A stretch of DNA of 64,000 nt from positions 1 to 64,000 of IMG/VR virus record IMGVR_UViG_3300020473_001965. One strand, 5' to 3'. The notes beneath the pieces were generated by a model that had not been told where the DNA came from, searched no databases, and saw only the letters and a program-made list of their open reading frames with translations. This document shows positions 1-64,000 of this stretch, in pieces (within the stretch, counting starts at the first letter, position 1; each line of letters starts with the position of its first letter). Made by a program: the position numbers and the translations under genes. This DNA is from a virus.

Positions 1-380
1 TCGGGACGACGGTCTCGTTTCCGATTCCGCCAGAGAGACTTCTATCACCGACAGTTAGATTCTGGAGGATCTTAATGAAAACTCCTTCCCAAGACTTTTT
101 CTTGGTAGTTGCCCTTATCCCGTTTCCACGATGAACCTACAAATCCGTGGATACTCTCAGCAGCATTCCCTCAGTGGTATGAGGACTCATGCATCGAATT
201 GCTGGACGATTCTCAGAGGTACCACCCTCCTTAACTCATCCCCTCTCTTAGTTGGGCGGCATAGTGAAAGAACACCACTTTCCCAAACGAGGTTTTCTCT
301 ACCGCGTGGCTTACACCATTGCGCTTAGGGGTCGGTAATACCACCTAAGTTTATAGACCCGAGAACTGGGGTCTTTTTAT
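1..380 (+). ncRNA. Structured non-coding RNA, 3' portion, family unassigned
   Basis: No convincing protein gene lies here. The + strand folds into many local hairpins: CCAAGA/TCTTGG near 100, CCACG/CGTGG near 130-155, CAGCA/TGCTG enclosing CCTCA/TGAGG near 160-210, and CTTAGG/CCTAAG with an inner GGT/ACC near 325-350. A terminator stem plus T-run follows at once, so the strand is +. The RNA runs off the left edge, so its length is unknown. It lacks the conserved RNase P, 6S and tmRNA blocks I know. Large ornate phage RNAs such as GOLLD or ROOL are possible, but I cannot match them by eye. Confidence 0.5.
355..380 (+). terminator. Intrinsic terminator of the left-edge RNA
   Basis: Six-base-pair stem AGACCC/GGGTCT with an 8-nt loop, followed by TTTTTAT on the + strand. 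The opposite strand has no T-run, which fixes the direction. Confidence 0.75.
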
Positions 381-458
381 AATGTTAAAGAACGTAATAG
401 AAAAGATTATACATAGATAATTTTTCTTGTACACATTTTTTTAATAAATTATGTGCTA

Positions 459-674
459 TTACTTCTTCTGAACAAACGCGTAGAGTTTTTCAGCCTCAAT
501 AATGATATCTTCAGACGTAAACGGATCTATTGGCTTGCGCGCATAGTGCCGATCATTATCTGCAAGAAAGTGCTCATTAGATTCAAGTCGGCTGACTCTC
601 TCACTGACGATACCCATCGCCATTCCCAGCAGTTCTGTTCGGAGCTGGTACCCGCTTTTGTTACTATCACTCAT
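459..674 (-). CDS. Small conserved phage-type protein of unknown function
   Basis: 71 aa, cytoplasmic, no signal or membrane segment. The N-terminal SGYQLRTELLGMA block and C-terminal EDIIIEAEKLYAFV block resemble a small protein family I associate with T4-like marine phages, whose function is not known. An AGGAG-type ribosome site precedes the ATG. It is the last minus-strand gene before the left-edge RNA; the two converge. The AT-rich 83-nt gap upstream probably holds its promoter. Confidence 0.7.
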   Translation of the reverse strand: MSDSNKSGYQLRTELLGMAMGIVSERVSRLESNEHFLADNDRHYARKPIDPFTSEDIIIEAEKLYAFVQKK

Positions 675-757
675 TTTTTCTCCTTTGTGTGTGTGTTATG
701 AGTATTGAGCATACGCTCTATTAATACTAAACAAAAGAAATGTCTTGTATAATAAGT

Positions 758-1543
758 TTATATTTTTAAACAAAGACACTGGATCGACCCACCAGATTTT
801 AGAAATTCTCCTACATCAACTGGTCTTGTTTTTATTCCATGGTTATTTTTTAGAACTTTTTCTACTTCTGAGTGTCTAGATGGTATCAATAGCGTCTCAT
901 TAACCAGCATAGAGTTACACATAAACAACCTGGCATCTGCTTCACTTATAGGAATTAAATTAATTACTTCGGACAGTTTTTCTATTTCTCCGGATTTGAA
1001 AGCATCAGGAAAATATATTGCATGAGTATCTGAAACCTTGCAAAAACACGTGTCTAGATGATAATATCTAGGGTCTACTAATTCTAAACTAATAAGTTGC
1101 AACCCTAAGGCGCCCGCAGTGATCTCTAGAGATAAAAGATCAGATCTATAACCATAACCACCAATTAGCGTGTTAGAGTGTATCAGAGAATCACCACAAC
1201 CTTCGAATGATAATCCTGGAACTATATCGACAACAGAGAACCCCTCGTTGATAAACCACTTTCTAAAATGGGTCGATTCTCCCTTTCTTTCATCATGTTT
1301 CATAGAAGAAATGACAAAAGTCTTTCCAGAAACGATGCCAGCATTGGCAGTAAAAACCATATCTGGTAAACCGGACTGCGGAGAAATTGTTTTTACAACA
1401 CCACCAGATTCCTGTATTGCTTTGACAAGACCCAACCACTGATCTTGTGACAATCTGTTGTCTACTGGATCTCCTGTCATCCATGGATTGATAGAATAAT
1501 CAATTTTAAAGTGATCCGGTGGGCATAAAAGAAAAGTATCCAT
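758..1543 (-). CDS. Amidinohydrolase / dimethylargininase-like pentein protein
   Basis: 261 aa. Pentein (guanidino-group-modifying) fold: PDMVFTANAG near residue 60 carries substrate-binding residues, FEGCGD near 113, HLDTCF near 162 gives the catalytic His, and GGSIQCLCL at the C-terminus gives the nucleophilic Cys. These match dimethylargininases and related arginine-deiminase-like enzymes, which hydrolyse or transfer amidino groups; the exact substrate cannot be read off. It follows a lipoprotein operon with a short AT-rich gap. An enzyme of this kind in a phage could alter arginine or polyamine pools; that role is inference. Confidence 0.75.
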   Translation of the reverse strand: MDTFLLCPPDHFKIDYSINPWMTGDPVDNRLSQDQWLGLVKAIQESGGVVKTISPQSGLPDMVFTANAGIVSGKTFVISSMKHDERKGESTHFRKWFINEGFSVVDIVPGLSFEGCGDSLIHSNTLIGGYGYRSDLLSLEITAGALGLQLISLELVDPRYYHLDTCFCKVSDTHAIYFPDAFKSGEIEKLSEVINLIPISEADARLFMCNSMLVNETLLIPSRHSEVEKVLKNNHGIKTRPVDVGEFLKSGGSIQCLCLKI

Positions 1544-1569
1544 ATTATTAAATATGGAAAATTATATTA

Positions 1570-2571
1570 TCATTCAATAGATTGAATAAGACCTGCGCTG
1601 ATCCAGTCTTCTAGACCGTCCTGCCAAACTAAGGAGCCGTCCGAAGACAATCCTGTTAGTGACATAATAGCAGCTGTTCCTAGCGTAACTATGACAGGTC
1701 TCAATTCTGAATCTGAAAATGTCTGAGTTGGATTTTCACAACTCATTTCACAAATAGAATTAGTAGGATTTTCAAAATCACAATGGTCTGAATCTACAAT
1801 CTTCACAATTTGATAATCGGTCATCATTCTAAACAGGTCTAATCCATTATTTTCACCATTGCATGTTGACGGTTCACCCATGATAAAAAACGCCGGAGAA
1901 GATACGTGGTCTGCATAAGCCCGGCCAATAAAATCATCTACACCAGGAACGTCCTCTGTGTCTGTTGTATCTAATCCTAAAACACCGATAGCATTGCTGT
2001 CTTCGGCCGCGGCAATAATTGCCGCCAGTCCACCCGCAGAATGCCCAGCATATACTACGTTTTCACTGCCATGTATCATAGCTAGCTCAATCATATTCTG
2101 GCCGTTCATTTCGTGATCAACACCAAAAAATACGTTGTAATGACATAATGTAGGAAGTAAAACTTCAACACCCCATGATGCTAGGTGTTCTGCCCAGCCT
2201 GTCATAACTCCAGAGCCCCGGGCGAAACCATGTCCTAGAACAACAACCGGTGGATCATCAACATCAGGTGTATGTATTTCATATTCCATGCTAGAACAGT
2301 TTGTTACAGTAGCTGTTCTTATTTCTTTTGTTGAATAATAACCGCCAGATTGAGAAAAATCGGTAACAGGCTGATCAGTATCTTCAGTAGATTCAGGGCT
2401 GGCCGAATCTTCACTTTCAACAACAGTTTCTTCTTCTTCGGGAATAGAAGTTTCTTCATTTTCTTCCGTAGTATCAGAAAATATATCACCTTGTACCTTT
2501 TCTGAATCGTGAGTTATTCCAACTTCGCAAGCTGTTATCACAGCAAGCAGCAATACAATACTGGGTTTCAT
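1570..2571 (-). CDS. Lipoprotein alpha/beta hydrolase (chlorophyllase/cutinase-like)
   Basis: 333 aa. The start was chosen at the ATG behind GGAGATATTTGAA, giving a short signal peptide with lipobox AVITAC. A long acidic, Thr/Ser-rich linker follows to about residue 95. The hydrolase domain has an oxyanion-type GHGFARG near 115 and nucleophile elbow GHSAGG near 180, with late Asp and His (DSDHCDFE). It resembles chlorophyllase/PET-hydrolase-like esterases with the G-H-S-x-G motif. Probably tethered to a membrane and acting on esters outside the cytoplasm. First of a block of lipoprotein genes on this strand. Confidence 0.75.
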   Translation of the reverse strand: MKPSIVLLLAVITACEVGITHDSEKVQGDIFSDTTEENEETSIPEEEETVVESEDSASPESTEDTDQPVTDFSQSGGYYSTKEIRTATVTNCSSMEYEIHTPDVDDPPVVVLGHGFARGSGVMTGWAEHLASWGVEVLLPTLCHYNVFFGVDHEMNGQNMIELAMIHGSENVVYAGHSAGGLAAIIAAAEDSNAIGVLGLDTTDTEDVPGVDDFIGRAYADHVSSPAFFIMGEPSTCNGENNGLDLFRMMTDYQIVKIVDSDHCDFENPTNSICEMSCENPTQTFSDSELRPVIVTLGTAAIMSLTGLSSDGSLVWQDGLEDWISAGLIQSIE

Positions 2572-2572
2572 T

Positions 2573-3088
2573 TCAAATATCTCCAACTGCTGATAAAACT
2601 ACAGGACAAGGGAAATTAAGCGCCATCTCAATCAATACACATCCTGCGCCCTGACAAGACTTAATAGTTACATCGAAATCCAGATCCATTTCTTCTTCTG
2701 AAACGATCGTACCCCGCATAACACTCTTGATCTTTAGCGTTGCGCTACCTCCCAACGCCGTATCTTCAATGTGCGTTTCATCGCAGACAAAAATACCACC
2801 ATTTCCGATCTCACAACTTGTGTCATCGGTGTTGAACTGTGAAAGACTTCCATCTTTTACTGTGAATTTAGAAGGTACCATTTCGGTAACGTCTTGATAC
2901 GCATTCACACCGCAATTATCGCTAACTGACCTTGGGTTAGAAACAGACCATTGCCCGTCTATGGGCACCAGCTCATTTTCGTATGTAGAAGAGTTAAGAA
3001 GATTTTCATAATCTCCTGTGTCACCCAGCGGATTCTTGGCTGGGGCGCAGGCAAATAGTGTCACTAAAAGAAATAAGGGATTTATCAT
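2573..3088 (-). CDS. Lipoprotein of unknown function
   Basis: 171 aa with a 14-residue hydrophobic start and lipobox LFAC. The mature protein begins APAKNPLGDTGDYE, a DTG-rich linker shared with neighbouring lipoproteins. Six or more Cys in the mature part suggest disulfides in an oxidising compartment. Its TAA/ATG overlaps the upstream gene by 1 nt, and the downstream hydrolase starts 2 nt past its end, so the three are one operon. Confidence 0.7.
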   Translation of the reverse strand: MINPLFLLVTLFACAPAKNPLGDTGDYENLLNSSTYENELVPIDGQWSVSNPRSVSDNCGVNAYQDVTEMVPSKFTVKDGSLSQFNTDDTSCEIGNGGIFVCDETHIEDTALGGSATLKIKSVMRGTIVSEEEMDLDFDVTIKSCQGAGCVLIEMALNFPCPVVLSAVGDI

Positions 3089-4011
3089 TATTCTATAACC
3101 TCGCTAGCATCAAGTGCAGCCAAAACACCATCGATCGTCCAGAAAGCAGTGTATATTTCAGCATCAGCGACCCAAGACATGCCGCATTCAATCCACCATC
3201 TATTGTTCCATGACTTAGTACGGATGGTTTGATAAGAAAGTGTAACTGTGGTGTCTTGGCCAAATGAATTGTCTATCCAGTCACCAAAAAAGAAACCATT
3301 TAGAAGATCTTCTGCATCAGTATCGTAATAATAACGGAGGTCTTCGATGAAATCAGGAGTAATCTCTATCATCAGTTCTCCAAGAACAAAATAATCGTCC
3401 TTGTGGTCTTCAGTTGTCTCAATGGCAACCAAAGAGTAGGGAAGGTCTAGCGTAAGATGTGCAACCATCGCGATGACAACCGCTCTGGTACGTGAGGCTT
3501 CTTCGTGGTCTGCCAGATAATAATAGTGGTCCCACGCGTAAGAGGGTTCACCCCCAAGCAGCGCTTGCTCTAAATTCGCCAAATACCTTGATGCAAAGTC
3601 TACGACAATTCTTTTTGCCCAGTCCTGATCTTCGATCTCGCCACGTTCAATCGCTTGAATAATACGATTTGTTATATGACGATAAGTTGTTGGAAACATA
3701 CCCCACGGATCATTACAATACTCGAATAAGCTCGCAATCTCATCGATTTTTTCGTAAATGTCATAGATGTCTTCAGATTCAGTTGTTTTTGTAAGGCCTA
3801 CAATTCTATTGGCAGAAGAAGATGAAATTAGGTCGTTGTTGCACAGAGTATCATCATATAAAAGATCACCACCCGCCTCTTGATAGTTTGTTGGGTCTAC
3901 TTCTATTTCTCTATTTTCGATGTATTCGACACTACCTGAATCTCCTGATTCTGGAACGGCACAACCCACAATAATTGCGCTAAAACATAAATAAACAGCT
4001 CTTTTTAACAT
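3088..4011 (-). CDS. Lipoprotein of unknown function
   Basis: 307 aa. Signal peptide with lipobox IIVGC, then an acidic linker and a mainly helical, Trp/Tyr-rich domain to the end. No catalytic motif recognised. It is followed with 1-nt overlap by a second lipoprotein, so translation is probably coupled. Low-GC codon use matches its neighbours. Confidence 0.7.
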   Translation of the reverse strand: MLKRAVYLCFSAIIVGCAVPESGDSGSVEYIENREIEVDPTNYQEAGGDLLYDDTLCNNDLISSSSANRIVGLTKTTESEDIYDIYEKIDEIASLFEYCNDPWGMFPTTYRHITNRIIQAIERGEIEDQDWAKRIVVDFASRYLANLEQALLGGEPSYAWDHYYYLADHEEASRTRAVVIAMVAHLTLDLPYSLVAIETTEDHKDDYFVLGELMIEITPDFIEDLRYYYDTDAEDLLNGFFFGDWIDNSFGQDTTVTLSYQTIRTKSWNNRWWIECGMSWVADAEIYTAFWTIDGVLAALDASEVIE

Positions 4012-4066
4012 ATTTTAATCCAAAAAAATAGGACACCTGTAACCCGTGCCCTCCTGCGGTTTTCGA

Positions 4067-4186
4067 CTACTCAGCAGCGGAATCGCCGGTATCAACAACT
4101 TCAGCAGTGTCGGCACCGGTGTCTTCATCTTTATCACCACATGCGCTCAAAAATCCGAGTGCAGCAATTGCAAGAAAAAATTTCAT
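4067..4186 (-). CDS. Mini-lipoprotein, 39 aa, DTG repeats
   Basis: ATG at 4186 behind a perfect GGAGGTG. The product is a signal peptide ending LGFLSAC followed by GDKDEDTGADTAEVVDTGD. Almost the whole mature chain is the acidic DTG linker found at the start of larger lipoproteins next door. It may be a stand-alone acidic surface peptide or a remnant of a larger lipoprotein. The strong ribosome site argues that it is expressed. Confidence 0.75.
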   Translation of the reverse strand: MKFFLAIAALGFLSACGDKDEDTGADTAEVVDTGDSAAE

Positions 4187-4262
4187 TATTCACCTCCAAG
4201 GCGAAAATATACTCATAGGTAAATTATTGTATATAGCTAACGAATTTTTTATTCGCTTTTAT

Positions 4263-5183
4263 TTATAAACTACTCACTGTGCCTGATGACCAGTCTATTT
4301 CTGCGAATTCATTTACTGTGTTATCCCCTGTTATCACACGGGTGTCTGTCCATGTTAACATCCCATTGAGATAAATGTTAACAGTGACTTCATTGTCACC
4401 ATAGACATCTGAAGTACTGCCTTGATAGTCATGAACGATCACAGTATATGTTCCGTCTATTTGAGGATCCAAAATATTAATATTTTCTGGTCCAGTCCCT
4501 GAAATATCGTCTAGGTCAAGTGAAGGATCGTCACCTTCGTATCCTGACAGTCCCCAATCCATATCATGTAGCCATTCGATAGACGGAGTACAGTTAGAAT
4601 AATAACAATCTGTAGAAATATTGTTATAAGTTCCGCCTGGCGCTAGTAAGTGAAGATCCATGTCGTCGTTTGGAAACTCCCAAAACATCTCGATCCAAAG
4701 ATTTTCAGCCGGAGTTGAGCTCAGTGTTACTTCACAAGGATCAGAAATGAGACCCAAATCATTAGTAACTACTAACCTTCCTATGTAGTCTCCTGCAAGA
4801 TCGGGTGTAAATGGATATCGATTTGACGATCCAGCTGGCATCAAAGCTGTAGAGCCTTCTGGAATAGAGATTAACTCCCAATTATAGTCTATAATATCAC
4901 CGCCGCCTGGATCGTATGAACTGTTTCCAACCCATGTTGCTGACTCAAAAGGAGGAGATACCGGGTTGGGTGTAGCATCACATAGTGCTATCGGGATTTC
5001 TGGATCTGGGTCTGCATCACCCGTCTCTTCTCTATCGGGAGGAAGCTCTTCAGGTTTGTCACCAGTATCTATCGTTGGCGTAGCTGTGTCTACACCTTCC
5101 GTCATTCCCTCCCCAAGGTTTTTTAAATCATAGTCTGAACAACCCAACAGCAAAAATAAAAATAAAATCGTGTTATTTCTCAT
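4263..5183 (-). CDS. Lipoprotein with PKD-like domain
   Basis: 306 aa. Lipobox FLLLGC, then a DTATPTIDTGDKPEELPPD-type linker, then a PKD/Ig-like beta domain from about residue 85 (YDPGGGDIIDYNWEL) and a C-terminal domain with DDMDLHLLAPGG, a pattern seen in myxobacterial surface lipoproteins. Its first codons overlap the end of the upstream 55-codon gene by 11 nt. Likely surface-exposed; function unknown. The closest relatives are expected in bacteria rather than phages, suggesting capture from the host. Confidence 0.75.
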   Translation of the reverse strand: MRNNTILFLFLLLGCSDYDLKNLGEGMTEGVDTATPTIDTGDKPEELPPDREETGDADPDPEIPIALCDATPNPVSPPFESATWVGNSSYDPGGGDIIDYNWELISIPEGSTALMPAGSSNRYPFTPDLAGDYIGRLVVTNDLGLISDPCEVTLSSTPAENLWIEMFWEFPNDDMDLHLLAPGGTYNNISTDCYYSNCTPSIEWLHDMDWGLSGYEGDDPSLDLDDISGTGPENINILDPQIDGTYTVIVHDYQGSTSDVYGDNEVTVNIYLNGMLTWTDTRVITGDNTVNEFAEIDWSSGTVSSL

Positions 5184-5340
5184 GAGAATTACATATACAG
5201 CTTTCTGTCTTTCTACAGCATTTTATGACAGCCTCAGGCTCCTGCAAGGCTTCAGTGGACTGTGATTCTTTTTGGGTATTGTCATTTTTATGTGCTATTT
5301 CAAGGCTGGCAACAAGTAAAAATGTAAAAATAAATACCAC
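5173..5340 (-). CDS. Small membrane/secreted Cys-rich protein
   Basis: 55 aa from a GTG at 5340 behind GGAGACATA. A hydrophobic N-terminal segment (residues 1-16) is followed by a polar stretch and a Cys-rich tail (IKCCRKTESCICN). It starts 13 nt after the tmRNA 3' end and runs 11 nt into the next lipoprotein gene, so it is probably co-transcribed with both. No known family. Confidence 0.6.
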   Translation of the reverse strand: MVFIFTFLLVASLEIAHKNDNTQKESQSTEALQEPEAVIKCCRKTESCICNSHEK

Positions 5341-5353
5341 TATGTCTCCAAAA

Positions 5354-5720
5354 TGGTGGACCCGGCGGGAGTCGAACCCGCGTCCGCAATAACTTCAAAG
5401 TCGAGTCATTCACAGGTTTGTCTAATTTATTCCCAAATTAGAAAGGTAGCTACAAAATTCCCTTTTCCTATGTAGCCTTGGAAAACCACCTGTTTCCAGG
5501 GTAACCATTCTGATTTTTTATTTTTGCAGGATCTCTACCTGTTATCTTAAGTTGGGTATCAAGGTCTTAAGAAACCCCGTCGAATTAAGCGGCTAAGCGC
5601 TGTTCGTAGTGATAATTGTTGTTGGCAATTAAAGTTTTGAAACCGCGTTTAAGGTCAGCTATTTCGTGCGACCACCTGCACTCTCATTCTCCACTACCCC
5701 GTCGAAGCCGTTTCGGGCCC
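5354..5720 (-). ncRNA. ssrA: tmRNA
   Basis: About 367 nt with encoded CCA. The 5' end GGGCCCGAAACGGCTTCGAC and the 3' end form a 7-bp acceptor stem (GGGCCCG with CGGGTCC, one G-U), and the T-arm GCGGGTTCGACTCCCGC is intact. The tag reading frame at 5626-5585 starts at GCC and encodes ANNNYHYEQRLAA then TAA; the Leu-Ala-Ala end is the usual protease signal. It lies 6 nt downstream of the Hc1-like gene. tmRNA rescues stalled ribosomes with SmpB; no smpB is in the window, so the host protein is presumably used. Confidence 0.95.
5585..5626 (-). other. tmRNA tag-peptide reading frame
   Basis: Thirteen sense codons (ANNNYHYEQRLAA) and TAA inside the tmRNA. The resume codon GCC follows the expected upstream A-rich segment. 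The -LAA end matches the ClpXP/ClpAP degradation signal of bacterial tags. Confidence 0.85.
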
Positions 5721-5726
5721 AAATCT

Positions 5727-5918
5727 CTACTTTTTCTCAGCTGAGATCGTGGAACGAACTAAATTCGCAGCTCTTGTTTTGAGATCACGCAATCCACGTC
5801 GTGCACGAACTCCTGCAGATTTATTTCCACGGGCGTTTTTGTGAACATCTAGTTCAAGACTTTCAACGAGGACCTTGATCTCTTCCCACTGGTTAAGAAT
5901 GTTATCAGTTTCTGACAT
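5727..5918 (-). CDS. Hc1/histone H1-like DNA-binding protein
   Basis: 63 aa, basic C-terminal half. The central KNARGNKSAGVRARRGLRDL matches the K-x-x-GNK-x-AG-x-R-x-R-x-x-L core of the small Hc1/histone-H1-like family. Members bind DNA and compact it; in a phage it could coat phage or host DNA. Good ribosome site (AAAGGAG). A TATAAT at 5950-5955 is a possible promoter for this gene and the tmRNA behind it. Confidence 0.7.
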   Translation of the reverse strand: MSETDNILNQWEEIKVLVESLELDVHKNARGNKSAGVRARRGLRDLKTRAANLVRSTISAEKK

Positions 5919-5980
5919 TTTTTTACTCCTTTAACGTCTAAGTGACATTATTATATATGCACACACAAAAGATTTTATCA

Positions 5981-6229
5981 TTAATTATTGACAATCAGCG
6001 TGCTGCCTTTATTGATCTCTCCATCTGCCACGGCTTTGCAAGCATTAGAAAGATATTTCATATCCTTGATATTTTCAAGCTCCAAAGATAGTAGATAGAC
6101 TAGCTGAACAATTTGTTTTTGCGAGACGCCAAAATTTAAAATCTCTTGTACTATTTCTCGACATCTAGCGCGATCTCTGATGTCCATCTCATCATCTGTT
6201 TCACCGTAAGACGTTAAATCACTCATTTC
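5981..6229 (-). CDS. Unknown small acidic protein
   Basis: 82 aa. Start placed at the ATG overlapping the upstream stop (AATGAGTGA), behind GAGGATAGAA. Mostly helical, with a DDEMDIRDRARC stretch and no membrane segment. Part of an overlapping operon with the zinc-ribbon-like gene and the deformylase. Confidence 0.55.
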   Translation of the reverse strand, partial: EMSDLTSYGETDDEMDIRDRARCREIVQEILNFGVSQKQIVQLVYLLSLELENIKDMKYLSNACKAVADGEINKGSTLIVNN

Positions 6230-6695
6230 TATCCTCAAATACTTCTTCTCTTGTAAAAGATTCAATTTTAACTTTTGTTGATCCCAACATATGAAGAACC
6301 TTACCTGTAACAGTACCTTTGAATTCCTCTTTTGTTAAAATAATGGGCGGGGCCTCTAAATTAGTCTCATAGTAAAACTGAACTTCTTCCCAAACAGGGA
6401 GGTCACATTCATATGTTTCCAAAATCTTTGAAAGATTTGCAGGAAGTGATAGCTTTATATCATTTTTAGTCATGACTGACATCGACGATTCGCGCCCTAC
6501 CACAATCTCAGACTTACAAAGATCATGAATTTTATGAACAACGCCACAATTGTTACAATGGCAGAATTTTTCAATCACTTTGTCTTCATCATCAACAACA
6601 GAAAAAACAACAAACTTATGAAAAAGTGGGTCCTTCATTTTTCTGTATTGAGGCAAAATACAGTGACATTGAATTAAATGTTTAAGTCCTCTCAT
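6219..6695 (-). CDS. Putative zinc-binding protein
   Basis: 158 aa. Residues near 10-13 (CHC) and 44-49 (CHCNNC) with nearby His residues suggest a small zinc site. The rest is alpha/beta with no motif I recognise. Start ATGA overlaps the deformylase stop by 4 nt, so it is translationally coupled. Confidence 0.55.
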   Translation of the reverse strand: MRGLKHLIQCHCILPQYRKMKDPLFHKFVVFSVVDDEDKVIEKFCHCNNCGVVHKIHDLCKSEIVVGRESSMSVMTKNDIKLSLPANLSKILETYECDLPVWEEVQFYYETNLEAPPIILTKEEFKGTVTGKVLHMLGSTKVKIESFTREEVFEDRNE

Positions 6696-7183
6696 AATAA
6701 TCTTCTCATTTTTCTATTTATGGCTCTTCTTTCTTTTCTATTTACTCTCTCTAAAAAAGTAATTCCATCTAGGTGGTCTATTTCATGCTGAACACAAATA
6801 GCTTCTAAGTCTTTGAAGACTCTTGATTCTCGTTCTCCGTTGATGCTTAGATAACTAATTTGAACTGTACTGTACCTTTGAACAGCAACTTCCACACCGG
6901 GAAAGCTTAGGCATCCTTCTTTTTCATAAGACTCTCCTCGGCCTTCTCTGATTACTGGATTAATAAAGCATAAGGGCTCTTCTTGATCTTCTGAGCAGTC
7001 CATCACAAAGATCCTATTCAAATATCCTGCCTGATTTGCCGCTAAACCTACTCCCTTTGATTCGTACATCAAGTCTAACATTTTATCAATTTGAGCAATC
7101 ACCTTGTCGTCAATTTTTTCAACTTCTTTGCAAGGCGATGATAAGGACGGATCTGGGTATTTGAGTATTTTTTCACTTTTCAT
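6692..7183 (-). CDS. def: Peptide deformylase
   Basis: 163 aa, about the length of class I deformylases. All three active-site motifs are present: GVGLAANQ (44-51), EGCLSFPG (89-96; Cys is a metal ligand) and QHEIDHLDG (132-140; two His ligands and the catalytic Glu). It removes the formyl group from new polypeptides. The ATG overlapping the upstream stop (AAATGA) was taken as the start; a longer start 12 codons upstream is possible. Deformylases are known in marine phages, where they may favour turnover or folding of phage-made proteins. Confidence 0.95.
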   Translation of the reverse strand: MKSEKILKYPDPSLSSPCKEVEKIDDKVIAQIDKMLDLMYESKGVGLAANQAGYLNRIFVMDCSEDQEEPLCFINPVIREGRGESYEKEGCLSFPGVEVAVQRYSTVQISYLSINGERESRVFKDLEAICVQHEIDHLDGITFLERVNRKERRAINRKMRRLL

Positions 7184-7665
7184 TTTGAATGTTTGTCCGC
7201 CACAGCCGACGAAGCCCAAGAATCAGGTTTAGTTCTTATAGGGAACCCTGTGCTTTTAGCATAACCGGTGAGTTGTTCAGCGTATTTACCTGTTGCGCCT
7301 TTATCTGGAGAAGTGCTAATGTCTAGGTGTAGTTCTAAATTAGCCTCTGGGCACGTTTCTGATATCATCAAGGTGGTATTTACTGTTTTTGTCACTTCTT
7401 CTAGCATTCTTGTAACAAGCAGCCTAAAAGGGCCCACAGGCACTCTGTCTCTTTTAAGAAAATACCTTCCACCTTGTTGATTTTCTGCACCATGAAGACA
7501 AACCGCAGTTACAAAAACGCATATGTCTTTTGTCATAAAACTATCAGTACCTATAAAAATTCGCCCCTTGTCTTTTGTGTGTGCCCTTAATTCTACTATC
7601 AGGTCATCGATATCGATTGTATTTCCTTTTGGGTCAAACCAAAAATTACTTTTTAACAGGCTCAT
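7180..7665 (-). CDS. RNase H-like protein, YkuK/DUF458 type
   Basis: 161 aa. IFIGTDSFMT near residue 36 is the first acidic strand of an RNase H-like fold, and LELHLDIST and PDSWASSAVADKHSK supply later acidic/basic residues typical of the YkuK family. Members have a likely nuclease fold but uncertain activity. Overlaps the chaperonin-like gene by 20 nt and the deformylase by 4 nt. Confidence 0.65.
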   Translation of the reverse strand: MSLLKSNFWFDPKGNTIDIDDLIVELRAHTKDKGRIFIGTDSFMTKDICVFVTAVCLHGAENQQGGRYFLKRDRVPVGPFRLLVTRMLEEVTKTVNTTLMISETCPEANLELHLDISTSPDKGATGKYAEQLTGYAKSTGFPIRTKPDSWASSAVADKHSK

Positions 7666-9022
7666 TTATTAAAGCTCCAGATGTATTTTTAATTAGAAGT
7701 GCACTGTTATGACAAACTCTCATACAATTAATAAAGCTACCAGCCGGAATCTTTTTTACTCTATTGAAAAACTTTTCTAATCCCTCTATTATAATAGGGT
7801 TTTCTTTTTTATCGTGTGCAGCAGCAAAGTCTTTTATTGAAAACATTCCAAAATCTCTAGCTATAGGGATTGTTCTAAAAGCAGCATCAATATTGATTTT
7901 AGTCTTTCTAATTTCACTATCAGACGTGTTTTTTGAAGGTGTAAAATGAATGCTTCTCCCACTCAGAGCCTTCATCCTGTATTGCATTGTCCTGTCAAAC
8001 AACTCTAAAGAGAAAGGGTCTAAGTTTTTTCTTTTTGCTTCAGCGTTCTTTTTAACTCTGTTTAAATGGTGGTGAATCTGTGCTGTTTTTGTATTGTTGA
8101 TAAAGATAATCTTACTAGGCTTTATTTCAACTCGATCAACCAGTTTAATTTCACTATAATCAATAGATGATATGAGATTCCCTTTCAAGTATGATACCGG
8201 GTCAGTGTCACAAACAACAGACATGTCAACAAAAGAGTTGATCGATTTTTCATCCTTTAATAGTTTTACAGGAAATATATTTAAAGCCTTTCTTTGCATG
8301 TTTACAAACAGTGTCTGTAAAACTTCATCTGCGTAACCTTGTGACACAATAACCATGGGATCTGTATTTTTAGATGCAAATTCTAATATGTGGTGTATCT
8401 CAGCTACGCTTTCAATGACACCATCAATAATTATCACTTTTGCAAAAGAATGATCCCAACTGTTACTCTTAATAAAAAATTCATTAAACGTCTCAACGTC
8501 AAAAGAAAACGCGTTTTTTATTTCAATAGTAGGATTTTCTATCTTTGAATCTTCAACAAAGAATTTACCAGACAAGCCTGTGGATACGAAAGCCTCTTCT
8601 AGTGCATGGCGTGTTATTTCACACCCAGACGCCTGGCTTACAAATTTTATAACTTCTTTTTTTCTCGTAGGAGAAACTATCTTTTCAATCATTTCAAATG
8701 ATGGGCATTTAATATCATCATTTGATGACTTAAGTAAGTTAATTGTGTACCATAATCCAAAATCAGAAAAAAAGGGTGCTTTATAAAAAAGCTCCAGGCT
8801 TTGTTGCGTCACAAAATCTATAATGGGTCGTGAAAGATTTTTCTCATATGTGAGACATTGAAACTTGTCTGATATGTTTGAAAGATAAAATATTTTATCG
8901 TCCGCATTCGAAAACAATGCGTTCCCTGTTTGAAATTGATTCAGCCTGGACCAAATTTCATCAATAGACTTTCTATATTCATCTTCATACAAGTCATTAG
9001 ACAGCACGTTTACAAAGCTCAT
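7646..9022 (-). CDS. Divergent GroEL-like chaperonin subunit
   Basis: 458 aa, about 80 shorter than GroEL. Residues from about 205 (AKVIIIDGVIESVAEI, then MVIVSQGYADEVLQTLFVNM) align with the GroEL apical segment (ILLVDKKISNIREM...LLIIAEDVEGEALATLVVN). RKALNIFPVKL matches the strand before the apical loop. A later block, MQYRMKALSGRSIHF then KTKINIDAAFRT, matches GroEL LQERVAKLAGGVAVIKV...KKARVDDALHAT. The usual ATP-binding GDGTT(T) motif is not visible and the N-terminal equatorial part is degenerate, so ATPase activity is doubtful. Either a phage chaperonin or a factor that mixes with host GroEL. Confidence 0.6.
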   Translation of the reverse strand: MSFVNVLSNDLYEDEYRKSIDEIWSRLNQFQTGNALFSNADDKIFYLSNISDKFQCLTYEKNLSRPIIDFVTQQSLELFYKAPFFSDFGLWYTINLLKSSNDDIKCPSFEMIEKIVSPTRKKEVIKFVSQASGCEITRHALEEAFVSTGLSGKFFVEDSKIENPTIEIKNAFSFDVETFNEFFIKSNSWDHSFAKVIIIDGVIESVAEIHHILEFASKNTDPMVIVSQGYADEVLQTLFVNMQRKALNIFPVKLLKDEKSINSFVDMSVVCDTDPVSYLKGNLISSIDYSEIKLVDRVEIKPSKIIFINNTKTAQIHHHLNRVKKNAEAKRKNLDPFSLELFDRTMQYRMKALSGRSIHFTPSKNTSDSEIRKTKINIDAAFRTIPIARDFGMFSIKDFAAAHDKKENPIIIEGLEKFFNRVKKIPAGSFINCMRVCHNSALLIKNTSGALINEPVKK

Positions 9023-9071
9023 AAGATACTATACCGCATTAAATGCCATGGTTAAAGTTATCGAAAAAAGC

Positions 9072-9353
9072 CTAATCGTCGTCTGATCTAGACTTGCCGA
9101 AACCTGAAAATGCTGACGCAAGTGAGTCAGTTGCATTTCTAAGTCGTTCTGCTTCACCCTGCTTGGCTTCGGCTATCTTTTCTTTCTCTGCGGCCGTTAC
9201 AGCAAATCTCATAATCGCTGAAGACACACCTAACGTAATTAAAGTTATGCCCAAAGTGCTCAAATCATATGCACCAGCAGCTGCCGTTCCACAAACAACT
9301 AAGACCTCAGGGAACTGAAATCTTATTCCATCATTTTTAATACCAAATCTCAT
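9072..9353 (-). CDS. Small membrane protein
   Basis: 93 aa. Two hydrophobic segments (about residues 15-32 and 33-50: VLVVCGTAAAGAY, GITLITLGVSSAI) then a charged helix (AAEKEKIAEAKQGEAERL). Unknown family; topology suggests a small inner-membrane protein with a cytoplasmic coiled tail. It lies between the chaperonin-like gene and prkA on the same strand. Confidence 0.6.
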   Translation of the reverse strand: MRFGIKNDGIRFQFPEVLVVCGTAAAGAYDLSTLGITLITLGVSSAIMRFAVTAAEKEKIAEAKQGEAERLRNATDSLASAFSGFGKSRSDDD

Positions 9354-9399
9354 CGTATACTCCTGTTTAAAAATACACGCTAGAGTCTAATTGTATAAA

Positions 9400-11331
9400 T
9401 CAAGAATCGCGCCAGAGGTTGTTGCTAGCATACGTTAGAATTTCTTCAGCTGACTCAGGTGTGTAACCGTATTCATCAATCATGGTCTGAACCATCTCAT
9501 TATACTTCTTCTGCTGATCATCATCCCTTGATTTGCTCTTTGTGACGACACGCGCAAGATCTTTAATAGAGGTCATGAGATATGATTCAATCGCTTCTTT
9601 TAGTGGCGCGTAACTTGTATAGTCGATTCGCTCTTTTCTTCTCATTTTAGCAAACATATACGCTGTAACGTCTGACCTAAAACCATCCCGAGCAGAACCT
9701 GTAATACCGATTGTCTCTTCTATTGCACGCATGAAGTTTTCATCAGGATCCATAGATTCTTTTGTAACTCGATTCTTCATGCTCTGCTTAGTTGTAAAAG
9801 CCTCAGCATTATCTAGATAAGTGTCAAATAGTGACTGTGCTTGCTCTTCGTAAGCAGTAACAAATGCTTTTGCAATTTCATTCTCAAGCATTTTTAAGTA
9901 CTCTTCTCTGATCACTTTTCTTAACAGTTCTAAGCAGTGTGCCCTGAATTCTGCATCGATTAACTGCTCGTTAACTTGTCTGATAAGTGAATTCATCACT
10001 GAGATGGGTGTGATCATTTCGTTTTCTGAATCACTCAAGGCATTGTCTACGGCTTTCATTATAAACCTTGTAGAAATACCATTCATTCCCTCGTCTCTTG
10101 ACTCATCTCTCAGATCTTTAATGTCTACCTTCTTGACCCTGCCCTTTTCAATTACGTCTTCGCCGTTATAGATCTTCATTTTCGTCATAGGATCGCACTT
10201 CTGGCTTGTGTGAAGCCTAGAAAGGACAGAGAACATTGAGGCAATTCTCAGTGTGTGAGGTGCAATGTGCGCATTAAAGTCAGATCTTGAAAGAATCTTT
10301 TCATAAATTTTAATTTCTTGATCAAGTTCTAAAACGTACGGAACGTTAATTTTTACTACGCGATCTAAGATAGCTTCGTTTGTATGTTCACTTTGAAATT
10401 TATTCCATTCAGCTTCGTTACAGTGAGCAACAATCACACCGTCGAAGTATATCATATCATGCTTCCCTGGAGATGGAACCCTCTTCTCCTGCGTCGCAGT
10501 GATTATTGTATGGAGAAACTCAATCTCATTTTTGAACACCTCAACTAGCTCTACAATCCCTCTGTTACCTACATTGAAAGCGCCATTAAGGGACAGTACT
10601 CGAGGATCATCTTCAGCATATTTGTCAAGCTTTGAAATGTCTTCTGACCCTATTAGAACAGAAACATCCTGACTGTTTGCATCCATGGGTGGGACTGAAG
10701 CTATTCCTCTTCTAGCCCTTTGAGAAAACGTTGTTTCTTTAACAACAAAATTTTCGTATTCGCGGCCGTACTCTTCAAACAGCAGGTGCCTGGCAACCGG
10801 TGATATGTCACCCTCTATTTTCACACCCAGCAATTCCTCAAACTGGCTTCGAAGCCCCCGGGGTATTAAGTGTAAAGGCTCACCCCTCTGAGGATCACCT
10901 TGTAAATAAAAGTATCTTTCACCATCTAATGCACGCTTAATATGTTCTGTAAGAGCCGACTTACCAGCACCAACTGGACCCATCAAGAGCAATACTTGTC
11001 GTGATTCCTCACCTCTTTTAGATGCAGAGTTTAGAAATCTCATAACCTTGGCAATAACTTTTTCCATCCCAAAAAATTCAGATTGAAAATAATCATATGT
11101 TTTCAATGATTCGCCACCAAATAGTTTGTGACATCTTTCATCATTCTCATTCATCGACTGGACGCCGTGCCCTTCTATTGCTTCTGTAAGACGCTTATGA
11201 GCTAATTTTGCGATAGACGGGTTTTTTCTTATAATCTCTAGATACTCAATAAAAGTACCTTCAAACTTATCATCAGTCTTCTTAGCTCTTTGCTCTTTGA
11301 TTATTTTTAAAAAATCTTTTGATGCAGCCAT
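9400..11331 (-). CDS. prkA: PrkA-type serine protein kinase
   Basis: 643 aa, the usual PrkA/YeaG length. AAA domain with Walker A GPVGAGKSA (118-126), followed by the conserved PrkA core; the C-terminal third is the PrkA kinase-like domain. Bacterial PrkA works with the VWA protein YeaH in starvation or sporulation-linked signalling. Here it is the third gene of a yeaH-spoVR-prkA operon. All three parts are present and look intact, so the phage carries a complete module. Confidence 0.92.
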   Translation of the reverse strand: MAASKDFLKIIKEQRAKKTDDKFEGTFIEYLEIIRKNPSIAKLAHKRLTEAIEGHGVQSMNENDERCHKLFGGESLKTYDYFQSEFFGMEKVIAKVMRFLNSASKRGEESRQVLLLMGPVGAGKSALTEHIKRALDGERYFYLQGDPQRGEPLHLIPRGLRSQFEELLGVKIEGDISPVARHLLFEEYGREYENFVVKETTFSQRARRGIASVPPMDANSQDVSVLIGSEDISKLDKYAEDDPRVLSLNGAFNVGNRGIVELVEVFKNEIEFLHTIITATQEKRVPSPGKHDMIYFDGVIVAHCNEAEWNKFQSEHTNEAILDRVVKINVPYVLELDQEIKIYEKILSRSDFNAHIAPHTLRIASMFSVLSRLHTSQKCDPMTKMKIYNGEDVIEKGRVKKVDIKDLRDESRDEGMNGISTRFIMKAVDNALSDSENEMITPISVMNSLIRQVNEQLIDAEFRAHCLELLRKVIREEYLKMLENEIAKAFVTAYEEQAQSLFDTYLDNAEAFTTKQSMKNRVTKESMDPDENFMRAIEETIGITGSARDGFRSDVTAYMFAKMRRKERIDYTSYAPLKEAIESYLMTSIKDLARVVTKSKSRDDDQQKKYNEMVQTMIDEYGYTPESAEEILTYASNNLWRDS

Positions 11332-11376
11332 TATTACCTCTCAATTTTATTATATTGGGTGCGTTTTAATTATAAA

Positions 11377-12684
11377 TTAAATTTCCCAAGGTTCCTCTTC
11401 AATTATCGTATTTAACTTTACGACATCTTCCCAAAGCTCTGATATGCTCTTAACTACGTTTTCTGCATATGAAAGCTCTAGATCTCTTCCGTCGTGATCA
11501 TGATAAAGGACAAGAACGTTTCCTGCCTCTATTTCCGAAACACCGATCACCGGGATACTGTTTACTCCCGTATTTCTTATCATGTCTTCTCTAATTGGTT
11601 CCCATCCATCTTCATCAGAAATTTCATCGATAGTGTATGCGTTTTTCTTGGGGGAGTAACTAAACAAATTCAAGTCTTCAAAATCTTGACGATTCATTAA
11701 TGCTCTAATTGCAGCTACGTCATGGAATACTTCTCGAACAAAAAAGCATTCATCTATTCCTCTTTCTTTTTCTAATCTTTGAAAGAGGTGGAAGCCGACA
11801 TGATATGGGTTAATACCACCCACATGCGGTCTTACTACTTGATTGTGTGTTTTTAGAAAAGGTATGTGAATGTCTTGAGGTACTTCGAGTTCGTGCATAA
11901 TCTTATAATGCCAGAAACTAGCCCAACCTTCATTCAGTATTTTTGTTTTGATTTGAGGAATAAAATATAGAGATTCTGTTCGAACGATATCAATCAAATC
12001 TCTTTCCCAATCAGAGAGATGTGTACCATGTTCTACAATAAACCCTAGTAAATCGACGTCATAAGAAAGCGGGATTTTTTCTATGTCTACATTCTTGTAT
12101 TCACCCTTTTCATCGAATCTTATTTTTTCTGTTAATTCATTTTTGATTGTATCGTGAGGAATTCTTTCCTGACCGTCTCTGTACGTTTGAAATCTAATGG
12201 TGTGAGCAGCATCTAAAATCTTTTCAACCTTTTCGATACCGATGCTGGGATCTTCGATATAACCCTGTATTCTATTTCTAGCATTTCTAAACCTAGAAAT
12301 AACAGTTTCGGGTCGAGTATCTTTAAATTGAGGATTATTTTTAAAGAAATCACTATGACCCACACAGTGTGCCATAATCAACACCTGCATAAATAGTGGG
12401 TTTTCTCTCATCAAGTATGCTATTGATGGGTTGGAATTGATAATCAACTCGTACGGTAGGCCTTCGAGACCCATGTTATACATTTGATGGGTTCTTTCAA
12501 ACGATTTGCCGTAAGACCAGTGACCGTAATGAGACGGTAGACCATGATAAGACATGTGCCCAATCATTTCGTAGTAGTCACATATCTCATAATTGATGGG
12601 AAACCAGTCTAGATTATAATCCCTTGACATGTCAATAATACGACTATCCCAGTTTTCTAAGTCTGATATTTTCCAATCACTCAT
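11377..12684 (-). CDS. spoVR: SpoVR family protein
   Basis: 435 aa, shorter than the roughly 500 aa of E. coli YcgB. The NEGWASFWHYKIMHEL block near residue 255 and WFPINYEICDYYEMIGHMSY near the start are family hallmarks. SpoVR was named for a spore-cortex role in Bacillus and co-occurs with PrkA and YeaH in many bacteria. Start overlaps the yeaH stop by 8 nt. Confidence 0.92.
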   Translation of the reverse strand: MSDWKISDLENWDSRIIDMSRDYNLDWFPINYEICDYYEMIGHMSYHGLPSHYGHWSYGKSFERTHQMYNMGLEGLPYELIINSNPSIAYLMRENPLFMQVLIMAHCVGHSDFFKNNPQFKDTRPETVISRFRNARNRIQGYIEDPSIGIEKVEKILDAAHTIRFQTYRDGQERIPHDTIKNELTEKIRFDEKGEYKNVDIEKIPLSYDVDLLGFIVEHGTHLSDWERDLIDIVRTESLYFIPQIKTKILNEGWASFWHYKIMHELEVPQDIHIPFLKTHNQVVRPHVGGINPYHVGFHLFQRLEKERGIDECFFVREVFHDVAAIRALMNRQDFEDLNLFSYSPKKNAYTIDEISDEDGWEPIREDMIRNTGVNSIPVIGVSEIEAGNVLVLYHDHDGRDLELSYAENVVKSISELWEDVVKLNTIIEEEPWEI

Positions 12685-13855
12685 CTATCTTTCCTCCAAA
12701 TATTCTTGAAAAAGCCGGCCAGATGTCATCTTTTGAAGTGAGCATAATATTTTTAAACTTTTTGTCGACCATGTGCTCATATTCTTTAGACATAAGGGAC
12801 TGCTCAAACCGACTCCACTTTGGCTCTTCTTCATGCGGCAAGATTTCAATAAAACAATATAGCTGTGCCAGGTTTTTGATCTTGAGTGACTCATTAATAG
12901 CCCTAGGGTTGTCTTCAGGCCAATTATCACCATCTGAGCAGTGGAATGCGTAAATATTCCATGAATCAGGATGATAGCGCTTAGATATTATTTCATTTGC
13001 AAGCTTGGGCGCGGATGAAATGTAAGTACCTCCGGAGGTCATGACTTTAAAAAAGTCATCTTCATTTACTTCTTTTGCTTTAGTTGTATGAGCGAGAAAG
13101 ACAATTTCTGTATTTTCATACCGATGGTTGATAAACTGATATAATAGGAAAAAGAATGATCTTGCTATAAACTTTTTCTTTTGTGTCATCGAGCCTGACA
13201 CGTCCATCATGAAGAATATTACAGCATTTGAATTTTCACGGGGTGTAGGTTTAATATAGTGATACTTTAAATCATTTTGATGAAATGGAAATCTTTCCTC
13301 TTCTTCTGGGTCATAGTCACCTGTTCTCTGCGCTGCTTTTTTTCTTCTAATTTTGTTCTTAAGTGTTTCTTTCTTTGAAAGTCTTGGCCTAATCCCTTCT
13401 GATCGATAGCCCTTTCTCCTGAGCTTTTCTCCCATGATGTTCTTCATCTGCTTCTTTTCAAGCTCAGGAAGGTTCAGGTCGTCAAACAGGTAAGCCGCTA
13501 ATTCTTCGAGAGATATTTCTACTTCGTAGATTTCTTCGCCCTCTTCATTGCCTGCCTTGTTACCTGGCTTTTTTTCTTTGCCCTTCTTTTGAATGGATTG
13601 CCCACGAGTGATGTCTGCACCAGGTGCGCTACCTACTTTTCTATTTTTAGAATTTTCACCATATATGAATCTATACTCTTTGATACCTCTGACTGGTATC
13701 TTGATCTTCTTCTTGCCATCTTTTCCAATAATAGACTCATCTGAAACGATATCATGAATACCTTCCTTGATGGCTCTTTCTATCTTTTTCTTGTGTCTAG
13801 ATCTGTCACTAGCTGAACGATCTGAGTGTGTTTTATGATGTTTAAAAATGGACAT
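12677..13855 (-). CDS. yeaH: YeaH/YhbH (DUF444) VWA-like protein
   Basis: 392 aa. Basic N-terminal region (to about residue 190), then a VWA-like domain starting FFMMDVSGSMTQKKK with the MIDAS DxSGS and a later TSGGTYISS. Matches the DUF444 partner of PrkA. First gene of the module; SpoVR and PrkA follow on the same strand. Confidence 0.92.
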   Translation of the reverse strand: MSIFKHHKTHSDRSASDRSRHKKKIERAIKEGIHDIVSDESIIGKDGKKKIKIPVRGIKEYRFIYGENSKNRKVGSAPGADITRGQSIQKKGKEKKPGNKAGNEEGEEIYEVEISLEELAAYLFDDLNLPELEKKQMKNIMGEKLRRKGYRSEGIRPRLSKKETLKNKIRRKKAAQRTGDYDPEEEERFPFHQNDLKYHYIKPTPRENSNAVIFFMMDVSGSMTQKKKFIARSFFFLLYQFINHRYENTEIVFLAHTTKAKEVNEDDFFKVMTSGGTYISSAPKLANEIISKRYHPDSWNIYAFHCSDGDNWPEDNPRAINESLKIKNLAQLYCFIEILPHEEEPKWSRFEQSLMSKEYEHMVDKKFKNIMLTSKDDIWPAFSRIFGGKIDE

Positions 13856-13864
13856 AATAAAATT

Positions 13865-14452
13865 CTATTCCAATATTGAGTTTTGTATCAGCTCATGAAT
13901 ATAGGCTTCACTGTAACCCCTTAGTGTAGATTTTATCACCATATTCTTGTCAATAAACATAAATGTGGGCCATGACTCCACTGGTGGGCCCGAAATACCA
14001 TTTGGATCCAGCATTTCTCGATCACCACCCAGGACGAAATGGTCGTCCAATCCGTACGTGTCAGACCATAATTGTAAGTCTGCTAAATCTACGGGCTGAC
14101 CTGACAGATCATCAATTAAAATTGTGATAAATTCTAGGTCTTCTTCTGCATATTGGTCAGATATTGATTGTATAGATCCAGCAGTAACTCGACAATAACC
14201 GCACCACATTGTACTAAAGTCTAGAACAATAGGTTTTCCAATGTGATCATAGAGTTCAAAATCTTCTCCATGTTGGTCTGTTAGCTGCAAATTACACATG
14301 TGTTCTTCCTGGGTGTAACCGCAGTCGTCCCAAGTAACAAGGCTTTCAGGTTCAGATGGTGAAGAATCTTTTGAGTTGGATCCGCATGATTCGCCGCAGC
14401 CAACAAGAAAAATTGAAAAGAAAAGTGCTTTTAAGCTGAGATTTGATAACAT
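13865..14452 (-). CDS. Thioredoxin-like lipoprotein (TlpA/ResA type)
   Basis: 195 aa. Lipobox IFLVGC, then Cys-containing linker and a thioredoxin fold with redox motif WCGYC near residue 85 and the cis-Pro region SWPTFMFID. TlpA/ResA-like proteins reduce or isomerise disulfides outside the cytoplasm. It could serve the Cys-rich lipoproteins encoded nearby. Confidence 0.85.
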   Translation of the reverse strand: MLSNLSLKALFFSIFLVGCGESCGSNSKDSSPSEPESLVTWDDCGYTQEEHMCNLQLTDQHGEDFELYDHIGKPIVLDFSTMWCGYCRVTAGSIQSISDQYAEEDLEFITILIDDLSGQPVDLADLQLWSDTYGLDDHFVLGGDREMLDPNGISGPPVESWPTFMFIDKNMVIKSTLRGYSEAYIHELIQNSILE

Positions 14453-14486
14453 AATACATCCCTCTTATAATATATAGGATGTTTTC

Positions 14487-14831
14487 CTAGACCTTGAACT
14501 TTCTCCAAGCAAATCTTTTTCTTTTCGCCAGGTAGTTTACATCTACATCATGGTCGTAAGCCTCTTGTTCAAACCTAATTCTATAGTAAGCTGTTTCCTT
14601 GTTTCTATATTTTATTAAACCGTGCAGCCAGTCCCACACATAGAGGACATAAAAACCCACGACTAAAAGTTCACTGTACTGTTTGATGTGTATCGACTCA
14701 TGGTTTATAGTTCTGTCATTCCCTTCATCTCTAATAAAGATAAAGGGCCAAAGAGTGATTGCATATGCATTAATAACCCAGCTCAAAGCCTTAGGCACCC
14801 AACTATTTTTTACTATAATGGGTATTTTCAT
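14487..14831 (-). CDS. Membrane protein with HExxH metallopeptidase-like motif
   Basis: 114 aa. Start taken at the ATG overlapping the upstream stop (ATGA) behind AGGAG. Segments near 15-35 and 55-75 look membrane-spanning. Between them is HESIHIKQ, an HExxH zinc motif, and after them RFEQEAYDHDV offers an acidic third ligand. This arrangement (HExIHxxQ...FExEAY) occurs in small bacterial membrane proteins of unknown function. Confidence 0.6.
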   Translation of the reverse strand: MKIPIIVKNSWVPKALSWVINAYAITLWPFIFIRDEGNDRTINHESIHIKQYSELLVVGFYVLYVWDWLHGLIKYRNKETAYYRIRFEQEAYDHDVDVNYLAKRKRFAWRKFKV

Positions 14832-15808
14832 GCTTGATCTCCTGAAATTTTTAAATGGGCCCACTCAATTGCAGGTTTTAAATGAGCGTGACATTTTGAG
14901 AGCATAGTGTCATAATCGACCCAATCCCAACCATGATGTTCATACTCTCCAGTCTCTGGGTTCTTTTTAATTTTCGGTGTTTGTGAAGTTTCAGCTATCC
15001 AACATCTTGTCTTTGGTGTATCAAAAGAATCTTCACCCCACCTAAAATCCAGAACGGTAATGTTTGCCTCCTCTTCCACTTCGCGAAGAGCTGTTTCAAA
15101 ATGGCTACCATGATCGTCTGTATCCATCCTGCCTTTCGGGATATCATACTTTCCATAAATTTTAAGACCTAAAAATAGGCCTTTTTCATTGATAACTATG
15201 ATCCCTGCACCTTGTGGGCTTTCAAAAAGGTATTGAAGTGACTCATTTACCCCCTCTTTAGCAATTTTTAAAATCATGTCTAAGTGACGTTGATCAATTC
15301 CGGGTGGCGTACCGCCATGAAAGTCCAAAAGTATATTGATTGCATTTTTATATTTATTCTTCTGTTTTTCAGAAGGTGAGGAAGAAATATTGTGAAGCAT
15401 ATCTGCTAGCTTCACTCTTAGTGCTGTACCAGAAAGGCTTGTCACGTACTGCGAATAGTCAACATTTTTATCATGTGTTAAAGAACGAACGACATCAATT
15501 ACTTCATTTTTGACCTGTTCGTTTTCGATACTTTGACCAATCCTATCTAAGACTTCTTCTTCAGACTTAAATACACCCCCTTTTTCATAATCTTCTAAAG
15601 CATCATGTAGTAGTGCAGCTAGCTGGCCTATTTTATCTGACGGATAGAATCTCCTCATTATGTTTCTAACAGCCTTTGGGTGCTCATAATAAGGTTCGCC
15701 AGATCTTCTACGTTGATCTCTGTGTACCTCTTCACCTGCTCGATAGGTATCTGCATAGGTATCAGAAGTAATAACCTCAGAAATGTATTCTCTAATTAAT
15801 CTTGACAT
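14828..15808 (-). CDS. (p)ppGpp-hydrolase-like HD domain fused to Nudix domain
   Basis: 326 aa. The N-terminus MSRLIREYISEV resembles a head-targeting propeptide (IxE). Residues about 30-185 form a MESH1/SpoT-like HD hydrolase: YYEHPKAV, LLHDALED (HD metal pair) and VKLADMLHN. From about 200 a Nudix domain has GRMDTDDHGSHFETALREV then EEEANI, a Nudix box with a small insertion. A second ESLQYLFESPQ stretch lies at the junction. The fusion could degrade alarmone or other nucleotides. A GTG start 5 codons upstream is possible. Confidence 0.75.
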   Translation of the reverse strand: MSRLIREYISEVITSDTYADTYRAGEEVHRDQRRRSGEPYYEHPKAVRNIMRRFYPSDKIGQLAALLHDALEDYEKGGVFKSEEEVLDRIGQSIENEQVKNEVIDVVRSLTHDKNVDYSQYVTSLSGTALRVKLADMLHNISSSPSEKQKNKYKNAINILLDFHGGTPPGIDQRHLDMILKIAKEGVNESLQYLFESPQGAGIIVINEKGLFLGLKIYGKYDIPKGRMDTDDHGSHFETALREVEEEANITVLDFRWGEDSFDTPKTRCWIAETSQTPKIKKNPETGEYEHHGWDWVDYDTMLSKCHAHLKPAIEWAHLKISGDQA

Positions 15809-15858
15809 GTTTTTGCTGACCACCAGGAATAAGTATTATCTGAAGAGGATTTTTTAAT

Positions 15859-17514
15859 ATGGCAACAAGAACAAGAAACTTTGGTGCAGGTGTTGTAAAA
15901 ATTAACGAAGGGCTAATAATTTCGGGTTCTGATCCACAAGTATACGTCAGTGGAAACATCAACATAGACTCGCTCACAGAACCTCGCATTCAATTTCAAA
16001 TAGGCGGTGAAGACAGAGCCAAGATTCTTGTCAATACGTCGAACAACCTGGTTTTCCACAATCAATTTGTCAATAAACACATTGTTTTTAAGGCGAATGA
16101 TCAAGGTGTCACCCGAGAGGGTTTTCGTATCGATGGGGCAGTACCTGAAGTTGTTGTCAATCAGGGTTCAGAATCAATGATTGATTTTCGTGTAGAATCA
16201 AACAACAATACACACATGCTTTTCGTGGATGGGGGAAATGAAAAAGTAGGTATTGGAACAGCTTCTCCCTCCACCACATTTCATGCATATGCTAATGTAT
16301 CCAATGCGTACGTAGCCACAATTGACAATGACCAAGCCTCAGCAGGACATGTTCTAAAGCTTCTAACAGACGGAAACGGATCTGGAACACGAATACTAGA
16401 AATGGAAGACGGCGACGGCGATGTTATTTTCCGGGCCCGCGCCGATGGTCGGTTTGGCTTTGGGCCCGACGGTGTCAGCAGTATGGGCGCCGGCACTTTC
16501 GTAGTGGGTATTGATAATTCTTCTCATACAGCTGACATAGCGATATCGAAAAGACTTCAGCATCTCGGAGACTCAAACACGTATCTAGACTTCCCTTCAG
16601 CCGATACCTTCAACCTTGTAGCAGGCGGCAATTCTTTCCTTAAATACGATAGTGGAAATATTCTACTAAACAATGCAAATGCAGATGTTGACACAAAGAT
16701 TATGGCTGATAATGGCGCTGTAGTGCTACATGTTGATGCTGGAACGAACAGGGTTGGTGTTGGTACGACTGGGCCCGATCGGGCGCTAGATGTGCTAGAT
16801 TCATCAAACCCGCAGATGAGATTGTCACACACAGACGGATCAAATTATGTTGATTTTCAAGCTAGTGCAGCTGGTGATCTAATTCTGACAGGATCGGCTT
16901 CAAACGCAACATACATCTTTACATCAGCTGGAAATGCAAAGATCAACGTACAATCAAATGCAGGGGACGGCGATGCCGAAGTAGGATTTAGTGTCGATGC
17001 AGGAGCAAATATTGCGTGGTCGTTAGGTGTTGACGATGGCGACTCAGATAAGTTTAAAATAGGTGGATCAACAATTGGAGCAAATACTCGCCTTACAATT
17101 GACTCTAACGGTCATGTAGGAGTAGGCACTACTAATCCAGCTAGCACGCTCTCAGTGGCAGGATCAATAGCAGTAAACGTTACATACTTTGGTCAAGCGA
17201 ATGATCCAGGAACAACGTACACAATGAATGCTACAGATTGTGTTGTTATCGCCAATACACGACCAACAGCACAGGGTGGTATCGATAGCGCAATAACGAT
17301 AACACTTCCAGATGCATCTGACTTCCCTGGACGCATTGTCACAATCAAGGATGGCGCAGGCTATAGTGATGTAAATGCTATCAATATTAACGCAGCATCA
17401 GGCGACAATCTAGACGGAAACCCATCAACTACTACTACGAATCTACCTACTCCAGCAAGCTTTAAGACACTAGTATCTGACGGTGTCAATAGCTGGTATG
17501 AGATAGGTAGCTAG
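15859..17514 (+). CDS. Tail fibre / receptor-binding-like structural protein
   Basis: 551 aa, one of few + strand genes here. Repeats of the form VGIGT(A/T)SPSTT, VGVGTTGPDRAL and VGVGTTNPASTL, typical of phage tail fibre and host-specificity proteins, occur at about residues 133, 298 and 420. The chain is rich in beta, Gly and Asn, with a C-terminal NSWYEIGS tip. It diverges from the HD-Nudix gene with only about 50 nt between starts and meets the next minus-strand gene with a 4-nt overlap. Chaperone peptidase-type C-terminal domain is not evident. Confidence 0.75.
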   Translation: MATRTRNFGAGVVKINEGLIISGSDPQVYVSGNINIDSLTEPRIQFQIGGEDRAKILVNTSNNLVFHNQFVNKHIVFKANDQGVTREGFRIDGAVPEVVVNQGSESMIDFRVESNNNTHMLFVDGGNEKVGIGTASPSTTFHAYANVSNAYVATIDNDQASAGHVLKLLTDGNGSGTRILEMEDGDGDVIFRARADGRFGFGPDGVSSMGAGTFVVGIDNSSHTADIAISKRLQHLGDSNTYLDFPSADTFNLVAGGNSFLKYDSGNILLNNANADVDTKIMADNGAVVLHVDAGTNRVGVGTTGPDRALDVLDSSNPQMRLSHTDGSNYVDFQASAAGDLILTGSASNATYIFTSAGNAKINVQSNAGDGDAEVGFSVDAGANIAWSLGVDDGDSDKFKIGGSTIGANTRLTIDSNGHVGVGTTNPASTLSVAGSIAVNVTYFGQANDPGTTYTMNATDCVVIANTRPTAQGGIDSAITITLPDASDFPGRIVTIKDGAGYSDVNAININAASGDNLDGNPSTTTTNLPTPASFKTLVSDGVNSWYEIGS

Positions 17515-17885
17515 AATTCTTCATCGTGATTTGAAGAAAATGGGAACTTTACTACATTCTCTGGAAGTATAACATCGTCTTCTGCTTCTGATTTGTCGAT
17601 TGCTTCGAGCAATATACCGTTTTTAATCAATTCTTTTTTCGAACATGTTCCAGGTGCCAGTTCTATTCCAGAATTGTCATACAAGTAAATTATTTCTTTT
17701 CCAGGAGTACCGACATGAGCAATTCTTACAATTCCTGTGCCAGGCAATAACCATAGTTGTCCGGGTAATACAGGAAAAAGTTCATTTTTTTGATAACTCT
17801 TTATGACAACTGTCATACCTAAAATCAACCCTATAAAACTAGATCCTAGTATTAGCATTGACAAAGTGATGGGTTCTATATTCAT
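17511..17885 (-). CDS. Membrane-anchored protein of unknown function
   Basis: 124 aa with one N-terminal membrane segment (about residues 7-28). The soluble part (VLPGQLWLLPGTGIVRI) may be a small SH3-like barrel, then an acidic tail. Converges with the fibre gene. Confidence 0.55.
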   Translation of the reverse strand: MNIEPITLSMLILGSSFIGLILGMTVVIKSYQKNELFPVLPGQLWLLPGTGIVRIAHVGTPGKEIIYLYDNSGIELAPGTCSKKELIKNGILLEAIDKSEAEDDVILPENVVKFPFSSNHDEEF

Positions 17886-17895
17886 TTTAAAGTTA

Positions 17896-17971
17896 TGGAG
17901 CCACTGATAGGGTTCGAACCTACGACCTGCTGATTACAAATCAGCTGCTCTACCAACTGAGCTACAGTGGC
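17896..17971 (-). tRNA. tRNA-Thr(TGT)
   Basis: 76 nt cloverleaf with encoded CCA: acceptor GCCACTG/CAGTGGC, anticodon stem CTGAT/ATCAG with loop TTTGTAA giving anticodon TGT, and T-arm TTCGAAC. Sits 5 nt before greA in transcription order reversed, between two minus-strand genes. Confidence 0.95.
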
Positions 17972-17976
17972 AATTA

Positions 17977-18438
17977 TTAAATTATTTTCAATACTTCCCA
18001 TGATGATTCGCGAGTGGGAGTTATTACTTCAAATCCGTCACCCGGGGCCAGTCCCAACATGGCTTTTCCGAAAGGTGAGACGTAACTTATCTCACCCTGC
18101 GAAGGGTCTGATTCATGAATACCTACAATAGTAATTGTTTTAATTTCATCTGTATCTAAATTTTGAACCTCTGCAGACCTACCAAAAGATACAACATCAC
18201 TAGACATGTCGGGTGCTGTAATAGAAGAAGTATCGATAATTTCTTTAAGATCATCTATAGACTTTTCAACTTTTGATCTTTCATTAATAGCAGTAGCATA
18301 TTTTGAGTCTTCTCTAAAGTCACCATCACCCATCGCATCAGCGACTTCTTTTTGAGCTGCCTTTAATTTCTTATTTAAGTTTTCAAACTTTTGTATAAGC
18401 TTTTTATAGCCACCACTTGTTATAAGGTGTCTATTCAT
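17977..18438 (-). CDS. greA: GreA-like transcript cleavage factor
   Basis: 153 aa, close to GreA. N-terminal coiled coil whose tip DFREDSKYATA carries the acidic residues that GreA uses to trigger RNA polymerase backtrack cleavage, then the C-terminal FKBP-like domain (SYVSPFGKAMLGLAPGD). The ATG after AGGGGGAACAG was chosen over an upstream start. May rescue stalled polymerase or resist transcriptional road-blocks. Confidence 0.9.
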   Translation of the reverse strand: MNRHLITSGGYKKLIQKFENLNKKLKAAQKEVADAMGDGDFREDSKYATAINERSKVEKSIDDLKEIIDTSSITAPDMSSDVVSFGRSAEVQNLDTDEIKTITIVGIHESDPSQGEISYVSPFGKAMLGLAPGDGFEVITPTRESSWEVLKII

Positions 18439-18796
18439 TTGTCTGTTCCCCCTCTTTTGCCTTGTAATAGAAAATAGTAAATCTACCATCCGAACATACT
18501 AGAGGTAGATTATCGTCAAATAGTTGATCAGCAAACATTGTAGGTATTACTAGAAATTCTGAATCGTTCCAAAAACTATCTGTTTCGCTGTAATCTTTTT
18601 TGCAAGAAACCAAAATACCTCCTGTTCCTACTTCCATATTGGGGGAAGAACAAAAGTCTTTGTCCATGTTTACTAGAAGGGCATCTAAGCACATACTAGA
18701 CGTGTGTATAAAATCTTTGCCTGCATATTCTATAATGTTTTGCTTAATGCAACCAGTCGCGAAAACTAACGATAGTGAAAATAAAATTGATCTCAT
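18431..18796 (-). CDS. Lipoprotein of unknown function
   Basis: 121 aa. Lipobox VFATGC; five further Cys in the mature part suggest disulfides. Its 3' end overlaps the greA start region by 8 nt. No family recognised. Confidence 0.65.
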   Translation of the reverse strand: MRSILFSLSLVFATGCIKQNIIEYAGKDFIHTSSMCLDALLVNMDKDFCSSPNMEVGTGGILVSCKKDYSETDSFWNDSEFLVIPTMFADQLFDDNLPLVCSDGRFTIFYYKAKEGEQTNE

Positions 18797-18824
18797 GCAT
18801 TATTATAGTATGTAAACTAGAAAT

Positions 18825-19250
18825 TTATAAGTCTTTTTGCCTCTCTACTAATTCGCTACTACTTTGGATTTTTTGACCACCTAAATTCCAAACAAGTTCT
18901 ATGCCTAATTGATCACAGAGGGCAACTTCAGGTGTGTTGTTGTTTTTTCTGTCCCCTCCGTTTCCGAAGTAGTCAATGTCCATGGTATTTTTAAGATCAG
19001 CAATGGATTCACAAACAGAGTCGTCGTCATCCTTACCTTGGATTACAGCAACGACCCCCTTGAATGCAGATAAAATTTCAGCTCTTTCAGACCATGGCAT
19101 AAAAATATACCCCTTTTTTCTTTGAAGCCAATCATCTGAATTTGCGATAATTACTACGTCCCCAACATCAGCGGCCGATTGAATCATTCTTACATGTCCT
19201 ACGTGAACCGGGTCGAACCCTCCACTTAATGCGATCTTTTTATTTTTCAT
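18825..19250 (-). CDS. Cytidylyltransferase-like nucleotidyltransferase
   Basis: 141 aa. GGFDPVHVGHV at residues 9-19 has the HxGH signature of the cytidylyltransferase superfamily, and KIQSSSELV near the C-terminus corresponds to the second nucleotide-binding motif. Length fits RfaE/TagD-type single-domain enzymes, which activate sugars or glycerol phosphate; substrate unknown. Diverges from the protease gene. Confidence 0.85.
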   Translation of the reverse strand: MKNKKIALSGGFDPVHVGHVRMIQSAADVGDVVIIANSDDWLQRKKGYIFMPWSERAEILSAFKGVVAVIQGKDDDDSVCESIADLKNTMDIDYFGNGGDRKNNNTPEVALCDQLGIELVWNLGGQKIQSSSELVERQKDL

Positions 19251-19295
19251 AAGTCACCACGAATAATAGTTACTATATGATGCAAGGAATCTATT

Positions 19296-20096
19296 GTGTA
19301 TGATTTTTCAAAAATCAAGAAATTTTTTGTAAGTTTGACAAAGAAAACATTAAGAATTTGTGTACTGGTTTCCTTAGGTATTTTTGTAGTGTACCCTACG
19401 GGAATTAGCACCAAAAGTGAAATATATCAAAAGAGGTCAAATATACCTGAGACAAACAATCCTTTCCCTTTTGATTCGTTCGCATTCATATCAGTTGAGT
19501 CTGAATTATTTTCTGGCAATGAATCAGTTGGAGGAATGACGTCTAGCGCATCAGGTATTGTCGTCATGACAAATGATCAAGTCCACACTTACATTTTAAC
19601 AGCTGGTCATGTGTGTGACCCAGCTTATGAGACAAAGGGTGTGTATCCCATCAACATGTCAGCAAAATCAGACGTGTCAGTCTATGACTATTTTGGCAAT
19701 CTTCATGAAACTGAAGTATTAGGTGTAGACTATAATCACGATCTTTGTCTACTGCGATCCCCAGATATCTGGACACCAGGCGTTACGTTGTCTAAGTATC
19801 AATCAAAAATAGGTGAAAAAGTATACGCCATCTCTGCTCCACACTCAATATTTTCTCCTGGAAATGCGTTGCTGTTTGACGGATATTTTACAGGTTTTGA
19901 CCCTGGAAATAATGCCTTCTATACAATTCCAACAAAACCAGGAAGTTCTGGTGCGGGAGTCTTGAATGACAGCGGAGAGTTAATAGGAATAATTCACAGC
20001 GCTCCGGGTTCATTTGAAAATCTTGCAATAGCCTCGTCGATCAAAAATGTAAAGTACTTCTTATTTGAATACGTCAACCCAGTAGTGACTTTCTAG
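19296..20096 (+). CDS. Membrane-anchored or secreted trypsin-like serine protease
   Basis: 266 aa. Hydrophobic segment at about residues 17-35 (signal or anchor), then a chymotrypsin-fold protease with His105 (TAGHVC), Asp149 (NHDLC) and Ser218 (GSSGAG). Likely acts in the periplasm or outside the cell. Only + strand gene for 30 kb besides the fibre. Its end overlaps a minus-strand gene by 23 nt. Confidence 0.85.
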   Translation: MYDFSKIKKFFVSLTKKTLRICVLVSLGIFVVYPTGISTKSEIYQKRSNIPETNNPFPFDSFAFISVESELFSGNESVGGMTSSASGIVVMTNDQVHTYILTAGHVCDPAYETKGVYPINMSAKSDVSVYDYFGNLHETEVLGVDYNHDLCLLRSPDIWTPGVTLSKYQSKIGEKVYAISAPHSIFSPGNALLFDGYFTGFDPGNNAFYTIPTKPGSSGAGVLNDSGELIGIIHSAPGSFENLAIASSIKNVKYFLFEYVNPVVTF

Positions 20097-20340
20097 ACCT
20101 TTTAGGTTTTTCAAAGCTGCATTTTTCTAAAAGGGCAATTCGCTGTCCACGCTCAATGGTCATGATTTGAACGCACGGGCCCCATTTTTCATCTATAAAA
20201 AAACCAGTAATTTTACCGGACAGTACAGTGCCGCCATAAGCTTCGAACCATATCTCATCAAGGAGCTTAAAACCCTCCATTTCTTCGATAGCGTCTTTCT
20301 TCACTACCTCTTTAACTGTTTTCTTCTTTTTACGTGCCAT
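20074..20340 (-). CDS. Small SH3-like protein
   Basis: 88 aa. Basic tail [11 protein letters not shown], then a short barrel-like region ([21 protein letters not shown]) that recalls the MKVGD family of the right half, and a basic C-terminus. Overlaps dnaJ by 11 nt. Confidence 0.5.
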
Positions 20341-21361
20341 GATCTTTTAACTTTTTGATTAATTCAGTACATGAATCCGATAAATTAGTAGGTACTGCAA
20401 TCCCCACCTTGACATATAGGTTTCCCGGGGCAGTTTTCATTCCCGGCATTCCCTTTCCACGAATCTCAAATACTTTTTCACCTTTAGTTCCCTTTTTTAT
20501 CTTTATAGTTTCTTTACCCCACAAAGAATCAACGTTGATCTCTCCCCCAAGTACAAATGTTGAAAATGGTGCAGTTGTCTTTGAGTAAAGATCCTTTCCT
20601 TCTCTTTCAAATGATTTGTGCTGAGCTATTCTTATAACAACGTATGCATCCCCCGGCACTCGAGAAAGATTAACATGGTCTCCCTTCCCTGATATTCTGA
20701 GCCTATTTCCTTCCATCACACCAGGCGGAATATTGACATTAACGATATCAGTTTTTCTTTTGAACGCAGAGCCATTACATGATGAACATGGGTTAGTGAT
20801 TACCTGACCTAATCCATGACATGCCGGGCAAGTCTGATTAAAAACCATGAAGCCTTGTTGTACTCCAACACGACCAGATCCGTTACACTGTCGACAATCT
20901 TCCGGTTTTGAACCTGCTGGATGTCCTCTACCGTCACAGGTATCACATGCGATTGATCGCTGTATTTTTACCTTTCTCATCCCGCCAAAAGCTGCTTCTT
21001 CTAGAAGAATGGTTTTCTCTGCTAAAACATCGCCATTTCTAAAATCTTGACGGGTTTCTTGTGCACGGCGCCTCGCATCTCCAAACCCTCTGCCAAAAAA
21101 ATCACCAAAATGAGAAAAAATATCTTCAAAACCGTGAAATTCATGAGCACTGCCGCCACCACTGTCGTAGTGAGCCCTCTTTTTAGGATCAGACAGTACT
21201 GAATAGGCTTCTGATACTTCTTTAAATTTTGTTTCTGCCGTACTATCCCCGGGATTTTTGTCAGGATGGTACTTTAGAGCGAGTTTCCTATAAGCTTTCT
21301 TGATAGTGGTTTGATCAGCATCTTTTCCAACACCTAATATGTCATATAAATCATTTTTCAT
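20330..21361 (-). CDS. dnaJ: DnaJ co-chaperone
   Basis: 343 aa, slightly shorter than bacterial DnaJ (about 375). J domain with HPD at 32-34, Gly/Phe region near 75-100, four CxxCxGx(G) zinc motifs ([32 protein letters not shown]) and the C-terminal substrate-binding domain. It would recruit host DnaK. Phage-encoded full-length DnaJ is uncommon. Confidence 0.95.
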
Positions 21362-21788
21362 CGACTTTAAATTTTTGGATCACGAAGTCTCTGACCATTG
21401 ATTTTCTAGATGCTTTCTGATATCTATCAGGATCGCTACCAGGAGGGCCAAACCACAAATTAAGCTCATATTGAGACACCCTCATGTCTTTCTCTAAACT
21501 ACTTCTTAGTTTTCTATGAATCTTTCTAAATTTTCTCTTTATTTTCCTGCATTCATCATAGGAAAGGTTGGAAAAATTTTGATTCAATTCAAAAGTATTA
21601 AGGGTTGGAATAATCCCAAGATTAAGATATTCCAACCCTACTAAAATACTTTTAGCATTTCTATCACTCATTAGCCTGTTCATCTCCCTTAAAACTGTTC
21701 CTGAACTATCCAAAACAGAAAGAATTGCTAACTTTAATAGAACCTCACCTAACATTTCTCCCGAAGGGTGGTTACTAAGACCAGTCAT
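21351..21788 (-). CDS. Unknown protein
   Basis: 145 aa, mostly helical, with a basic central region ([15 protein letters not shown]). No motif recognised. Overlaps dnaJ by 11 nt, so the two are coupled. Confidence 0.6.
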
Positions 21789-21847
21789 CTTTTCACCTTA
21801 CTTACTAGTCGTTATCAATTACGTTTGTAATCGATAATGAATTATAT

Positions 21848-22099
21848 CTACAGTGTGGTTTTCTGTATAAGAGGGATTTTATTATTTTTTATTTCTCTAA
21901 TCACAAAAGGTTTCATTGTTTTAATAACATCAGGCTTTGTGAAATTAACAGAGTTAGGTGCTTCTAAATCCTCGCACCTGTCTTGCGTCCCGTATTCCAC
22001 ATGAGCGATTTGAGAAGGTGCTTCACTACCTGCGGAAAAAGATGAGTAAGATGTAAGTAAGCCTATCAGACAAGCAGTAATAATAATATAGCGCTGCAT
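21848..22099 (-). CDS. Small secreted protein
   Basis: 83 aa. Clear signal peptide: IIITACLIGLLTSYSSFSAG with a likely cleavage after FSAG/SEA. The mature part has one Cys and no motif. Stands alone between dnaJ and the propeptide-gene cluster. Confidence 0.6.
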   Translation of the reverse strand: MQRYIIITACLIGLLTSYSSFSAGSEAPSQIAHVEYGTQDRCEDLEAPNSVNFTKPDVIKTMKPFVIREIKNNKIPLIQKTTL

Positions 22100-22133
22100 T
22101 TTGCTATTCCTATTTTTTACGTCTTAAGTATTA

Positions 22134-23621
22134 CTATTGAGGAATAATTTCTACATCTTGGGAAAACTTTTTTCTCTGGTAAATCTGAGCTTGATTTTTC
22201 ATCCAAAAATTTGCCTCTTCCCCATTTTGAAATTCTTTTTCAAAAACTTCTTCCCATTCATCAGTCGCTTTATTGTATTCTTCTATGACAACGTAAGTAA
22301 TTCCGGAACCTATGTGAACATGGGAAGACACACGAAACCCTTCTTGCTCCATCACATCCATGGGATCCATGTTCGGCGTGTGATACGACCTCCCGGGCTC
22401 TTCTTTAATGATGCCCTCGTCCAACCAAGCGTCCCTCTTTTTCATGATATCAGTAAGTTCCCTATTCCACGGCCCATCAGTTCCAGACATTGTGCACTTC
22501 GTCAAGACCTCTTCGGCTGTGAACTCTTCGACAACCTCTGGCTGAAACATGTCATAGTAGACGTCTTTCGGTATACCGTCGGGTTTTGTTATCTTTGTCT
22601 GGTCATCTAAAACCATATCACCCATCTCAACCCACGCATGGACAATCGGTTTGGGTGGCTTCTCCCACTTGTCTGTTACCTTTCCGTGAACGACCTTAAA
22701 CTTGCTCAAATCATTAAGATCGGGATGTTTTACTCCGTCGCCTTCAGGGTCATCTGGCCTTGTATAGTGTTGTTCAAACCACATCTCAGCTTTTTGAACT
22801 GTAAAGGGGAAACATTGACCTATAGCAATTACATTTTCTCGAAGAAGTGCTCTTACCATTTCTCGAGTTGCATTTTCTTTAAGATGTTTTTTCAATAGAG
22901 TTAAAAGCTCTTCATCTTTCACTGCATATGCTCTCGGCCCGCCCGCGGCAGCTTCAATAGCCTCGATAGCTTTGCGCTGCTCATCAGCTGTAAGCATTTT
23001 AATTACATCTTCAGGGTGTTGTGTTGCTCTTAGCCCCCCGAGATTAAATGCATTTTGACGCCTTTCCCATGCAGCCATTTCTTCATCAGAAAGCCATGAA
23101 GGTCGAGTTGCCTTTCTTGTTCTGCCTCGGCCAAAACTTGAATCGTCAATTTGATCCCAAAGCTCATCTCTGTCCATGCTCTTGCCCAAGAATTCAATTT
23201 CCTTTCCCGCTTCGTTCCACACTTCCTCAGGGATTAGAACTTCAGAGCCACTGTCATACCTATGAATGCCACCTGACTTTTCTATAACCCAGTGCGGTAC
23301 CTTATAAGCATACACATTTCCCGATCTTCCATGATTCATCGCGATATCAACTGGGTTAGGAGTTAAGAAAACACCAGACTTAACTGGGTTGTCAAGCCAA
23401 TGTCTTTCCCAAACATCAGTCCCAGGAACGGTTACCATATCGCCCGTTCTTTCTCCAGTATCCGGATCTACGGCGTCACGATCCCACATTCGAAGGTAAG
23501 ACATTTTAGTTTGAGGTCTCGCGGGCCGCTTATTAATATGGTATAAGACTCTTTTAGTTTTATCGTTACGACCGGTTCGTTCACTAAGAACTTGTCTAAT
23601 GTACTCGTGAAGGAGATTCAC
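22134..23621 (-). CDS. Large protein with propeptide-like N-terminus; possible ADP-ribosyltransferase-like domain
   Basis: 495 aa from the GTG that overlaps the upstream stop (GTGA). N-terminus VNLLHEYIRQVLSER fits an amphipathic peptide ending LxE. Then RVLYHINKRPARP and, near 110-135, SGVFLTPNPVDIAMNHGRSG and YAYKVPHWVI; this order (YHxxxRP ... GVFLTP ... VYAYKVP) resembles ADP-ribosyltransferase-fold proteins seen in phages, but I cannot confirm catalytic residues. T4 packages Alt, an ADP-ribosyltransferase with a cleaved N-terminus, in the head, which makes the combination notable. Confidence 0.55.
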   Translation of the reverse strand: MNLLHEYIRQVLSERTGRNDKTKRVLYHINKRPARPQTKMSYLRMWDRDAVDPDTGERTGDMVTVPGTDVWERHWLDNPVKSGVFLTPNPVDIAMNHGRSGNVYAYKVPHWVIEKSGGIHRYDSGSEVLIPEEVWNEAGKEIEFLGKSMDRDELWDQIDDSSFGRGRTRKATRPSWLSDEEMAAWERRQNAFNLGGLRATQHPEDVIKMLTADEQRKAIEAIEAAAGGPRAYAVKDEELLTLLKKHLKENATREMVRALLRENVIAIGQCFPFTVQKAEMWFEQHYTRPDDPEGDGVKHPDLNDLSKFKVVHGKVTDKWEKPPKPIVHAWVEMGDMVLDDQTKITKPDGIPKDVYYDMFQPEVVEEFTAEEVLTKCTMSGTDGPWNRELTDIMKKRDAWLDEGIIKEEPGRSYHTPNMDPMDVMEQEGFRVSSHVHIGSGITYVVIEEYNKATDEWEEVFEKEFQNGEEANFWMKNQAQIYQRKKFSQDVEIIPQ

Positions 23622-24187
23622 TTGCAATCTCCTGCCTTAACTAAGTCTTCAACACCATCAGCATCCCAGATACAACCAGATGCCACATCCCACCCGTAAT
23701 ACCACATAACATCTCTTTTCTTATGTAAGTAAGGGCAAATCTCTATACCTGAGTATGCTTCAGCCACTTTCGGCCAATCAATCAGGTCTTCTTCTCTATC
23801 GTCAGGAAATACGGGATGAGGAACACTATATTTTTTAACAAACTTGTCAAAGTAATACTCGTCTGTTATGTGAAGTATATTGTATCCTTTATCTTTAAGT
23901 ATGACGTTATAAGTCCCGTCATATTTGCTGTATCCGTCTGACAGTCCTGTTTCACAAAAAGCCTTCCAGTCCATTGCACTTCCGTCCTGGCACTCGTACC
24001 ATAAGCCGTTTGGTTTTCTATCTACCTTTTGAGTAAATCCTGATATTTGCGGTTTGTCATCTACCCGAGTGCCCGGGCGACTATGATGTATTCTAAGCTT
24101 GTCTTTAGCGTAGATTGGAAATCCTTCCAGGAGAATGCTTCTTACAAATTCACGGATTAGAGCCTTTTGTTTCTTCTGAATTGTCAC
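23618..24187 (-). CDS. Unknown protein with propeptide-like N-terminus
   Basis: 189 aa from GTG. ALIREFVRSILLEG matches the amphipathic-(L/I)xE pattern. The rest has KPNGLWYECQDGS, AYSGIEICPYL and WYYGWDVASGCIWD, a conserved-looking phage family of unknown role. Overlaps its neighbours by 4 nt and 38 nt. Confidence 0.6.
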   Translation of the reverse strand: MTIQKKQKALIREFVRSILLEGFPIYAKDKLRIHHSRPGTRVDDKPQISGFTQKVDRKPNGLWYECQDGSAMDWKAFCETGLSDGYSKYDGTYNVILKDKGYNILHITDEYYFDKFVKKYSVPHPVFPDDREEDLIDWPKVAEAYSGIEICPYLHKKRDVMWYYGWDVASGCIWDADGVEDLVKAGDCK

Positions 24188-24542
24188 TTCTTTTCCGTCT
24201 CCTGTCTAGTTTTTTCTTCAATCTTTTAAGATTTTTAATATCGTCTTCTTGAATTTCAAGGGTAATAGGCTTTTCCCACTCAATAAGACGGTTATTAATA
24301 ATATCTATTTTCCTTTCTGTAATATAATTCTTCCAGGCGATCCATAAAAGAAAAATAATAGCATAAAAGTCATAGATGTTAGCATCTAGTCTCGGACCGA
24401 TTCTGGCGTTGACGAAGACAAAAGGAACCAGCCAAGCCATCGCCCAGGCGACTATTCCTACCTTGATAGCAGATGCTACAGGTTTCGCTAGGGCTCTCAA
24501 AGCCCCGGCGACGGATTGGAGACGAGAAGACCAGGGACGCAT
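24150..24542 (-). CDS. Membrane protein
   Basis: 130 aa. Two membrane segments (about 20-45 and 55-70), then a charged coiled coil and a basic C-terminus (RLKKKLDRRRKR). Overlaps the next gene by 38 nt. Confidence 0.6.
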   Translation of the reverse strand: MRPWSSRLQSVAGALRALAKPVASAIKVGIVAWAMAWLVPFVFVNARIGPRLDANIYDFYAIIFLLWIAWKNYITERKIDIINNRLIEWEKPITLEIQEDDIKNLKRLKKKLDRRRKRSDNSEETKGSNP

Positions 24543-24606
24543 GTCTATAAATATAAATGTTTCTAGGATTTTATCTGTAAGCTAGAAAATTAATTTATGG
24601 GTGGAT

Positions 24607-24640
24607 AAAAGGAAAAGGATCCCCAAAACAACAGGGATCC
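24607..24640 (-). terminator. Intrinsic terminator after the 24671-25552 gene
   Basis: Stem GGATCCC/GGGATCC with a 10-nt loop, followed by TTTTCCTTTT on the minus strand. Confidence 0.7.
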
Positions 24641-24670
24641 TCCAGGAGTCTTCTAGATATACTCTAGAGT

Positions 24671-25552
24671 CTATTCGACGTCAAACATGTCGGACAGGGA
24701 TAAAGTTGAATATTTTCCGGTCTTTCGAGCCTTCTTCACGGCCCTCTCTACGCTAGCGTTCGCGCGAGAAGCCATCGGAGCAGGTGCAGATTCTTGTTTA
24801 ACAACCTTCACGTTAAGTGGGCTCATGTCATGGGCAGCCTCTTGACCCTCTTTCTCTTGAGCGCGGTCCATTCTAGGAATTAAGTGCTTAAAAACCTTCT
24901 GGACTAGCTGTTCTGCCTGGACAAGATAGATCTGGACCCATTCAGGTAGATCGTCTTCATCGTGCAAGTGAGCACCCAGCAGACCTGAAAGATAATGGAT
25001 TAACATTAATTGATCACGAGCGTACTGGCCTTCGTGAGCATCGGACTTCTGGTCACCATAATCGAGCATCATCCCTTCCCCGGGGATAGACGATGTCGGC
25101 TTTGATCCACACCCACATGCCTCGAGGATCGCCCGAGATGTAACACCCTCACTAGTTGGAATCAATGATAGAACATCATCTACCATTCTTTGCGCTTCGT
25201 CTTCGGAAACACCCATGTTCAAAAGATATCTCATGAGTTGTGTAAGCTCTTGAGTAGTATCTGGGATATTGCTAAGGTCGCCTCGCTCTACACCTCTAGC
25301 ATCCGCAGGTTCTTGATCTTCGCGCCGTGCCGGATCTTTGTATGGTAGCTTATAAGCTTGCTTACGGGTCTTTCGCGCGAGCTGCCCTGTTTCAGCAACG
25401 ATAGAGCTGCTTTTTTCCGCTAGCGTTCGAGATTCGGGCTCTCTCGCGTCCTCATTGAGGTCGCTCGAATCGCCCTTGGACTGGTCAATTCCTGTTTCAT
25501 TAAAATCTCGCCAGCCATTCCAAAGATCATACGAAGAAATCTTCTTAGTCAT
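24671..25552 (-). CDS. Putative virion protein with LPEW domain and propeptide-like N-terminus
   Basis: 293 aa. YDLWNGWRDFNETG near the start resembles the MEGWRTFLNE start of the 52-53 kb proteins. Around 195-235, RDQLMLIHYLSGLL and DEDDLPEWVQ match a region of the next gene. ILEACGCGSKP near 145 is paralogous to LIEACGGHSEQ there. Ends at a terminator. A head-packaged or core protein is a reasonable inference. Confidence 0.6.
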   Translation of the reverse strand: MTKKISSYDLWNGWRDFNETGIDQSKGDSSDLNEDAREPESRTLAEKSSSIVAETGQLARKTRKQAYKLPYKDPARREDQEPADARGVERGDLSNIPDTTQELTQLMRYLLNMGVSEDEAQRMVDDVLSLIPTSEGVTSRAILEACGCGSKPTSSIPGEGMMLDYGDQKSDAHEGQYARDQLMLIHYLSGLLGAHLHDEDDLPEWVQIYLVQAEQLVQKVFKHLIPRMDRAQEKEGQEAAHDMSPLNVKVVKQESAPAPMASRANASVERAVKKARKTGKYSTLSLSDMFDVE

Positions 25553-26339
25553 TGTCTAGCTCCAGCTCACCATCTTCTGGTTTGACAATTTTATACTCAA
25601 GATGATGCTTCACCTTGCCGATCGCATCAGAGATGATTGCAATTTTAGATTGGCACCACTCGGGGATCTCATCTTCATCCTCTAGCATATTCCAGAGGTC
25701 AACACCGTATTCAGCTATCTTATAGAGTTGTTGGCGTGTCATACGAGACTTACCACCGTTGCCGAGCTTTCTTCCACCTTCGTCAGGTCCCATGCCGTCG
25801 CCGTCATGGTCAGGTTTAGCACCTTGGACTTTTGTAATAACACCGTGAGGAGGCTCCTCAGGAAGCATTTGAGGTAACTCCTCTCCGGGTTGCTCACTAT
25901 GTCCGCCACAAGCTTCAATCAGCTTAAGAAGCTCACTTCTATCCATTTTTCTTGTCATTTTCTTCCCCTCATTAGGTCGAAGTGCTCGATGAGCCATGTA
26001 TAGGTCATCCGAAGCCGCTTCGGGCCCGATTGACTCGAGAAATCCCACTAGAACTTGGTGGGAAGACATACCGCTTGGGTCTTCGTCGACAGCAATTGCT
26101 TCAAGCTTTTTATCGAATTCTCCAGTAGCATACACATCATTTCGCAGGAGGTCAAGAATGTGATCAGCAACTTGATTTGGAGTTTTCGCCCGTTGACCAA
26201 AGACTCTACCGAGCTCATATCGAAGACTATAGTAGCTTGTCTCTACATTAGGGTCAAGCATAATGTTCTCATTCATCTCCGCAGATATCTCTAAGATCAT
26301 TCTACGTAGCTGTTTTGCTTCGAAGTGGTCAGTAGGCAT
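25545..26339 (-). CDS. Putative virion protein, paralogue of the 24671 gene
   Basis: 264 aa. N-terminal QLRRMILEISAEMNEN (IxE sites), then LLKLIEACGGHSEQ and, near 220-240, DEDEIPEWCQSKI with surrounding helices like those of the downstream gene. Overlaps it by 8 nt. Confidence 0.6.
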   Translation of the reverse strand: MPTDHFEAKQLRRMILEISAEMNENIMLDPNVETSYYSLRYELGRVFGQRAKTPNQVADHILDLLRNDVYATGEFDKKLEAIAVDEDPSGMSSHQVLVGFLESIGPEAASDDLYMAHRALRPNEGKKMTRKMDRSELLKLIEACGGHSEQPGEELPQMLPEEPPHGVITKVQGAKPDHDGDGMGPDEGGRKLGNGGKSRMTRQQLYKIAEYGVDLWNMLEDEDEIPEWCQSKIAIISDAIGKVKHHLEYKIVKPEDGELELDND

Positions 26340-26344
26340 TGATT

Positions 26345-26911
26345 CTAGTCCTCTAGAATACCAGCAAGCTTAGCGAGACGACGGTTATTGAATGATTCTT
26401 GAACGGGTTGACGTCCTTCCTCTTCTTCCGCAGCTTCGATGTGACCAGCCATCTCACTAGTAAGCGATTGTGTCTCTTCAAGTGCCTCTACTGTTGGACG
26501 ATTCGGTTCGGTACCGGTTTGAGTATAAACTTCTTCAGCTTCACCCATGCGACCCACATTAATGTTGTCATGCCATGTTTCGCCGGCCTCAGCTCCACCG
26601 CGGAGGGCAGCAAGGACTTGCTCAATGCTGGCTCTTCCAGATTGAACAGCATTTCTCAAAGTTTCCAGAGCAGCATCAAAGCTGTCATCAGCCGCCGCGC
26701 GACCTTCAGGAGATCCGTACTGGCCTACGCCCTCTTCGACTTCGTCGACTTCATCAAGCTCTTCATTTTCAAAATAAGATTCTTCAACTTCGTCGAGGTC
26801 TTCATCCTCTTCAGTTTCAGCATATTCTTCAGATTCGGTAAGCGTCTCTCCACGAACAGCCTTAAGCTCTTCGAGGATCATCGCTCTCAGGTCCTTATTG
26901 GTAATTTTCAT
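26345..26911 (-). CDS. Acidic protein with propeptide-like N-terminus
   Basis: 188 aa. KITNKDLRAMILEELKAV then LTESEE gives several (L/I)xE sites; residues 30-65 are very acidic, as in internal core or scaffold proteins. C-terminus ESFNNRRLAKLAGILED is a second amphipathic block after a possible E site. Head-core role is inference. Confidence 0.6.
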   Translation of the reverse strand: MKITNKDLRAMILEELKAVRGETLTESEEYAETEEDEDLDEVEESYFENEELDEVDEVEEGVGQYGSPEGRAAADDSFDAALETLRNAVQSGRASIEQVLAALRGGAEAGETWHDNINVGRMGEAEEVYTQTGTEPNRPTVEALEETQSLTSEMAGHIEAAEEEEGRQPVQESFNNRRLAKLAGILED

Positions 26912-27049
26912 TGTTTTGCTTCCTTATAATTTCGAGGCTAAGCCTCATTGTTAAATACCACAAGCTATATTTATCATCTCCGGGGAAACTATTCCCTCCA
27001 GATGCTCATTAACAGCTACTATTTGTGTGATTTTTATAAAAATTTGCGT

Positions 27050-27589
27050 TCAACGACCTTCGCCGCTGCCTCCTTGTGCGTTCAAACCACTACGATCATG
27101 CCAGTCGTAGCTCGTAGCATCGTCAATGATGGGTTCCCCACCAGCGCCGGCAGCCCACGTGTAACAGGTACGAGCGGAATGGCACTTAAAGTGGTGCATC
27201 CAACAGTACCCAAGCGTTTCCCAGCCTCTCCCCTCGTCCATGGCGTCTTTGATCTCGTCCCACGTCATAAGCTCACCAGGCATGCACTCAGACATGCGAG
27301 GCGATATGTCAAACGCGGCACAATTCGAGCACTTCGATTCCTGCGCGGCTTCCGGCGTCGTACTCCAGTGATCCGCTAATCTCTCCCAATAGTCTTTATC
27401 TGAGGGGTTAAGCGGACCATACTGGATGTGCTTAGCCTTGATAGCGCTATCTCGATTCTTCGTATTAAGCTTTAAGTTTTGTGTTGCTGGGGGACACGCG
27501 AAGTCTTTTGCACGCCGCTTTGTATCTTCGACTAAGCGATCCATCTCTTGTTTAATAATAGACCTGAGAAGGTTTGGGCTGAGCTTCAC
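27050..27589 (-). CDS. Cys/His-rich protein with propeptide-like N-terminus
   Basis: 179 aa from GTG behind GGGGATAAAC. LLRSIIKQEMDRLVED fits the amphipathic-LxE pattern. Residues 95-150 carry CSNCAAF, SEC, YCWMHHFKC and RTCYTW: enough Cys/His for zinc or an iron-sulfur cluster, resembling small high-potential-iron-protein-like phage proteins. GGEPIIDD follows. Metal type unknown. Confidence 0.6.
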   Translation of the reverse strand: MKLSPNLLRSIIKQEMDRLVEDTKRRAKDFACPPATQNLKLNTKNRDSAIKAKHIQYGPLNPSDKDYWERLADHWSTTPEAAQESKCSNCAAFDISPRMSECMPGELMTWDEIKDAMDEGRGWETLGYCWMHHFKCHSARTCYTWAAGAGGEPIIDDATSYDWHDRSGLNAQGGSGEGR

Positions 27590-27603
27590 GTTTATCCCCG
27601 TGA

Positions 27604-28266
27604 TTATATCTTTTGGGTGATCGTGTTGTTCTTAAAGTCGCCAGGTCGCACCGTGTCTTCTTTCCCGGAAGCGAGGATCTCTTCTGCGCTAGCGTAGTAC
27701 CTTTCCCCGGTGAGTGATGCGTTCATAGCGCTTTGGAATGAGTCGTACGTGCCGATCGCCTTTGGGAGTACGAAGAGCTGATACTGATCATCGGGCGTGC
27801 CTGGGAATCCCTTTCCTAAGATAACGTTCTGCCCGGATCTGGCAACGCCTCCTAGACCCTTAGGAGAATTAACTAGCCAGATGATAGGCAATTCCTTCTC
27901 CACGCCGTCTACCTTAAGCGTCTTTCCCTCGCTTAGAATGTTACTAATCTCTTCCTTGATGATCTCTCTAATTCTACTCTCTGAAATAAGCATAGTGTTT
28001 CTTCCTTTTAGTTGCTTGTTTTCTTCCTTGACACCTTGGATGAACATCTTAAGGTCTTCTGGATCCATTGGTGGCCTCTCTGCACCTATTAACTCGAGTA
28101 TCTCTGTTCTTATTGCGTCGTAATCTTGACTTCGTTCAATATACGAACCAATTGCAGACTCAAATTCATCCGGGTCTTCGGCATCTAGTCTGTGGAGCTT
28201 CTCTGCCCCGATGTGTCTAACGATGTCTTGTGCACTCATCTGCATGAAGATGTTCCTCCGATACAA
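27604..28266 (-). CDS. Unknown protein with internal propeptide-like segment
   Basis: 220 aa. The first 90 residues are helical. An in-frame ATG at 27993, behind AAAAGGAAGAAACACT, would start a 129-aa protein beginning MLISESRIREIIKEEISNIL SEG, the strongest propeptide match in the window. So this is either one gene with a nested second start, or the shorter gene alone. The C-terminal half has SLTGERYYASAEEIL. Confidence 0.55.
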   Translation of the reverse strand: MYRRNIFMQMSAQDIVRHIGAEKLHRLDAEDPDEFESAIGSYIERSQDYDAIRTEILELIGAERPPMDPEDLKMFIQGVKEENKQLKGRNTMLISESRIREIIKEEISNILSEGKTLKVDGVEKELPIIWLVNSPKGLGGVARSGQNVILGKGFPGTPDDQYQLFVLPKAIGTYDSFQSAMNASLTGERYYASAEEILASGKEDTVRPGDFKNNTITQKI

Positions 28267-28285
28267 TTAAATATCTCTTTGGTCC

Positions 28286-28325
28286 CTAAAAATTAATAGG
28301 GAGACCCTATTTTCAAGGGCCTCCC
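28286..28325 (-). terminator. Probable intrinsic terminator
   Basis: Stem GGGAGGCCCT/AGGGTCTCCC (one G-U) followed on the minus strand by TATTAATTTTTAG. Lies between the 77-aa gene and the 27604-28266 gene. Confidence 0.5.
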
Positions 28326-28406
28326 CCACGGAGCGATAATCGAGGTTATTACTAATGGCCGTCCGTATATCTATAATACTGCACCATTAACGCCTGTGTT
28401 AAATAA

Positions 28407-28434
28407 CAAAAAGGGGGACGCCGAAGCGTCCCCC
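28407..28434 (-). terminator. Strong intrinsic terminator
   Basis: Perfect 9-bp stem GGGGGACGC/GCGTCCCCC with a TTCG tetraloop and a TTTTTG tail on the minus strand, directly after the 77-aa gene. The interval to 28266 holds no gene. Confidence 0.85.
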
Positions 28435-28459
28435 GAGTACTAGACTTATCAATTGATGA

Positions 28460-28693
28460 TTAGCCTACTTGAACGTCACCATTGTAGCCGAACTCACTGT
28501 TAAGGAAGCCCTGAAGAGCCTGTGCCTCGCGAACCGTCATGGTGAGAGAGGTCTGGCTCGTGCTATAACCGGTATCCGTTGCTGGATTGGTCGTAATAGT
28601 GAGCGAGTTGCCCCCTGCCTTGTGAGCTGTTGCGTTGCGGGTGATGCCAAAGCTGAAGCGCTTGGTAGACTTAGTCTTAGTGTAATTACTCAT
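28460..28693 (-). CDS. Small protein, possibly a highly expressed structural protein
   Basis: 77 aa, TAGGAG ribosome site. Thr/Ser-rich beta N-terminus and a REAQALQGFLNSEFG helix. Its own terminator and its position at the junction suggest strong separate expression, as for small decoration proteins. Family not recognised. Confidence 0.55.
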   Translation of the reverse strand: MSNYTKTKSTKRFSFGITRNATAHKAGGNSLTITTNPATDTGYSTSQTSLTMTVREAQALQGFLNSEFGYNGDVQVG

Positions 28694-28777
28694 GTGTTCA
28701 TTTTCTCCTAAATTGTTGAACGTTGTGTCGGTATTTTCCGAACTCTGTAATACTACTGCAACGGGTCACCGTGTACA

Positions 28778-29108
28778 ACTAAAAAGTTTTCGAAATTTTC
28801 TCCGGAAGAAATTTTTGAGTTTTACTTTTTTCCATTTTGAATAGCGCAGCTATTTTAGCTCTCTTCGTTGAAGGGGTAAAAAGTTTTCGGCAAGTTCTCC
28901 GGAAAAAAATGCGTAGACTTAGGCCCATCCCAGGGGGTACCCCCCGACTGAATACGGGGGCTGGGGGGCCCCGCCCTCTGGGGCCGGGGGCCCTAGGCTC
29001 TAGATAGGGGGGCCTGGGGTAGGGCGCCCTAGGTCTGCACGGGTAGGGGCCCCCGGGGCTATGGTAGGGGCGCCCTTACTGTCACCGGTCATGTAGATGG
29101 GGCGCGCC
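28778..29108. repeat. Non-coding junction with direct repeats and GC-rich palindromes
   Basis: No gene fits. Two copies of AAAAAGTTTTCG...TTCTCCGGAA begin at about 28780 and 28877. Then a stretch of about 190 nt is dominated by G/C runs and palindromes such as GGGGCCCC, GGGCGCCC and CCTAGG. GGGCGCCCTAGG plus YCTGCAYG occurs near 29020 and, with one CG inserted, near 29100. Composition shifts from AT-rich to GC-rich across it. An origin, packaging site or genome-segment boundary is possible. Confidence 0.5.
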
Positions 29109-29381
29109 CTAGGCCTGCATGAGCCGATTGTATGTCTCCCTAGGGATGAGCTTTCCCTCTACTGTGCCGTCGTAGTTCTTAAAGATAACGAAGTTAAAGC
29201 GATTCGACGGGACAAGCTTAACCAGCTCGCATGCCTGATGCTCATCCTCGGTTGTATAACTACCCATATCCCACAGGATGGTGAACCAGCCGTTGCCATG
29301 AACCTCTGTGACCTTCCCTTGATACTTCCTGCCACCGGCATATGTGATTCGGTCCTCTACCATGTCGCCTACTTTAAGCAT
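29109..29381 (-). CDS. MKVGD-family SH3-like protein (array I)
   Basis: 90 aa, longest of the array. The ATG 7 nt behind GGAGT gives MLKVGDMVED; one 2 codons earlier is less well placed. The KVGDxV start, YQGKVTEVHGNGWFTILWD core and acidic tail fit a KOW/SH3-like barrel. It has its own promoter at 29415-29442 and ends at the GC-rich junction. Confidence 0.7.
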   Translation of the reverse strand: MLKVGDMVEDRITYAGGRKYQGKVTEVHGNGWFTILWDMGSYTTEDEHQACELVKLVPSNRFNFVIFKNYDGTVEGKLIPRETYNRLMQA

Positions 29382-29414
29382 TGTCATACTCCTGCATTGC
29401 TTAGTGACATTCTT

Positions 29415-29442
29415 ATTATATCCCGCGCCGCGGCGTCTTACA
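29415..29442 (-). promoter_or_regulatory. TGTAAR promoter 1
   Basis: TGTAAG at 29442-29437, 16 nt, TATAAT at 29420-29415. The spacer is GC-rich and palindromic (GCCGCGGCG). The 35-nt block 29408-29442 is repeated exactly at 32156-32190. Drives the 29109 gene. Confidence 0.75.
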
Positions 29443-29443
29443 T

Positions 29444-29635
29444 TTAGCTCGTGACAACTGTTAGCCTTTTTTGCTCATGAACCGTTGTAGTGTCGCCTTC
29501 TAAGACTTCCCATGTACAGTACTCAGCATCGTAAGACAGTCGCTTGCGCCGTACGACGACCCCCACCCTGCCAGTGTCCAGCCTTCCTCCCCACCGAGAG
29601 ACCTTCCAGATCTTTACTAGATCACCGACTTTCAT
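29444..29635 (-). CDS. MKVGD-family SH3-like protein (array I)
   Basis: 63 aa. ATG at 29635 behind GAGGTTATCA. Core GRVGVVVRRKRL and YCTWEVLEGD fit the family barrel. Its first 14 nt are the last 14 nt of the upstream gene. Last gene of the transcript from promoter 2. Confidence 0.7.
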   Translation of the reverse strand: MKVGDLVKIWKVSRWGGRLDTGRVGVVVRRKRLSYDAEYCTWEVLEGDTTTVHEQKRLTVVTS

Positions 29636-29804
29636 TGATAACCTCTGCATTCACAAAATCAAGATCACTGCGGGTCCACGTATCAAATTCGCCATCAATA
29701 AGAAATTCAAACTTATAGCCATCTGCCCATGTACAAACACCAATCCAGCTGTGGCGATCCATTTCAGTGATATAATCTACTTTGACGCAATCACCGACTT
29801 TCAC
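29622..29804 (-). CDS. MKVGD-family SH3-like protein (array I)
   Basis: 60 aa from GTG. MKVGDCVKVDY start, WIGVCTWADGYKFEFLIDG core, end EVINESR. The codons for NESR-stop double as the start of the next gene, and GAGGTTATC upstream of them is that gene's ribosome site. Confidence 0.7.
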   Translation of the reverse strand: MKVGDCVKVDYITEMDRHSWIGVCTWADGYKFEFLIDGEFDTWTRSDLDFVNAEVINESR

Positions 29805-29952
29805 TGATCACCTCTAAATCACGCAGAGAAAATTTCTCGCCACAATGCAGGATTACCCACGGGTGCCTTCGCGCCATGGGATTATCAGTAACAATCTCCA
29901 TAATTATTCCAGTTGTTCCATTTTTTAGTCTTACTAGATCACCGACTTGCAT
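29791..29952 (-). CDS. MKVGD-family SH3-like protein (array I)
   Basis: 53 aa, ATG at 29952 behind GAGGTGATCG. MQVGDLVRLKNGTTGIIMEI start, HPWVILHCGEKFSL core, end LEVISESR. 14-nt overlaps at both ends. Confidence 0.7.
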   Translation of the reverse strand: MQVGDLVRLKNGTTGIIMEIVTDNPMARRHPWVILHCGEKFSLRDLEVISESR

Positions 29953-30118
29953 CGATCACCTCTTCAATTTGTGTATAGTGAAAAGCCTTCAACACACCGT
30001 CAACTTTGATAATAGGGTTCTTGAACGAATCCAGATCGACGACTAGTCCCAACTTGCCAGCTGAAGGACCGTTCCTTCGTGTCGAGTCGTGAAGCTTTAC
30101 TAGATCACCGACCTTCAT
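29939..30118 (-). CDS. MKVGD-family SH3-like protein (array I)
   Basis: 59 aa, ATG at 30118 behind GAGGTGATTA. MKVGDLVKLHDSTRR start, GKLGLVVDLDSF and IIKVDGVLKAF core, end EEVIDASR. 14-nt overlaps at both ends. Confidence 0.7.
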   Translation of the reverse strand: MKVGDLVKLHDSTRRNGPSAGKLGLVVDLDSFKNPIIKVDGVLKAFHYTQIEEVIDASR

Positions 30119-30275
30119 TAATCACCTCAATCTGAGTCTCTGGCCAGACAACCATCGATCCATCACAGTCTAGAATATCCCACCAGCCTTCTGCAAACTC
30201 ACCATAACTGACTAGCACTCCGATTCGCTCTTTGTCGAAAGAGCCCATAAACTTTACAATGTCACCGACTTTCAT
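30105..30275 (-). CDS. MKVGD-family SH3-like protein (array I)
   Basis: 56 aa, ATG at 30275 behind GGAGGTCATCA. MKVGDIVKFMGSF start, RIGVLVSYGEF and WWDILDCDGSMVVW core, end IEVINEGR. 14-nt overlaps at both ends. Confidence 0.7.
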   Translation of the reverse strand: MKVGDIVKFMGSFDKERIGVLVSYGEFAEGWWDILDCDGSMVVWPETQIEVINEGR

Positions 30276-30465
30276 TGATGACCTCCATCAGAGATACCAT
30301 TGACTGGGTGAAGTCTCCGTTGTCCCAAAGGACGTCTGCACTCAGTTGCTTCCTCGTGCGACCACTGGTCCAGACCTGCATGACGACACCTGTCTGTCTC
30401 TCACCCGGTGTCACCGTCGATCCCCAAGTGCCTTTAAACTTTATCAGATCTCCAACCTTCAGCAC
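30262..30465 (-). CDS. MKVGD-family SH3-like protein (array I)
   Basis: 67 aa from GTG. MLKVGDLIKFKGTW start, TGVVMQVW and SADVLWDNGDFT core, end MEVINESR. Its GTG overlaps the upstream stop region by 7 nt. Confidence 0.7.
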   Translation of the reverse strand: MLKVGDLIKFKGTWGSTVTPGERQTGVVMQVWTSGRTRKQLSADVLWDNGDFTQSMVSLMEVINESR

Positions 30466-30650
30466 ACCTTCTCCAACTCATCCTCGTCAAACTCAGCGAC
30501 CTGACCCAGAACCATGACTTTGGCTGCGGGAATGTAGAGCCGCTTTGCCAAAGCAATGACCACACCGATCTGGCCTTCTGCTTCCGGCCATGCAGAATGG
30601 ACACTGTTGTCATGAAGAATCCTGACCATGTCTCCTACAGCCAACTCCAC
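30459..30650 (-). CDS. MKVGD-like SH3 protein (array I)
   Basis: 63 aa from the GTG behind GGGGTGCTGAA; an earlier GTG adds 5 residues. ELAVGDMVRIL start, IGVVIALAKRLYI core, end ELEKVC, so the usual NESR coupling end is absent. Follows the small membrane protein of the same transcript. Confidence 0.6.
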   Translation of the reverse strand: MELAVGDMVRILHDNSVHSAWPEAEGQIGVVIALAKRLYIPAAKVMVLGQVAEFDEDELEKVC

Positions 30651-30651
30651 T

Positions 30652-30765
30652 TCAGCACCCCACACAGTGCATGCACCATGGCATGTTGCAGGCTACCGCG
30701 ATGATGGCGGGAACGATTGCGATGATTGCGAGTGTTCTAGTGATGTCTTGAGCAGCTTGTGCCAT
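30652..30765 (-). CDS. Mini membrane protein, 37 aa, CMHC motif
   Basis: MAQAAQDITRTLAIIAIVPA start, one membrane segment, ending CNMPWCMHCVGC. AGAGGTACTC ribosome site. First gene of the promoter 2 transcript. The CMHCxG end also closes the 39-aa protein at 31984-32103. Confidence 0.65.
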   Translation of the reverse strand: MAQAAQDITRTLAIIAIVPAIIAVACNMPWCMHCVGC

Positions 30766-30817
30766 TTTGAGTACCTCTTGGTGAGAGTGACGTAAGGCGT
30801 TTCCTCCTTACATTCTT

Positions 30818-30845
30818 ATAATACCACGCTCACCCGAGTCTTACA
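30818..30845 (-). promoter_or_regulatory. TGTAAR promoter 2 with 5'-hairpin leader
   Basis: TGTAAG at 30845-30840, 16 nt, TATTAT at 30823-30818. The -35 contains the stop codon of the 30841 gene. The leader folds as GTAAGG/CCTTAC at 30792-30811. Confidence 0.75.
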
Positions 30846-31020
30846 CTAACTCAAGCCACTCCGCCTTGACACACCACTGGCGTCCGTCTTCCCACATAAC
30901 GAGAATGTTGTCGTCTCTCATAAACTTCGGGAGGATCTTGACAACCAATCCGGAATGCGCGCGGTCTGGTTTGTGGCTGTACTTTACTAGAGAGCCTTCT
31001 TCGATTCTGGCTTTACCCAT
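30841..31020 (-). CDS. MKVGD-like SH3 protein (array I)
   Basis: 59 aa, ATG at 31020. IEEGSLVKYSHKPDRAHSGL start, VMWEDGRQWCV core, end EWLELV. Its TAA is also part of promoter 2. Overlaps its upstream neighbour by 34 nt, more than the usual coupling. Confidence 0.6.
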   Translation of the reverse strand: MGKARIEEGSLVKYSHKPDRAHSGLVVKILPKFMRDDNILVMWEDGRQWCVKAEWLELV

Positions 31021-31220
31021 ACTCCCTCCTTCATCCAGTAGTCGACGTCGCTACGAGAGACACCTTCAATTGAAGTCTCCAACGTCGTCCCCGGGATACC
31101 TGACCACAAGACCTCTACCCAATCACACGCTTCAGCGAACTCTTCGTCCGAGTCATAGGGCGTGATGTCCAGGATCACACCCGTCTCATCACCGCACTGC
31201 ACCAAGTCACCGACTTTCAC
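30987..31220 (-). CDS. MKVGD-family SH3-like protein (array I)
   Basis: 77 aa from GTG. MKVGDLVQCGDETGVILDI start, DWVEVLWSG core; an extra basic tail PESKKAL replaces the ESR end. Start overlaps the upstream gene by 14 nt. Confidence 0.65.
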   Translation of the reverse strand: MKVGDLVQCGDETGVILDITPYDSDEEFAEACDWVEVLWSGIPGTTLETSIEGVSRSDVDYWMKEGVWVKPESKKAL

Positions 31221-31407
31221 TGACTACCTCCAAAAACATTTCTTTCACTCTTCGCGTTGTCCCTGTCTCAGGCCACATGACGTGTACGATGTTGTACATA
31301 GAGTGCAGCCCTTGATCCTCATGCTTGACGACGATGCCGTGACCAGGTGGGTAGGCATGGATCCGACTCGAGTAGTTAACTATCTTTACTAGATCACCGA
31401 CTTTCAT
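31207..31407 (-). CDS. MKVGD-family SH3-like protein (array I)
   Basis: 66 aa. ATG at 31407 behind GAGGTGATTG. MKVGDLVKIVNYSSR start, GHGIVVKHEDQG and VHVMWPETGTT core, end LEVVSESR. 14-nt overlaps at both ends. Confidence 0.7.
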   Translation of the reverse strand: MKVGDLVKIVNYSSRIHAYPPGHGIVVKHEDQGLHSMYNIVHVMWPETGTTRRVKEMFLEVVSESR

Positions 31408-31624
31408 CAATCACCTCGAGCTCCACCACCGGGATGTTCAATTTGCAGTCGTCGTACATCACAACTGCATGCAGCTCCGGGTCTACCTCTCGCCAGTCAA
31501 TCATTGGACCCAGCTCATCTGTCCGCCAGACTTTCTTCTGAATCGTGTCGACAACAATTCCCGTACGGGTCGCGACCTGTTTTTCATCGATCTTCTTTAG
31601 TCTTACCAAATCACCTGTCTTCAT
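31394..31624 (-). CDS. MKVGD-family SH3-like protein (array I)
   Basis: 76 aa. The ATG behind GGAGAGAGTAC gives MKTGDLVRLKKI. TRTGIVVDTIQKKV and HAVVMYDDCKL core, end LEVIDESR. Longer upstream starts are possible but lack a site. Confidence 0.7.
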   Translation of the reverse strand: MKTGDLVRLKKIDEKQVATRTGIVVDTIQKKVWRTDELGPMIDWREVDPELHAVVMYDDCKLNIPVVELEVIDESR

Positions 31625-31802
31625 GTACTCTCTCCACTCTTTCTCGCATAATCCAGTTGCACCTGCCATCAGCCCACAGTACGACTGGGTCACGCCTCCC
31701 CGGCCGTGGGTCTGATCCTTGATTGTCTGACCAATCGATAACAACCCCTGTCATCCGACTCTCCGAAAAGAGGTTCTTCACTAAGTCACCAATCTTCAGC
31801 AT
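31611..31802 (-). CDS. MKVGD-family SH3-like protein (array I)
   Basis: 63 aa. ATG at 31802 behind GAGTTGAGAT, giving MLKIGDLVKN. TGVVIDWSDNQ and DPVVLWADGRCN core, end VHEDR, whose codons overlap the next start by 14 nt. Confidence 0.7.
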   Translation of the reverse strand: MLKIGDLVKNLFSESRMTGVVIDWSDNQGSDPRPGRRDPVVLWADGRCNWIMRERVERVHEDR

Positions 31803-31972
31803 GCCAATCTCAACTCGTCTTCCCATACACCAATCATATGCCCATCGTCCCAAAGGATCACGCAGAAACAGTACTCACCGTTAACTGTGTGCTCGGTTTC
31901 GACAACAATGCCAACCGGAAGTCCTTCGACCCCCGGTTCGCGTTTCATCTGTACGAGATCTCCTACGTTCAC
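31796..31972 (-). CDS. MKVGD-family SH3-like protein (array I)
   Basis: 58 aa from GTG behind GGAGAGCTGA. MNVGDLVQMKREPG start, VGIVVETEHTV and CVILWDDGHM core, end EDELRLAC. Ends like the 30459 gene rather than NESR. Confidence 0.65.
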   Translation of the reverse strand: MNVGDLVQMKREPGVEGLPVGIVVETEHTVNGEYCFCVILWDDGHMIGVWEDELRLAC

Positions 31973-31983
31973 TCAGCTCTCCG

Positions 31984-32103
31984 TCAGTGTCCTGGGCAGT
32001 GCATGCAAAGATCGAGCACTTCAGCCAAAACGATGATTGTTGGGAACATAGCGACGATCACCGTTCCAGTGATCTGATCTTGATATTTCTTGAGTGTTTC
32101 CAT
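31984..32103 (-). CDS. Mini membrane protein, 39 aa, CMHC motif
   Basis: METLKKYQDQITGTVIVAMF start, one membrane segment, ending LCMHCPGH. AAGGAAGAG site. First gene of the promoter 3 transcript; shares the CMHCxG end with the 30652 gene. Confidence 0.65.
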   Translation of the reverse strand: METLKKYQDQITGTVIVAMFPTIIVLAEVLDLCMHCPGH

Positions 32104-32162
32104 TGTCTCTTCCTTGGTGAGGAGGTTACGTTAGTAAGGTTGTTTTCCTTCCTTACATTCTT

Positions 32163-32190
32163 ATTATATCCCGCGCCGCGGCGTCTTACA
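32163..32190 (-). promoter_or_regulatory. TGTAAR promoter 3 with 5'-hairpin leader
   Basis: TGTAAG at 32190-32185, 16 nt, TATAAT at 32168-32163, identical over 35 nt to promoter 1. The leader folds as GTAAGG/CCTTAC at 32134-32156. Confidence 0.75.
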
Positions 32191-32195
32191 CTGGA

Positions 32196-32390
32196 TTACT
32201 CAGATTCCTTTACCACCTCGAGCCAGTCAGCCGGCTCCCAGTCTACGACCAGAGAGTCACACCACATCACACCGACTCGCCGCATGTTCCCACTAATCTT
32301 CTGGCGATCGTCAACAATTAGTCCAACCGATGGCGGCTCACCGCATGGGATCGATTCACCCGGCATTATGACGAGATCACCGGCTTTCAC
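32196..32390 (-). CDS. MKVGD-family SH3-like protein (array I)
   Basis: 64 aa from GTG. MKAGDLVIMPGESI start, SVGLIVDDRQ and RVGVMWCDSL core, end LEVVKESE. Its GTGA overlaps the upstream stop. Confidence 0.65.
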   Translation of the reverse strand: MKAGDLVIMPGESIPCGEPPSVGLIVDDRQKISGNMRRVGVMWCDSLVVDWEPADWLEVVKESE

Positions 32391-32551
32391 TTACGCCTCC
32401 CCCGACGCAGAGGACGACCCAGTCTCGGGTTGCGCTTCTTTACGAAGTTCCGATCGTGGTACCAAGCAGCACCGCAAGCCAGCAACACCGAGAACATCAG
32501 CATCATGAACGCTGAGAACTGAAAAAAGAATGATACTTCAGGACAATACAT
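32387..32551 (-). CDS. Mini membrane protein with basic tail
   Basis: 54 aa. One membrane segment (FSAFMMLMFSVLLACGAAW) then RNFVKKRNPRLGRPLRRGRR, a strongly basic cytoplasmic tail. Its ATG overlaps the previous stop (TAATG) and its end overlaps the next start by 4 nt. Confidence 0.65.
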   Translation of the reverse strand: MYCPEVSFFFQFSAFMMLMFSVLLACGAAWYHDRNFVKKRNPRLGRPLRRGRRK

Positions 32552-32691
32552 TATGCTGCTACCCTCCGAAACTTGAGGCGCACGTTCTTCGCTCCGCGAC
32601 TGCGCCAGATGTTGAACTGCCTGAAAGCCTCATCGCAGCTGTACGTGCCACTGTAGTGGCCACCGATAAACAACTCGTACTTGACCCGCAC
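32551..32691 (-). CDS. Small basic protein
   Basis: 46 aa from GTG behind GAGGTGAAGTA. MRVKYELFIGGHYSGTY start, Arg-rich end FRRVAA. Starts on the last base of the upstream stop. No family. Confidence 0.55.
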   Translation of the reverse strand: MRVKYELFIGGHYSGTYSCDEAFRQFNIWRSRGAKNVRLKFRRVAA

Positions 32692-32858
32692 TACTTCACC
32701 TCAGTGAGCGCGCTGGGAATGTGACGAGACAAATGATTTGACATGTCCCACTTGACGAGAATGATCGGGGTCTCATTGCCCCACTTCTTAGTCTTCGCCA
32801 ACACCCGACCAATTTGGCCGGGATAGCTGACATGCGTTACGCGAGCTCCAACCTTCAT
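32691..32858 (-). CDS. MKVGD-family SH3-like protein (array I)
   Basis: 55 aa. ATG at 32858 behind GGTGATCTC; MKVGARVTHVSYPG start, IGRVLAKTKKWG and PIILVKWDMS core, end LTEVK. ATGA overlap with the upstream mini protein. Confidence 0.65.
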   Translation of the reverse strand: MKVGARVTHVSYPGQIGRVLAKTKKWGNETPIILVKWDMSNHLSRHIPSALTEVK

Positions 32859-32950
32859 GAGATCACCTGTGCGATCGCCATGCAAACGCCGAGCTCTGAG
32901 ACGACGCCGAGGTATCCGAGAAGAATGTAGTTTCCGATTTGTTCAGTCAT
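32855..32950 (-). CDS. Mini membrane protein, 31 aa
   Basis: MTEQIGNYILLGYLGVVSEL start; one membrane segment. CCAAGGAAAT site. First gene of the promoter 4 transcript. Confidence 0.6.
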   Translation of the reverse strand: MTEQIGNYILLGYLGVVSELGVCMAIAQVIS

Positions 32951-33002
32951 GTTATTTCCTTGGTGAGGAGTTGATTTGTGGTAGGACCATCCCTACATTT
33001 AT

Positions 33003-33030
33003 ATAATACCACAACTTACCAAGTCTTACA
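33003..33030 (-). promoter_or_regulatory. TGTAAR promoter 4 with 5'-hairpin leader
   Basis: TGTAAG at 33030-33025, 16 nt, TATTAT at 33008-33003. The leader folds as GTAGG/CCTAC at 32981-32996; the stem keeps pairing although its sequence differs from that of promoters 2 and 3. Confidence 0.75.
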
Positions 33031-33107
33031 TGAAAAAGCGAGGGATGATTCGTCTACCAACGTCGGAAGGCAGCATCCTCCGAATCTCGGCTCTCCCTCG
33101 GGAACCA

Positions 33108-33395
33108 TTACTGTTTATTATCTTCCTGTTTTCCCATTGGCGTATACCAGCTGGGCTTATTTTGCTCCATAATGATTGAAGCCTCCTTCATTATCTGCAG
33201 AATCTTGTCCGCTTGCTCCTCTGCTGTGCCGTTCACAAAACCTTCCAGCTCCTGCGGATGCGCTTCGAAGTAAAGCCGTCCGACCGTCATCTTCTCAGCT
33301 TCGGTCATCGACTCAACATTCCAGTACTTGTCTATGGCACACTTCTTCTTCCATGCGTAGTAAGCAGTGCACCCTCCAATAATCAGCTCTATCAT
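33108..33395 (-). CDS. Small membrane protein
   Basis: 95 aa. Start at the ATG overlapping the upstream stop (CGATGATAG). One membrane segment (about 2-16), basic KKKCAIDKYW, then helices. The 77 nt after its end hold no gene I can support. Confidence 0.55.
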   Translation of the reverse strand: MIELIIGGCTAYYAWKKKCAIDKYWNVESMTEAEKMTVGRLYFEAHPQELEGFVNGTAEEQADKILQIMKEASIIMEQNKPSWYTPMGKQEDNKQ

Positions 33396-34153
33396 CGCCG
33401 GGACTGCCTTTTGCGCAGTCGCTTCGAGCTCACCGTCTGAGGCAATCCGTTGCACAAGATATCTTGCACGACTTCTGAGTATTGCGCTGTCACGTACGGG
33501 TCACTCGTTACAATAGCAGCATCATTATTCCATACCGCCAAGTCACCCTCAGAAAAACGAGGCTCAGTCAGGGTCTTAACAGCACCCTTGAACATGTTCT
33601 TGAGGCGGGACAACGCGCGGTTATCGAGAGTCCCGTGTGTGTCGTAGAACGCTTGAGCTGAACGATACTGCCTATAGTGACCCTGACGATGCTGCCAGTA
33701 CCAGTCACCGCGCTTCGTCCCATAGATGAGAAGTGCCTCTACGAGTCGTCGCTCATCATCGGTGAGCACGGGCAGACCATTGTCAGCCAACTCTTTGGCT
33801 TGTTCCAAGAGGCTAGTTAGAAAAGCCTCTTGCTTCGGGGAAAGTCGCCAGCCCTTCGACAACTTGTACTTGAAGTCACCGAGTGGTCCGGCCATGGCCT
33901 CCATCCCGGGCGTCACCATTGCTCGCTCAATCTCCGCAGTACGGTCAGCGTTATGAACGACAGGAGCACCCTGCTCGATCAGGCTGTCCAAGTACTTACG
34001 CTGGCCGGCCGAAAGACCCTTGTTGCGCTCGAGACGCGCGATCATGTCAGTCACGAATCGAGCCGACTTGTCATGCTCCATCCCAGCGTCAACCCAAAGC
34101 ACTAGCGTCTCCTTGGCCTCGCGCAACCGAACTTCCCGAGATTTCCTAGCCAT
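33392..34153 (-). CDS. Unknown protein with repeated helical motif
   Basis: 253 aa, start ATG behind GGAGGTCGATA. Two copies of a short motif, LSAGQRKYLDSLIEQG near 47 and LSPKQEAFLTSLLEQA near 100, point to an internal duplication. Basic C-terminus. No enzymatic motif. Confidence 0.6.
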   Translation of the reverse strand: MARKSREVRLREAKETLVLWVDAGMEHDKSARFVTDMIARLERNKGLSAGQRKYLDSLIEQGAPVVHNADRTAEIERAMVTPGMEAMAGPLGDFKYKLSKGWRLSPKQEAFLTSLLEQAKELADNGLPVLTDDERRLVEALLIYGTKRGDWYWQHRQGHYRQYRSAQAFYDTHGTLDNRALSRLKNMFKGAVKTLTEPRFSEGDLAVWNNDAAIVTSDPYVTAQYSEVVQDILCNGLPQTVSSKRLRKRQSRR

Positions 34154-34278
34154 TATCGACCTCCATCGATGAGAATAAAAAGTGTCATGACAACCGGTAG
34201 CGGCCACCAAAGTTTCAGAAGTTTCAAAGCGACCTGTCCCATCAGGATCCAGGTACCAGCATCAGCAAGATTCTCCAC
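34153..34278 (-). CDS. Mini membrane protein, 41 aa
   Basis: From GTG behind GGAGAACGCT; LKLLKLWWPLPVVMTLFILI membrane segment, end DGGR. The codons for DGGR carry the ribosome site of the next gene, and stop and start share one base (TAATG). Confidence 0.6.
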   Translation of the reverse strand: MENLADAGTWILMGQVALKLLKLWWPLPVVMTLFILIDGGR

Positions 34279-34298
34279 AGCGTTCTCCTTACTTTCTA

Positions 34299-34326
34299 AT
34301 AATATCACGCTATGGCTTATCTTACA
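34299..34326 (-). promoter_or_regulatory. TGTAAR promoter 5
   Basis: TGTAAG at 34326-34321, 16 nt, TATTAT at 34304-34299. It directly follows the TAG of the 34327 gene (TAGTGTAAG). Drives 34278 to 33108. Confidence 0.75.
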
Positions 34327-34542
34327 CTAAGCTGTCATCATTTCTTTGGGTACTTTAGCTTTTGTCTCAATCTCATTGAGGAGCCGACTGAGAGACGTCA
34401 CCTCGTCGACTTCTTGTTCAAACGTAGCACCGTCAGCTAGTCGCTGCCTGCATGCTTGGTAAGCTTTATTTAGTTTCGTCCAACGCTCGAGTTCTGCGAG
34501 CCCGAGGTTCGTGTATACATACGACGCAGCAGATCCCATCAT
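34327..34542 (-). CDS. Unknown helical protein
   Basis: 71 aa, GGAGAT site. All-helical (LAELERWTKLNKAYQACRQR). Last gene before promoter 5. Confidence 0.6.
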   Translation of the reverse strand: MMGSAASYVYTNLGLAELERWTKLNKAYQACRQRLADGATFEQEVDEVTSLSRLLNEIETKAKVPKEMMTA

Positions 34543-34552
34543 TATCTCCGTT

Positions 34553-34840
34553 CTAAACTAGTTTGATGAGTTTTATCGAATTGAGCGCCTGCTCCAGGTA
34601 GATCCTTTGTTGTTTGAGTTGTGCTACCTGTGTGTCAATAGTGGCACCTGACTCATGCAGGCAACCGAGTGGTGCCAAGTCTGCTTCTGTTCCTTTGCGC
34701 TCGAGTTGATCGACTACAAGTGAGATCCGCGAGCGAATGTTTGTGAGATTTGTCTTGAGCGTAATCGCAGTCTTTTCAAGTGCAGCTCTAGCTTCACCCA
34801 TCTCCTGCGCCATTACAGCCAGCTTGTCATAATCTTCCAT
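34553..34840 (-). CDS. Coiled-coil protein
   Basis: 95 aa. Heptad-like helices over most of its length (MGEARAALEKTAITLKTNL). No family. Confidence 0.6.
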   Translation of the reverse strand: MEDYDKLAVMAQEMGEARAALEKTAITLKTNLTNIRSRISLVVDQLERKGTEADLAPLGCLHESGATIDTQVAQLKQQRIYLEQALNSIKLIKLV

Positions 34841-34890
34841 GCTTTATTGTATCGTGAACACACTATAGTGTACACCTGAAAGCAAACTTT

Positions 34891-35091
34891 TTATTGAGTC
34901 GCCGACTCCGCCTCATCTTCTTCGTTCCACATGATGAAACAACCGATCGTAGTGATGGGAATCCAGAAAACTGCAGGACCCCATGACACCCAAGAGTGAG
35001 CATCGACTCCAAACAGTTGCACGAACCATGCCCAACCGCACGGTGGAATCCAACAGGCGGTGACCCATTCAACAAAACGAGGTGGCAACAT
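34891..35091 (-). CDS. Trp-rich membrane protein
   Basis: 66 aa, GGAGATCAGTA site. Two hydrophobic Trp-rich segments, then NEEDEAES. Its ATG shares one base with the upstream stop (TAATG). Confidence 0.6.
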   Translation of the reverse strand: MLPPRFVEWVTACWIPPCGWAWFVQLFGVDAHSWVSWGPAVFWIPITTIGCFIMWNEEDEAESATQ

Positions 35092-35243
35092 TACTGATCT
35101 CCTTGATAAACAGTTTTATGCTTTTGCTTTCTTGTATACTTCTTAGGGCTGTGAGCACCCGCTCCGGTTCTGAAGTGCGCTTGCACAGCGACCCAGTTAC
35201 GGGGCTTCGGAGTCTTTGGTGATTTCTTCTTCTTCTTTGCCAT
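35091..35243 (-). CDS. Small basic phage-type protein
   Basis: 50 aa: MAKKKKKSPKTPKPRN start and HFRTGAGAHSPKKYTRKQK. A small Lys-rich protein with a GAGAH motif recurs in many phages; role unknown. It starts 47 nt inside the end of the upstream gene, in another frame. Confidence 0.7.
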   Translation of the reverse strand: MAKKKKKSPKTPKPRNWVAVQAHFRTGAGAHSPKKYTRKQKHKTVYQGDQ

Positions 35244-35526
35244 TGCAAGAGTCCTTTCCTAACTGTTCTATTGTACCATAGTCAGGCTCGCAATACACTA
35301 AAAGATCAGATAAAAGTTGGAGCTCTTTCTGATACATGTGACACTGTTGTGCGCGACGCAAGATATCATTGTTAGAGCCGTAGTAACCGTCTTCTCCTCG
35401 CGATTCTATGCGTCTCTGCAGATCGTGAGCCGCGTCGAGCAGCCCTTTAAGTGATCGATCGACTGCATCTAGAACCCACCTCTTGCGCTCTAGAATGTAC
35501 TCAGATTCTTTCTTCTTCTCGCCCAT
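35197..35526 (-). CDS. Unknown helical protein
   Basis: 109 aa, charged helices (RKRWVLDAVDRSLKGLLDAA) and an acidic tail (GKEEEEITKDSEAP) that overlaps the start of the Lys-rich 50-aa gene. Confidence 0.6.
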   Translation of the reverse strand: MGEKKKESEYILERKRWVLDAVDRSLKGLLDAAHDLQRRIESRGEDGYYGSNNDILRRAQQCHMYQKELQLLSDLLVYCEPDYGTIEQLGKDSCNGKEEEEITKDSEAP

Positions 35527-35539
35527 GTATCAACTCATG

Positions 35540-35818
35540 TCACTCCGCAGGAGTCATCTGTGTAGCACGTAGGCGGTCCAGATGTACTCTCTGGAGTTCA
35601 CCGTTACTAAGCACGTCGTACATTTCGTCTTCGTACCATTTCATCGGTCGGCCTTCGCCCCAGTACGACTCGACGACTCTTTCAATGACAAGACCATCAA
35701 CCCACAGCCACTCGTCGAAGCCTTCTAGTTGAGTAGTAGCAACCCAGACTTGTTCGCCCAATTCGAATCGCCAGCGGTTGTTCGCCGTAAACTTCTCTTC
35801 TGCGTTTTTGTCTCTCAT
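35540..35818 (-). CDS. SH3-like protein, distant MKVGD relative
   Basis: 92 aa. FELGEQVWVATTQLEGF and DGLVIERVVESYWGEG resemble the family core with an N-terminal extension. Follows the tRNA transcript with no clear terminator. Confidence 0.55.
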   Translation of the reverse strand: MRDKNAEEKFTANNRWRFELGEQVWVATTQLEGFDEWLWVDGLVIERVVESYWGEGRPMKWYEDEMYDVLSNGELQRVHLDRLRATQMTPAE

Positions 35819-35834
35819 TTTACTGCTTTCTTTT

Positions 35835-35921
35835 TGGTAGGACAGGCGGGACTCGAACCCGCATGCTCATTCGAGCGAGAGATTTTAAGTCTCTTGTGTC
35901 TACCGATTCCACCACTGTCCC
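35835..35921 (-). tRNA. tRNA-Leu(TAA)
   Basis: 87 nt with encoded CCA. Acceptor GGGACAG/CTGTCCT (one G-U), anticodon stem GAGA/TCTC around CTTAAAA giving TAA, and a long variable arm as in Leu tRNAs. Confidence 0.95.
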
Positions 35922-35927
35922 GAGTTT

Positions 35928-36005
35928 TGGTAGGCTCACCGGGACTCGAACCCGGAACCCGCAGTTTATGAGACTGCTGCTCTAACCTGATTGAGCTATG
36001 AGCCT
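35928..36005 (-). tRNA. tRNA-Met or tRNA-Ile2 (CAT)
   Basis: 78 nt with encoded CCA. Acceptor AGGCTCA/TGAGCCT and loop CTCATAA giving anticodon CAT. It lacks the initiator's first-pair mismatch and GGG/CCC anticodon stem, so it is elongator Met or a lysidine-modified Ile tRNA; sequence alone does not settle which. The 172-nt gap to tRNA-Lys holds no gene. Confidence 0.93.
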
Positions 36006-36177
36006 GTAAGATGTGAGACACCTGTTTGTTAGTCGATAATAGTTGTATGCGCGTTAATAACCGACTGCTAGGCTGTGCCTCCCTGCGCCCGGGCGAGCGT
36101 TTGTGTCCCTGACCTAATGTCTCCGCCGCCACTCTTTATCGTACCGCGCTCCCCGTCAATGTTCATGCCAAAAGTAA

Positions 36178-36253
36178 TGGTGGGCCGTCCGAGACTCGAA
36201 CTCGGAACCTGCGGATTAAAAGTCCGATGCTCTGCCGGTTGAGCTAACGGCCC
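36178..36253 (-). tRNA. tRNA-Lys(TTT)
   Basis: 76 nt with encoded CCA. Acceptor GGGCCGT/ACGGCCC, anticodon stem CGGAC/ATCCG region with loop CTTTTAA giving TTT. Confidence 0.95.
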
Positions 36254-36779
36254 GTACGATAGAGTTCCCAGCTTCTCTATCTAGACACAGCCTGTAAAGT
36301 CAGTACTTCGACTACGCTTACGCAACCACGAGATAGCTTACTGCTCGTAAGTCTTACCCACTATCTCTCTGGCCTGTGTCCCCCACTATAAGAAAGAGCT
36401 TTGGTGAGTTGGCACGTATCCCAGTACCCGTTCGCTCACCCTTGTGTTTCGGAAGTGCTCTACCCTCCCGATCTTCGCCGCCCCTCCCTTGTGCACAGGG
36501 AATGGCATTGAAAATGTAAAGTGAAGAGGAGGTAGGAATCCGTTTAGTTCGGCCGAGACATGCGGTTGGTGCATCATGCCTCTCGGTGCCGCGGACCTCT
36601 TGTGACCACCAATACGTCACTCACCGTCAGCTTCTTTGTTCGACGACTGCCGATTCCTACCAGTTCCTCGGACCGCTAAATCCAAGGCCTCTAAATTGTC
36701 AAAGAGCGGAGAGGACCTAATCTTTCGATTCCAGACGGCTGAACCATCAGCGCGAGCAGTGTCCTTTCCTTACTTTCTT
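36254..36779 (-). ncRNA. Candidate structured RNA leader of the tRNA transcript
   Basis: About 520 nt with no supported gene between promoter 6 and tRNA-Lys. On the minus strand GACACAG pairs with CTGTGTC about 100 nt on, enclosing GAGATAG/CTATCTC and an inner CTTAC/GTAAG hairpin; GATAGAG/CTCTATC follows just before the tRNA. Large phage RNAs such as GOLLD are often next to tRNA genes, but I see no proof of family. Confidence 0.45.
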
Positions 36780-36807
36780 ATTCTACCACGTTTGGGGGGT
36801 TTTTACA
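36780..36807 (-). promoter_or_regulatory. TGTAAR promoter 6
   Basis: TGTAAA at 36807-36802, 16 nt, TAGAAT at 36785-36780. Precedes the candidate RNA and three tRNAs. Confidence 0.7.
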
Positions 36808-36813
36808 TCAAAA

Positions 36814-36890
36814 TGGCACGCCCGATAGGATTCGAACCTATGACCCTCGGCTTAGAAGGCCGATGCTCTATCCAGCTGAGCTACGGGCGC
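36814..36890 (-). tRNA. tRNA-Arg(TCT)
   Basis: 77 nt with encoded CCA. Acceptor GCGCCCG/CGGGCGT, loop CTTCTAA giving TCT. Six nt after the 36896 gene's stop, so it ends the promoter 7 transcript. Confidence 0.95.
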
Positions 36891-36895
36891 TTAGT

Positions 36896-37114
36896 TCATG
36901 TCGTAAATTCGTCTTCGATCCAGTCGTCGTCGTCTTCGTCATCGGCAACGTCTTCGTCCCAAACCATCGGCTCTTCGTCAGCTGACTCGCCCAATCCGTT
37001 CTGTCTGTTCTTCTCATCAATGACACCAGTCAACAAAATGATCTGGCCTTCGTCGTCGTAGACTATATCCCAGTGAAGCTCGCGAGCCATTTCTTCAATA
37101 TCGCTGATCGTCAT
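36896..37114 (-). CDS. Acidic small protein
   Basis: 72 aa; the C-terminal third is almost all Asp/Glu (DVADDEDDDDWIEDEF). DNA-mimic or chaperone-like role is only a thought. ATGA overlap with the upstream gene. Confidence 0.6.
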   Translation of the reverse strand: MTISDIEEMARELHWDIVYDDEGQIILLTGVIDEKNRQNGLGESADEEPMVWDEDVADDEDDDDWIEDEFTT

Positions 37115-37326
37115 TCTGTCACCGACATCGGAGTATCTGTCTTCTTCACAGTCTTTATCAAGCCCTCAAGCAACCCAGCAACCTCACCTCTCTGAGCACG
37201 AAGCGTATAACTCCTCCCAAACCGAATGATAATGTCCTGAGTAGCCTTGCACTCCTCGACTGAGACTCTTTCTGTACCCGCGTCAGTAGCCACTGACATT
37301 TGCTTAAGCAGCTTGTTGTATGTCAT
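37111..37326 (-). CDS. Unknown small protein
   Basis: 71 aa, GGAGGCAGG site. Alpha/beta (SVEECKATQDIIIRFGRSYT). First gene behind promoter 7. Confidence 0.6.
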   Translation of the reverse strand: MTYNKLLKQMSVATDAGTERVSVEECKATQDIIIRFGRSYTLRAQRGEVAGLLEGLIKTVKKTDTPMSVTE

Positions 37327-37341
37327 TTCCTGCCTCCACCT

Positions 37342-37524
37342 CTATTCTACCGTGCGTTTCTTCCGTTTTACACGACATAAAACTTTTTTTGCTTTAACAG
37401 CGCACATCTTAACTTGCAGCTGCAAAGCTCCGAGGACCACAGCGCCTGCAACGATAGCCGTCATATAGAACGGTACCGTCCGCTGCTCCTTCCCTGTTTC
37501 TCTTCTTTCCCATGGTTCTGACAT
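37342..37524 (-). CDS. Small membrane protein with basic tail
   Basis: 60 aa. One membrane segment (MTAIVAGAVVLGALQLQV) and tail KAKKVLCRVKRKKRTVE, whose codons also hold promoter 7. Ribosome site is weak. Confidence 0.55.
   Translation of the reverse strand: MSEPWERRETGKEQRTVPFYMTAIVAGAVVLGALQLQVKMCAVKAKKVLCRVKRKKRTVE
37344..37372 (-). promoter_or_regulatory. TGTAAR promoter 7
   Basis: TGTAAA at 37372-37367, 17 nt, TAGAAT at 37349-37344. It lies inside the last ten codons of the 37342 gene. Confidence 0.65.
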
Positions 37525-37595
37525 AGATTCATTGCCCCGAAAGGGCCGCCCGGCTCACCAAGGAAGAGGTGACCCACCGGGCGACAAGAGCGTCA

Positions 37596-38345
37596 TTAGC
37601 CGACGCTCACTCGGGCCACCTCCTGAAAACCTGTTGCGCGCAAGTTGAGGTAGAAGATGTGACCGGCACCGCCGAAGCGATTCTTCTCGGTCGTCAGAAC
37701 ACGACACCCGAAGAGGTCCTGGTCCTTGCGCTCCACGTCCAGCGCGAGCTTTGCATCTACCATGTGCTTGAGCTTGTTGCTACCAGCCATCTGGCCGCCC
37801 TTCGTCACCTGACCGATGATGATGGCATTGACCATGTGGGCCTTGCAGTAGTCTGTAATCATCTGAAGAGCGCGCTCAGCAGTCGCGGTCGTGATTCGAC
37901 CGGTGTTGAACTTACCGTCCTCCATGCACTGCAGCGAGTCCACGATCAGGACGAAGTCCTTACCCGGGTTTGCAGCACGAACCGCGTCGCAGTTCGCCAG
38001 TAGCTGGGGAACGTTTGTCTCCTGCCCTGCCACGAAACCGCTCCGCAGCTTCAGCCGCTCTGCAGTCATCCGTACTTGGTACAACGACTCCTCAGCTGTG
38101 TTGAACATTGCAACAGCTCCCTTGCGGGTCAAGCTGTTAGCCAGCGTGAGCATCATAGTCGTCTTACCCGAACCAGGGGTACCGGTGAAAAGATAGACAG
38201 CCGAAGGAGTAAGTCCCTCGCCGCCAAGAGCGTCGTCAAAGAATTTGACACCGGTTGGGATTCTCCGCCGCAGTGCGTCGGGCACCTCGATCTCGAGGAT
38301 GTTGGTTCCAACTTTGATTCCATTGTCGCGTACGTTGAGCTTCAT
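37596..38345 (-). CDS. RadA/Sms-like RecA-fold ATPase
   Basis: 249 aa. Walker A GTPGSGKTT (55-63), Walker B FVLIVDSLQ near 130, and KNRFGG near 216, the RadA-specific KNRFG motif. It lacks the N-terminal zinc finger and C-terminal Lon-like domain of bacterial RadA (about 450 aa). RadA drives branch migration and DNA unwinding in recombination. First gene of the promoter 8 transcript. Confidence 0.85.
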   Translation of the reverse strand: MKLNVRDNGIKVGTNILEIEVPDALRRRIPTGVKFFDDALGGEGLTPSAVYLFTGTPGSGKTTMMLTLANSLTRKGAVAMFNTAEESLYQVRMTAERLKLRSGFVAGQETNVPQLLANCDAVRAANPGKDFVLIVDSLQCMEDGKFNTGRITTATAERALQMITDYCKAHMVNAIIIGQVTKGGQMAGSNKLKHMVDAKLALDVERKDQDLFGCRVLTTEKNRFGGAGHIFYLNLRATGFQEVARVSVG

Positions 38346-38400
38346 TTTTGATTTCCTTGGTGAGGAGTTGTTAAGCGTAAGTGTTATTCCTTACTATCTA

Positions 38401-38428
38401 ATAATACCATGTGCAGCCGGGCTTTACA
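38401..38428 (-). promoter_or_regulatory. TGTAAR promoter 8 with 5'-hairpin leader
   Basis: TGTAAA at 38428-38423, 16 nt, TATTAT at 38406-38401. Leader stem GTAAG/CTTAC at 38377-38394. Follows TAG of the 38429 gene (TAGTGTAA). Confidence 0.75.
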
Positions 38429-38695
38429 CTAATTATGCGCGTACCCTGAAGTAAGACTATAAACTGCTGCTGTTCGCTGCAACTTTTCGATGGCTTCAGC
38501 CTTGTCGACTTCTGCTGTGATCTTGACTTCCTGAGGGAGCTCTTCGAAGAGAGTGTTCCCATCGAGCTCTACAGTTGCGCGCTCGACCAGCTCCTGGACA
38601 GAGCTCGTGATCACAAGATTTGCGGCAAACAGCTCGGCTCGTACCTTCGACTGCTCAAAAGGAGTAAGCTTTTCGATCTCTGTAATCTCGCTCAT
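38429..38695 (-). CDS. Unknown helical protein
   Basis: 88 aa. Start at the ATGA overlap with the upstream mini membrane gene. SEITEIEKLTPFEQSKVRAE start; helical. Confidence 0.6.
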   Translation of the reverse strand: MSEITEIEKLTPFEQSKVRAELFAANLVITSSVQELVERATVELDGNTLFEELPQEVKITAEVDKAEAIEKLQRTAAVYSLTSGYAHN

Positions 38696-38835
38696 CCGAA
38701 CACCGCGTTGAAAGCACCAATAAAGATCCATGAGTAGATAACCCACAGCAAACTGATGACAAGCATAAAGCCGCCAATGTAAGCACATGCCATCATCATG
38801 GCAGTGTCGATTCCCCAGTTAACCCAATCTTTCAT
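38692..38835 (-). CDS. Mini membrane protein, 47 aa
   Basis: MKDWVNWGID start and two hydrophobic segments rich in Met and Trp (AYIGGFMLVISLLWVIYSW). ATGA overlaps at both ends. Confidence 0.65.
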   Translation of the reverse strand: MKDWVNWGIDTAMMMACAYIGGFMLVISLLWVIYSWIFIGAFNAVFG

Positions 38836-38963
38836 TGTTTCTCTCCATCTCCGATCAAAAGGTTGGCAAAGAGCTTGAAGCCCTCACCACAAAAGTAAAT
38901 GAATATCCAAGAGGCGAAAGTCAGCGCCCACATAATAAGAAATACCTTGAAAACGAACTCCAT
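38832..38963 (-). CDS. Mini membrane protein, 43 aa
   Basis: MEFVFKVFLIMWALTFASW start, one membrane segment, polar end. GGAGAGGCGGCA site. First gene of the promoter 9 transcript. Confidence 0.65.
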   Translation of the reverse strand: MEFVFKVFLIMWALTFASWIFIYFCGEGFKLFANLLIGDGEKQ

Positions 38964-38985
38964 TGCCGCCTCTCCTTACTTTCTT

Positions 38986-39013
38986 ATTCTACCACAACTA
39001 CGGGTGCGTTACA
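38986..39013 (-). promoter_or_regulatory. TGTAAR promoter 9
   Basis: TGTAAC at 39013-39008, 16 nt, TAGAAT at 38991-38986. The -35 and part of the spacer are inside the last codons of the 38998 gene. Confidence 0.65.
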
Positions 39014-39324
39014 CGAAGTTTCGCATCATCAAACTCAAGGACACGCCCTGCTTTCTCTTCGAAGTCACTTAGCTTGCTAATGCGTCTACTGAGAACATCA
39101 CAAAGCTGGATGCAATCGACTTCCCACTCACCCTCTTCCCCTGCGTCGTCCAGAGGTACCGCTACCTCCATTGTCCGTGCTTGCCCAGCGATAGCTCCCT
39201 CTCGGAAACGATCGAGTACTTCAAGTACAAGACCTGTCGTCTTCACGTCACCGCGATCTAGGAACGTAATAGTATCGCCCGCTTCAATGAACGGGCTCCT
39301 ACCAAAGTCTGGTTTGATCAGCAT
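38998..39324 (-). CDS. SH3-like protein
   Basis: 108 aa. IEAGDTITFLDRGDVKTTGL and VLEFDDAKLRV resemble a larger MKVGD-type barrel. Last gene of the promoter 10 transcript. Confidence 0.55.
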   Translation of the reverse strand: MLIKPDFGRSPFIEAGDTITFLDRGDVKTTGLVLEVLDRFREGAIAGQARTMEVAVPLDDAGEEGEWEVDCIQLCDVLSRRISKLSDFEEKAGRVLEFDDAKLRVTHP

Positions 39325-39331
39325 GTCACCC

Positions 39332-39697
39332 CTACCAGTTGATTGGGTCGTTGCTAGGGCGACCCCAAACGTCTACTTTCTGCGTCTCCGAACGATTGGC
39401 TTTTTTCTGTGCCTCACGTGCTTCGACACCTGCATCGAACATGTCCTTCTCGCTTTGGGTGTCCAGCGCACCTTCAATGAAGAAACTGAAGGTGTCGTCC
39501 TTCGACCAGTCATTGTCGAACGCAAGACCGTAGCCGATAAGCTGGACAGTTTCAGGACAGCACTCCGCGGGTGCGTCAAACTCCTGCACTGAGTAGTTCA
39601 GGTCGCCATCAAAGCCTTCCTGCTCTACATAATCCATCAGGTCTTCGATTCCCTCGAAGTCGTCCATGCTACCAATGATAAAAGTATAGGTCTTCAT
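39332..39697 (-). CDS. Unknown acidic protein
   Basis: 121 aa. KTYTFIIGSMDDFEGIEDL start suggests a small ferredoxin-like alpha/beta fold. GGGCAAATAGA ATG spacing from the upstream gene implies coupling. Confidence 0.6.
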   Translation of the reverse strand: MKTYTFIIGSMDDFEGIEDLMDYVEQEGFDGDLNYSVQEFDAPAECCPETVQLIGYGLAFDNDWSKDDTFSFFIEGALDTQSEKDMFDAGVEAREAQKKANRSETQKVDVWGRPSNDPINW

Positions 39698-39698
39698 T

Positions 39699-39878
39699 CT
39701 ATTTGCCCTCCGCTTGCAAGCGCTTCTTGTATCCCTGTGCCTCGCTCCGGCTCAGACCGCTTACCACCGGCCGAATGAACGGGTCACAGATTGGGCTACG
39801 CATCCCCTTGACGTCTGAAGAGCGAAACACCGCCCAGCTGTAAGAGTCATCTCCCATAAACTTCTTGATTGTGTACAT
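39699..39878 (-). CDS. Small protein
   Basis: 59 aa. MYTIKKFMGDDSYSWAVFRS start, AEGK end. AAGGAGGTACACA site. First gene behind promoter 10. Confidence 0.65.
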   Translation of the reverse strand: MYTIKKFMGDDSYSWAVFRSSDVKGMRSPICDPFIRPVVSGLSRSEAQGYKKRLQAEGK

Positions 39879-39902
39879 TGTGTACCTCCTTGGTTCTATC
39901 TA

Positions 39903-39930
39903 ATAATACCACGCTGCGATGCGTTTTACA
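39903..39930 (-). promoter_or_regulatory. TGTAAR promoter 10
   Basis: TGTAAA at 39930-39925, 16 nt, TATTAT at 39908-39903. Directly after TAG of the 39931 gene. Confidence 0.75.
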
Positions 39931-40341
39931 CTAAAGCACGGGCGTGTGATTGGGGTCGTCGGTCACCAGGTCTACAGCTGCCTTGTATCGGGCGTGGTCA
40001 TATCCTTGTGTGTCGATAAGCAGCCTATCTCCCATCTGATGGTCCGGACCGTCGAAGCACTTTACGATAAACTTCGTGGGGTCACCCGCCATCTTACGAG
40101 CGTGAAAGAGCATCGCGAGGTCTTCGAACTCAGGCAGCCAAAAGACCAGCTCGCGGAACTCTGAGTACGGCACAAGCAGCTCCACAGGGACCAGCTCCAC
40201 CTCCTTACCCGGCAGTCCGCATCTCCGCAGAACCTCCGTGATTGTCGGGTACTGCTCTTCATCTGCTTCGACACACAGACACATGTTCTCATCAAACATC
40301 GTGTGCTTCTTCCGATATCCCGCGTGTTCTACTACAAACAT
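39931..40341 (-). CDS. Unknown protein
   Basis: 136 aa. ATG behind GAGGAAGAATA, one base of overlap with the upstream stop. MFVVEHAGYRKKHTMF start, alpha/beta. No family. Confidence 0.6.
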   Translation of the reverse strand: MFVVEHAGYRKKHTMFDENMCLCVEADEEQYPTITEVLRRCGLPGKEVELVPVELLVPYSEFRELVFWLPEFEDLAMLFHARKMAGDPTKFIVKCFDGPDHQMGDRLLIDTQGYDHARYKAAVDLVTDDPNHTPVL

Positions 40342-40739
40342 TATTCTTCCTCGTCTTCCCATGGCATTCTAAGGTCTACGCCAGGCATAGAGATCACTTG
40401 ATTGCCTACTTGAATGGTAACTCGTTCTCCACCGCCGAGTGTCTCCAGGACAATCCCAAAGCTCCCAGTGGTCACTCCGCGGGCATTCCATGGTACCCGC
40501 TTGATCTCGACTAAGTCCCCTTCTTGATAAGGGAACGTCCGAACTTTTCGAGGCCCCTGCATGCGTGCGTATGCCTTCGCGCTCCGCCGCTGCGATCGCC
40601 GCTCTTTAGCTGCCGCCGGGTCGTAGCCCTCAGTCATCTCGAGCTTCCGCTCGGTGACCTCAATCTCACCCTCAGCCTCTAGAGCTTTTTTCTGTGCCTT
40701 GATGGTTCTGAGTAGATTGCGAGGAATCTTGGGTGCCAC
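40341..40739 (-). CDS. Protein with C-terminal SH3-like domain
   Basis: 132 aa. Basic helical half, then FPYQEGDLVEIKRVPW, SFGIVLETLGGGERV, a MKVGD-type barrel fused to an N-terminal domain. First gene behind promoter 11. Confidence 0.6.
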   Translation of the reverse strand: MAPKIPRNLLRTIKAQKKALEAEGEIEVTERKLEMTEGYDPAAAKERRSQRRSAKAYARMQGPRKVRTFPYQEGDLVEIKRVPWNARGVTTGSFGIVLETLGGGERVTIQVGNQVISMPGVDLRMPWEDEEE

Positions 40740-40760
40740 TGGGTACCTCCTTACTTTCTT

Positions 40761-40788
40761 ATTCTACCATGCTCCCACGTATCTTACA
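40761..40788 (-). promoter_or_regulatory. TGTAAR promoter 11
   Basis: TGTAAG at 40788-40783, 16 nt, TAGAAT at 40766-40761. The TAA of the 40784 gene lies in the -35. Confidence 0.75.
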
Positions 40789-41365
40789 CGGAACCCGTGT
40801 GTATCATTGAGCGAACGGCAGTCCAGAACTCGATCTCATTAGTATGGTGACTCAGCTGCCTTCTCGAGTCATTCACTGATGTCCTCGATCGTTCGTCTAG
40901 CTTCTGAAGACAGGGCTCGAGCATTTCGTTGCCCGGCCCATAGACAAGCTTTACCCTGACATCCCCCGGCCGGGTGAGACGATGAAGATTGGTCAGCCAC
41001 TGAAAGAGGTAGTACGACACAGTCCTCGCTTCTTCTATGTTTGCAGCCGGAATGTAACCAGCAGGGGTATACCCAATAGTCACCTCATAGACTCCGCTTC
41101 CGCCCTCTTCTGACCGCTGGGTCACTAGAGGTTCTAGGGTGGACCATATCCTCTTTGCAGCTGTCCTCAACTCCTCGCGATCATCATCCGGCAAAGACCA
41201 TTGACTCAGTAGTCCAGACCCTTCAGGCCGGTGCTGCCAGACTTCTGTAAACAGCCCAGTCTCCACGTCATAGGCGTTTCTCAAATTGCTATCCCAAGCT
41301 TCGTCGACTGTAGGGGCGTATGTGATGTCCTCAAGCATTGTCTTGAGCAAGGACACTAGACCCAC
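40784..41365 (-). CDS. Unknown protein, paralogue of 44186-44923
   Basis: 193 aa. GVYEVTIGYTPAGYIPAANI near 100 matches GLYEISCGYRTIAYIPAKNV in the 245-aa protein at 44186. The shared domain is about 80 residues. Ends ...TGSV with GTGTAA. Confidence 0.6.
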   Translation of the reverse strand: MGLVSLLKTMLEDITYAPTVDEAWDSNLRNAYDVETGLFTEVWQHRPEGSGLLSQWSLPDDDREELRTAAKRIWSTLEPLVTQRSEEGGSGVYEVTIGYTPAGYIPAANIEEARTVSYYLFQWLTNLHRLTRPGDVRVKLVYGPGNEMLEPCLQKLDERSRTSVNDSRRQLSHHTNEIEFWTAVRSMIHTGSV

Positions 41366-41562
41366 CTGTCTAGTCGAGTAGAGTGCTCGAGCTTAGTTTC
41401 CTCTTCCTCTTCAACCTCAACCGGTGTTGGCTCCAGGTATGGGTCTAGACTATCGCCCCTGATCCACATCCCAAACTGAGCACCCCACGTCGGATGAAGG
41501 CTGATAGCAATGAGGAAGCCCCAGACTCCGAATCCGATGATAGTGAATAGCGCTTCAACCAT
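41356..41562 (-). CDS. Small membrane protein
   Basis: 68 aa. One membrane segment (LFTIIGFGVWGFLIAISL), acidic tail (EVEEEEETKLEH). Shares one base with the upstream stop. Confidence 0.6.
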   Translation of the reverse strand: MVEALFTIIGFGVWGFLIAISLHPTWGAQFGMWIRGDSLDPYLEPTPVEVEEEEETKLEHSTRLDRWV

Positions 41563-42905
41563 TACGCCGCCTCCTTGCTTGCATTGCCCTTCAGCTCCAC
41601 GACTGTGTCACCGCGGTGTGCGTCGAAGTACAGCTTGCGTCCCGGGACGATCACCCATGCCCGACGCATGCGGGAGGGACCAGGGTCGGCAGCCTCCCCG
41701 TCGGTGCAGACGATGTAGCCATCGAAGCGGTGACGGTTCTCTTCAGCGTGCCGAGCAACTGCCCTGAAGCACGTGCCGCCGCAGCGGAAGCGGTTGAGCT
41801 TCGAGCGCGAGCCCTTCTTCCAGACGATCTCATTGTCGGTGTCAACCGTGCTGTCGAATGGGTAGAAGGTGAACGTTACCTTGCGTGCCAGCTGCTCCAG
41901 CTCTGCGTAGAGCAGTGCCAGCGACTCATCATCAACCGAGCCACTCTGATCGACGTAGACTGCCACGTTGGCGCTGTGACCAATCTTGCGGCCGCTGTGG
42001 ATGTAGGGGTACTTGCGGTTGAGACGCTTCATGGTGCGGCTCTTGTTAGCGCGCTGACTCATGCCAACGAAGTTACGAAGGACTGCGCGCCAGTCAACCT
42101 CATTCGAGCACATCCGACGGAGCTCGCTCCGCATCTCAGCGGGCACCGAGCCCCACTGGCCCTTGCTGTCACACTTCTTGACTGCGTTCTTGAGGGCTTG
42201 CTTGACCTTGCCCTTGACGAGCTCCTTCTCAGCGTCGGTAGCACCCTCGCCCCACTCACCGTGGTCGTCCATGGTACCGGGAACGCCGTCTCCCTCTCCG
42301 GGCTGGCCGCCTTGGCCGTCGCCACCAGTGAGATCGTCCTTCATCTGCTCGTCATCCATCAGCTGGCCGAAGTACCACTCCGCGCTCATGTTCGGCGGGA
42401 AGCTTTCAATCTTTGCCGAGATGCGATCGAAGCGTGCCTTGGCCTGCTCATCGAGCTTGGCGTACGCATCCGGATCGATGTGGATGGCCTGGCCAGGAAT
42501 GAGACCACCCTTGGGAAGCTCCTCCACTGGGATGATCGAGTTGATCGCGAGGTCGGTCGCGTAGTTGTGAACGATGTGCGGGGTCTTCTTGCGGCTAGTC
42601 GTGTGCTCGAAGACCAGGTGGTACACCTCGTGCTTGAGAAGTCCCTTTACTTCTTTGTTGCTCAGCGAGGCGAGGAAGCGGCGGTTCCACCACATCTTGA
42701 TATCACCGTCCTTGGCGAGCACGCCGGCGGTCGGGATCGAGTCCGTCTCCACCTTGGTGACGTCACGAAGCATGGCCGAGAAAAAGGGCTCATCCCACAT
42801 CAACGCTGTGAGGTGGTTGCCAAGGTCGAAAGCAGCGAGCTCCGCGTCGGTCAGCTCTGCGCCTGGTGCCACTGGGATGTCGGTCGAGGTAGTGTTGTCA
42901 GCCAT
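41562..42905 (-). CDS. VWA-like metallopeptidase (DUF2201 type)
   Basis: 447 aa. N-terminal zinc-peptidase-like motif HEVYHLVFEH (92-101), a Gly/Asp-rich linker near 200-225, and a C-terminal VWA-like domain starting VAVYVDQSGSVDDES (about 318). Same arrangement as bacterial DUF2201 proteins that pair with MoxR ATPases; the ATPase gene is next upstream. The pair probably remodels a protein target. Confidence 0.85.
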   Translation of the reverse strand: MADNTTSTDIPVAPGAELTDAELAAFDLGNHLTALMWDEPFFSAMLRDVTKVETDSIPTAGVLAKDGDIKMWWNRRFLASLSNKEVKGLLKHEVYHLVFEHTTSRKKTPHIVHNYATDLAINSIIPVEELPKGGLIPGQAIHIDPDAYAKLDEQAKARFDRISAKIESFPPNMSAEWYFGQLMDDEQMKDDLTGGDGQGGQPGEGDGVPGTMDDHGEWGEGATDAEKELVKGKVKQALKNAVKKCDSKGQWGSVPAEMRSELRRMCSNEVDWRAVLRNFVGMSQRANKSRTMKRLNRKYPYIHSGRKIGHSANVAVYVDQSGSVDDESLALLYAELEQLARKVTFTFYPFDSTVDTDNEIVWKKGSRSKLNRFRCGGTCFRAVARHAEENRHRFDGYIVCTDGEAADPGPSRMRRAWVIVPGRKLYFDAHRGDTVVELKGNASKEAA

Positions 42906-42926
42906 TTGTTATCTCCTTACTATCTA

Positions 42927-42954
42927 ATAATATCACGCTGCGCCGAATCTTACA
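42927..42954 (-). promoter_or_regulatory. TGTAAR promoter 12
   Basis: TGTAAG at 42954-42949, 16 nt, TATTAT at 42932-42927. Drives 42905 to 40784. The rest of the gap to 43017 shows nothing. Confidence 0.75.
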
Positions 42955-43016
42955 CCAAAGCGCGCCAGCTCCACCACAGAGCTGACGCTTTGGCACACCC
43001 TCTAGCGAGGACTGAA

Positions 43017-44045
43017 TCATGAACGGCTAGCCTGAACGGCCTCGACGACCTTCTTACCGATGAGCTTGTGAAGCTTCTGGATGTTCTTCAGGTTGGAAGT
43101 ACCAGACACCTGGTTCCAGAGGTGAACGAGCATCTCGGAGCTAGGAAGAGCGTTGGCGAACGCGGCCACGTTGGCAGCCTGGCTGGCCTTCCACTCGTTG
43201 TCCTTGCAGTGAGCTGCGAGCTTGCCGATCAGGCCGTTGACCTTGGAGGCCTCGAAGCCCTTGATCTGCTCCGCCACTGCCTCGAAGTTGTCGAGCACGT
43301 CCTCAGCGGACACCTCGTTCTCCCAGTTCTTGGCGAACTCCACCAGCGAGATGGCAGCTTCAACACCGACCATACCCAGAGCGACCGGGTACCACACGTC
43401 GGAAGGCTGCTCCACCTCACCCATGTGCTTGAGGCTCAAGTCAAGGCGTTCCCACGAAGCGGGGTTCGGGGCGACCTTGCCAGGCTCCGTCGCTGCGGTA
43501 GGACGAAGGTGCTCCTCGTGCTGACGAATGAAGTCGACGATGACAGGGGCCAGACGACCCTCAGCCCAGTCGAGGAAGTCAGCGTGAGTCGGCTCCAACT
43601 CAATGCTCCAGAAACGACGGAGAAGAGCAGGGTCCATCTCGTTGACCTCGTACTCGGCACCAACGTTGACCGCCGCGAAGACGCGGGTGTCAGGGTGCAG
43701 CTTGTGACCGTTGAGCTCCCGGTCCAGGACGATCTGGAACGCAGCCTGAATGACCTCGGGGGTCGCACGGTTGAGCTCGTCCATGAAGAGGACGACTGGC
43801 TCACGGCAAGCTTGAGCGTACCAGTCTGGCGGGCAGAAGCGAGTGGTACCATCGACCAGCTCGGGGAGACCAACCATGTCACCTTCGCTCATTTGCGACA
43901 GGCGGCGGTCGATCACCGGCAGCTCCAACCCGGCTGCGATATCCTTGACGAGGTACGACTTACCGATACCGGTAGGACCTTGAATGAGGACCGCAATCTC
44001 TGCGGGGAGGCGAGGGGCGATGTTGTTGAAAGTCTTGATGTCCAT
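43017..44045 (-). CDS. MoxR-type AAA ATPase
   Basis: 342 aa, usual MoxR length. Walker A QGPTGIGKS (22-30), Walker B PVVLFMDELNR near 100, sensor-1 and Arg-finger region (ALLRRFWSIEL) near 160. MoxR proteins act as chaperones with VWA partners; the VWA gene follows behind its own promoter. Confidence 0.9.
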   Translation of the reverse strand: MDIKTFNNIAPRLPAEIAVLIQGPTGIGKSYLVKDIAAGLELPVIDRRLSQMSEGDMVGLPELVDGTTRFCPPDWYAQACREPVVLFMDELNRATPEVIQAAFQIVLDRELNGHKLHPDTRVFAAVNVGAEYEVNEMDPALLRRFWSIELEPTHADFLDWAEGRLAPVIVDFIRQHEEHLRPTAATEPGKVAPNPASWERLDLSLKHMGEVEQPSDVWYPVALGMVGVEAAISLVEFAKNWENEVSAEDVLDNFEAVAEQIKGFEASKVNGLIGKLAAHCKDNEWKASQAANVAAFANALPSSEMLVHLWNQVSGTSNLKNIQKLHKLIGKKVVEAVQASRS

Positions 44046-44094
44046 GCTAGTTTCCTTGGTTAGAGGGGGTGTGTTTTTGTTTCCTTACTATCTA

Positions 44095-44122
44095 ATAATA
44101 TCACGTCGCGACGGGTCTTACA
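44095..44122 (-). promoter_or_regulatory. TGTAAR promoter 13
   Basis: TGTAAG at 44122-44117, 16 nt, TATTAT at 44100-44095. Drives the MoxR gene. The 63 nt beyond are non-coding. Confidence 0.75.
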
Positions 44123-44185
44123 CCGTTTTCACCGCTTATTAGTAAGTATTCTGTTCAACGGTGAAACTCTGCGGTGGAGCTGCCG

Positions 44186-44923
44186 CTAGGCAGCGTCCTC
44201 TTCGTCGTTCTCGAGAATGCCCATCGTCATCGCGAGGGCGAGGCACGCCTCTTCCTTCTCACGCCGGAGGTTCGCGAGCTTCGACTCATGACGCTCGATC
44301 TCGTCTTGGATTCGCTGGTCGTAGCGATCGGCGCCGCTGTTGCTCTGAAGTCGCTCAGCATTCGCGATCGTCGGGTAGGTCTCCCAGCTGATGCGCATGC
44401 GATCCGGGTCTAGACCCAGCGGGCCGACGAGCATCGCGCTCGCGAGCTGCTCTGCTTCTGCGACGTTCTTTGCCGGAATGTACGCGATGGTACGGTACCC
44501 GCAGCTGATCTCGTAGAGACCGATGACAGTGTCTTCATGACGATGCTGATAGTTGCGCATGTACCTCACGCGGTTGTACACGCGGTCGTCGAGGCGGTTC
44601 TCGCGGCGGACCTTAGCCTTGTACGAGCTCTTCTTGCCTTTGCGGCGCTCCAGCTCATCCGCGTGCCAATCCACCGCATCACTCGAGTTCACGAAGCCAA
44701 GGGCGTGGATCTGATCGAACGTGTAGCCCCAAAGCTGACAGTCGTCATTCTCGTTGACGTACTTGTCGCGGTACTTGTTGTACCGGTCGCACCAGACTTC
44801 TTTTCGGACCACGCGCGGCGGTCCGTGCGGGCTCCTGCCCAGCGTGCCCTTCGGCTTCGCCTGCAACAGGTCGTCAATGATGGCGAATCGGGTCGCGCTC
44901 GGGGTCGGTACGAATGGCTTCAT
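44186..44923 (-). CDS. Unknown protein, paralogue of 40784-41365
   Basis: 245 aa. Basic N-terminal half (KYRDKYVNENDD), shared GLYE...GY...AYIPA domain near 150, and a coiled-coil end (IERHESKLANLRREKEE). AAGGAGAACA site. Confidence 0.6.
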   Translation of the reverse strand: MKPFVPTPSATRFAIIDDLLQAKPKGTLGRSPHGPPRVVRKEVWCDRYNKYRDKYVNENDDCQLWGYTFDQIHALGFVNSSDAVDWHADELERRKGKKSSYKAKVRRENRLDDRVYNRVRYMRNYQHRHEDTVIGLYEISCGYRTIAYIPAKNVAEAEQLASAMLVGPLGLDPDRMRISWETYPTIANAERLQSNSGADRYDQRIQDEIERHESKLANLRREKEEACLALAMTMGILENDEEDAA

Positions 44924-44957
44924 ATGTCTGTTCTCCTTAGTGATTCCTTACTATCTA

Positions 44958-44985
44958 ATAATACCATGCGCCGGCGGGCTTTACA
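44958..44985 (-). promoter_or_regulatory. TGTAAR promoter 14
   Basis: TGTAAA at 44985-44980, 16 nt, TATTAT at 44963-44958. Drives 44186. Confidence 0.75.
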
Positions 44986-45002
44986 CCAAACGCCGCTCCG
45001 CT

Positions 45003-45221
45003 TCAGCGGTGGCAACCGTCGTCACGCCAGACGATCGTCCCACGCTTCGTGTTCATGTAGTCACTGATCACCAGCAGCTCACCATCGGGGTGCGGGTGCG
45101 CGGCGACCACGCAGTAGTCGTACGCGTCCAGGACATATGTCTCGAAGGCATGCAGAGTCCTCGCCTTGTGGGCCAGTACCCGAAGCTCCGCCGCTGGGAT
45201 TCTCTGTCTCTTGCTGCTCAT
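45003..45221 (-). CDS. Small protein
   Basis: 72 aa; ATG behind AAAGGAGAACG. ETYVLDAYDYCVVAAHPHP core, GTIVWRDDG end; possible small barrel. Follows the 45246 gene. Confidence 0.55.
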   Translation of the reverse strand: MSSKRQRIPAAELRVLAHKARTLHAFETYVLDAYDYCVVAAHPHPDGELLVISDYMNTKRGTIVWRDDGCHR

Positions 45222-45245
45222 CACGTTCTCCTTTGTGCGCATTCT

Positions 45246-45698
45246 TTACGCTCCGTATCCGTACTCTTCTGCCTTCGCCTCGTAGATCTCCCACTGCTCC
45301 AGCTCATATCCACCATTTGGGCGCAAGCCCAATGCGACTTCCTCACGGTCCTGCCGCTCCTGCTCAGCCAGCCACGCCGCCTCGGCCTCCCACTGCTCCT
45401 TCGCAGTCTCCGCCATGCGCACGTTCGCAGCCCAGACCTCTTCGAGGGTCATGTCCTCGTGGGGCATGCGCTTGCAACCCCACACGTCCTTGTGCCACTC
45501 ACAGTACGCATCGCGAGCCGAGCTCAGCTCCAACTCATAGACATTGGCGTACTCTTCCGCCAGGTCTTCCGACATGTTGGTCCAGAAGTCCCAGCCCTCC
45601 GCCACTGCCTGCGCATCGCGCGCGGCGTTCTGCGCCCGGATGTAACCCAGGACGTCAGTGTTTCCGAGGAGGCCAAGTTCGCGGGTGGTGAGGGTCAT
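45246..45698 (-). CDS. Helical charged protein
   Basis: 150 aa, Glu/Trp/Ala-rich helices (ETAKEQWEAEAAWLAEQE). First gene behind promoter 15. No family. Confidence 0.6.
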   Translation of the reverse strand: MTLTTRELGLLGNTDVLGYIRAQNAARDAQAVAEGWDFWTNMSEDLAEEYANVYELELSSARDAYCEWHKDVWGCKRMPHEDMTLEEVWAANVRMAETAKEQWEAEAAWLAEQERQDREEVALGLRPNGGYELEQWEIYEAKAEEYGYGA

Positions 45699-45750
45699 GC
45701 TAAGCTCCGATTCTGCGCCGGCCGAGTTGCCGCCGATTCCTTACTATCTA

Positions 45751-45778
45751 ATAATATCACGCGGGCTCGAGTCTTACA
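45751..45778 (-). promoter_or_regulatory. TGTAAR promoter 15
   Basis: TGTAAG at 45778-45773, 16 nt, TATTAT at 45756-45751. The 280 nt upstream hold no supported gene. Confidence 0.75.
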
Positions 45779-45941
45779 CAAAAACGCGCGTTACTCCGAT
45801 ATCAATATCCGGGCAACATCCGATATCACCTCCCGCCGGGAACACGGGAAGACGCTGAGCACGCGCGCTGCGACCCTGCGTAAATATTTTGCGCCCCTCA
45901 CCCGGTGCCGCGCGGTGGTGGAGCTCAGACCAGGAGACGTT

Positions 45942-45960
45942 GAAAGTGATAATCATTATC
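45942..45960. promoter_or_regulatory. Fur-box-like site
   Basis: GAAAGTGATAATCATTATC matches 17 of 19 bases of the classical Fur box GATAATGATAATCATTATC. Next to it, 45970-45987, is TGAATG-N6-CATTCA. Whether any host Fur binds is unknown; no obvious gene starts here. Confidence 0.45.
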
Positions 45961-46060
45961 AAAAACTAATGAATGAACATTCATTCACTCACACGTCCGC
46001 GCGGCCCGGGCCACCCATGAACGCACATTCACTCCGGGCCGCGCTAAATGTTGATTCGAC

Positions 46061-46297
46061 TCAGCTCTGCTGATGCTTACGCAAAGGCTCTCGAATCCAG
46101 TCAGTAGCTTCCTTACCGATCGGGAGCCGGCCGAGCACGGGTTCGTGTGTACCCTTAGAGCATGCCAACACCCAGCCGTCGTCGACTAATCCCTTCGCGT
46201 GCTCCCACATAACGTCTGAGTCGTGTGGGCCGATGACGCAACGATACTTCAATTCAACGCTACCTCGCTCAACAAATATTACTGTCCAAATCAACAC
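46061..46297 (-). CDS. Small unknown protein
   Basis: 78 aa from GTG behind GAGGTGA (tight spacing; a later TTG is possible). VELKYRCVIGPHDSDVMWEH and GWVLACSKGTHEPV; a double-psi or dsRBD-like small fold. Single gene in a sparse region. Confidence 0.5.
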   Translation of the reverse strand: MLIWTVIFVERGSVELKYRCVIGPHDSDVMWEHAKGLVDDGWVLACSKGTHEPVLGRLPIGKEATDWIREPLRKHQQS

Positions 46298-46783
46298 TCA
46301 CCTCAATAAAATTAATTTTTGCCCACCCTGAACCCGTGCCACTTTATCGGTCGAAACCGGTGCACACCACGCCACTACTTCGCTCGGGGGATGAGCTTCA
46401 GTGCACGCCAAACGTCGATGCCCGAGGGTCACCGCGAAACCTCCTACTCTTTATCTTACCGCAGGGAGCGACAGTGTACACTTTGCGAGTCTTTTTTTAT
46501 TTTTACAACAAAAACGTGTACAATATGTGAGCCCGGGCTAAGTACGCTAGTCCCCCGATTCCCGTCAGTTTTCGACCTGTCAATGCGTACGCTGACCCGA
46601 GTACTCGCGGAGGGGGCGTGTCGAGGGCTGCTCTACGGGCTACCATGCGTGGCCATTTAGCCACGTGCCATTGATCATGGGGAGTACCCAAGTCCGCTTT
46701 TTTAGAGTGTACGAAAAGCCCGGGCAAAAGTACCTCTGGTCGACGAAGAGAGAGATAGCCCTCGTTACCCAATGCTAGTGCGC
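46298..46783. other. Intergenic region without supported genes
   Basis: No frame combines a ribosome site with plausible composition. It holds AGCCCGGGCT-type palindromes near 46535 and 46715 and two GTGTACA sites near 46474 and 46515. Confidence 0.4.
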
Positions 46784-47000
46784 GAGTAACGGGTCGTCGA
46801 CGAGTAACTTGCGGGCATTAGTTACTTGCGGGCCCGAGGAAAAGTTACTTGCGGGCAGGGCGCAAGCGCGAGCAAAGCTGGGCACAAGTTACTCGTCGTC
46901 TGAGGAAAAGTTCGAGGAAAAGTAACTTGTCGAAGGGTCGCGTGTCGTTCCCTCTCTATACGAGTATGAGTACGAGGACGAGTTACTTGTCGTCCCCCAC
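46784..47000. repeat. Cluster of AGTWACTTG-type short repeats
   Basis: Seven copies of GAGTAAC/AGTTACTTG-type units, in either orientation, at about 46784, 46802, 46818, 46842, 46886, 46919 and 46980, several followed by CGGGC or TCG. The palindromic core is CAAGTWACTTG. More copies lie near gene ends up to 54.6 kb, including a perfect 15-nt palindrome GACAAGTAACTTGTC at about 50800. Confidence 0.6.
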
Positions 47001-47015
47001 TCTCTTCCTTTCTCT

Positions 47016-47756
47016 CTATAGCGTTTCTTGTTTTTTGCCGCCGTGATTGGGCCGGAGTCGGGCTGTTAGCTTGACGTCTCGGCTGATCACTGTCTTGCCT
47101 CGGGTGTTGGGCATGGTCGTTAGCTTGAACTCCTCCCACACGTCTTCTCGATAGAGGATGATCGGGTCCTGCCCCTTGAGTCCTGTTCCGTTCCAGTTGG
47201 GTGACTTCATGACCCACTCATCAACGGCCGTCTTGACTCCTTGCTTCTCGCTTTCTTCTCTCTTTGTCGCCTTGTCGTTGCCCTTGTACTCATCCCGATC
47301 CGAGTAGTACAGATCAGTCTCAGCCCACTGCCCGTGATAGTCGTCACAGACTATGATCGACATGGGATGGATCACGGCTTGAATCAGCTCGAGCTCCTTC
47401 ATCACCGTCTTGTAGTTGTGGTCTCCATCGACTAACACAAGGTCGAACTTTGACTTTCTATTTTGATTAAGCTCAAGCCACTCGAGACTGTTAATGTGTT
47501 GAAGGATGACGTCCCTTCCCCTTCTCTCATCGAGCCCAAGCAAGTCAACATGCGCGTACTGTGATAGTTGTTCGATCACTAGCTCACACGGAATGATGTC
47601 GATTCCCACGTAAGTAAAGCCCTTGAACAGGCTCAAGTTATGAATCAGGGGCAATGCAGTCTGCCCTCGATGAACTCCTATTTCTAGTACCTTGGGTTCC
47701 TGATATCCTGCGAGATACCCTTCACATATTGTTTTAACAAAGCCTAAGTATGACAT
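47016..47756 (-). CDS. SAM-dependent methyltransferase
   Basis: 246 aa. Motif I VLEIGVHRGQTA near 24, acidic GIDIIP near 51, and FDLVLVDGDHNYKTV near 104 (Methyltransf_24-like). HPMSIIVCDDYHG follows. C-terminal tail is basic. Likely a small-molecule or surface-glycan methyltransferase beside sulfotransferases. Confidence 0.8.
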   Translation of the reverse strand: MSYLGFVKTICEGYLAGYQEPKVLEIGVHRGQTALPLIHNLSLFKGFTYVGIDIIPCELVIEQLSQYAHVDLLGLDERRGRDVILQHINSLEWLELNQNRKSKFDLVLVDGDHNYKTVMKELELIQAVIHPMSIIVCDDYHGQWAETDLYYSDRDEYKGNDKATKREESEKQGVKTAVDEWVMKSPNWNGTGLKGQDPIILYREDVWEEFKLTTMPNTRGKTVISRDVKLTARLRPNHGGKKQETL

Positions 47757-47819
47757 GACTAGATTATACAGAGTCTGTGTTTTCTTGTATTGATTCTAAC
47801 GAGAGAATATTTACTTTAT

Positions 47820-48569
47820 ATGAGCACGTGGGAAGAGCTAAGCGAGAAACACAGTCCGATCGTCTGGCTTCCCACACGTGAGACTTGGCACACATGTCGC
47901 TGTCGATACTATGTACACATTCCCAAGACAGGAGGCAAGATGTTTCGATCACATGGCACGCCTGACTTCGGTAGTCGGGGTTTCGAGTTCAGCCGCAAGC
48001 ACGTGTGGGACCCGCGAGTAACTTATCCAAAACAGGGCGCAAGTTACTTTTCAACTGTTCGCAACCCATACGATTGGCTCATTAGCATGTGGTTCTACAA
48101 TTGGGGTGAAAAGGTAGGTGCAGGCCCTCAGGACATGTACCTGTCTCTTGAACACTTCCTTTATGACTTTAACTCCCCTAAGCTGACGGGCAAGAACCAG
48201 TGGGACACGAGAGAGCTTGGCGCGACCAAGCATATCATGTGGCCTCTAAGATACTTTCAACTTGCGCAAACATTCGATCCTTTCGATTCGCCCGGAAGGA
48301 AGGAAAGCTTTGCTTCTTTCTACATCAGGCTTGAACGAATTGATAGTTTTTTTAGAGATGCATGGTCATGGACATCTAAGTCTAAGCCGCCAAAGACTAA
48401 CACATCGAAGCACAACGATTATCGTACATATTACACACCTGACCTCGTTGATCACATAGCCAACTGGAGGGGTCAAGAGCTTTCACTGATGGGTTACGAT
48501 TTTGATGGGCCCAAAGGTCCTGAAGTTACGTTTTCGATAAGAGGTTCTTACTATTATCAGCCTGAATGA
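47820..48569 (+). CDS. Sulfotransferase-like protein A
   Basis: 249 aa; ATG preferred over a TTG 10 codons upstream. YVHIPKTGGK near 30 is the 5'-phosphosulfate (PAPS) loop and TVRNPYDWLISMWF near 82 the 3'-phosphate site. C-terminal YRTYYTPDLVDHI. Only + strand member of the cluster; its end overlaps sulfotransferase B by 13 nt. Would transfer sulfate to a sugar or other hydroxyl. Confidence 0.8.
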   Translation: MSTWEELSEKHSPIVWLPTRETWHTCRCRYYVHIPKTGGKMFRSHGTPDFGSRGFEFSRKHVWDPRVTYPKQGASYFSTVRNPYDWLISMWFYNWGEKVGAGPQDMYLSLEHFLYDFNSPKLTGKNQWDTRELGATKHIMWPLRYFQLAQTFDPFDSPGRKESFASFYIRLERIDSFFRDAWSWTSKSKPPKTNTSKHNDYRTYYTPDLVDHIANWRGQELSLMGYDFDGPKGPEVTFSIRGSYYYQPE

Positions 48570-49348
48570 TCTGGAATGATAAAGGGGCATGTGACTTTTA
48601 TCGCCCGATAATCGTCCATGGGCCCATCAAAATCATAACCAAGCATGTGAAGCTCTTGTCTTCGAAACTCGGATATCACACTTATCATCTCGACATCGTA
48701 AAAGTCCCGATAGTCACGCCTCTTTCTTACTTTTGACCGATTAAGCCATAAGACTTCCTCTGTCTCTTGATCACCTCGGAGATAACGTATCACTTCATCT
48801 AAGTGTTCGAATCGAATGTAAAAGTCAGCAAAGCTGTGGGAAAGCAATCTCTTTTTTTTGAAAGACTGGAACGTCTGCCATGTCTGGAGATATCGAAGAG
48901 GCCATCGGGCGTTGTCCCAACCCCTCGCTGACTTCCTATTCCAGTACGTCATTTGAGTCGGACCGGGTTGATGCATGTCCATGATGAAGTCTTTGAAACT
49001 CGGGTATGAGCCGCGGATTCCAGCTTGACCCCATGGCCCGTGAAACCACATGCTCAACAGTAAGTCGTATGGGTTTCTGATACATGAGAAGATTATGTGC
49101 CCTTCCGGGCGTGCTTTGCACCAGTCATGATTTGTCTTGCTAACATATGATCGCTTACCTGTAACATGATTAAAGATAGACTCGAGTTCTTTAGATATCG
49201 TGTGCCCTGCCGTCTTGTGTATGTGCACGAACATGTTTTTCTTCGGCCCGCACAACAGAGCGTAAACTTCTGCCATCGGTACTTCTAAGGGAAAACCTCC
49301 TGTTGTGGATGCTCCACTATCTCTGACTAACTCATAAAATGTGCTCAT
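48557..49348 (-). CDS. Sulfotransferase-like protein B
   Basis: 263 aa. FVHIHKTAGHT near 40 replaces PKTGG; CIRNPYDLLLSMWF near 88 is intact. RDFYDVEMISVI matches the C-terminal block of A. The changed PAPS loop may lower activity. Confidence 0.75.
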   Translation of the reverse strand: MSTFYELVRDSGASTTGGFPLEVPMAEVYALLCGPKKNMFVHIHKTAGHTISKELESIFNHVTGKRSYVSKTNHDWCKARPEGHIIFSCIRNPYDLLLSMWFHGPWGQAGIRGSYPSFKDFIMDMHQPGPTQMTYWNRKSARGWDNARWPLRYLQTWQTFQSFKKKRLLSHSFADFYIRFEHLDEVIRYLRGDQETEEVLWLNRSKVRKRRDYRDFYDVEMISVISEFRRQELHMLGYDFDGPMDDYRAIKVTCPFIIPDHSG

Positions 49349-49354
49349 GTTTAG

Positions 49355-49591
49355 TTACTCGTCGCCATCGTCACCGATAGCTTCAACTGGGCATGACTCT
49401 AGAGCCTCATAGCACTGGTCTAGTTCCTCGTCGTTCTCGGGTTGCTTGTACACGATATCATGATCCTCGTCATCACTTATGCGAAAGTTATTGGGCGCGC
49501 AATCAGAACAGACGGAGCAGATGATGCACTCCCGATCGACGTAGAATTTTCCGGGGACGTTGTCTTCCCACTTATCGTTTTTATCTGCCAT
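49355..49591 (-). CDS. Ferredoxin (4Fe-4S type)
   Basis: 78 aa. CIICSVCSDCAPNNF near 23 and SCPVEAIG near 67 provide the cluster Cys residues of a small single-cluster ferredoxin. Phage ferredoxins are known to feed electrons to host or phage reductases. Lies between two sulfotransferases. Confidence 0.85.
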   Translation of the reverse strand: MADKNDKWEDNVPGKFYVDRECIICSVCSDCAPNNFRISDDEDHDIVYKQPENDEELDQCYEALESCPVEAIGDDGDE

Positions 49592-49617
49592 GTAGATATC
49601 TATCGAGCCTTCGAGGA

Positions 49618-50370
49618 TTAGTAACTTGTGAGAAGTTTCGGTGCATGTGATGCATCGAACTCAAATGGAACATCTATGACAAATGTTTCATATTCGTCGA
49701 CCGGCCCTTCGATATCGTAGCCCAACATGTCCAGCTCTTGTCGGCGCCACTGTTCGATGTGATCAATCAAATCAGTTGTGTAATAAGACCTGTAATCTTT
49801 GTGGGCAGAAGCATTCTTTTTTTTCAGATTGTCGACACCCAACCACGTACCGAGCTTCTCCAGGCGAACATAGAAGTCAGCAATGCTATAAAACTTACCT
49901 GTCTGCCTGAAAGGCTCGAATGTTTGAGCCATCTGAAGATGCCTTAGCTGCCAGCTAATGTAGTCACCCATGTCTGCGGGCCCATCCCAAAACTCATTCT
50001 TGACTATCTCGTCTGAATTGAATCGAAAGAGAAAGTCCTCCAAGTTTTTAAAGACATCTCGAACACCCGGATACTTTTGATTCCCGGGCCAGCTATAGTG
50101 CCACATACTTATGAGCCAAGAATAGGGATTCCGAACTGTTGCGAAGTAGGGACCGTCATTCGGATTATACATTGGACTAGTCGAGTGCATGGTTGTTCGC
50201 GGTCGTAGTACACTCTTTAATGTGTTCCCGCCTGTCTTGGGAATGTGCACATAAACGTGATGATCGATATCGTTTGGAGGTCTGTTCACCGGTGATCGAT
50301 TGGGTACCCAGCTGGGTTGATACTCAAGCTTTTCTGCCAGCTCTAAGAATGTGCTATGCTTGCTTGACAT
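49618..50370 (-). CDS. Sulfotransferase-like protein C
   Basis: 250 aa. VYVHIPKTGGNTL near 38 and TVRNPYSWLISMWHYSW near 78; close to A. C-terminal YRSYYTTDLIDHIEQWR. Contains one AGTAACTTG repeat at its stop. Confidence 0.8.
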   Translation of the reverse strand: MSSKHSTFLELAEKLEYQPSWVPNRSPVNRPPNDIDHHVYVHIPKTGGNTLKSVLRPRTTMHSTSPMYNPNDGPYFATVRNPYSWLISMWHYSWPGNQKYPGVRDVFKNLEDFLFRFNSDEIVKNEFWDGPADMGDYISWQLRHLQMAQTFEPFRQTGKFYSIADFYVRLEKLGTWLGVDNLKKKNASAHKDYRSYYTTDLIDHIEQWRRQELDMLGYDIEGPVDEYETFVIDVPFEFDASHAPKLLTSY

Positions 50371-50749
50371 CTAGGCTCTTGTCCAATCGGGCAATCTCAT
50401 CCAAGCTTTCGAGGATTAGTAACTTAACGTCATTGTTAATCTGTACGCTTTTCATCTTATGCCGCGCGGCTTCAGTCCAATATCCCTTCACTTCGATGTA
50501 GAGATCGTGATCTGGGAGATAGAAGTCAGGGATATAGTTCCGGACTCTGCGTGACCTCGTGATGTACTTTAACTTAAGATTTGGGTTGCGTATCCACTTG
50601 ATTCCCAATTCATCCAGCCTCTTCGCACAAGCCACCTCCCACGTGCTATCCATCGAGACAGTTGTCCCTTCAACTGTGACATAGTCCGATCGCTTACTCC
50701 AAAGCTTGAATCTTCTCCTGCGACCTCTGTTTCGTTTTCTTCGCGTCAT
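50354..50749 (-). CDS. PD-(D/E)XK-type nuclease, homing-endonuclease-like
   Basis: 131 aa from the ATG giving a very basic start (TRRKRNRGRRRRFK). STWEVACAKRLDELGIKW, then YIPDFYL and YIEVKGYW form the PD...ExK core. It resembles small nucleases that mobilise next to phage genes. Longer starts are possible. Overlaps C by 17 nt. Confidence 0.7.
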   Translation of the reverse strand: MTRRKRNRGRRRRFKLWSKRSDYVTVEGTTVSMDSTWEVACAKRLDELGIKWIRNPNLKLKYITRSRRVRNYIPDFYLPDHDLYIEVKGYWTEAARHKMKSVQINNDVKLLILESLDEIARLDKSLDVKQA

Positions 50750-50857
50750 GCGTATAAATAGGCTCCCAAATGTTGAACCAGTGCGTGGACGCCCGAGGAC
50801 AAGTAACTTGTCGGAGGGTCGACACGTCACAACTACACTGTGAGTCCGGCGCCGGCG

Positions 50858-51586
50858 CTAGCGTATATTTGAAACACTGCAATTAGTTATGTTATATGAC
50901 TCTGTACGAAAAGATTCTGAGAAAGTATAGTAGAAATAATTGGTGTCTTTTGTTACACCCATCCACTCACATAGTGCGTCAATAAAATCTGGGCGCTGAT
51001 GGTTTCCCTTCTTTATTTTCTTTGCTGTATTCTTCCTAAAATCTACTCTTTCTCGAGTGTTGTCTTTTGAGTGGTCAACAGGGAGCATATAATAGTCTGC
51101 TTCCCAAAAGTCTAGTCCTGCAACGATAACGTTGTCATAGAAAAAAGATGCATAGCATATTGCACGCAATCCTGTATCCGGATTCTCGTTCCAGAGATAA
51201 TCAAAACTCTTATTCTGGTCCGGGAGAATAGACTTGTCTATGTTGTAATACGCGTGGTTCGCCCTTATATCTTTTATATTATATCTTCTTATCGGTTTGT
51301 TCGTAGGGTAGGGGGTACGTTCTCCGAAGCGAAACTGTCGGTCACCAAGACTTGTCAAGAAGTTTGTTGTTTTCCCTGAGCGCTTTCCTCTTTCTATTAT
51401 AGATGTAGGGAACTGACCCTCCCAATCATTTACAACAATCAAGTCTGTTTCTGGGTGCTTCTCCGCTAAAGCAATTCCATCTTGGGCGCTAGCGCCTCTA
51501 CATAAAATTATGACTGAGTTTTCACAAACAACCGGAGTTGTACCGAATGCATAAGATCTAGCTAGCTCTCGAAAAGTCGACGACAT
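50858..51586 (-). CDS. Possible glycosyltransferase (GT42/MptE-like)
   Basis: 242 aa. VIILCRGASAQDGIALAEKH near 25 and VIVAGLDFWEADYYM near 155 resemble the nucleotide-sugar-binding strands of sialyltransferase-like and DUF115 enzymes. VDHSKDNT follows. Tentative. Confidence 0.4.
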   Translation of the reverse strand: MSSTFRELARSYAFGTTPVVCENSVIILCRGASAQDGIALAEKHPETDLIVVNDWEGQFPTSIIERGKRSGKTTNFLTSLGDRQFRFGERTPYPTNKPIRRYNIKDIRANHAYYNIDKSILPDQNKSFDYLWNENPDTGLRAICYASFFYDNVIVAGLDFWEADYYMLPVDHSKDNTRERVDFRKNTAKKIKKGNHQRPDFIDALCEWMGVTKDTNYFYYTFSESFRTESYNITNCSVSNIR

Positions 51587-51587
51587 G

Positions 51588-52340
51588 TTACTTGCGCTTG
51601 CCTAATATAAAACCCCATGGACGGAACTGAGATAGTGTGTTGCCGTCGATCTCTTCGATATCTCGTGTGTCTCCTACACCCCAGTCACATACTTTCAAAT
51701 CTTTGTCGTGAAGTATCCAGACAAGTAACTTGCCGGGGTCGCCCGCCATTGACTGAGCCAGATCATTTACACAGTCAGCTAATGAGTCATATGCATAGTG
51801 GCGCTCGTGACGATATCCATTTGATCTGCGATTCCAGTTGCCTACGTGATAAATCTTAGATGTGCCGTTGTGGGGTTCTGCCCAAACACACACCATGTGT
51901 CCAGGAAAAGATGGCTTCCATCCCCACTTGAGCTCACTATCTTTGACGGCAATTACTGATAGTAGCATGGGAGAGTGCTGTTCGCCTATTGAGTTTGCGA
52001 GGTATCGAGCGTAGTCGTCGCAGTCCATTGGGCCGTCTGTATCATAGTCTTCTCCGCACTCCATTGCACGAATTCTATTTTCAATCACGCCCGGTGGGAG
52101 GCAGACATCGCCTAGCTCTCGCTTGCCGTCGGGAACGTATGGAAGTTTGAGCACCCGTTCTAAAGGAATGTGTATGTCTTCATCATCGTAAATCTCAGGT
52201 TGATATCTTCTTGTCGCTCTATCTACGTAGATAAAAGCGTATAGATTTGCCCATATTAGATAAATTTGTGTTGCAGGACCGAACCTCATTAGAGTTCTGG
52301 CACCCCACTCATATATTCTTCTCATAATGTCTTTTAACAT
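51588..52340 (-). CDS. Transglutaminase-like cysteine protease domain protein
   Basis: 250 aa. N-terminal membrane-associated stretch (ATQIYLIWANLYAFIYV), then DCDDYARYLAN near 115 (Cys), GHMVCVW near 156 (His) and VGNWN near 177 (Asn/Asp), a papain/transglutaminase triad order. May cleave or crosslink a periplasmic or cytoplasmic protein. SD is weak. Confidence 0.65.
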   Translation of the reverse strand: MLKDIMRRIYEWGARTLMRFGPATQIYLIWANLYAFIYVDRATRRYQPEIYDDEDIHIPLERVLKLPYVPDGKRELGDVCLPPGVIENRIRAMECGEDYDTDGPMDCDDYARYLANSIGEQHSPMLLSVIAVKDSELKWGWKPSFPGHMVCVWAEPHNGTSKIYHVGNWNRRSNGYRHERHYAYDSLADCVNDLAQSMAGDPGKLLVWILHDKDLKVCDWGVGDTRDIEEIDGNTLSQFRPWGFILGKRK

Positions 52341-52403
52341 ATCACCCTCCGTTATAGATAATTATCTTTCAAGGGAAGATACTTAGTATAAAGAGGTCGC
52401 ATT

Positions 52404-52955
52404 ATGTCAGAAATGAAACTCATTATGGAAGGCTGGCGTCAACACCTGCAAGAAGGTGAGAACAGACAACGTATTTTAAACTACCTGGCAGAAAACAACA
52501 TTGTTCTTACAGAAGAGCAGATCGAAGAAGCAATGCCAAAGTGGCTGAAGAAGCTTGGCGCCGGGGCTGCTCTTACGGCCACTCTTGCAGGTGTGCCGTC
52601 AGCTGCGTCAGCAGCACCCGGTGGTGCTCAAGGCGCTGATACTCAGACGGTGCAAGTTGATGCAGAAGATGCTAGTGAATCAGACGATTTCAACGCTGCG
52701 CTAGGACTTCTTAAGGCATACATCGACTCAAAGGATTCGACTAAAGAAAAGATGGACCTAGAGTTTAAGCTGATGAATGTGCAGAAAGCTCTTGACAAAG
52801 CTGCTGATGGTGATTCTTCAATGCTAAATTCACTAGGCAAAGGTGAGGCTTCGTTTTTAGATTCCGTCATGGGAAAAATCAATAAGTACAAGGCACAAGA
52901 TCTAAAGTTATATAACAGCTACAAAGATGCCGGCTCCAAAATCAACATAAGGTAA
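52404..52955 (+). CDS. Propeptide-like N-terminus protein with hydrophobic segment
   Basis: 183 aa. MSEMKLIMEGWRQHLQEG has an amphipathic helix ending LQE/G. Residues 52-75 are hydrophobic (GAGAALTATLAGVPSAASA), then an acidic helical domain. AAAGAGGTCG site. Paired with the next gene, which shares the first 13 residues. Confidence 0.65.
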   Translation: MSEMKLIMEGWRQHLQEGENRQRILNYLAENNIVLTEEQIEEAMPKWLKKLGAGAALTATLAGVPSAASAAPGGAQGADTQTVQVDAEDASESDDFNAALGLLKAYIDSKDSTKEKMDLEFKLMNVQKALDKAADGDSSMLNSLGKGEASFLDSVMGKINKYKAQDLKLYNSYKDAGSKINIR

Positions 52956-52960
52956 CAGCC

Positions 52961-53602
52961 ATGTCAGAAATGAAGCTCATCATGGAGGGATGGAGAACAT
53001 TCCTCAACGAAGTTAAAGGTAGCAGCCTCAAAAACGACGAAGGTGCCGATATCGGTCGTCTTCTCAGCGGAGTGGTTGAGACACCTTTTCTAGGCCATGG
53101 CCCTCGAACCGTTGTTGCAGTCGACGTCCAGGGACACGGACCAATCGCATTCTATAGAAGCACAGGGACAGGAACACCTGAACTTGATACCGGCGACATG
53201 TGGTTGCCATGCGGCGGTGCATCGTATTCATCCGGGTCGAAGCCAGGGACGAATCCAGGCGATCCATGGTTGGTCAAGTGGAAAGGAGGTAAGGTCCCAC
53301 CAGAAGGTCACGTCTTTAGAGCAGTAGGCGTTGCTTTGGCTAAACTGATTCCTGAGAGTGAGCATGGTCGAAGTCTTTGGCAGTGGGGTTCATCAATGGG
53401 ATATCCGAGCATGGAGCAATTAAAGAAGACAGTTGGAACTACAGTGTTCGGACCCATGCTGTTCAACAGGTGGCTAAACAAACACAAAGCATTACGACCT
53501 GACTGGTCACCTCAACCCCTAGCAGGTTCTAATCAAGACACGTACGTAGGACCGTTCAGCCAGACAATTGAGATGATCAGACAAAAAGTTTCACAATTGT
53601 GA
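52961..53602 (+). CDS. Unknown protein with the same propeptide-like N-terminus
   Basis: 213 aa. MSEMKLIMEGWRTFLNEV; residues 1-12 match the preceding gene while the DNA differs at synonymous sites, so selection keeps the peptide. The rest has WLPCGGASYSSGSKPG and SLWQWGSSMGYPS; no family. Confidence 0.65.
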   Translation: MSEMKLIMEGWRTFLNEVKGSSLKNDEGADIGRLLSGVVETPFLGHGPRTVVAVDVQGHGPIAFYRSTGTGTPELDTGDMWLPCGGASYSSGSKPGTNPGDPWLVKWKGGKVPPEGHVFRAVGVALAKLIPESEHGRSLWQWGSSMGYPSMEQLKKTVGTTVFGPMLFNRWLNKHKALRPDWSPQPLAGSNQDTYVGPFSQTIEMIRQKVSQL

Positions 53603-53668
53603 AATAAATCCGAATAAAAGCAGCCCTTCAAGCTTATAATACATGTAGCCTTTACTACGGGAGATAAA

Positions 53669-53995
53669 ATGACATTAGTACTGTTAAGCGCGCTTGGGCT
53701 GCTAAGCGCAGGTTGCACAGCTCACGCTCACCCTCAACATCATCATGTAAAACGACCAGCTGGGCCTACGATTCAAGTAACGCTAGGTTGGACATGGGTT
53801 GATGCTCGTTGGCATCACGGGCGTCACATCAAAGGATACTGGCGTCATCCTCACTACGGCAAATCATATCGCGAGTTTGCACATGGTCCGCCAGTAGCAA
53901 GGCCTCACCAGAACGCTGTTTGGGTGCCTGGTCACTGGAAGGGTCGTGGACACAGACGTCACTGGGTTAGAGGTCACTGGAAAGTCAGAAACTAG
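53669..53995 (+). CDS. His/Trp-rich lipoprotein (YXWQ-repeat-like)
   Basis: 108 aa. Lipobox LLSAGC; mature part has about 15 His and WVPGHWKGR, WVRGHW, a repeat type found in bacterial envelope lipoproteins. GCTTATAAT upstream is a possible -10, and GGGAGATAAA the ribosome site. May bind metal. Confidence 0.7.
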   Translation: MTLVLLSALGLLSAGCTAHAHPQHHHVKRPAGPTIQVTLGWTWVDARWHHGRHIKGYWRHPHYGKSYREFAHGPPVARPHQNAVWVPGHWKGRGHRRHWVRGHWKVRN

Positions 53996-54222
53996 TCTTC
54001 TTGATCAACAACGAGGTAGACTCTTCCATTAGGACCTCTTTTAACCATCCCTCCCCAGTTGCAAAATGTGTTGTTTCGAAAGTCTTCTCGGGAATTCCAT
54101 GTTCCGGAAGCTACTACCGATCGACTGCAGTGTGCGTAGCCCGTCTTTCCTGCGCAAGTCCAGCGCAAGTCTGAAGAGCACTTGGGACAAATTAGCTTTT
54201 CGGTCATGTACTTACTAGGCAT
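53992..54222 (-). CDS. Zinc-ribbon-like small protein
   Basis: 76 aa; ATG at 54222 chosen (AGAGAT before it). CPKCSSDLRWTC near 12 and two later Cys make a zinc site. Overlaps the lipoprotein gene's end by 4 nt. Confidence 0.55.
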   Translation of the reverse strand: MPSKYMTEKLICPKCSSDLRWTCAGKTGYAHCSRSVVASGTWNSREDFRNNTFCNWGGMVKRGPNGRVYLVVDQED

Positions 54223-54259
54223 ATCTCTATTATAAGTATACACCTGCTGCAAATACTTT

Positions 54260-54559
54260 CTACTTCACCTCTTGCAAGATGATGCCTTGATAAAAGCCGC
54301 CTCGTTCTTCTTCTTTTCTTTCAGCAGCTCCGAGCGCGACTTCCCATTCCAGCCTGTTTAAGTGACAAAAAGCTTTGATTACTTCAATCATATCAGCGGC
54401 TTCTTCATAACATGGATTGTCCATAAACTCCTGGGTTTCTTCTTCCATTTTTGCTTTTAGAAACACCATGTGCTCGTCAGGCCCATGAACAGTTCGAGTC
54501 AGACACCACTTGCCATCTGACTCGATTATTTCTGGTATACAATCTCTAACTAGTTTCAT
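54260..54559 (-). CDS. MazG-like nucleotide pyrophosphohydrolase
   Basis: 99 aa. MKLVRDCIPEII, then KMEEETQEF and EEAADMIEVIKAF, the EExx(E) ... ExxD metal motifs of the phosphoribosyl-ATP pyrophosphatase/MazG fold, and ERGGFYQGIIL at the end. Would hydrolyse NTP-type substrates. Confidence 0.85.
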   Translation of the reverse strand: MKLVRDCIPEIIESDGKWCLTRTVHGPDEHMVFLKAKMEEETQEFMDNPCYEEAADMIEVIKAFCHLNRLEWEVALGAAERKEEERGGFYQGIILQEVK

Positions 54560-54690
54560 TCGTCTTCCATTTCATCAAGTAACTTTTGAACGGTTTTGTT
54601 AATCTTCTTGACCCTTCCATACTCCAAAAAGAAAAAAGTCCCCCAGCCGACGATAGCCATGACTAGCGCCGCCCAAAAGATACTATTCAT
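54556..54690 (-). CDS. Mini membrane protein, 44 aa
   Basis: MNSIFWAALVMAIVGWGTFF start, one membrane segment, then a charged helix. ATGA overlap with the MazG-like gene. Contains one AGTTACTTG unit. Confidence 0.65.
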   Translation of the reverse strand: MNSIFWAALVMAIVGWGTFFFLEYGRVKKINKTVQKLLDEMEDE

Positions 54691-54868
54691 CTTCAACCCA
54701 GTACATTGGGTCATTCATTCTTTCTACAGTCTGCTCAATGCTCGCCTTGTTGCGACCAGCTGCGTAGCAAACAGACTCATCAGTCCTGCAAAACTCTTGC
54801 TTTAGAAAGATTCCCCAGCGATCTGGGCCTACTTCTCTTACTTCCCATTGCATATTCTTCTTAGGCAT
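54683..54868 (-). CDS. Small protein
   Basis: 61 aa. KNMQWEVREVGPDRWGIFLK and RMNDPMYWVEDE; small alpha/beta. Overlaps neighbours by 8 nt at each end. Confidence 0.6.
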   Translation of the reverse strand: MPKKNMQWEVREVGPDRWGIFLKQEFCRTDESVCYAAGRNKASIEQTVERMNDPMYWVEDE

Positions 54869-55226
54869 TTGTCAACTCCAGATTTTCAAAACCTTCGTCT
54901 CTTGAAAGATTGTGTGCAATTGCCCTGTGCCCAGGAGCACGAGGATTCATATCGTTGATTAGATGACGATCACCCATACAAATACCCATAATAAGCCGAT
55001 CCCATGGAACAGAGTTTAATCTGAGTTCATTCTCAGTATGCTCTCGCATCGACTCAGGACGTGCTGTTGTCAAGATAATCATGTGACCGGATTCAGACCA
55101 GTGATTCATCTTTGCCAAGACACCTGGCAAGACTTCTACAGGTGATGTCTTAAACGTTTCAAACTTACGGTACTTAAAAATCGTACCGTCGATATCACAA
55201 AATATCGTCTTCGCAAATCTATTCAT
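54861..55226 (-). CDS. HAD-superfamily phosphatase
   Basis: 121 aa. IFCDIDGTIFK near 8 (DxDGT nucleophile), ILTTARPES near 51 (motif II), and a late RLIMGICMGDRHLINDMN with acidic motif IV. A small HAD fold; substrate unknown. Behind a TGTAAR promoter. Confidence 0.8.
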   Translation of the reverse strand: MNRFAKTIFCDIDGTIFKYRKFETFKTSPVEVLPGVLAKMNHWSESGHMIILTTARPESMREHTENELRLNSVPWDRLIMGICMGDRHLINDMNPRAPGHRAIAHNLSRDEGFENLELTNA

Positions 55227-55243
55227 TTGTACTCCTTAAATCT

Positions 55244-55271
55244 ATTGTAACACAGATATTAGAGATTTACA
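55244..55271 (-). promoter_or_regulatory. TGTAAR promoter 17
   Basis: TGTAAA at 55271-55266, 16 nt, TACAAT at 55249-55244; weaker -10 than the others. Drives 55226 downward. Confidence 0.6.
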
Positions 55272-55272
55272 T

Positions 55273-55887
55273 TTAAAAGGCAGATTGATAGTCTTGCCAA
55301 TCTACATTTGTTGTGTTGGGCCCAGAGCCCGCTAGCTCGGGATACATGATATGACCCTTCTTGCGGGAATGCAACCAGCCTATGGCATGGCCAAGCTCGT
55401 GTTCAACAATGTACTTTTTTTTGCTCACGTACGTATTTTGAAAAAAGACTTCTGACTTAACCAGATATGTCGGGTCCGCGGTCAGTGCGTACCTTTTTGT
55501 AGTTGCTAGGTGAGATCTGCTAACAGAAGCAGAAAGCTCTTCTTGAGTAGGCAAGCGAAATGTGATTGCTCCCCACTCTGAAGTACAAAGCGTTGCCGTT
55601 GACTTGAATGTTACTTTGCCAAAAGAATAACCCAATGCTCTCCAAAAGTCTAGGCCTTGTTTCAATCTTTGTTCGGTTATGGGTGCACCGGGACACACAG
55701 TTACATCAGGAGGTTCATCAAACCGGCCAGCAAGAACTATCTTTCGTTTGTACTTGTCGTTGTCAGAGACATCAACAGTTGATACAGTCGGTATCTTGAA
55801 CATGTCATTGTTATGCTCTCTTGGCTTCTCTTCACTGTAGCACCCTAATCCTGCAAATATCAAGAAGACGGCGACATTACGCGCCAT
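55273..55887 (-). CDS. Metzincin-type metalloprotease lipoprotein
   Basis: 204 aa; the ATG overlapping the upstream gene gives signal MARNVAVFLIFAGLGC, a lipobox. HELGHAIGWLH (163-173) is the zinc site and M181 (GHIM) the Met-turn of a metzincin. Likely cleaves envelope or extracellular protein. Confidence 0.85.
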   Translation of the reverse strand: MARNVAVFLIFAGLGCYSEEKPREHNNDMFKIPTVSTVDVSDNDKYKRKIVLAGRFDEPPDVTVCPGAPITEQRLKQGLDFWRALGYSFGKVTFKSTATLCTSEWGAITFRLPTQEELSASVSRSHLATTKRYALTADPTYLVKSEVFFQNTYVSKKKYIVEHELGHAIGWLHSRKKGHIMYPELAGSGPNTTNVDWQDYQSAF

Positions 55888-56164
55888 CAGACTCACGCTT
55901 AAAGTAAAGAACCAAAGTGTTGCCAGCTGCATCTTGAATTTCAAAACTGTCTTCTGGATTCTTATGTTTCTCACACAAAATATACGGTCCGTCTTCAAGA
56001 TCTTTCTGTTTACTTTTCTTGACCTGTCCTGTCTTCCAGTCTCTCACAATAAACTTTATGATCTTAGTATATTTTCCATCCGACTCTTTTCTGAAAGACG
56101 TTACTCTCTCTTCATGATTGTCCGGGCCTGCCATGTCGATACTTTTTCTAGATTTTAAACTCAC
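55877..56164 (-). CDS. Unknown protein
   Basis: 95 aa from GTG (or ATG 10 codons later). KYTKIIKFIVRDWKTG and GNTLVLYFKRES; beta-rich. Overlaps the metalloprotease start by 11 nt. Confidence 0.5.
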   Translation of the reverse strand: MSLKSRKSIDMAGPDNHEERVTSFRKESDGKYTKIIKFIVRDWKTGQVKKSKQKDLEDGPYILCEKHKNPEDSFEIQDAAGNTLVLYFKRESDGA

Positions 56165-56194
56165 GTAATAATTTTCTCAGTTTTAATTAGTTTG

Positions 56195-56323
56195 TTAAAG
56201 AAAAAGAGCAACAAATAACCACACACCTGCGAGAAGTGCGAATGCTTTGTAGCCGCTTTTTTTATTATCTAAGGGTTGCAAACCACGAAGGAGTGCATCC
56301 CAAAATGTGGGTGGTTCATACAT
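56195..56323 (-). CDS. Mini membrane protein, 42 aa
   Basis: ATG at 56323 behind GAGAGGGCTGGC. YEPPTFWDALLRGLQPL then a C-terminal membrane segment (FALLAGVWLFVALFL): tail-anchored topology. Overlaps the thioesterase by 8 nt. Confidence 0.6.
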   Translation of the reverse strand: MYEPPTFWDALLRGLQPLDNKKSGYKAFALLAGVWLFVALFL

Positions 56324-56672
56324 CAGAGCCAGCCCTCTCAACAGGTATGGGTCGATGAAGCTCATCAACTGCAACAAAGACTACTCTCTCAAAGTTTGCT
56401 ATTAGAGTACCCGATGTGTCCCGAACTGTCGCAGTAAAAGTCATGCTTGTTCTTCTTGTCTCTACGTGTCGAACTACGACTTCAACGATATCACCTAACC
56501 GAACCGTTGACTGAAAGTCTATTTCTTTTATGTGTCTTGTTGCTACCACAGATTTGCTAAGCAGCCTTGCTTCGATCCCACATACTTCATCTACCCACTT
56601 CATTAATATGCCGCCGTGAAGTGTCCCATGGGCATTTAAGTGTGGCTGCGTTACTAAGAATCTATAGATCAT
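56316..56672 (-). CDS. Hotdog-fold acyl-CoA thioesterase
   Basis: 118 aa. HLNAHGTLHGGILMKWVDEV at 11-30 is the HGG/catalytic-Asp signature of YciA/BFIT-type thioesterases; RHIKEIDFQSTVRLGDIV is the second strand block. Would hydrolyse acyl-CoA and affect host lipids. Confidence 0.8.
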   Translation of the reverse strand: MIYRFLVTQPHLNAHGTLHGGILMKWVDEVCGIEARLLSKSVVATRHIKEIDFQSTVRLGDIVEVVVRHVETRRTSMTFTATVRDTSGTLIANFERVVFVAVDELHRPIPVERAGSDV

Positions 56673-56872
56673 GGCTTCTCTATGTATCTTCTATCTACGT
56701 TCCTATCCCAAAATAACTCAAACCCATAGTTTAGAAATGTAAGCAGTACATGCAAACTGATTGAAACGACTGTTGCTTCTTTCACGTCTCCAATTACAGC
56801 CCACATGAATGCTGTCGTTGTCACAACAGAGACAAGTCTCCAGGACAACACCTTGATAATTCTACTTTTCAT
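56669..56872 (-). CDS. DUF2061 membrane protein
   Basis: 67 aa from the ATG inside the previous stop region. RIIKVLSWRLVSVVTTTAFM and HVLLTFLNYGFELFWDR match the DUF2061 pattern of two membrane segments. ATGA overlap with the thioesterase. Confidence 0.75.
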   Translation of the reverse strand: MKSRIIKVLSWRLVSVVTTTAFMWAVIGDVKEATVVSISLHVLLTFLNYGFELFWDRNVDRRYIEKP

Positions 56873-57095
56873 CTGGCTTTGGCATCTCACAAGAGATAAC
56901 TGGGATTTCTTGTGCTTTGTCTTTTACAACATAGATTTTTTGGCCCACTTTAATTTCGCAGGGAATAGCGGAATTCTGCAAGATCCCTACCGAAGGACCA
57001 CCATTGGTTGCTGGATTTAGATTGAACTCCACAGTTGATAAAACAGCGTCATGAGATATCACTGTGCCTATCAATACAAAAGAACTAAGCGTCAC
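56862..57095 (-). CDS. Secreted or membrane small protein
   Basis: 77 aa with a hydrophobic start (LSSFVLIGTVIS) and a beta-rich rest with two Cys. ATGA overlap with thyX. Confidence 0.55.
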   Translation of the reverse strand: MTLSSFVLIGTVISHDAVLSTVEFNLNPATNGGPSVGILQNSAIPCEIKVGQKIYVVKDKAQEIPVISCEMPKPDEK

Positions 57096-57814
57096 TTGTC
57101 ACCTTCCCTTCCTTTAATGCGGCGATATGCGCCTATTGTTTCTGGAAACAGATCTGTCGCTATTTCTAGACAGGCTTCTGCAACTTTCTGTATTTCCCAC
57201 TGTGCACCGTCATGAGTCCGAAGATCTACGAACTTCAAGAGATTGTTGAGATCAACTGTCCCATAGTACTCCGTGTACATATTTTGTGGGAGTATTCCTC
57301 TTGCTTGCTCTCGACAGACGCCGGCAGCAATTAAGTCATTGAACATTCTGAGTGAATGTTCATGATGCCTCTTAATTAATGACGCTGCCTGGAGTTTTCC
57401 GCCGTCTTCGTAATTGTAGATAACAGGATTTTCTAATTCGTCTGCATTACTGGCTTGACGATTAGACTTATGCTGTGTCCTAAATGATTCAGGTTCATAA
57501 AAGCCAATACCTACATCGGTATAGCGCCGAGAAATCTCGTTATAAGACCACGTTCTATGACGATGGTGCTGAGAACGTACGAACAAAGGAACGTTAAACC
57601 GATAAGTGATAATACAGTGCTCCAAAGTCGAAGTGTGCTTGTGCCGTATGAGATAGTTAATGAGCTTCTTGTCTCTTTCATCTAGACTCTCCTTTTCTAC
57701 TCCGAAGGAAACACGAGCGCTATTGACAACAGTCAAGTCAGTACCCATGTGATCTACGTAATCTACACTACCAATGTCATCACTGTAAATCTTAATCGAC
57801 TTCTTGTAGTTCAT
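57092..57814 (-). CDS. thyX: Flavin-dependent thymidylate synthase
   Basis: 240 aa. RHRTWSYNEISRRY (85-98) is the ThyX motif RHRxxSxNExSxRY. It makes dTMP from dUMP with methylene-folate and FAD and is common in phages. A separate enzyme from ThyA. Overlaps the next gene by 23 nt. Confidence 0.95.
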   Translation of the reverse strand: MNYKKSIKIYSDDIGSVDYVDHMGTDLTVVNSARVSFGVEKESLDERDKKLINYLIRHKHTSTLEHCIITYRFNVPLFVRSQHHRHRTWSYNEISRRYTDVGIGFYEPESFRTQHKSNRQASNADELENPVIYNYEDGGKLQAASLIKRHHEHSLRMFNDLIAAGVCREQARGILPQNMYTEYYGTVDLNNLLKFVDLRTHDGAQWEIQKVAEACLEIATDLFPETIGAYRRIKGREGDK

Positions 57815-58001
57815 TCTTTTCCTCTTTTTGTTTGTTCCATGCTTTATCAGCCTTGCGACCTACTAGACCGTAACCGATGGCTAATGGTACTGATCCTGCT
57901 AAAAAGGTTACATGATGATACCAGCGCCAGGATGCTGGATCATCTGGGTAGTTGAACAAATCAAACCACCTATAAGACCACTTTACCAGAAACTCTCCCA
58001 T
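57792..58001 (-). CDS. Small membrane protein
   Basis: 69 aa. One membrane segment (VTFLAGSVPLAIGYGLV), charged tail. Overlaps thyX by 23 nt. Confidence 0.55.
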   Translation of the reverse strand: MGEFLVKWSYRWFDLFNYPDDPASWRWYHHVTFLAGSVPLAIGYGLVGRKADKAWNKQKEEKNELQEVD

Positions 58002-58009
58002 AATAGATT

Positions 58010-58219
58010 CTAATCTGGGTTATTGAATTGTTCAATATCTTTCTTTCCCGCCTTCTGAACATTTTCTGCACGAATCCGTAGTACCTCGCCTTCGTGTAAA
58101 ATAGTGGCGATCTTCTCCCAGGTGTGATATTCAACAAGCAACCCTATGTTCCAAGCTTCATATCTTGAGAAGAAAGATTTGGGCTTGACTTTAAATCTTA
58201 CTAAATCACCAGCCTTCAT
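58010..58219 (-). CDS. MKVGD-family SH3-like protein (array II)
   Basis: 69 aa. ATG at 58219 behind GGAGCAAGTAGA. MKAGDLVRFKVKPKSF start, WNIGLLVEYHTWEK and LRIRAENVQ core; last of array II. Confidence 0.65.
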   Translation of the reverse strand: MKAGDLVRFKVKPKSFFSRYEAWNIGLLVEYHTWEKIATILHEGEVLRIRAENVQKAGKKDIEQFNNPD

Positions 58220-58220
58220 T

Positions 58221-58424
58221 CTACTTGCTCCATGACACTCCGATTCGGCCGTCTTTGTCAAGTACTTCAAGAAGCGGGCCAGATTTTTGCCAACGTTCCC
58301 AAGCATCGTCAACGTCATATTCTAGCATATGATCATCAGCCCTATCACAGTACTCTTTAAACGTTAAGACTCTAATTACAAGCAACTCTCCATCGTCAAT
58401 CAAGTCCCCGGGTTTTAGATCCAC
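58221..58424 (-). CDS. MKVGD-like SH3 protein (array II)
   Basis: 67 aa from GTG behind GAGGTGTTAG. DLKPGDLIDDGELLVIRVL start, LEVLDKDGRIGVSW core. Confidence 0.6.
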   Translation of the reverse strand: MDLKPGDLIDDGELLVIRVLTFKEYCDRADDHMLEYDVDDAWERWQKSGPLLEVLDKDGRIGVSWSK

Positions 58425-58526
58425 CTAACACCTCACAGCGATGCCTAACAACGCAATTATGACTAAGCATGCTCCAAAAGCTTTTCCAATCAAAACCCAG
58501 TCTTCTTTATCGAGATATTTACCCAT
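58425..58526 (-). CDS. Mini membrane protein, 33 aa
   Basis: MGKYLDKEDWVLIGKAFG start, one membrane segment (CLVIIALLGIAV). AAGGGGTG site. Its end carries the ribosome site of the next gene. Confidence 0.6.
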   Translation of the reverse strand: MGKYLDKEDWVLIGKAFGACLVIIALLGIAVRC

Positions 58527-58674
58527 CACCCCTTTCTCTTCTTTCACGAATTTCTTTTTGTAAATCTATCAAATCATACGGTCCAGTGCGTTTTTTCCTC
58601 ACTAGGTAAAAGAACATCACAAACGCAAACGAAACTGTAAATGCAGCTGCTACAGCAAGAAGCGACTCAAGCAC
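58519..58674 (-). CDS. Mini membrane protein, 51 aa
   Basis: GTG behind GGAGGTGATCA. MLESLLAVAAAFTVSFAFVM start, basic helical tail (LQKEIRERRERGDG). Overlaps at both ends by 8 nt. Confidence 0.6.
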   Translation of the reverse strand: MLESLLAVAAAFTVSFAFVMFFYLVRKKRTGPYDLIDLQKEIRERRERGDG

Positions 58675-58852
58675 TGATCACCTCCAACCTTCGTGACTTA
58701 TCGGTCTGTATAGACCCGTCTTGCCACATCACCTTAACATCTTTCCGACCAGCATACACACCCACCTCAATAATCATTCCAACCCAGTCATATCCGGTTG
58801 GTGCCCATTTCTGGGTTTTGAAATCGAACTTTACCAAATCACCGACTTTCAT
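58667..58852 (-). CDS. MKVGD-family SH3-like protein (array II)
   Basis: 61 aa. MKVGDLVKFDFKTQKW start, WVGMIIEVGVY and VKVMWQDGSIQ core, end LEVISA. 14-nt overlap with the upstream gene. Confidence 0.7.
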   Translation of the reverse strand: MKVGDLVKFDFKTQKWAPTGYDWVGMIIEVGVYAGRKDVKVMWQDGSIQTDKSRRLEVISA

Positions 58853-59048
58853 TGACTACCTCGAGAGATTCTGGGTATTCTTCTTCAGCTGGATATCTAT
58901 CGTTCCAGCACACTACAGCATATCTTTCTTGTGGGTCTCCAAAATTGTCAACATCAGTATGAAAATCAATTATGACACCCACCCATTGCTTTTCATGTGT
59001 GCTTACCCACGCGTCTTCTTTTGGTCTAACTAAATCCCCAACTCTCAT
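58839..59048 (-). CDS. MKVGD-family SH3-like protein (array II)
   Basis: 69 aa. MRVGDLVRPKEDAW start, WVGVIIDFHTDV and AVVCWNDRYP core, end LEVVNESR. Confidence 0.7.
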   Translation of the reverse strand: MRVGDLVRPKEDAWVSTHEKQWVGVIIDFHTDVDNFGDPQERYAVVCWNDRYPAEEEYPESLEVVNESR

Positions 59049-59179
59049 GATCGGACCTTCATCACATCATCATGATCAAATAGCTCGCCAGTATGAATTT
59101 TTACTCTGTCAAGGTCGAACCAAACAACAATGCCTAAAGAATTATCTCGTACAACCTTGATCAAATCACCTACTTTCAT
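59045..59179 (-). CDS. MKVGD-family protein, short (array II)
   Basis: 44 aa, shortest member. MKVGDLIKVVRDNSLGIVVW start, end KVRS. 14-nt overlap upstream, ATGA downstream. Confidence 0.65.
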   Translation of the reverse strand: MKVGDLIKVVRDNSLGIVVWFDLDRVKIHTGELFDHDDVMKVRS

Positions 59180-59489
59180 CACATCCTCCGCATCCGTGGT
59201 CGATTTCTTTGTCGATTCCTTTAAGCTTAACCCACCCGCTCCAGATTATTGGGACTGCAAGCCAGTGTATACATAGCAACCAAGAGGCTGGTGCACCGGC
59301 GTAAAAGGCGGGATGAACATTATTTCCGAGAAATATAAAAAGCAAAGGGAAAAGCACATCTTCAATAATCTCCCATCCGATAATAATTATCACCAACGCG
59401 AGTCCGTGTTGCTTCATCGTACGTTTGATTGTGCCCCACCGAAAATGATCCAGCTTGTGGCCTAATCTATCTTTGATCCATTTTAACAT
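59166..59489 (-). CDS. Membrane protein in array II
   Basis: 107 aa. Three hydrophobic segments (LALVIIIIGWEII, LFPLLFIFLG, LLCIHWLAVPII) then DHGCGGCDESR, whose last codons are the coupling overlap. Not an SH3 protein but uses the same junction. Confidence 0.65.
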   Translation of the reverse strand: MLKWIKDRLGHKLDHFRWGTIKRTMKQHGLALVIIIIGWEIIEDVLFPLLFIFLGNNVHPAFYAGAPASWLLCIHWLAVPIIWSGWVKLKGIDKEIDHGCGGCDESR

Positions 59490-59667
59490 CTTCGCTTACC
59501 TTTCTCACATATCCAGCCGGCCACCACTTTACCACACCGCAACAAAGCACATTGATAAAGTGCATGGTCCCTGTACTTTCTTCGGGTTTTGCCTTTTCAA
59601 TCAGCACGCCGAGAATAAGATCTTCTTGGCCTTTCACGCCAACTTCCACTAAATCACCGACTTTCAC
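59467..59667 (-). CDS. MKVGD-family SH3-like protein (array II)
   Basis: 66 aa. MKVGDLVEVGVKGQED start, ILGVLIEKAKPEES and VVKWWPAGYV core. 23-nt overlap with the membrane protein downstream, 14-nt upstream. Confidence 0.7.
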   Translation of the reverse strand: MKVGDLVEVGVKGQEDLILGVLIEKAKPEESTGTMHFINVLCCGVVKWWPAGYVRKVSEDVKMDQR

Positions 59668-59812
59668 TGATCAGCTCCAACCACCCTTCGGCAATATACC
59701 TTACCTCACACGTCGTTTGGTCAAGAACACCTACCAACGCTGTATTGTCCACTTTTGCTACCAAATAACATTTGCCAAACCGCTTGTGCTTTACCAAGTC
59801 ACCGACTTTCAT
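59654..59812 (-). CDS. MKVGD-family SH3-like protein (array II)
   Basis: 52 aa. MKVGDLVKHKRFGKCYL start, ALVGVLDQTTCEVRY core, end LELISESR. Confidence 0.7.
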   Translation of the reverse strand: MKVGDLVKHKRFGKCYLVAKVDNTALVGVLDQTTCEVRYIAEGWLELISESR

Positions 59813-59979
59813 TTAATCACCATAAGGTAGCGAGTTGCGACTTCTTCGAGTATCTTAGTTTGACCGTGTGCAGTCCACAATATGCGGGCGGCCTTCCAAT
59901 CAAATGGGCGAATGCTGAGTATTACACCAGACCCTTGTAGCGTACCGAATTTATGTTTTACTAAATCACCGACTTTCAC
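59809..59979 (-). CDS. MKVGD-family SH3-like protein (array II)
   Basis: 56 aa from GTG. MKVGDLVKHKFGTLQGSGV start, ARILWTAHGQTK core, end MVIK. 4-nt overlaps. Confidence 0.7.
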   Translation of the reverse strand: MKVGDLVKHKFGTLQGSGVILSIRPFDWKAARILWTAHGQTKILEEVATRYLMVIK

Positions 59980-60068
59980 TGATCACTAGCGTTCCAGCAA
60001 TTGCACGACGAACAGCATCGGCCGCCGGCAAAAATGTCTGCCATAAATCTAAAAAACTTCTTAATCAT
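59976..60068 (-). CDS. Cys-rich mini protein, 30 aa
   Basis: MIKKFFRFMADIFAGGRCC start and CCSSCNCW cluster. GACAGGTAAT site. GTGA overlap with the next SH3 gene. Confidence 0.55.
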   Translation of the reverse strand: MIKKFFRFMADIFAGGRCCSSCNCWNASDQ

Positions 60069-60069
60069 A

Positions 60070-60480
60070 TTACCTGTCTTCATCATCTTCTCCTCTAGCA
60101 TAAATATCTCGTCCTTCTTCATATGCCTTTAGAACTGAGACAAGATTGAGAATATCTGAGCATGCGTCAATCCCGATGGTCTGCATCTCCATCAGGGCTT
60201 TTAGCTCCATCGACTCAAGATCTACAGCGACCTCACCGCTGCCGTAATCGACGACCATTTTCTTGATAATCGGCCCCACATGAATTCTATGCTCTGTTGT
60301 GGGCTTATGATTTGTGAATCCTTTTTCATACGCAAACAATTCTACAGCTTCCTTAGCCTCTCTTAGACCGCACTTCGTCTCACTTCGAACTGCTTTGATT
60401 GCAGCGATTTTTTTTGGGCTTGAATCATCGAGCCACTCGATTAGTGAATTATATGTCGACCTTCTAATTCTTAGAATCAT
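60070..60480 (-). CDS. Ribosomal protein L7/L12 C-terminal-domain-like
   Basis: 136 aa. KKIAAIKAVRSETKCGLREAK at 23-43, then EAVE, matches the L7/L12 C-terminal helix (KIxVIKxVRxxTGLGLKEAKxLVE). The N-terminal dimerisation half of L7/L12 is absent; a longer acidic tail follows. L7/L12 recruits translation GTPases, so the phage may alter factor recruitment on host ribosomes. Confidence 0.7.
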   Translation of the reverse strand: MILRIRRSTYNSLIEWLDDSSPKKIAAIKAVRSETKCGLREAKEAVELFAYEKGFTNHKPTTEHRIHVGPIIKKMVVDYGSGEVAVDLESMELKALMEMQTIGIDACSDILNLVSVLKAYEEGRDIYARGEDDEDR

Positions 60481-60763
60481 TTGTCACCTCCAATAGTGCC
60501 TCAGCAAGTATCGCTGACTGTGTCACGTTCATATCAAAAGGCGGAGTTTCTCCAGATTCGACGCCGCCATGTTTGACAATCAAAGCTTTCAATATTCCAA
60601 CTGGAACCCAACCGTATACTGTGCCGGTGGGGTCGTCAGGTGCCTCTGCGTATCCGATAATCATGGGCTCAACAGCTGATGGGAAACCCACCTCCACCTC
60701 AGTGTACGGGCCCTGATTGTCTCTGGGGTTAGAATAACTGGTATCACTAGCTTGAACACTCAT
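60464..60763 (-). CDS. Conserved phage-type protein
   Basis: 99 aa; start M giving MSVQASDTSYSNPRDNQGPY, an earlier start is possible. TEVEVGFPSAVEP and GYAEAPDDPTGTVYGWVP; resembles conserved cyanophage proteins. Overlaps the L7/L12-like start by 17 nt. Confidence 0.55.
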   Translation of the reverse strand: MSVQASDTSYSNPRDNQGPYTEVEVGFPSAVEPMIIGYAEAPDDPTGTVYGWVPVGILKALIVKHGGVESGETPPFDMNVTQSAILAEALLEVTNDSKN

Positions 60764-60791
60764 GTTAAACCCAGATTTACAAAACAAACGC

Positions 60792-60986
60792 TTATACATC
60801 TTTCTCATTTAGCTTCTTGGCTCTCCATTCCTTAAATTTTTCAGTTGACATTCCACCGATGACGTCTTCTAATTGTGCATCGTGCAACTCTGTTTCGTCA
60901 GGGAAGATTGATGCAGATTCGACCGTGTGTGTTCTAAGTTTCTTCTTTAACCAATCCCTTAAGTTGACAATATTATTGACTTTCAC
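60792..60986 (-). CDS. Small protein coupled to array II
   Basis: 64 aa from GTG. MKVNNIVNLRDWLKKKLRTH start (a degenerate MKVGD start), helical KEWRAKKLNEKDV end. Confidence 0.55.
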   Translation of the reverse strand: MKVNNIVNLRDWLKKKLRTHTVESASIFPDETELHDAQLEDVIGGMSTEKFKEWRAKKLNEKDV

Positions 60987-61170
60987 TTACAACATCCCAA
61001 TACTCTTTCAGGTCACTCTTGATCCTGCCGTCTGGCAGCATTACTTTAATCGCATTTCCCGAAACTTCATATACTAGAAAGGGCTCTTCTGTGTATGGAA
61101 CTCCATGCTTGCTAGTCTTTTTCATCCAGAACGCAATGTACTTCATTTGCACTAAGTCACCAGCTTTCAC
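60973..61170 (-). CDS. MKVGD-family SH3-like protein (array II)
   Basis: 65 aa. MKAGDLVQMKYIAFWMKK start, FLVYEVSGNAIKVMLPDGRI core, end DVVSESQ; the overlap with the next start is 14 nt. Confidence 0.7.
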   Translation of the reverse strand: MKAGDLVQMKYIAFWMKKTSKHGVPYTEEPFLVYEVSGNAIKVMLPDGRIKSDLKEYWDVVSESQ

Positions 61171-61370
61171 TTAGATTCTCCAGTGTGGGCCGTGCCTCTC
61201 GTTTGAAATTCAATTAAGATGGGTTCACCCTTTTGGTCTACCATCTTTTGGAAATTAAAGTCGGCGGCGCCCAAGAAGACTGATGATCCATCGTGGAAAG
61301 TCACGCATACATGATGCACGTCTGGCTTTGCCTTCTTTATTCCATCAAACATTTTAACGTGAACAGTCAA
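61167..61370 (-). CDS. Small beta protein
   Basis: 67 aa from TTG behind AGGAATTTAAG. VHHVCVTFHDGSSVFLGAADF core. 4-nt overlap downstream. Confidence 0.5.
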   Translation of the reverse strand: MTVHVKMFDGIKKAKPDVHHVCVTFHDGSSVFLGAADFNFQKMVDQKGEPILIEFQTRGTAHTGESK

Positions 61371-61383
61371 CTTAAATTCCTTT

Positions 61384-61602
61384 CTACAGTTGTTCCTCTA
61401 GTCTCTCAAGAATCCACAAGTCGGGATCACCTGTTCTGGCTTTTGCGATACCATAAGGCATTTCCCCTGAGTTGCAAAAGTATTCGTACAGCTTATCGTA
61501 AGCTGTCGTTCCATAGAAGTCTAAATCTCCTGCAATAAAGTCTGGCATCAGAGTGCTTTCATCGATAGTCAACCCAGCTCCAGCATAAATCTCATTTAAC
61601 AT
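61384..61602 (-). CDS. Unknown small protein
   Basis: 72 aa; ATG behind GGAGGAGTGAAG. LNEIYAGAGLTIDESTLMPD and LYEYFCNSGEMPY. No family. Confidence 0.6.
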   Translation of the reverse strand: MLNEIYAGAGLTIDESTLMPDFIAGDLDFYGTTAYDKLYEYFCNSGEMPYGIAKARTGDPDLWILERLEEQL

Positions 61603-61613
61603 CTTCACTCCTC

Positions 61614-61805
61614 CTAGTATACCACTTTAAGTTTAAGGTAGCCAAAAGACTGATCTGACATCTCAGCACTCATAGCTTCCAAATCTTCGACATGAGAATC
61701 ATATTCAGCTGAGTTCTCATCCGTTGTCTTCATGATCTTAATGACTTCATTAAAGTAAGCGCGAGCTGACTCGCGGAGTTGTTCAAGATTGGCTTCTTCA
61801 TTCAT
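61614..61805 (-). CDS. Unknown helical protein
   Basis: 63 aa, GCCAGGAGGTAAAAGCT site. LEQLRESARAYFNEVIKIMK helix. First gene of the long array II transcript from promoter 16. Confidence 0.6.
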   Translation of the reverse strand: MNEEANLEQLRESARAYFNEVIKIMKTTDENSAEYDSHVEDLEAMSAEMSDQSFGYLKLKVVY

Positions 61806-61831
61806 AGCTTTTACCTCCTGGCTATGATTAT

Positions 61832-61859
61832 ATTATACTATAAGCCGCTTGATCTTACA
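61832..61859 (-). promoter_or_regulatory. TGTAAR promoter 16
   Basis: TGTAAG at 61859-61854, 16 nt, TATAAT at 61837-61832. Follows TAG of the 61860 gene. Leads the 61805-58010 array. Confidence 0.75.
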
Positions 61860-62300
61860 CTAAACTGGATACTCAAAATTAGCTGTTACTATGTTTGTTG
61901 CTATCTCAGTTGCGCCATTGCGAAGATGAAATCTTCTAGCCATATCTGTCAGAGGAGACAGTGTTACGACCCTTTGGATTCCCCAGTCAGACTCCTTTAC
62001 ATACTTTAGAAGTGCATTGATTATGGCTTTCCCTGCGCCGCGGCGCAAACTCCACACTGTATATGGGATACAAATGCGGCCGTCGCTGAGTGTATATGAA
62101 CTCAGCGTCATAATATCAACTGGTATGGCATGTGTTCTTGCAACACAGCAGAAAGCGACGTAGTCTCCGGAAAGATCTCTTAGACCAAAGACTTCTCGAC
62201 CCGGGTACGTTTTAAAAGCTACTCCTAGCTCTGGTCTTACTGGATCACTATCACGCCATAGCTTGGGTGTATTGCTTACATTCTCAAGCACGTATTCCAT
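61860..62300 (-). CDS. GNAT acetyltransferase-like protein
   Basis: 146 aa. IPYTVWSLRRGAGKAIINAL near 78 is the acetyl-CoA binding loop (RRxGxG), then KESDWGIQRVVTLSPLT, and MARRFHLRNGATEI the final strand. Substrate unknown. Confidence 0.75.
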   Translation of the reverse strand: MEYVLENVSNTPKLWRDSDPVRPELGVAFKTYPGREVFGLRDLSGDYVAFCCVARTHAIPVDIMTLSSYTLSDGRICIPYTVWSLRRGAGKAIINALLKYVKESDWGIQRVVTLSPLTDMARRFHLRNGATEIATNIVTANFEYPV

Positions 62301-62301
62301 A

Positions 62302-62502
62302 TCAAAACTCGCTTAACTTCAGTGGTTCAAGTCTATCTAGCTGTGTCCACGAAACTCCTGAATGCCATAACACCTTGGCCACTCGGACCATCACTGATGA
62401 GTCGTCAGGGTGATGCATTTTAAAATCGAGCAGAACTCCGGCATTCCGGCCTCGTATGTCGACGTCATTTCTTTTTATTCGTACCAAGTCACCTATTTTC
62501 AT
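62302..62502 (-). CDS. MKVGD-family SH3-like protein (array II, second part)
   Basis: 66 aa. MKIGDLVRIKRNDVDI start, NAGVLLDFKMHHPD and AKVLWHSGVSW core, ends LEPLKLSEF. Confidence 0.7.
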   Translation of the reverse strand: MKIGDLVRIKRNDVDIRGRNAGVLLDFKMHHPDDSSVMVRVAKVLWHSGVSWTQLDRLEPLKLSEF

Positions 62503-62701
62503 CTACAACTACTCTCCCAGGATTATCAATAGCATCTCTCATAGTCAGGCCGAAGTGCTCAGCAACAGCTAAAACTATTCTTTTCATTTGAGACGACTTT
62601 CCAGTGATAACAATAAAAGGCACGTCGAAGTCATTACAGCACCTTGATATAATATCGGAAACATCTTTGTGTCTCACCCCATGAAGATCAACTGTTTTCA
62701 T
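62489..62701 (-). CDS. Smr-domain-like protein
   Basis: 70 aa. MKTVDLHGVRHKDV (DLHG) and IVITGKSSQM (TGxx) match the Smr domain; members nick or cleave RNA or DNA. It is inside the array and ends DENR, with 14-nt junctions. Confidence 0.7.
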   Translation of the reverse strand: MKTVDLHGVRHKDVSDIISRCCNDFDVPFIVITGKSSQMKRIVLAVAEHFGLTMRDAIDNPGRVVVDENR

Positions 62702-62873
62702 CGATCACCACCCGGAGTCTAATTGACTGATCATGTGTGTAATGCCATTCGCCAGGGATTCCCTCCCAATCGACTACAACATAGTCCTTTGTTATCTTTA
62801 TAACTCTTCCCGATGCCACGTTGTGCTTCCACATAGGAGACATCTCAACTCTATCACCTACCTTGAAATTCAT
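62688..62873 (-). CDS. MKVGD-family SH3-like protein (array II)
   Basis: 61 aa; ATG in AGAGTGATG. MNFKVGDRVEMSPMWK start, VVVDWEGIPGEWHYT core, end VIDENS overlapping the next start by 14 nt. Confidence 0.65.
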   Translation of the reverse strand: MNFKVGDRVEMSPMWKHNVASGRVIKITKDYVVVDWEGIPGEWHYTHDQSIRLRVVIDENS

Positions 62874-63441
62874 CACTCTGCTCTGTTGTTCTGGACCACC
62901 ATGGCGGAAGATCTCCCGATCTCCACTTAGCAAATCTTACCTTGTCCTTTAAATAATATTCTCTATAGCAGTCAACAGGATCATCACTTACCTTGTAATC
63001 TTCTAACATACAAATTGAGAACGGTGATAATCCTTTCGACTGTAATCGAGGCGGATGATTATTGTGTAGCCAACGATGCACCCTAGAAGACTTGTGGGTT
63101 TTGCCATATCGCTTTTCATACTCTTCACAAAGTGCTAATCCCAGCTTAGAGTGCCAGACATAATTGTCTAAGCTCTCTCTAGTCCAAACACTGCATGGGT
63201 GATTGATGTGTGTCATCTTCCACTCGGGCTGAAAAACGGTGGGAACTTCTTGATAAAGAAAAGCTTTTGCTTCTTTCTGCGTTCTAAAATCTTTTATATC
63301 CTTCTTAAGGTAGTCAAGCCAGCCCAACCAGTGCGCTGTACACAGCATCTGGCCTGACTCCAGAATCATCTTCAAGACGTGCTTGTCACAGTGGTAACTA
63401 GCTGCAATTTCTGGGTCGTTGTCAAGAATAAAGATGTTCAT
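62854..63441 (-). CDS. Conserved phage protein with CDKH motif
   Basis: 195 aa; ATG giving MNIFILDNDPEIAASYHCDK. CDKHVLKMILESGQMLCTAH and THINHPCSVWTRES resemble a phage family I know, function unknown (sometimes linked to DNA repair by annotation). Then DCYREYYLKDKVRFAKW. Confidence 0.65.
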   Translation of the reverse strand: MNIFILDNDPEIAASYHCDKHVLKMILESGQMLCTAHWLGWLDYLKKDIKDFRTQKEAKAFLYQEVPTVFQPEWKMTHINHPCSVWTRESLDNYVWHSKLGLALCEEYEKRYGKTHKSSRVHRWLHNNHPPRLQSKGLSPFSICMLEDYKVSDDPVDCYREYYLKDKVRFAKWRSGDLPPWWSRTTEQSDEFQGR

Positions 63442-63644
63442 ATTGTTTCTTTTCTCTCTGTCACTATTCTTAGTGTGCTGCAATCAACCCACTGAATTTT
63501 GCCATCCCAAAGCAGTATTTCAGCAGATCGGGTAGTGGCGCCAGTTCGAGACAACCTCAAAACGACGCCAAGATCAACATCAAACTTTTCTCGCACATCA
63601 TCTTTAGCTGAGTACCATTTGACGAGATCACCCTTTCTGATCAT
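63438..63644 (-). CDS. MKVGD-family SH3-like protein (array II)
   Basis: 68 aa. MIRKGDLVKWYSAKDDV start, DLGVVLRLSRTGATT and AEILLWDGKIQWVD core. 4-nt overlap with the CDKH gene. Confidence 0.65.
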   Translation of the reverse strand: MIRKGDLVKWYSAKDDVREKFDVDLGVVLRLSRTGATTRSAEILLWDGKIQWVDCSTLRIVTERKETI

Positions 63645-63653
63645 TGGAGTACC

Positions 63654-64000
63654 TTACTTTAGTTTTAGAGTTGCAACTTCAGTGTCTAGCTCGATTGAAA
63701 AGTTTCCAAAGTTATACGAGGTTTCAAGCAACGCTGCAGCCGTAGTTTCAAGATCGAGCGTGATTGAATAATTGCCTCGCTTAAAATCATATTGTTGCAA
63801 CGAAGTGTCTAGGCCAAACTCATAGTAATCATAGGTTACTGCCTCTGAAATATCGTCTGGGACGAACGTCATTTGAGAAACAACTTCATCCCATACTTCA
63901 TCTTCGTCAAAGTTGTCATCTTCTGGGCTTGTTAGATTGAGGTGCTTTGTTGCTTCGCTGAAGTCGTATTCATTACCTTCATCATCAATAAAGTAACCTT
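63654..64000 (-). CDS. Unknown protein, partial at window edge
   Basis: The frame is open to base 64000, so the start is outside the window (first full codon read near 63998). At least 115 residues: acidic (SPEDDNFDEDEVWDEV), then a beta-rich region with DISEAVTYDYYEFGLD and TTAAALLETSYNFGNF. Confidence 0.6.
   Translation of the reverse strand, partial: GYFIDDEGNEYDFSEATKHLNLTSPEDDNFDEDEVWDEVVSQMTFVPDDISEAVTYDYYEFGLDTSLQQYDFKRGNYSITLDLETTAAALLETSYNFGNFSIELDTEVATLKLK

Follow-up and report, generated by a model that had tools for sequence, protein, structure and literature searches.

Comparison of related arrays demonstrates, at the level of sequence, that a 14-nt start/stop overlap between small genes is the point where single cassettes swap between these phages. 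The window analyzed is a 64,000-nt stretch (positions 1 to 64,000 of IMG/VR record IMGVR_UViG_3300020473_001965) of a 235,672-bp phage record that carries a T4-type terminase and RecA. Array I of this phage comprises 16 SH3/KOW-like mini-genes in the minus strand at 29109-32885 (Table 1). All 16 proteins, grouped as related in the initial annotation, were recovered by an HMM of 27 paralogs; this recovery is no independent proof since the HMM seed already contained them.

Table 1. Array members, overlaps and promoter-like repeats of the window.
Feature	Position	Strand	Overlap	Remarks
SH3-like member	29109..29381	-		own promoter-like element; E 5.5e-10
Promoter-like repeat	29402..29442	-		TGTAAGAC-N14-TATAATA; repeat family D4
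SH3-like member	29444..29635	-
SH3-like member	29622..29804	-	14 nt, 29622-29635, with next gene
SH3-like member	29791..29952	-	14 nt, 29791-29804
SH3-like member	29939..30118	-	14 nt, 29939-29952	AlphaFold2 pLDDT 88.7
SH3-like member	30105..30275	-	14 nt, 30105-30118
SH3-like member	30262..30465	-	14 nt, 30262-30275
SH3-like member	30459..30665	-	7 nt, with next gene	first start; core MVRILHDN...
Promoter-like repeat	30805..30845	-
SH3-like member	30841..31020	-
SH3-like member	30987..31220	-
SH3-like member	31207..31407	-	14 nt, 31207-31220	AlphaFold2 pLDDT 89.5
SH3-like member	31394..31624	-	14 nt, 31394-31407
SH3-like member	31611..31802	-	14 nt, 31611-31624
SH3-like member	31796..31972	-	7 nt, with next gene
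Promoter-like repeat	32150..32190	-
SH3-like member	32196..32390	-
SH3-like member	32691..32858	-
Promoter-like repeat	32990..33030	-
Array II, two SH3-like members	58667..59048	-	14 nt, 58839-58852
Array II, SH3-like (59045-59179) and 107-aa non-SH3 hydrophobic protein (59166-59489)	59045..59489	-	14 nt, 59166-59179	hydrophobic protein ends DESR
Array II, three SH3-like members	59467..59979	-	14 nt, 59654-59667; 4 nt, 59809-59812
Array II, SH3-like (60973-61170) and non-SH3 gene (60792-60986)	60792..61170	-	14 nt	non-SH3 product VKVNNI...
Array II, SH3-like (62302-62502 and 62688-62873) around 70-aa Smr-like gene (62489-62701)	62302..62933	-	14 nt at every joint

The eight coupled pairs claimed for Array I do overlap by exactly 14 nt, and three other pairs by 7, 7 and 34 nt. 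The overlap had been described as identical. This holds for its length in all eight pairs, but the sequence is a consensus: exactly ATGAAAGTCGGTGA occurs in three, two others open with GTG and three carry other changes. Similarly, the NESR-stop tail assigned to the upstream protein is found in only two of the eight, the others being SESR (twice), DESR, DASR, NEGR and HEDR, and the ribosome-site element before the start is present as GAGGT in seven but as exact GAGGTGATC in only two. GAGGTGATC is complementary to the usual 3′-end of bacterial 16S rRNA. With up to three mismatches allowed, the window contains 24 copies of ATGAAAGTCGGTGA, whereas shuffled sequences contain 7.3 ± 2.6. The promoter-like element is present in four copies in Array I and at none of its 14-nt junctions. 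Each cassette opens with RTGAAAGTCGGTGA and closes with the same 14 nt preceded by the GAGGT element, so that the last codons of the upstream gene (LEVI-[N/S/D]-E-S-R-stop) double as the ribosome-binding site and start (MKVGDLV) of the next.

A search for the junction motif, as the initial annotation had proposed, found GAGGTGATNNRTGAARGTNGGNGA in 117 IMG/VR stretches. Together with this phage they yielded about 1,077 non-redundant family members, and the overlap is 14 nt in 478 of 621 adjacent member pairs and 4 nt in 60, retrieval by DNA junction patterns itself enriching for the junction. The carriers are large, largely marine, RecA-bearing T4-type phages. A tblastn search of 50,697 isolate phage records with one member as query returned no matches, and the family consensus gave only three weak ones (E 0.1-0.3) in such records. 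No member was found in the isolates nearest by terminase (Microcystis phage Mel-JY01, Flavobacterium phage immuto and Synechococcus phage S-CAM7) or in a 484-kb uncultured phage.

Among 53 cassette pairs (not fully independent) with at least 70% amino acid identity and both neighbors known, 45 differ in their neighbors on both sides and two on neither. The cassette 29622..29804 has a 70% identical counterpart in locus L012, where the neighbors differ, and the cassette 59654-59812 is 79% identical to one in locus L079 with a different upstream neighbor. Where shared array segments contain at least one cassette they contain exactly one in 204 of 213 cases; shared segments outside the arrays extend up to 7,963 nt. 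Neighbors also differ for 194 of 377 non-family genes of the same loci, as called by a crude gene caller, and general mosaicism contributes to neighbor change in these loci. Neighbor change depended on the type of boundary: neighbors had changed at 118 of 134 14-nt boundaries versus 3 of 17 boundaries of other types (p = 3.5e-9; by cluster, p = 2e-4), and within matched locus pairs at 17 of 28 versus 2 of 19 (p = 7e-4). Linkage to the downstream cassette is close to zero at -2 and at most upstream positions, and linkage to the upstream cassette is close to zero from +13 onward. On either side homology stops within the overlap, and crossovers therefore map inside these 14 nt. The earlier suggestion that repeating the junction copies a full cassette pointed in the right direction but understated its role, as the junction is more than a duplicated spacer and serves as the point of exchange between phages.

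An alternative is that a coupled gene was simply duplicated in tandem and its copies diverged, the junction being kept only as a good start site that is copied each time, with no special exchange. This would fit a family that is paralogous and locally arrayed, junction conservation that follows coding and ribosome-site constraint, and the existence of same-locus duplicates (the A-B-A'-C order in locus L030, and locus L088). It is at odds with near-identical cassettes lying in different phages between unrelated neighbors and with homology that stops within the junction, and it fails to predict that genes joined by other overlaps stay together. Given the boundary-type contrast this reading is already disfavored, and we regard it as unlikely.

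All comparison contigs are metagenomic, and assemblers might have fused unrelated cassettes at a repeated junction. However, exact identity of at least 31 nt is found in only 0.08% of unrelated junction pairs. The final word lengths usually used by assemblers exceed 31 nt. Moreover, an upstream open reading frame of at least 45 codons runs into the shared stop of the 14-nt overlap at 149 of 162 GAGGTGATNNRTGAARGTNGGNGA junctions, and boundaries other than 14 nt are not shuffled. An artefact of this kind is hardly credible.

The origin of gene-boundary mosaicism in phages has been disputed for decades between short conserved boundaries and illegitimate joining, and the dispute persists because most junctions lack conserved boundaries. 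Illegitimate recombination at random sites, with only gene-edge exchanges surviving, is the accepted alternative, conserved short boundaries being missing at most phage mosaic junctions according to PMC3029335; selection alone would then give gene-edge breakpoints. It predicts, however, that 4-nt or 11-nt overlaps and intergenic boundaries are exchanged as often as 14-nt ones, contrary to the counts above, and linkage shows in-register exchange within 14 nt. We consider it improbable for these arrays. The present arrays repeat a single joint hundreds of times across many phages and offer boundaries of other types as an internal control, and the question of boundary mosaicism therefore becomes directly measurable.

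Lambdoid phages have short conserved module boundaries (Clark et al. 2001; Susskind and Botstein 1978; both as cited in PMC3029335), likewise at gene edges, which were proposed to supply the homology that general recombination needs to exchange modules. Both a conserved short edge sequence and breakpoints inside the boundary of the exchanged module were found here. In contrast to the lambdoid case, one junction recurs within a single paralogous family that has up to dozens of members per phage in many phages; it consists of a 14-nt start/stop overlap, and its exchange could be contrasted with that at other boundary types. The promoter-early-stem-loop cassettes (PeSLs) of T4-like phages (Arbiol et al. 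2010; Comeau et al. 2014; as described in PMC4503421) also place a repeated element between small accessory genes and shuffle genes among T4-like phages. PeSLs are intergenic promoter-terminator elements, whereas the joint exchanged here lies in coding sequence, and the promoter and stem-loop that mark each PeSL joint have no counterpart in the form of a promoter-like element at any 14-nt junction. Neither phage SH3 arrays nor cassettes joined by start/stop overlaps were matched in the literature searched, which consisted mostly of papers outside subscription.

Exchange of one cassette at a short conserved site also resembles integrons, which are arrays whose single-gene cassettes share a joint and are swapped one by one. 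Integron cassettes are promoterless units behind one attI, whereas here the cassettes are co-translated, the junction is coding and no integrase was found. A dedicated, integron-like site-specific recombinase acting on the junction is in our opinion very doubtful. The tyrosine integrase family PF00589, the test for IntI, was detected in 0 of 22 contigs, which may be incomplete (control genomes were all positive), and no serine resolvase was found in the window's phage. In addition, junction positions free of coding or ribosome-site constraint (-5, -2, +14, +17) vary, and the junction is therefore not a classical site-specific recombination sequence; its conservation is owed largely to dual coding and the ribosome site.

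The reading we favor, and hold to be probable, is that these genes are mobile cassettes exchanged at the junction by homology and not by an integrase, with SH3/KOW proteins, presumably for host interaction, as the main cargo. We infer that exchange is driven by the phage's own homologous recombination or strand annealing, which would act through short junction identity. RecA was found in 21 of 22 contigs and no ERF-type annealing protein was detected in the contigs searched. The minimum for Red-beta is 23 nt of exact identity, as cited in PMC3945230. Of unrelated junction pairs taken at random, 2.1% reach this length, and 565 of 1,225 locus pairs have at least one junction pair that does; identity stays below 23 nt in most junction pairs (median 9). 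Single exchanges via classic RecA would therefore be rare, and one has to assume annealing that tolerates mismatches or selection acting on infrequent events. Since exchange falls at a start/stop junction, arrays are combinatorial, yet phase and translation stay intact. A more tentative extension, which we put forward only as a possibility, is a dedicated integrase-free cassette exchange in large marine phages, with a dual-coded start/stop/ribosome-site joint and a combinatorial, host-aimed repertoire of SH3-scaffold binding proteins, which would amount to a phage counterpart of integrons.

The barrel-like core suggested by the initial annotation was supported by AlphaFold2 models of two divergent members, both of which gave a five-stranded SH3/KOW-like fold (pLDDT in Table 1). 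The best Foldseek matches in PDB were KOW domains of NusG, Spt5 and KIN17, PWWP/Tudor domains and YorP, with TM of about 0.6-0.75 but E > 0.02, none attaining E ≤ 0.001. The predicted fold is thus like that of these small barrels; the phage proteins differ in being free-standing, 50-77 aa long and, in the databases searched, outside any curated family. For the KOW motif PF00467 the best window protein scored 12.6 bits, below the curated cut-off of 22.3, and one of 71 members reached E 7.8e-4; profile similarity to Spt5, NusG and L24 KOW ranged from E 0.0075 to 1. Searches of Pfam, PHROGs and PADLOC gave no convincing family. The core is highly variable (mean column identity 18-19%), and the median dN/dS of 229 cassette pairs is 0.19, indicating that the genes are translated and under purifying selection, as had been supposed of these frames. 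Member pI is bimodal with a median of 6.5, which argues against one uniform nucleic-acid-binding role. The cargo would be a repertoire of small SH3/KOW-fold proteins with a constant scaffold and variable loops, their expression relying on promoters of the host type that they share. With less certainty, we infer that they are accessory host-interaction factors, for takeover or counter-defence. This very large one-scaffold phage protein family may yield new host-directed or counter-defence proteins.

The same phage carries a second array at 58-63.6 kb, in which the 14-nt geometry recurs at 58.8-62.7 kb and takes in three non-SH3 partners (Table 1). Smr-, GNAT- and GIY-YIG-like genes, assigned by eye, also use the 14-nt joint, and a tRNA-Ala gene sits within a junction-bounded cassette.

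The virus record comprises 235,672 bp, its first 64 kb forming the window, and encodes a T4-type large terminase and RecA. Array I, on the minus strand at 29.1-33.0 kb, consists of 16 small genes of 53-90 codons with mostly MKVGDLV-type starts. As the initial annotation had proposed, these form a single family: a paralog profile, built with Array I genes among its sequences, finds all 16, and over 30 members genome-wide, mostly at 29-33 and 58-64 kb. The 14-nt overlap described for eight adjacent pairs was confirmed. The start of the downstream gene, ATG AAA GTC GGT GA(T), is read in the +2 frame as (A)AT GAA AGT CGG TGA, Asn-Glu-Ser-Arg-stop, the end of the preceding gene. The overlap had been called identical; its geometry holds in all eight pairs, but it is exact in only three, and GAGGTGATC, which just before it encodes Glu-Val-Ile in the upstream gene and is complementary to the usual 16S 3′ end, is complete in only two. 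The sequence is therefore a consensus.

A search for the junction motif, suggested with that annotation for large phages, was positive in 117 IMG/VR stretches; the pattern also turns up in 11 stretches from genome collections of bacteria and archaea. At least one of the latter, a 101,404-bp 'Halobacteriovorax' MAG stretch, is probably a phage contig; one IMG/VR contig of the collected set has the same size. Each of 21 viral contigs of 113-293 kb contains 4-20 members (E <= 1e-5), and no member was found in the nearest isolates by terminase (Microcystis phage Mel-JY01, Flavobacterium phage immuto and Synechococcus phage S-CAM7). Altogether 1,077 non-redundant members were gathered from 118 sources (1.26 Mb). 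Adjacent pairs overlap by 14 nt in 478 of 621 cases and by 4 nt in 60. The anti-Shine-Dalgarno complement match averages 6.5 nt at junctions versus 4.2 nt at other genes of at least 150 aa and 3.6 nt at random positions.

Cassettes of at least 70% identity with both neighbours known were compared (53 pairs). Both neighbours differed in 45 pairs and neither in two; one cassette occurred nine times, its partner being different in every case where a neighbour could be identified. Identity of shuffled pairs is high within the cassette and falls to the random level on either side, ahead of the start and a few bases past the stop. With column frequencies as the baseline, position -2 and most positions beyond it upstream show no linkage to the downstream cassette, and from +13 onward there is none to the upstream cassette. 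This places the crossovers within the 14-nt overlap, and the codons of the ribosome site move together with the upstream gene. Shared DNA segments in arrays with at least one cassette contain exactly one in 204 of 213 cases.

Boundary type served as the control that tells homology-driven exchange from selection alone. Comparisons at 14-nt junctions show different neighbours in 118 of 134 cases, and those at other close boundaries, between equally tightly packed genes, in 3 of 17 (Fisher p = 3.5e-9; p = 2e-4 with one vote per cluster). Within locus pairs giving both boundary types the figures are 17/28 and 2/19 (p = 7e-4); since the comparisons are not fully independent, all these p-values are guides only. 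Single-cassette exchange at the overlap is demonstrated here by sequence comparison.

Cassettes would be swapped via homologous recombination or annealing, and translational coupling would keep each inserted cassette phased and expressed. Of 22 contigs, 21 encode RecA; tyrosine integrase and ERF were found in none. Reported minimal pairing segments measure 31-34 bp with RecA and 23-27 with Red-beta (PMC3945230). Among unrelated junction pairs 2.1% reach 23 nt, and 565 of 1,225 locus pairs have at least one that does. As most single pairs fall below 23 nt, a given junction would be expected to recombine infrequently or with tolerance of mismatches.

The barrel-like core was borne out by structure prediction, likewise suggested earlier. 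Models of two divergent members, built from alignments of 26 paralogs and 71 relatives, both show five-stranded SH3-like barrels (pLDDT 89.5 and 88.7), with KOW, PWWP and Tudor barrels as top solved-structure matches. The family profile matches Spt5, NusG and L24 KOW domains weakly, and none of the curated families compared (Pfam, PHROG, PADLOC) covers the members. Junction-coded LEVI sits in the last strand and LV in the first; in the models the variable part thus lies between two constant ends. With junction ends left out, median dN/dS is 0.19 over 229 cassette pairs (below 0.5 in 96%), which shows that the frames are translated and retained.

The upstream ORF falls outside the family model at 67 of 497 junctions, some being divergent members or spurious ORFs. 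Clear non-family cargo, by eye, includes Smr-, GNAT- and GIY-YIG-like genes, and in L090, a stretch from another phage, a tRNA-Ala gene (1737-1812) lies within a 47-codon frame starting MKVGD and ending LEVISESR. The joint therefore also serves unrelated cargo. In another such stretch, L046, a junction at 8073 (+; VKVGEYDANGNGNSVLFRPDDGDTDIRIIP) precedes the start of a ssDNA-binding protein, gp32-like by our reading, so core genes, too, may be joined in this way.

The nearest ideas to the joint are the short boundary sequences of lambdoid phages and the PeSLs of T4-like phages. Integrons are nearest in behaviour, and membership is not supported here. We class the joint as an apparently new variant of boundary-sequence mosaicism; the literature was partly covered and an earlier description is possible. 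Members have bimodal isoelectric points, which disfavours one common nucleic-acid role. Tentatively, they could be small binding proteins used in host takeover or counter-defence. Such a role would fit a scaffold that stays constant while its loops vary, a single repertoire in each phage, per-cassette purifying selection, early-type promoters and accessory neighbours.

One promoter-like element, TGTAAGAC-N14-TATAATA, stands ahead of each of four Array I gene groups. The strict form has no other copy genome-wide; two looser copies lie at 44.1 and 45.8 kb (about 44120 and 45776, minus), the general form being TGTAAGAC-N12-14-TAT(A/T)(A/T)T. The elements are host-type, which suggests early expression. 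The first gene past three of them encodes a hydrophobic peptide of 31-39 aa, two ending in a CMHC motif.

Promoter-like repeats and hydrophobic peptide genes of Array I
Feature	Position	Strand
Promoter-like repeat	29402-29442	-
Promoter-like repeat	30805-30845	-
Promoter-like repeat	32150-32190	-
Promoter-like repeat	32990-33030	-
Hydrophobic peptide gene	30652-30765	-
Hydrophobic peptide gene	31984-32103	-
Hydrophobic peptide gene	32855-32950	-

Just downstream of Array I, a repeat search found a G+C-rich region (28920-29080) with repeated GGGGCCC/GGCGCCCT blocks. Elsewhere in the window, adjoining genes for PrkA serine kinase, SpoVR and DUF444 (YeaH-type) at 9400-13855 (-; Pfam E 9e-136, 1e-112 and 1e-112) represent a phage-encoded version of the bacterial stationary-phase yeaG-yeaH-ycgB set. 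Three similar proteins at 47790-50370 look sulfotransferase-like (HIPKTGG-type motif); the two compared with Pfam gave no match at 1e-5. An AAA (AAA_5) ATPase adjoins a DUF2201 metallopeptidase/VWA protein at 41562-44045 (-), and the product of 60070-60480 (-) matches the ribosomal L7/L12 C-terminal domain (E 3e-6). A phage tmRNA with the tag ANNNYHYEQRLAA lies at 5354-5720 (-), besides five tRNAs.
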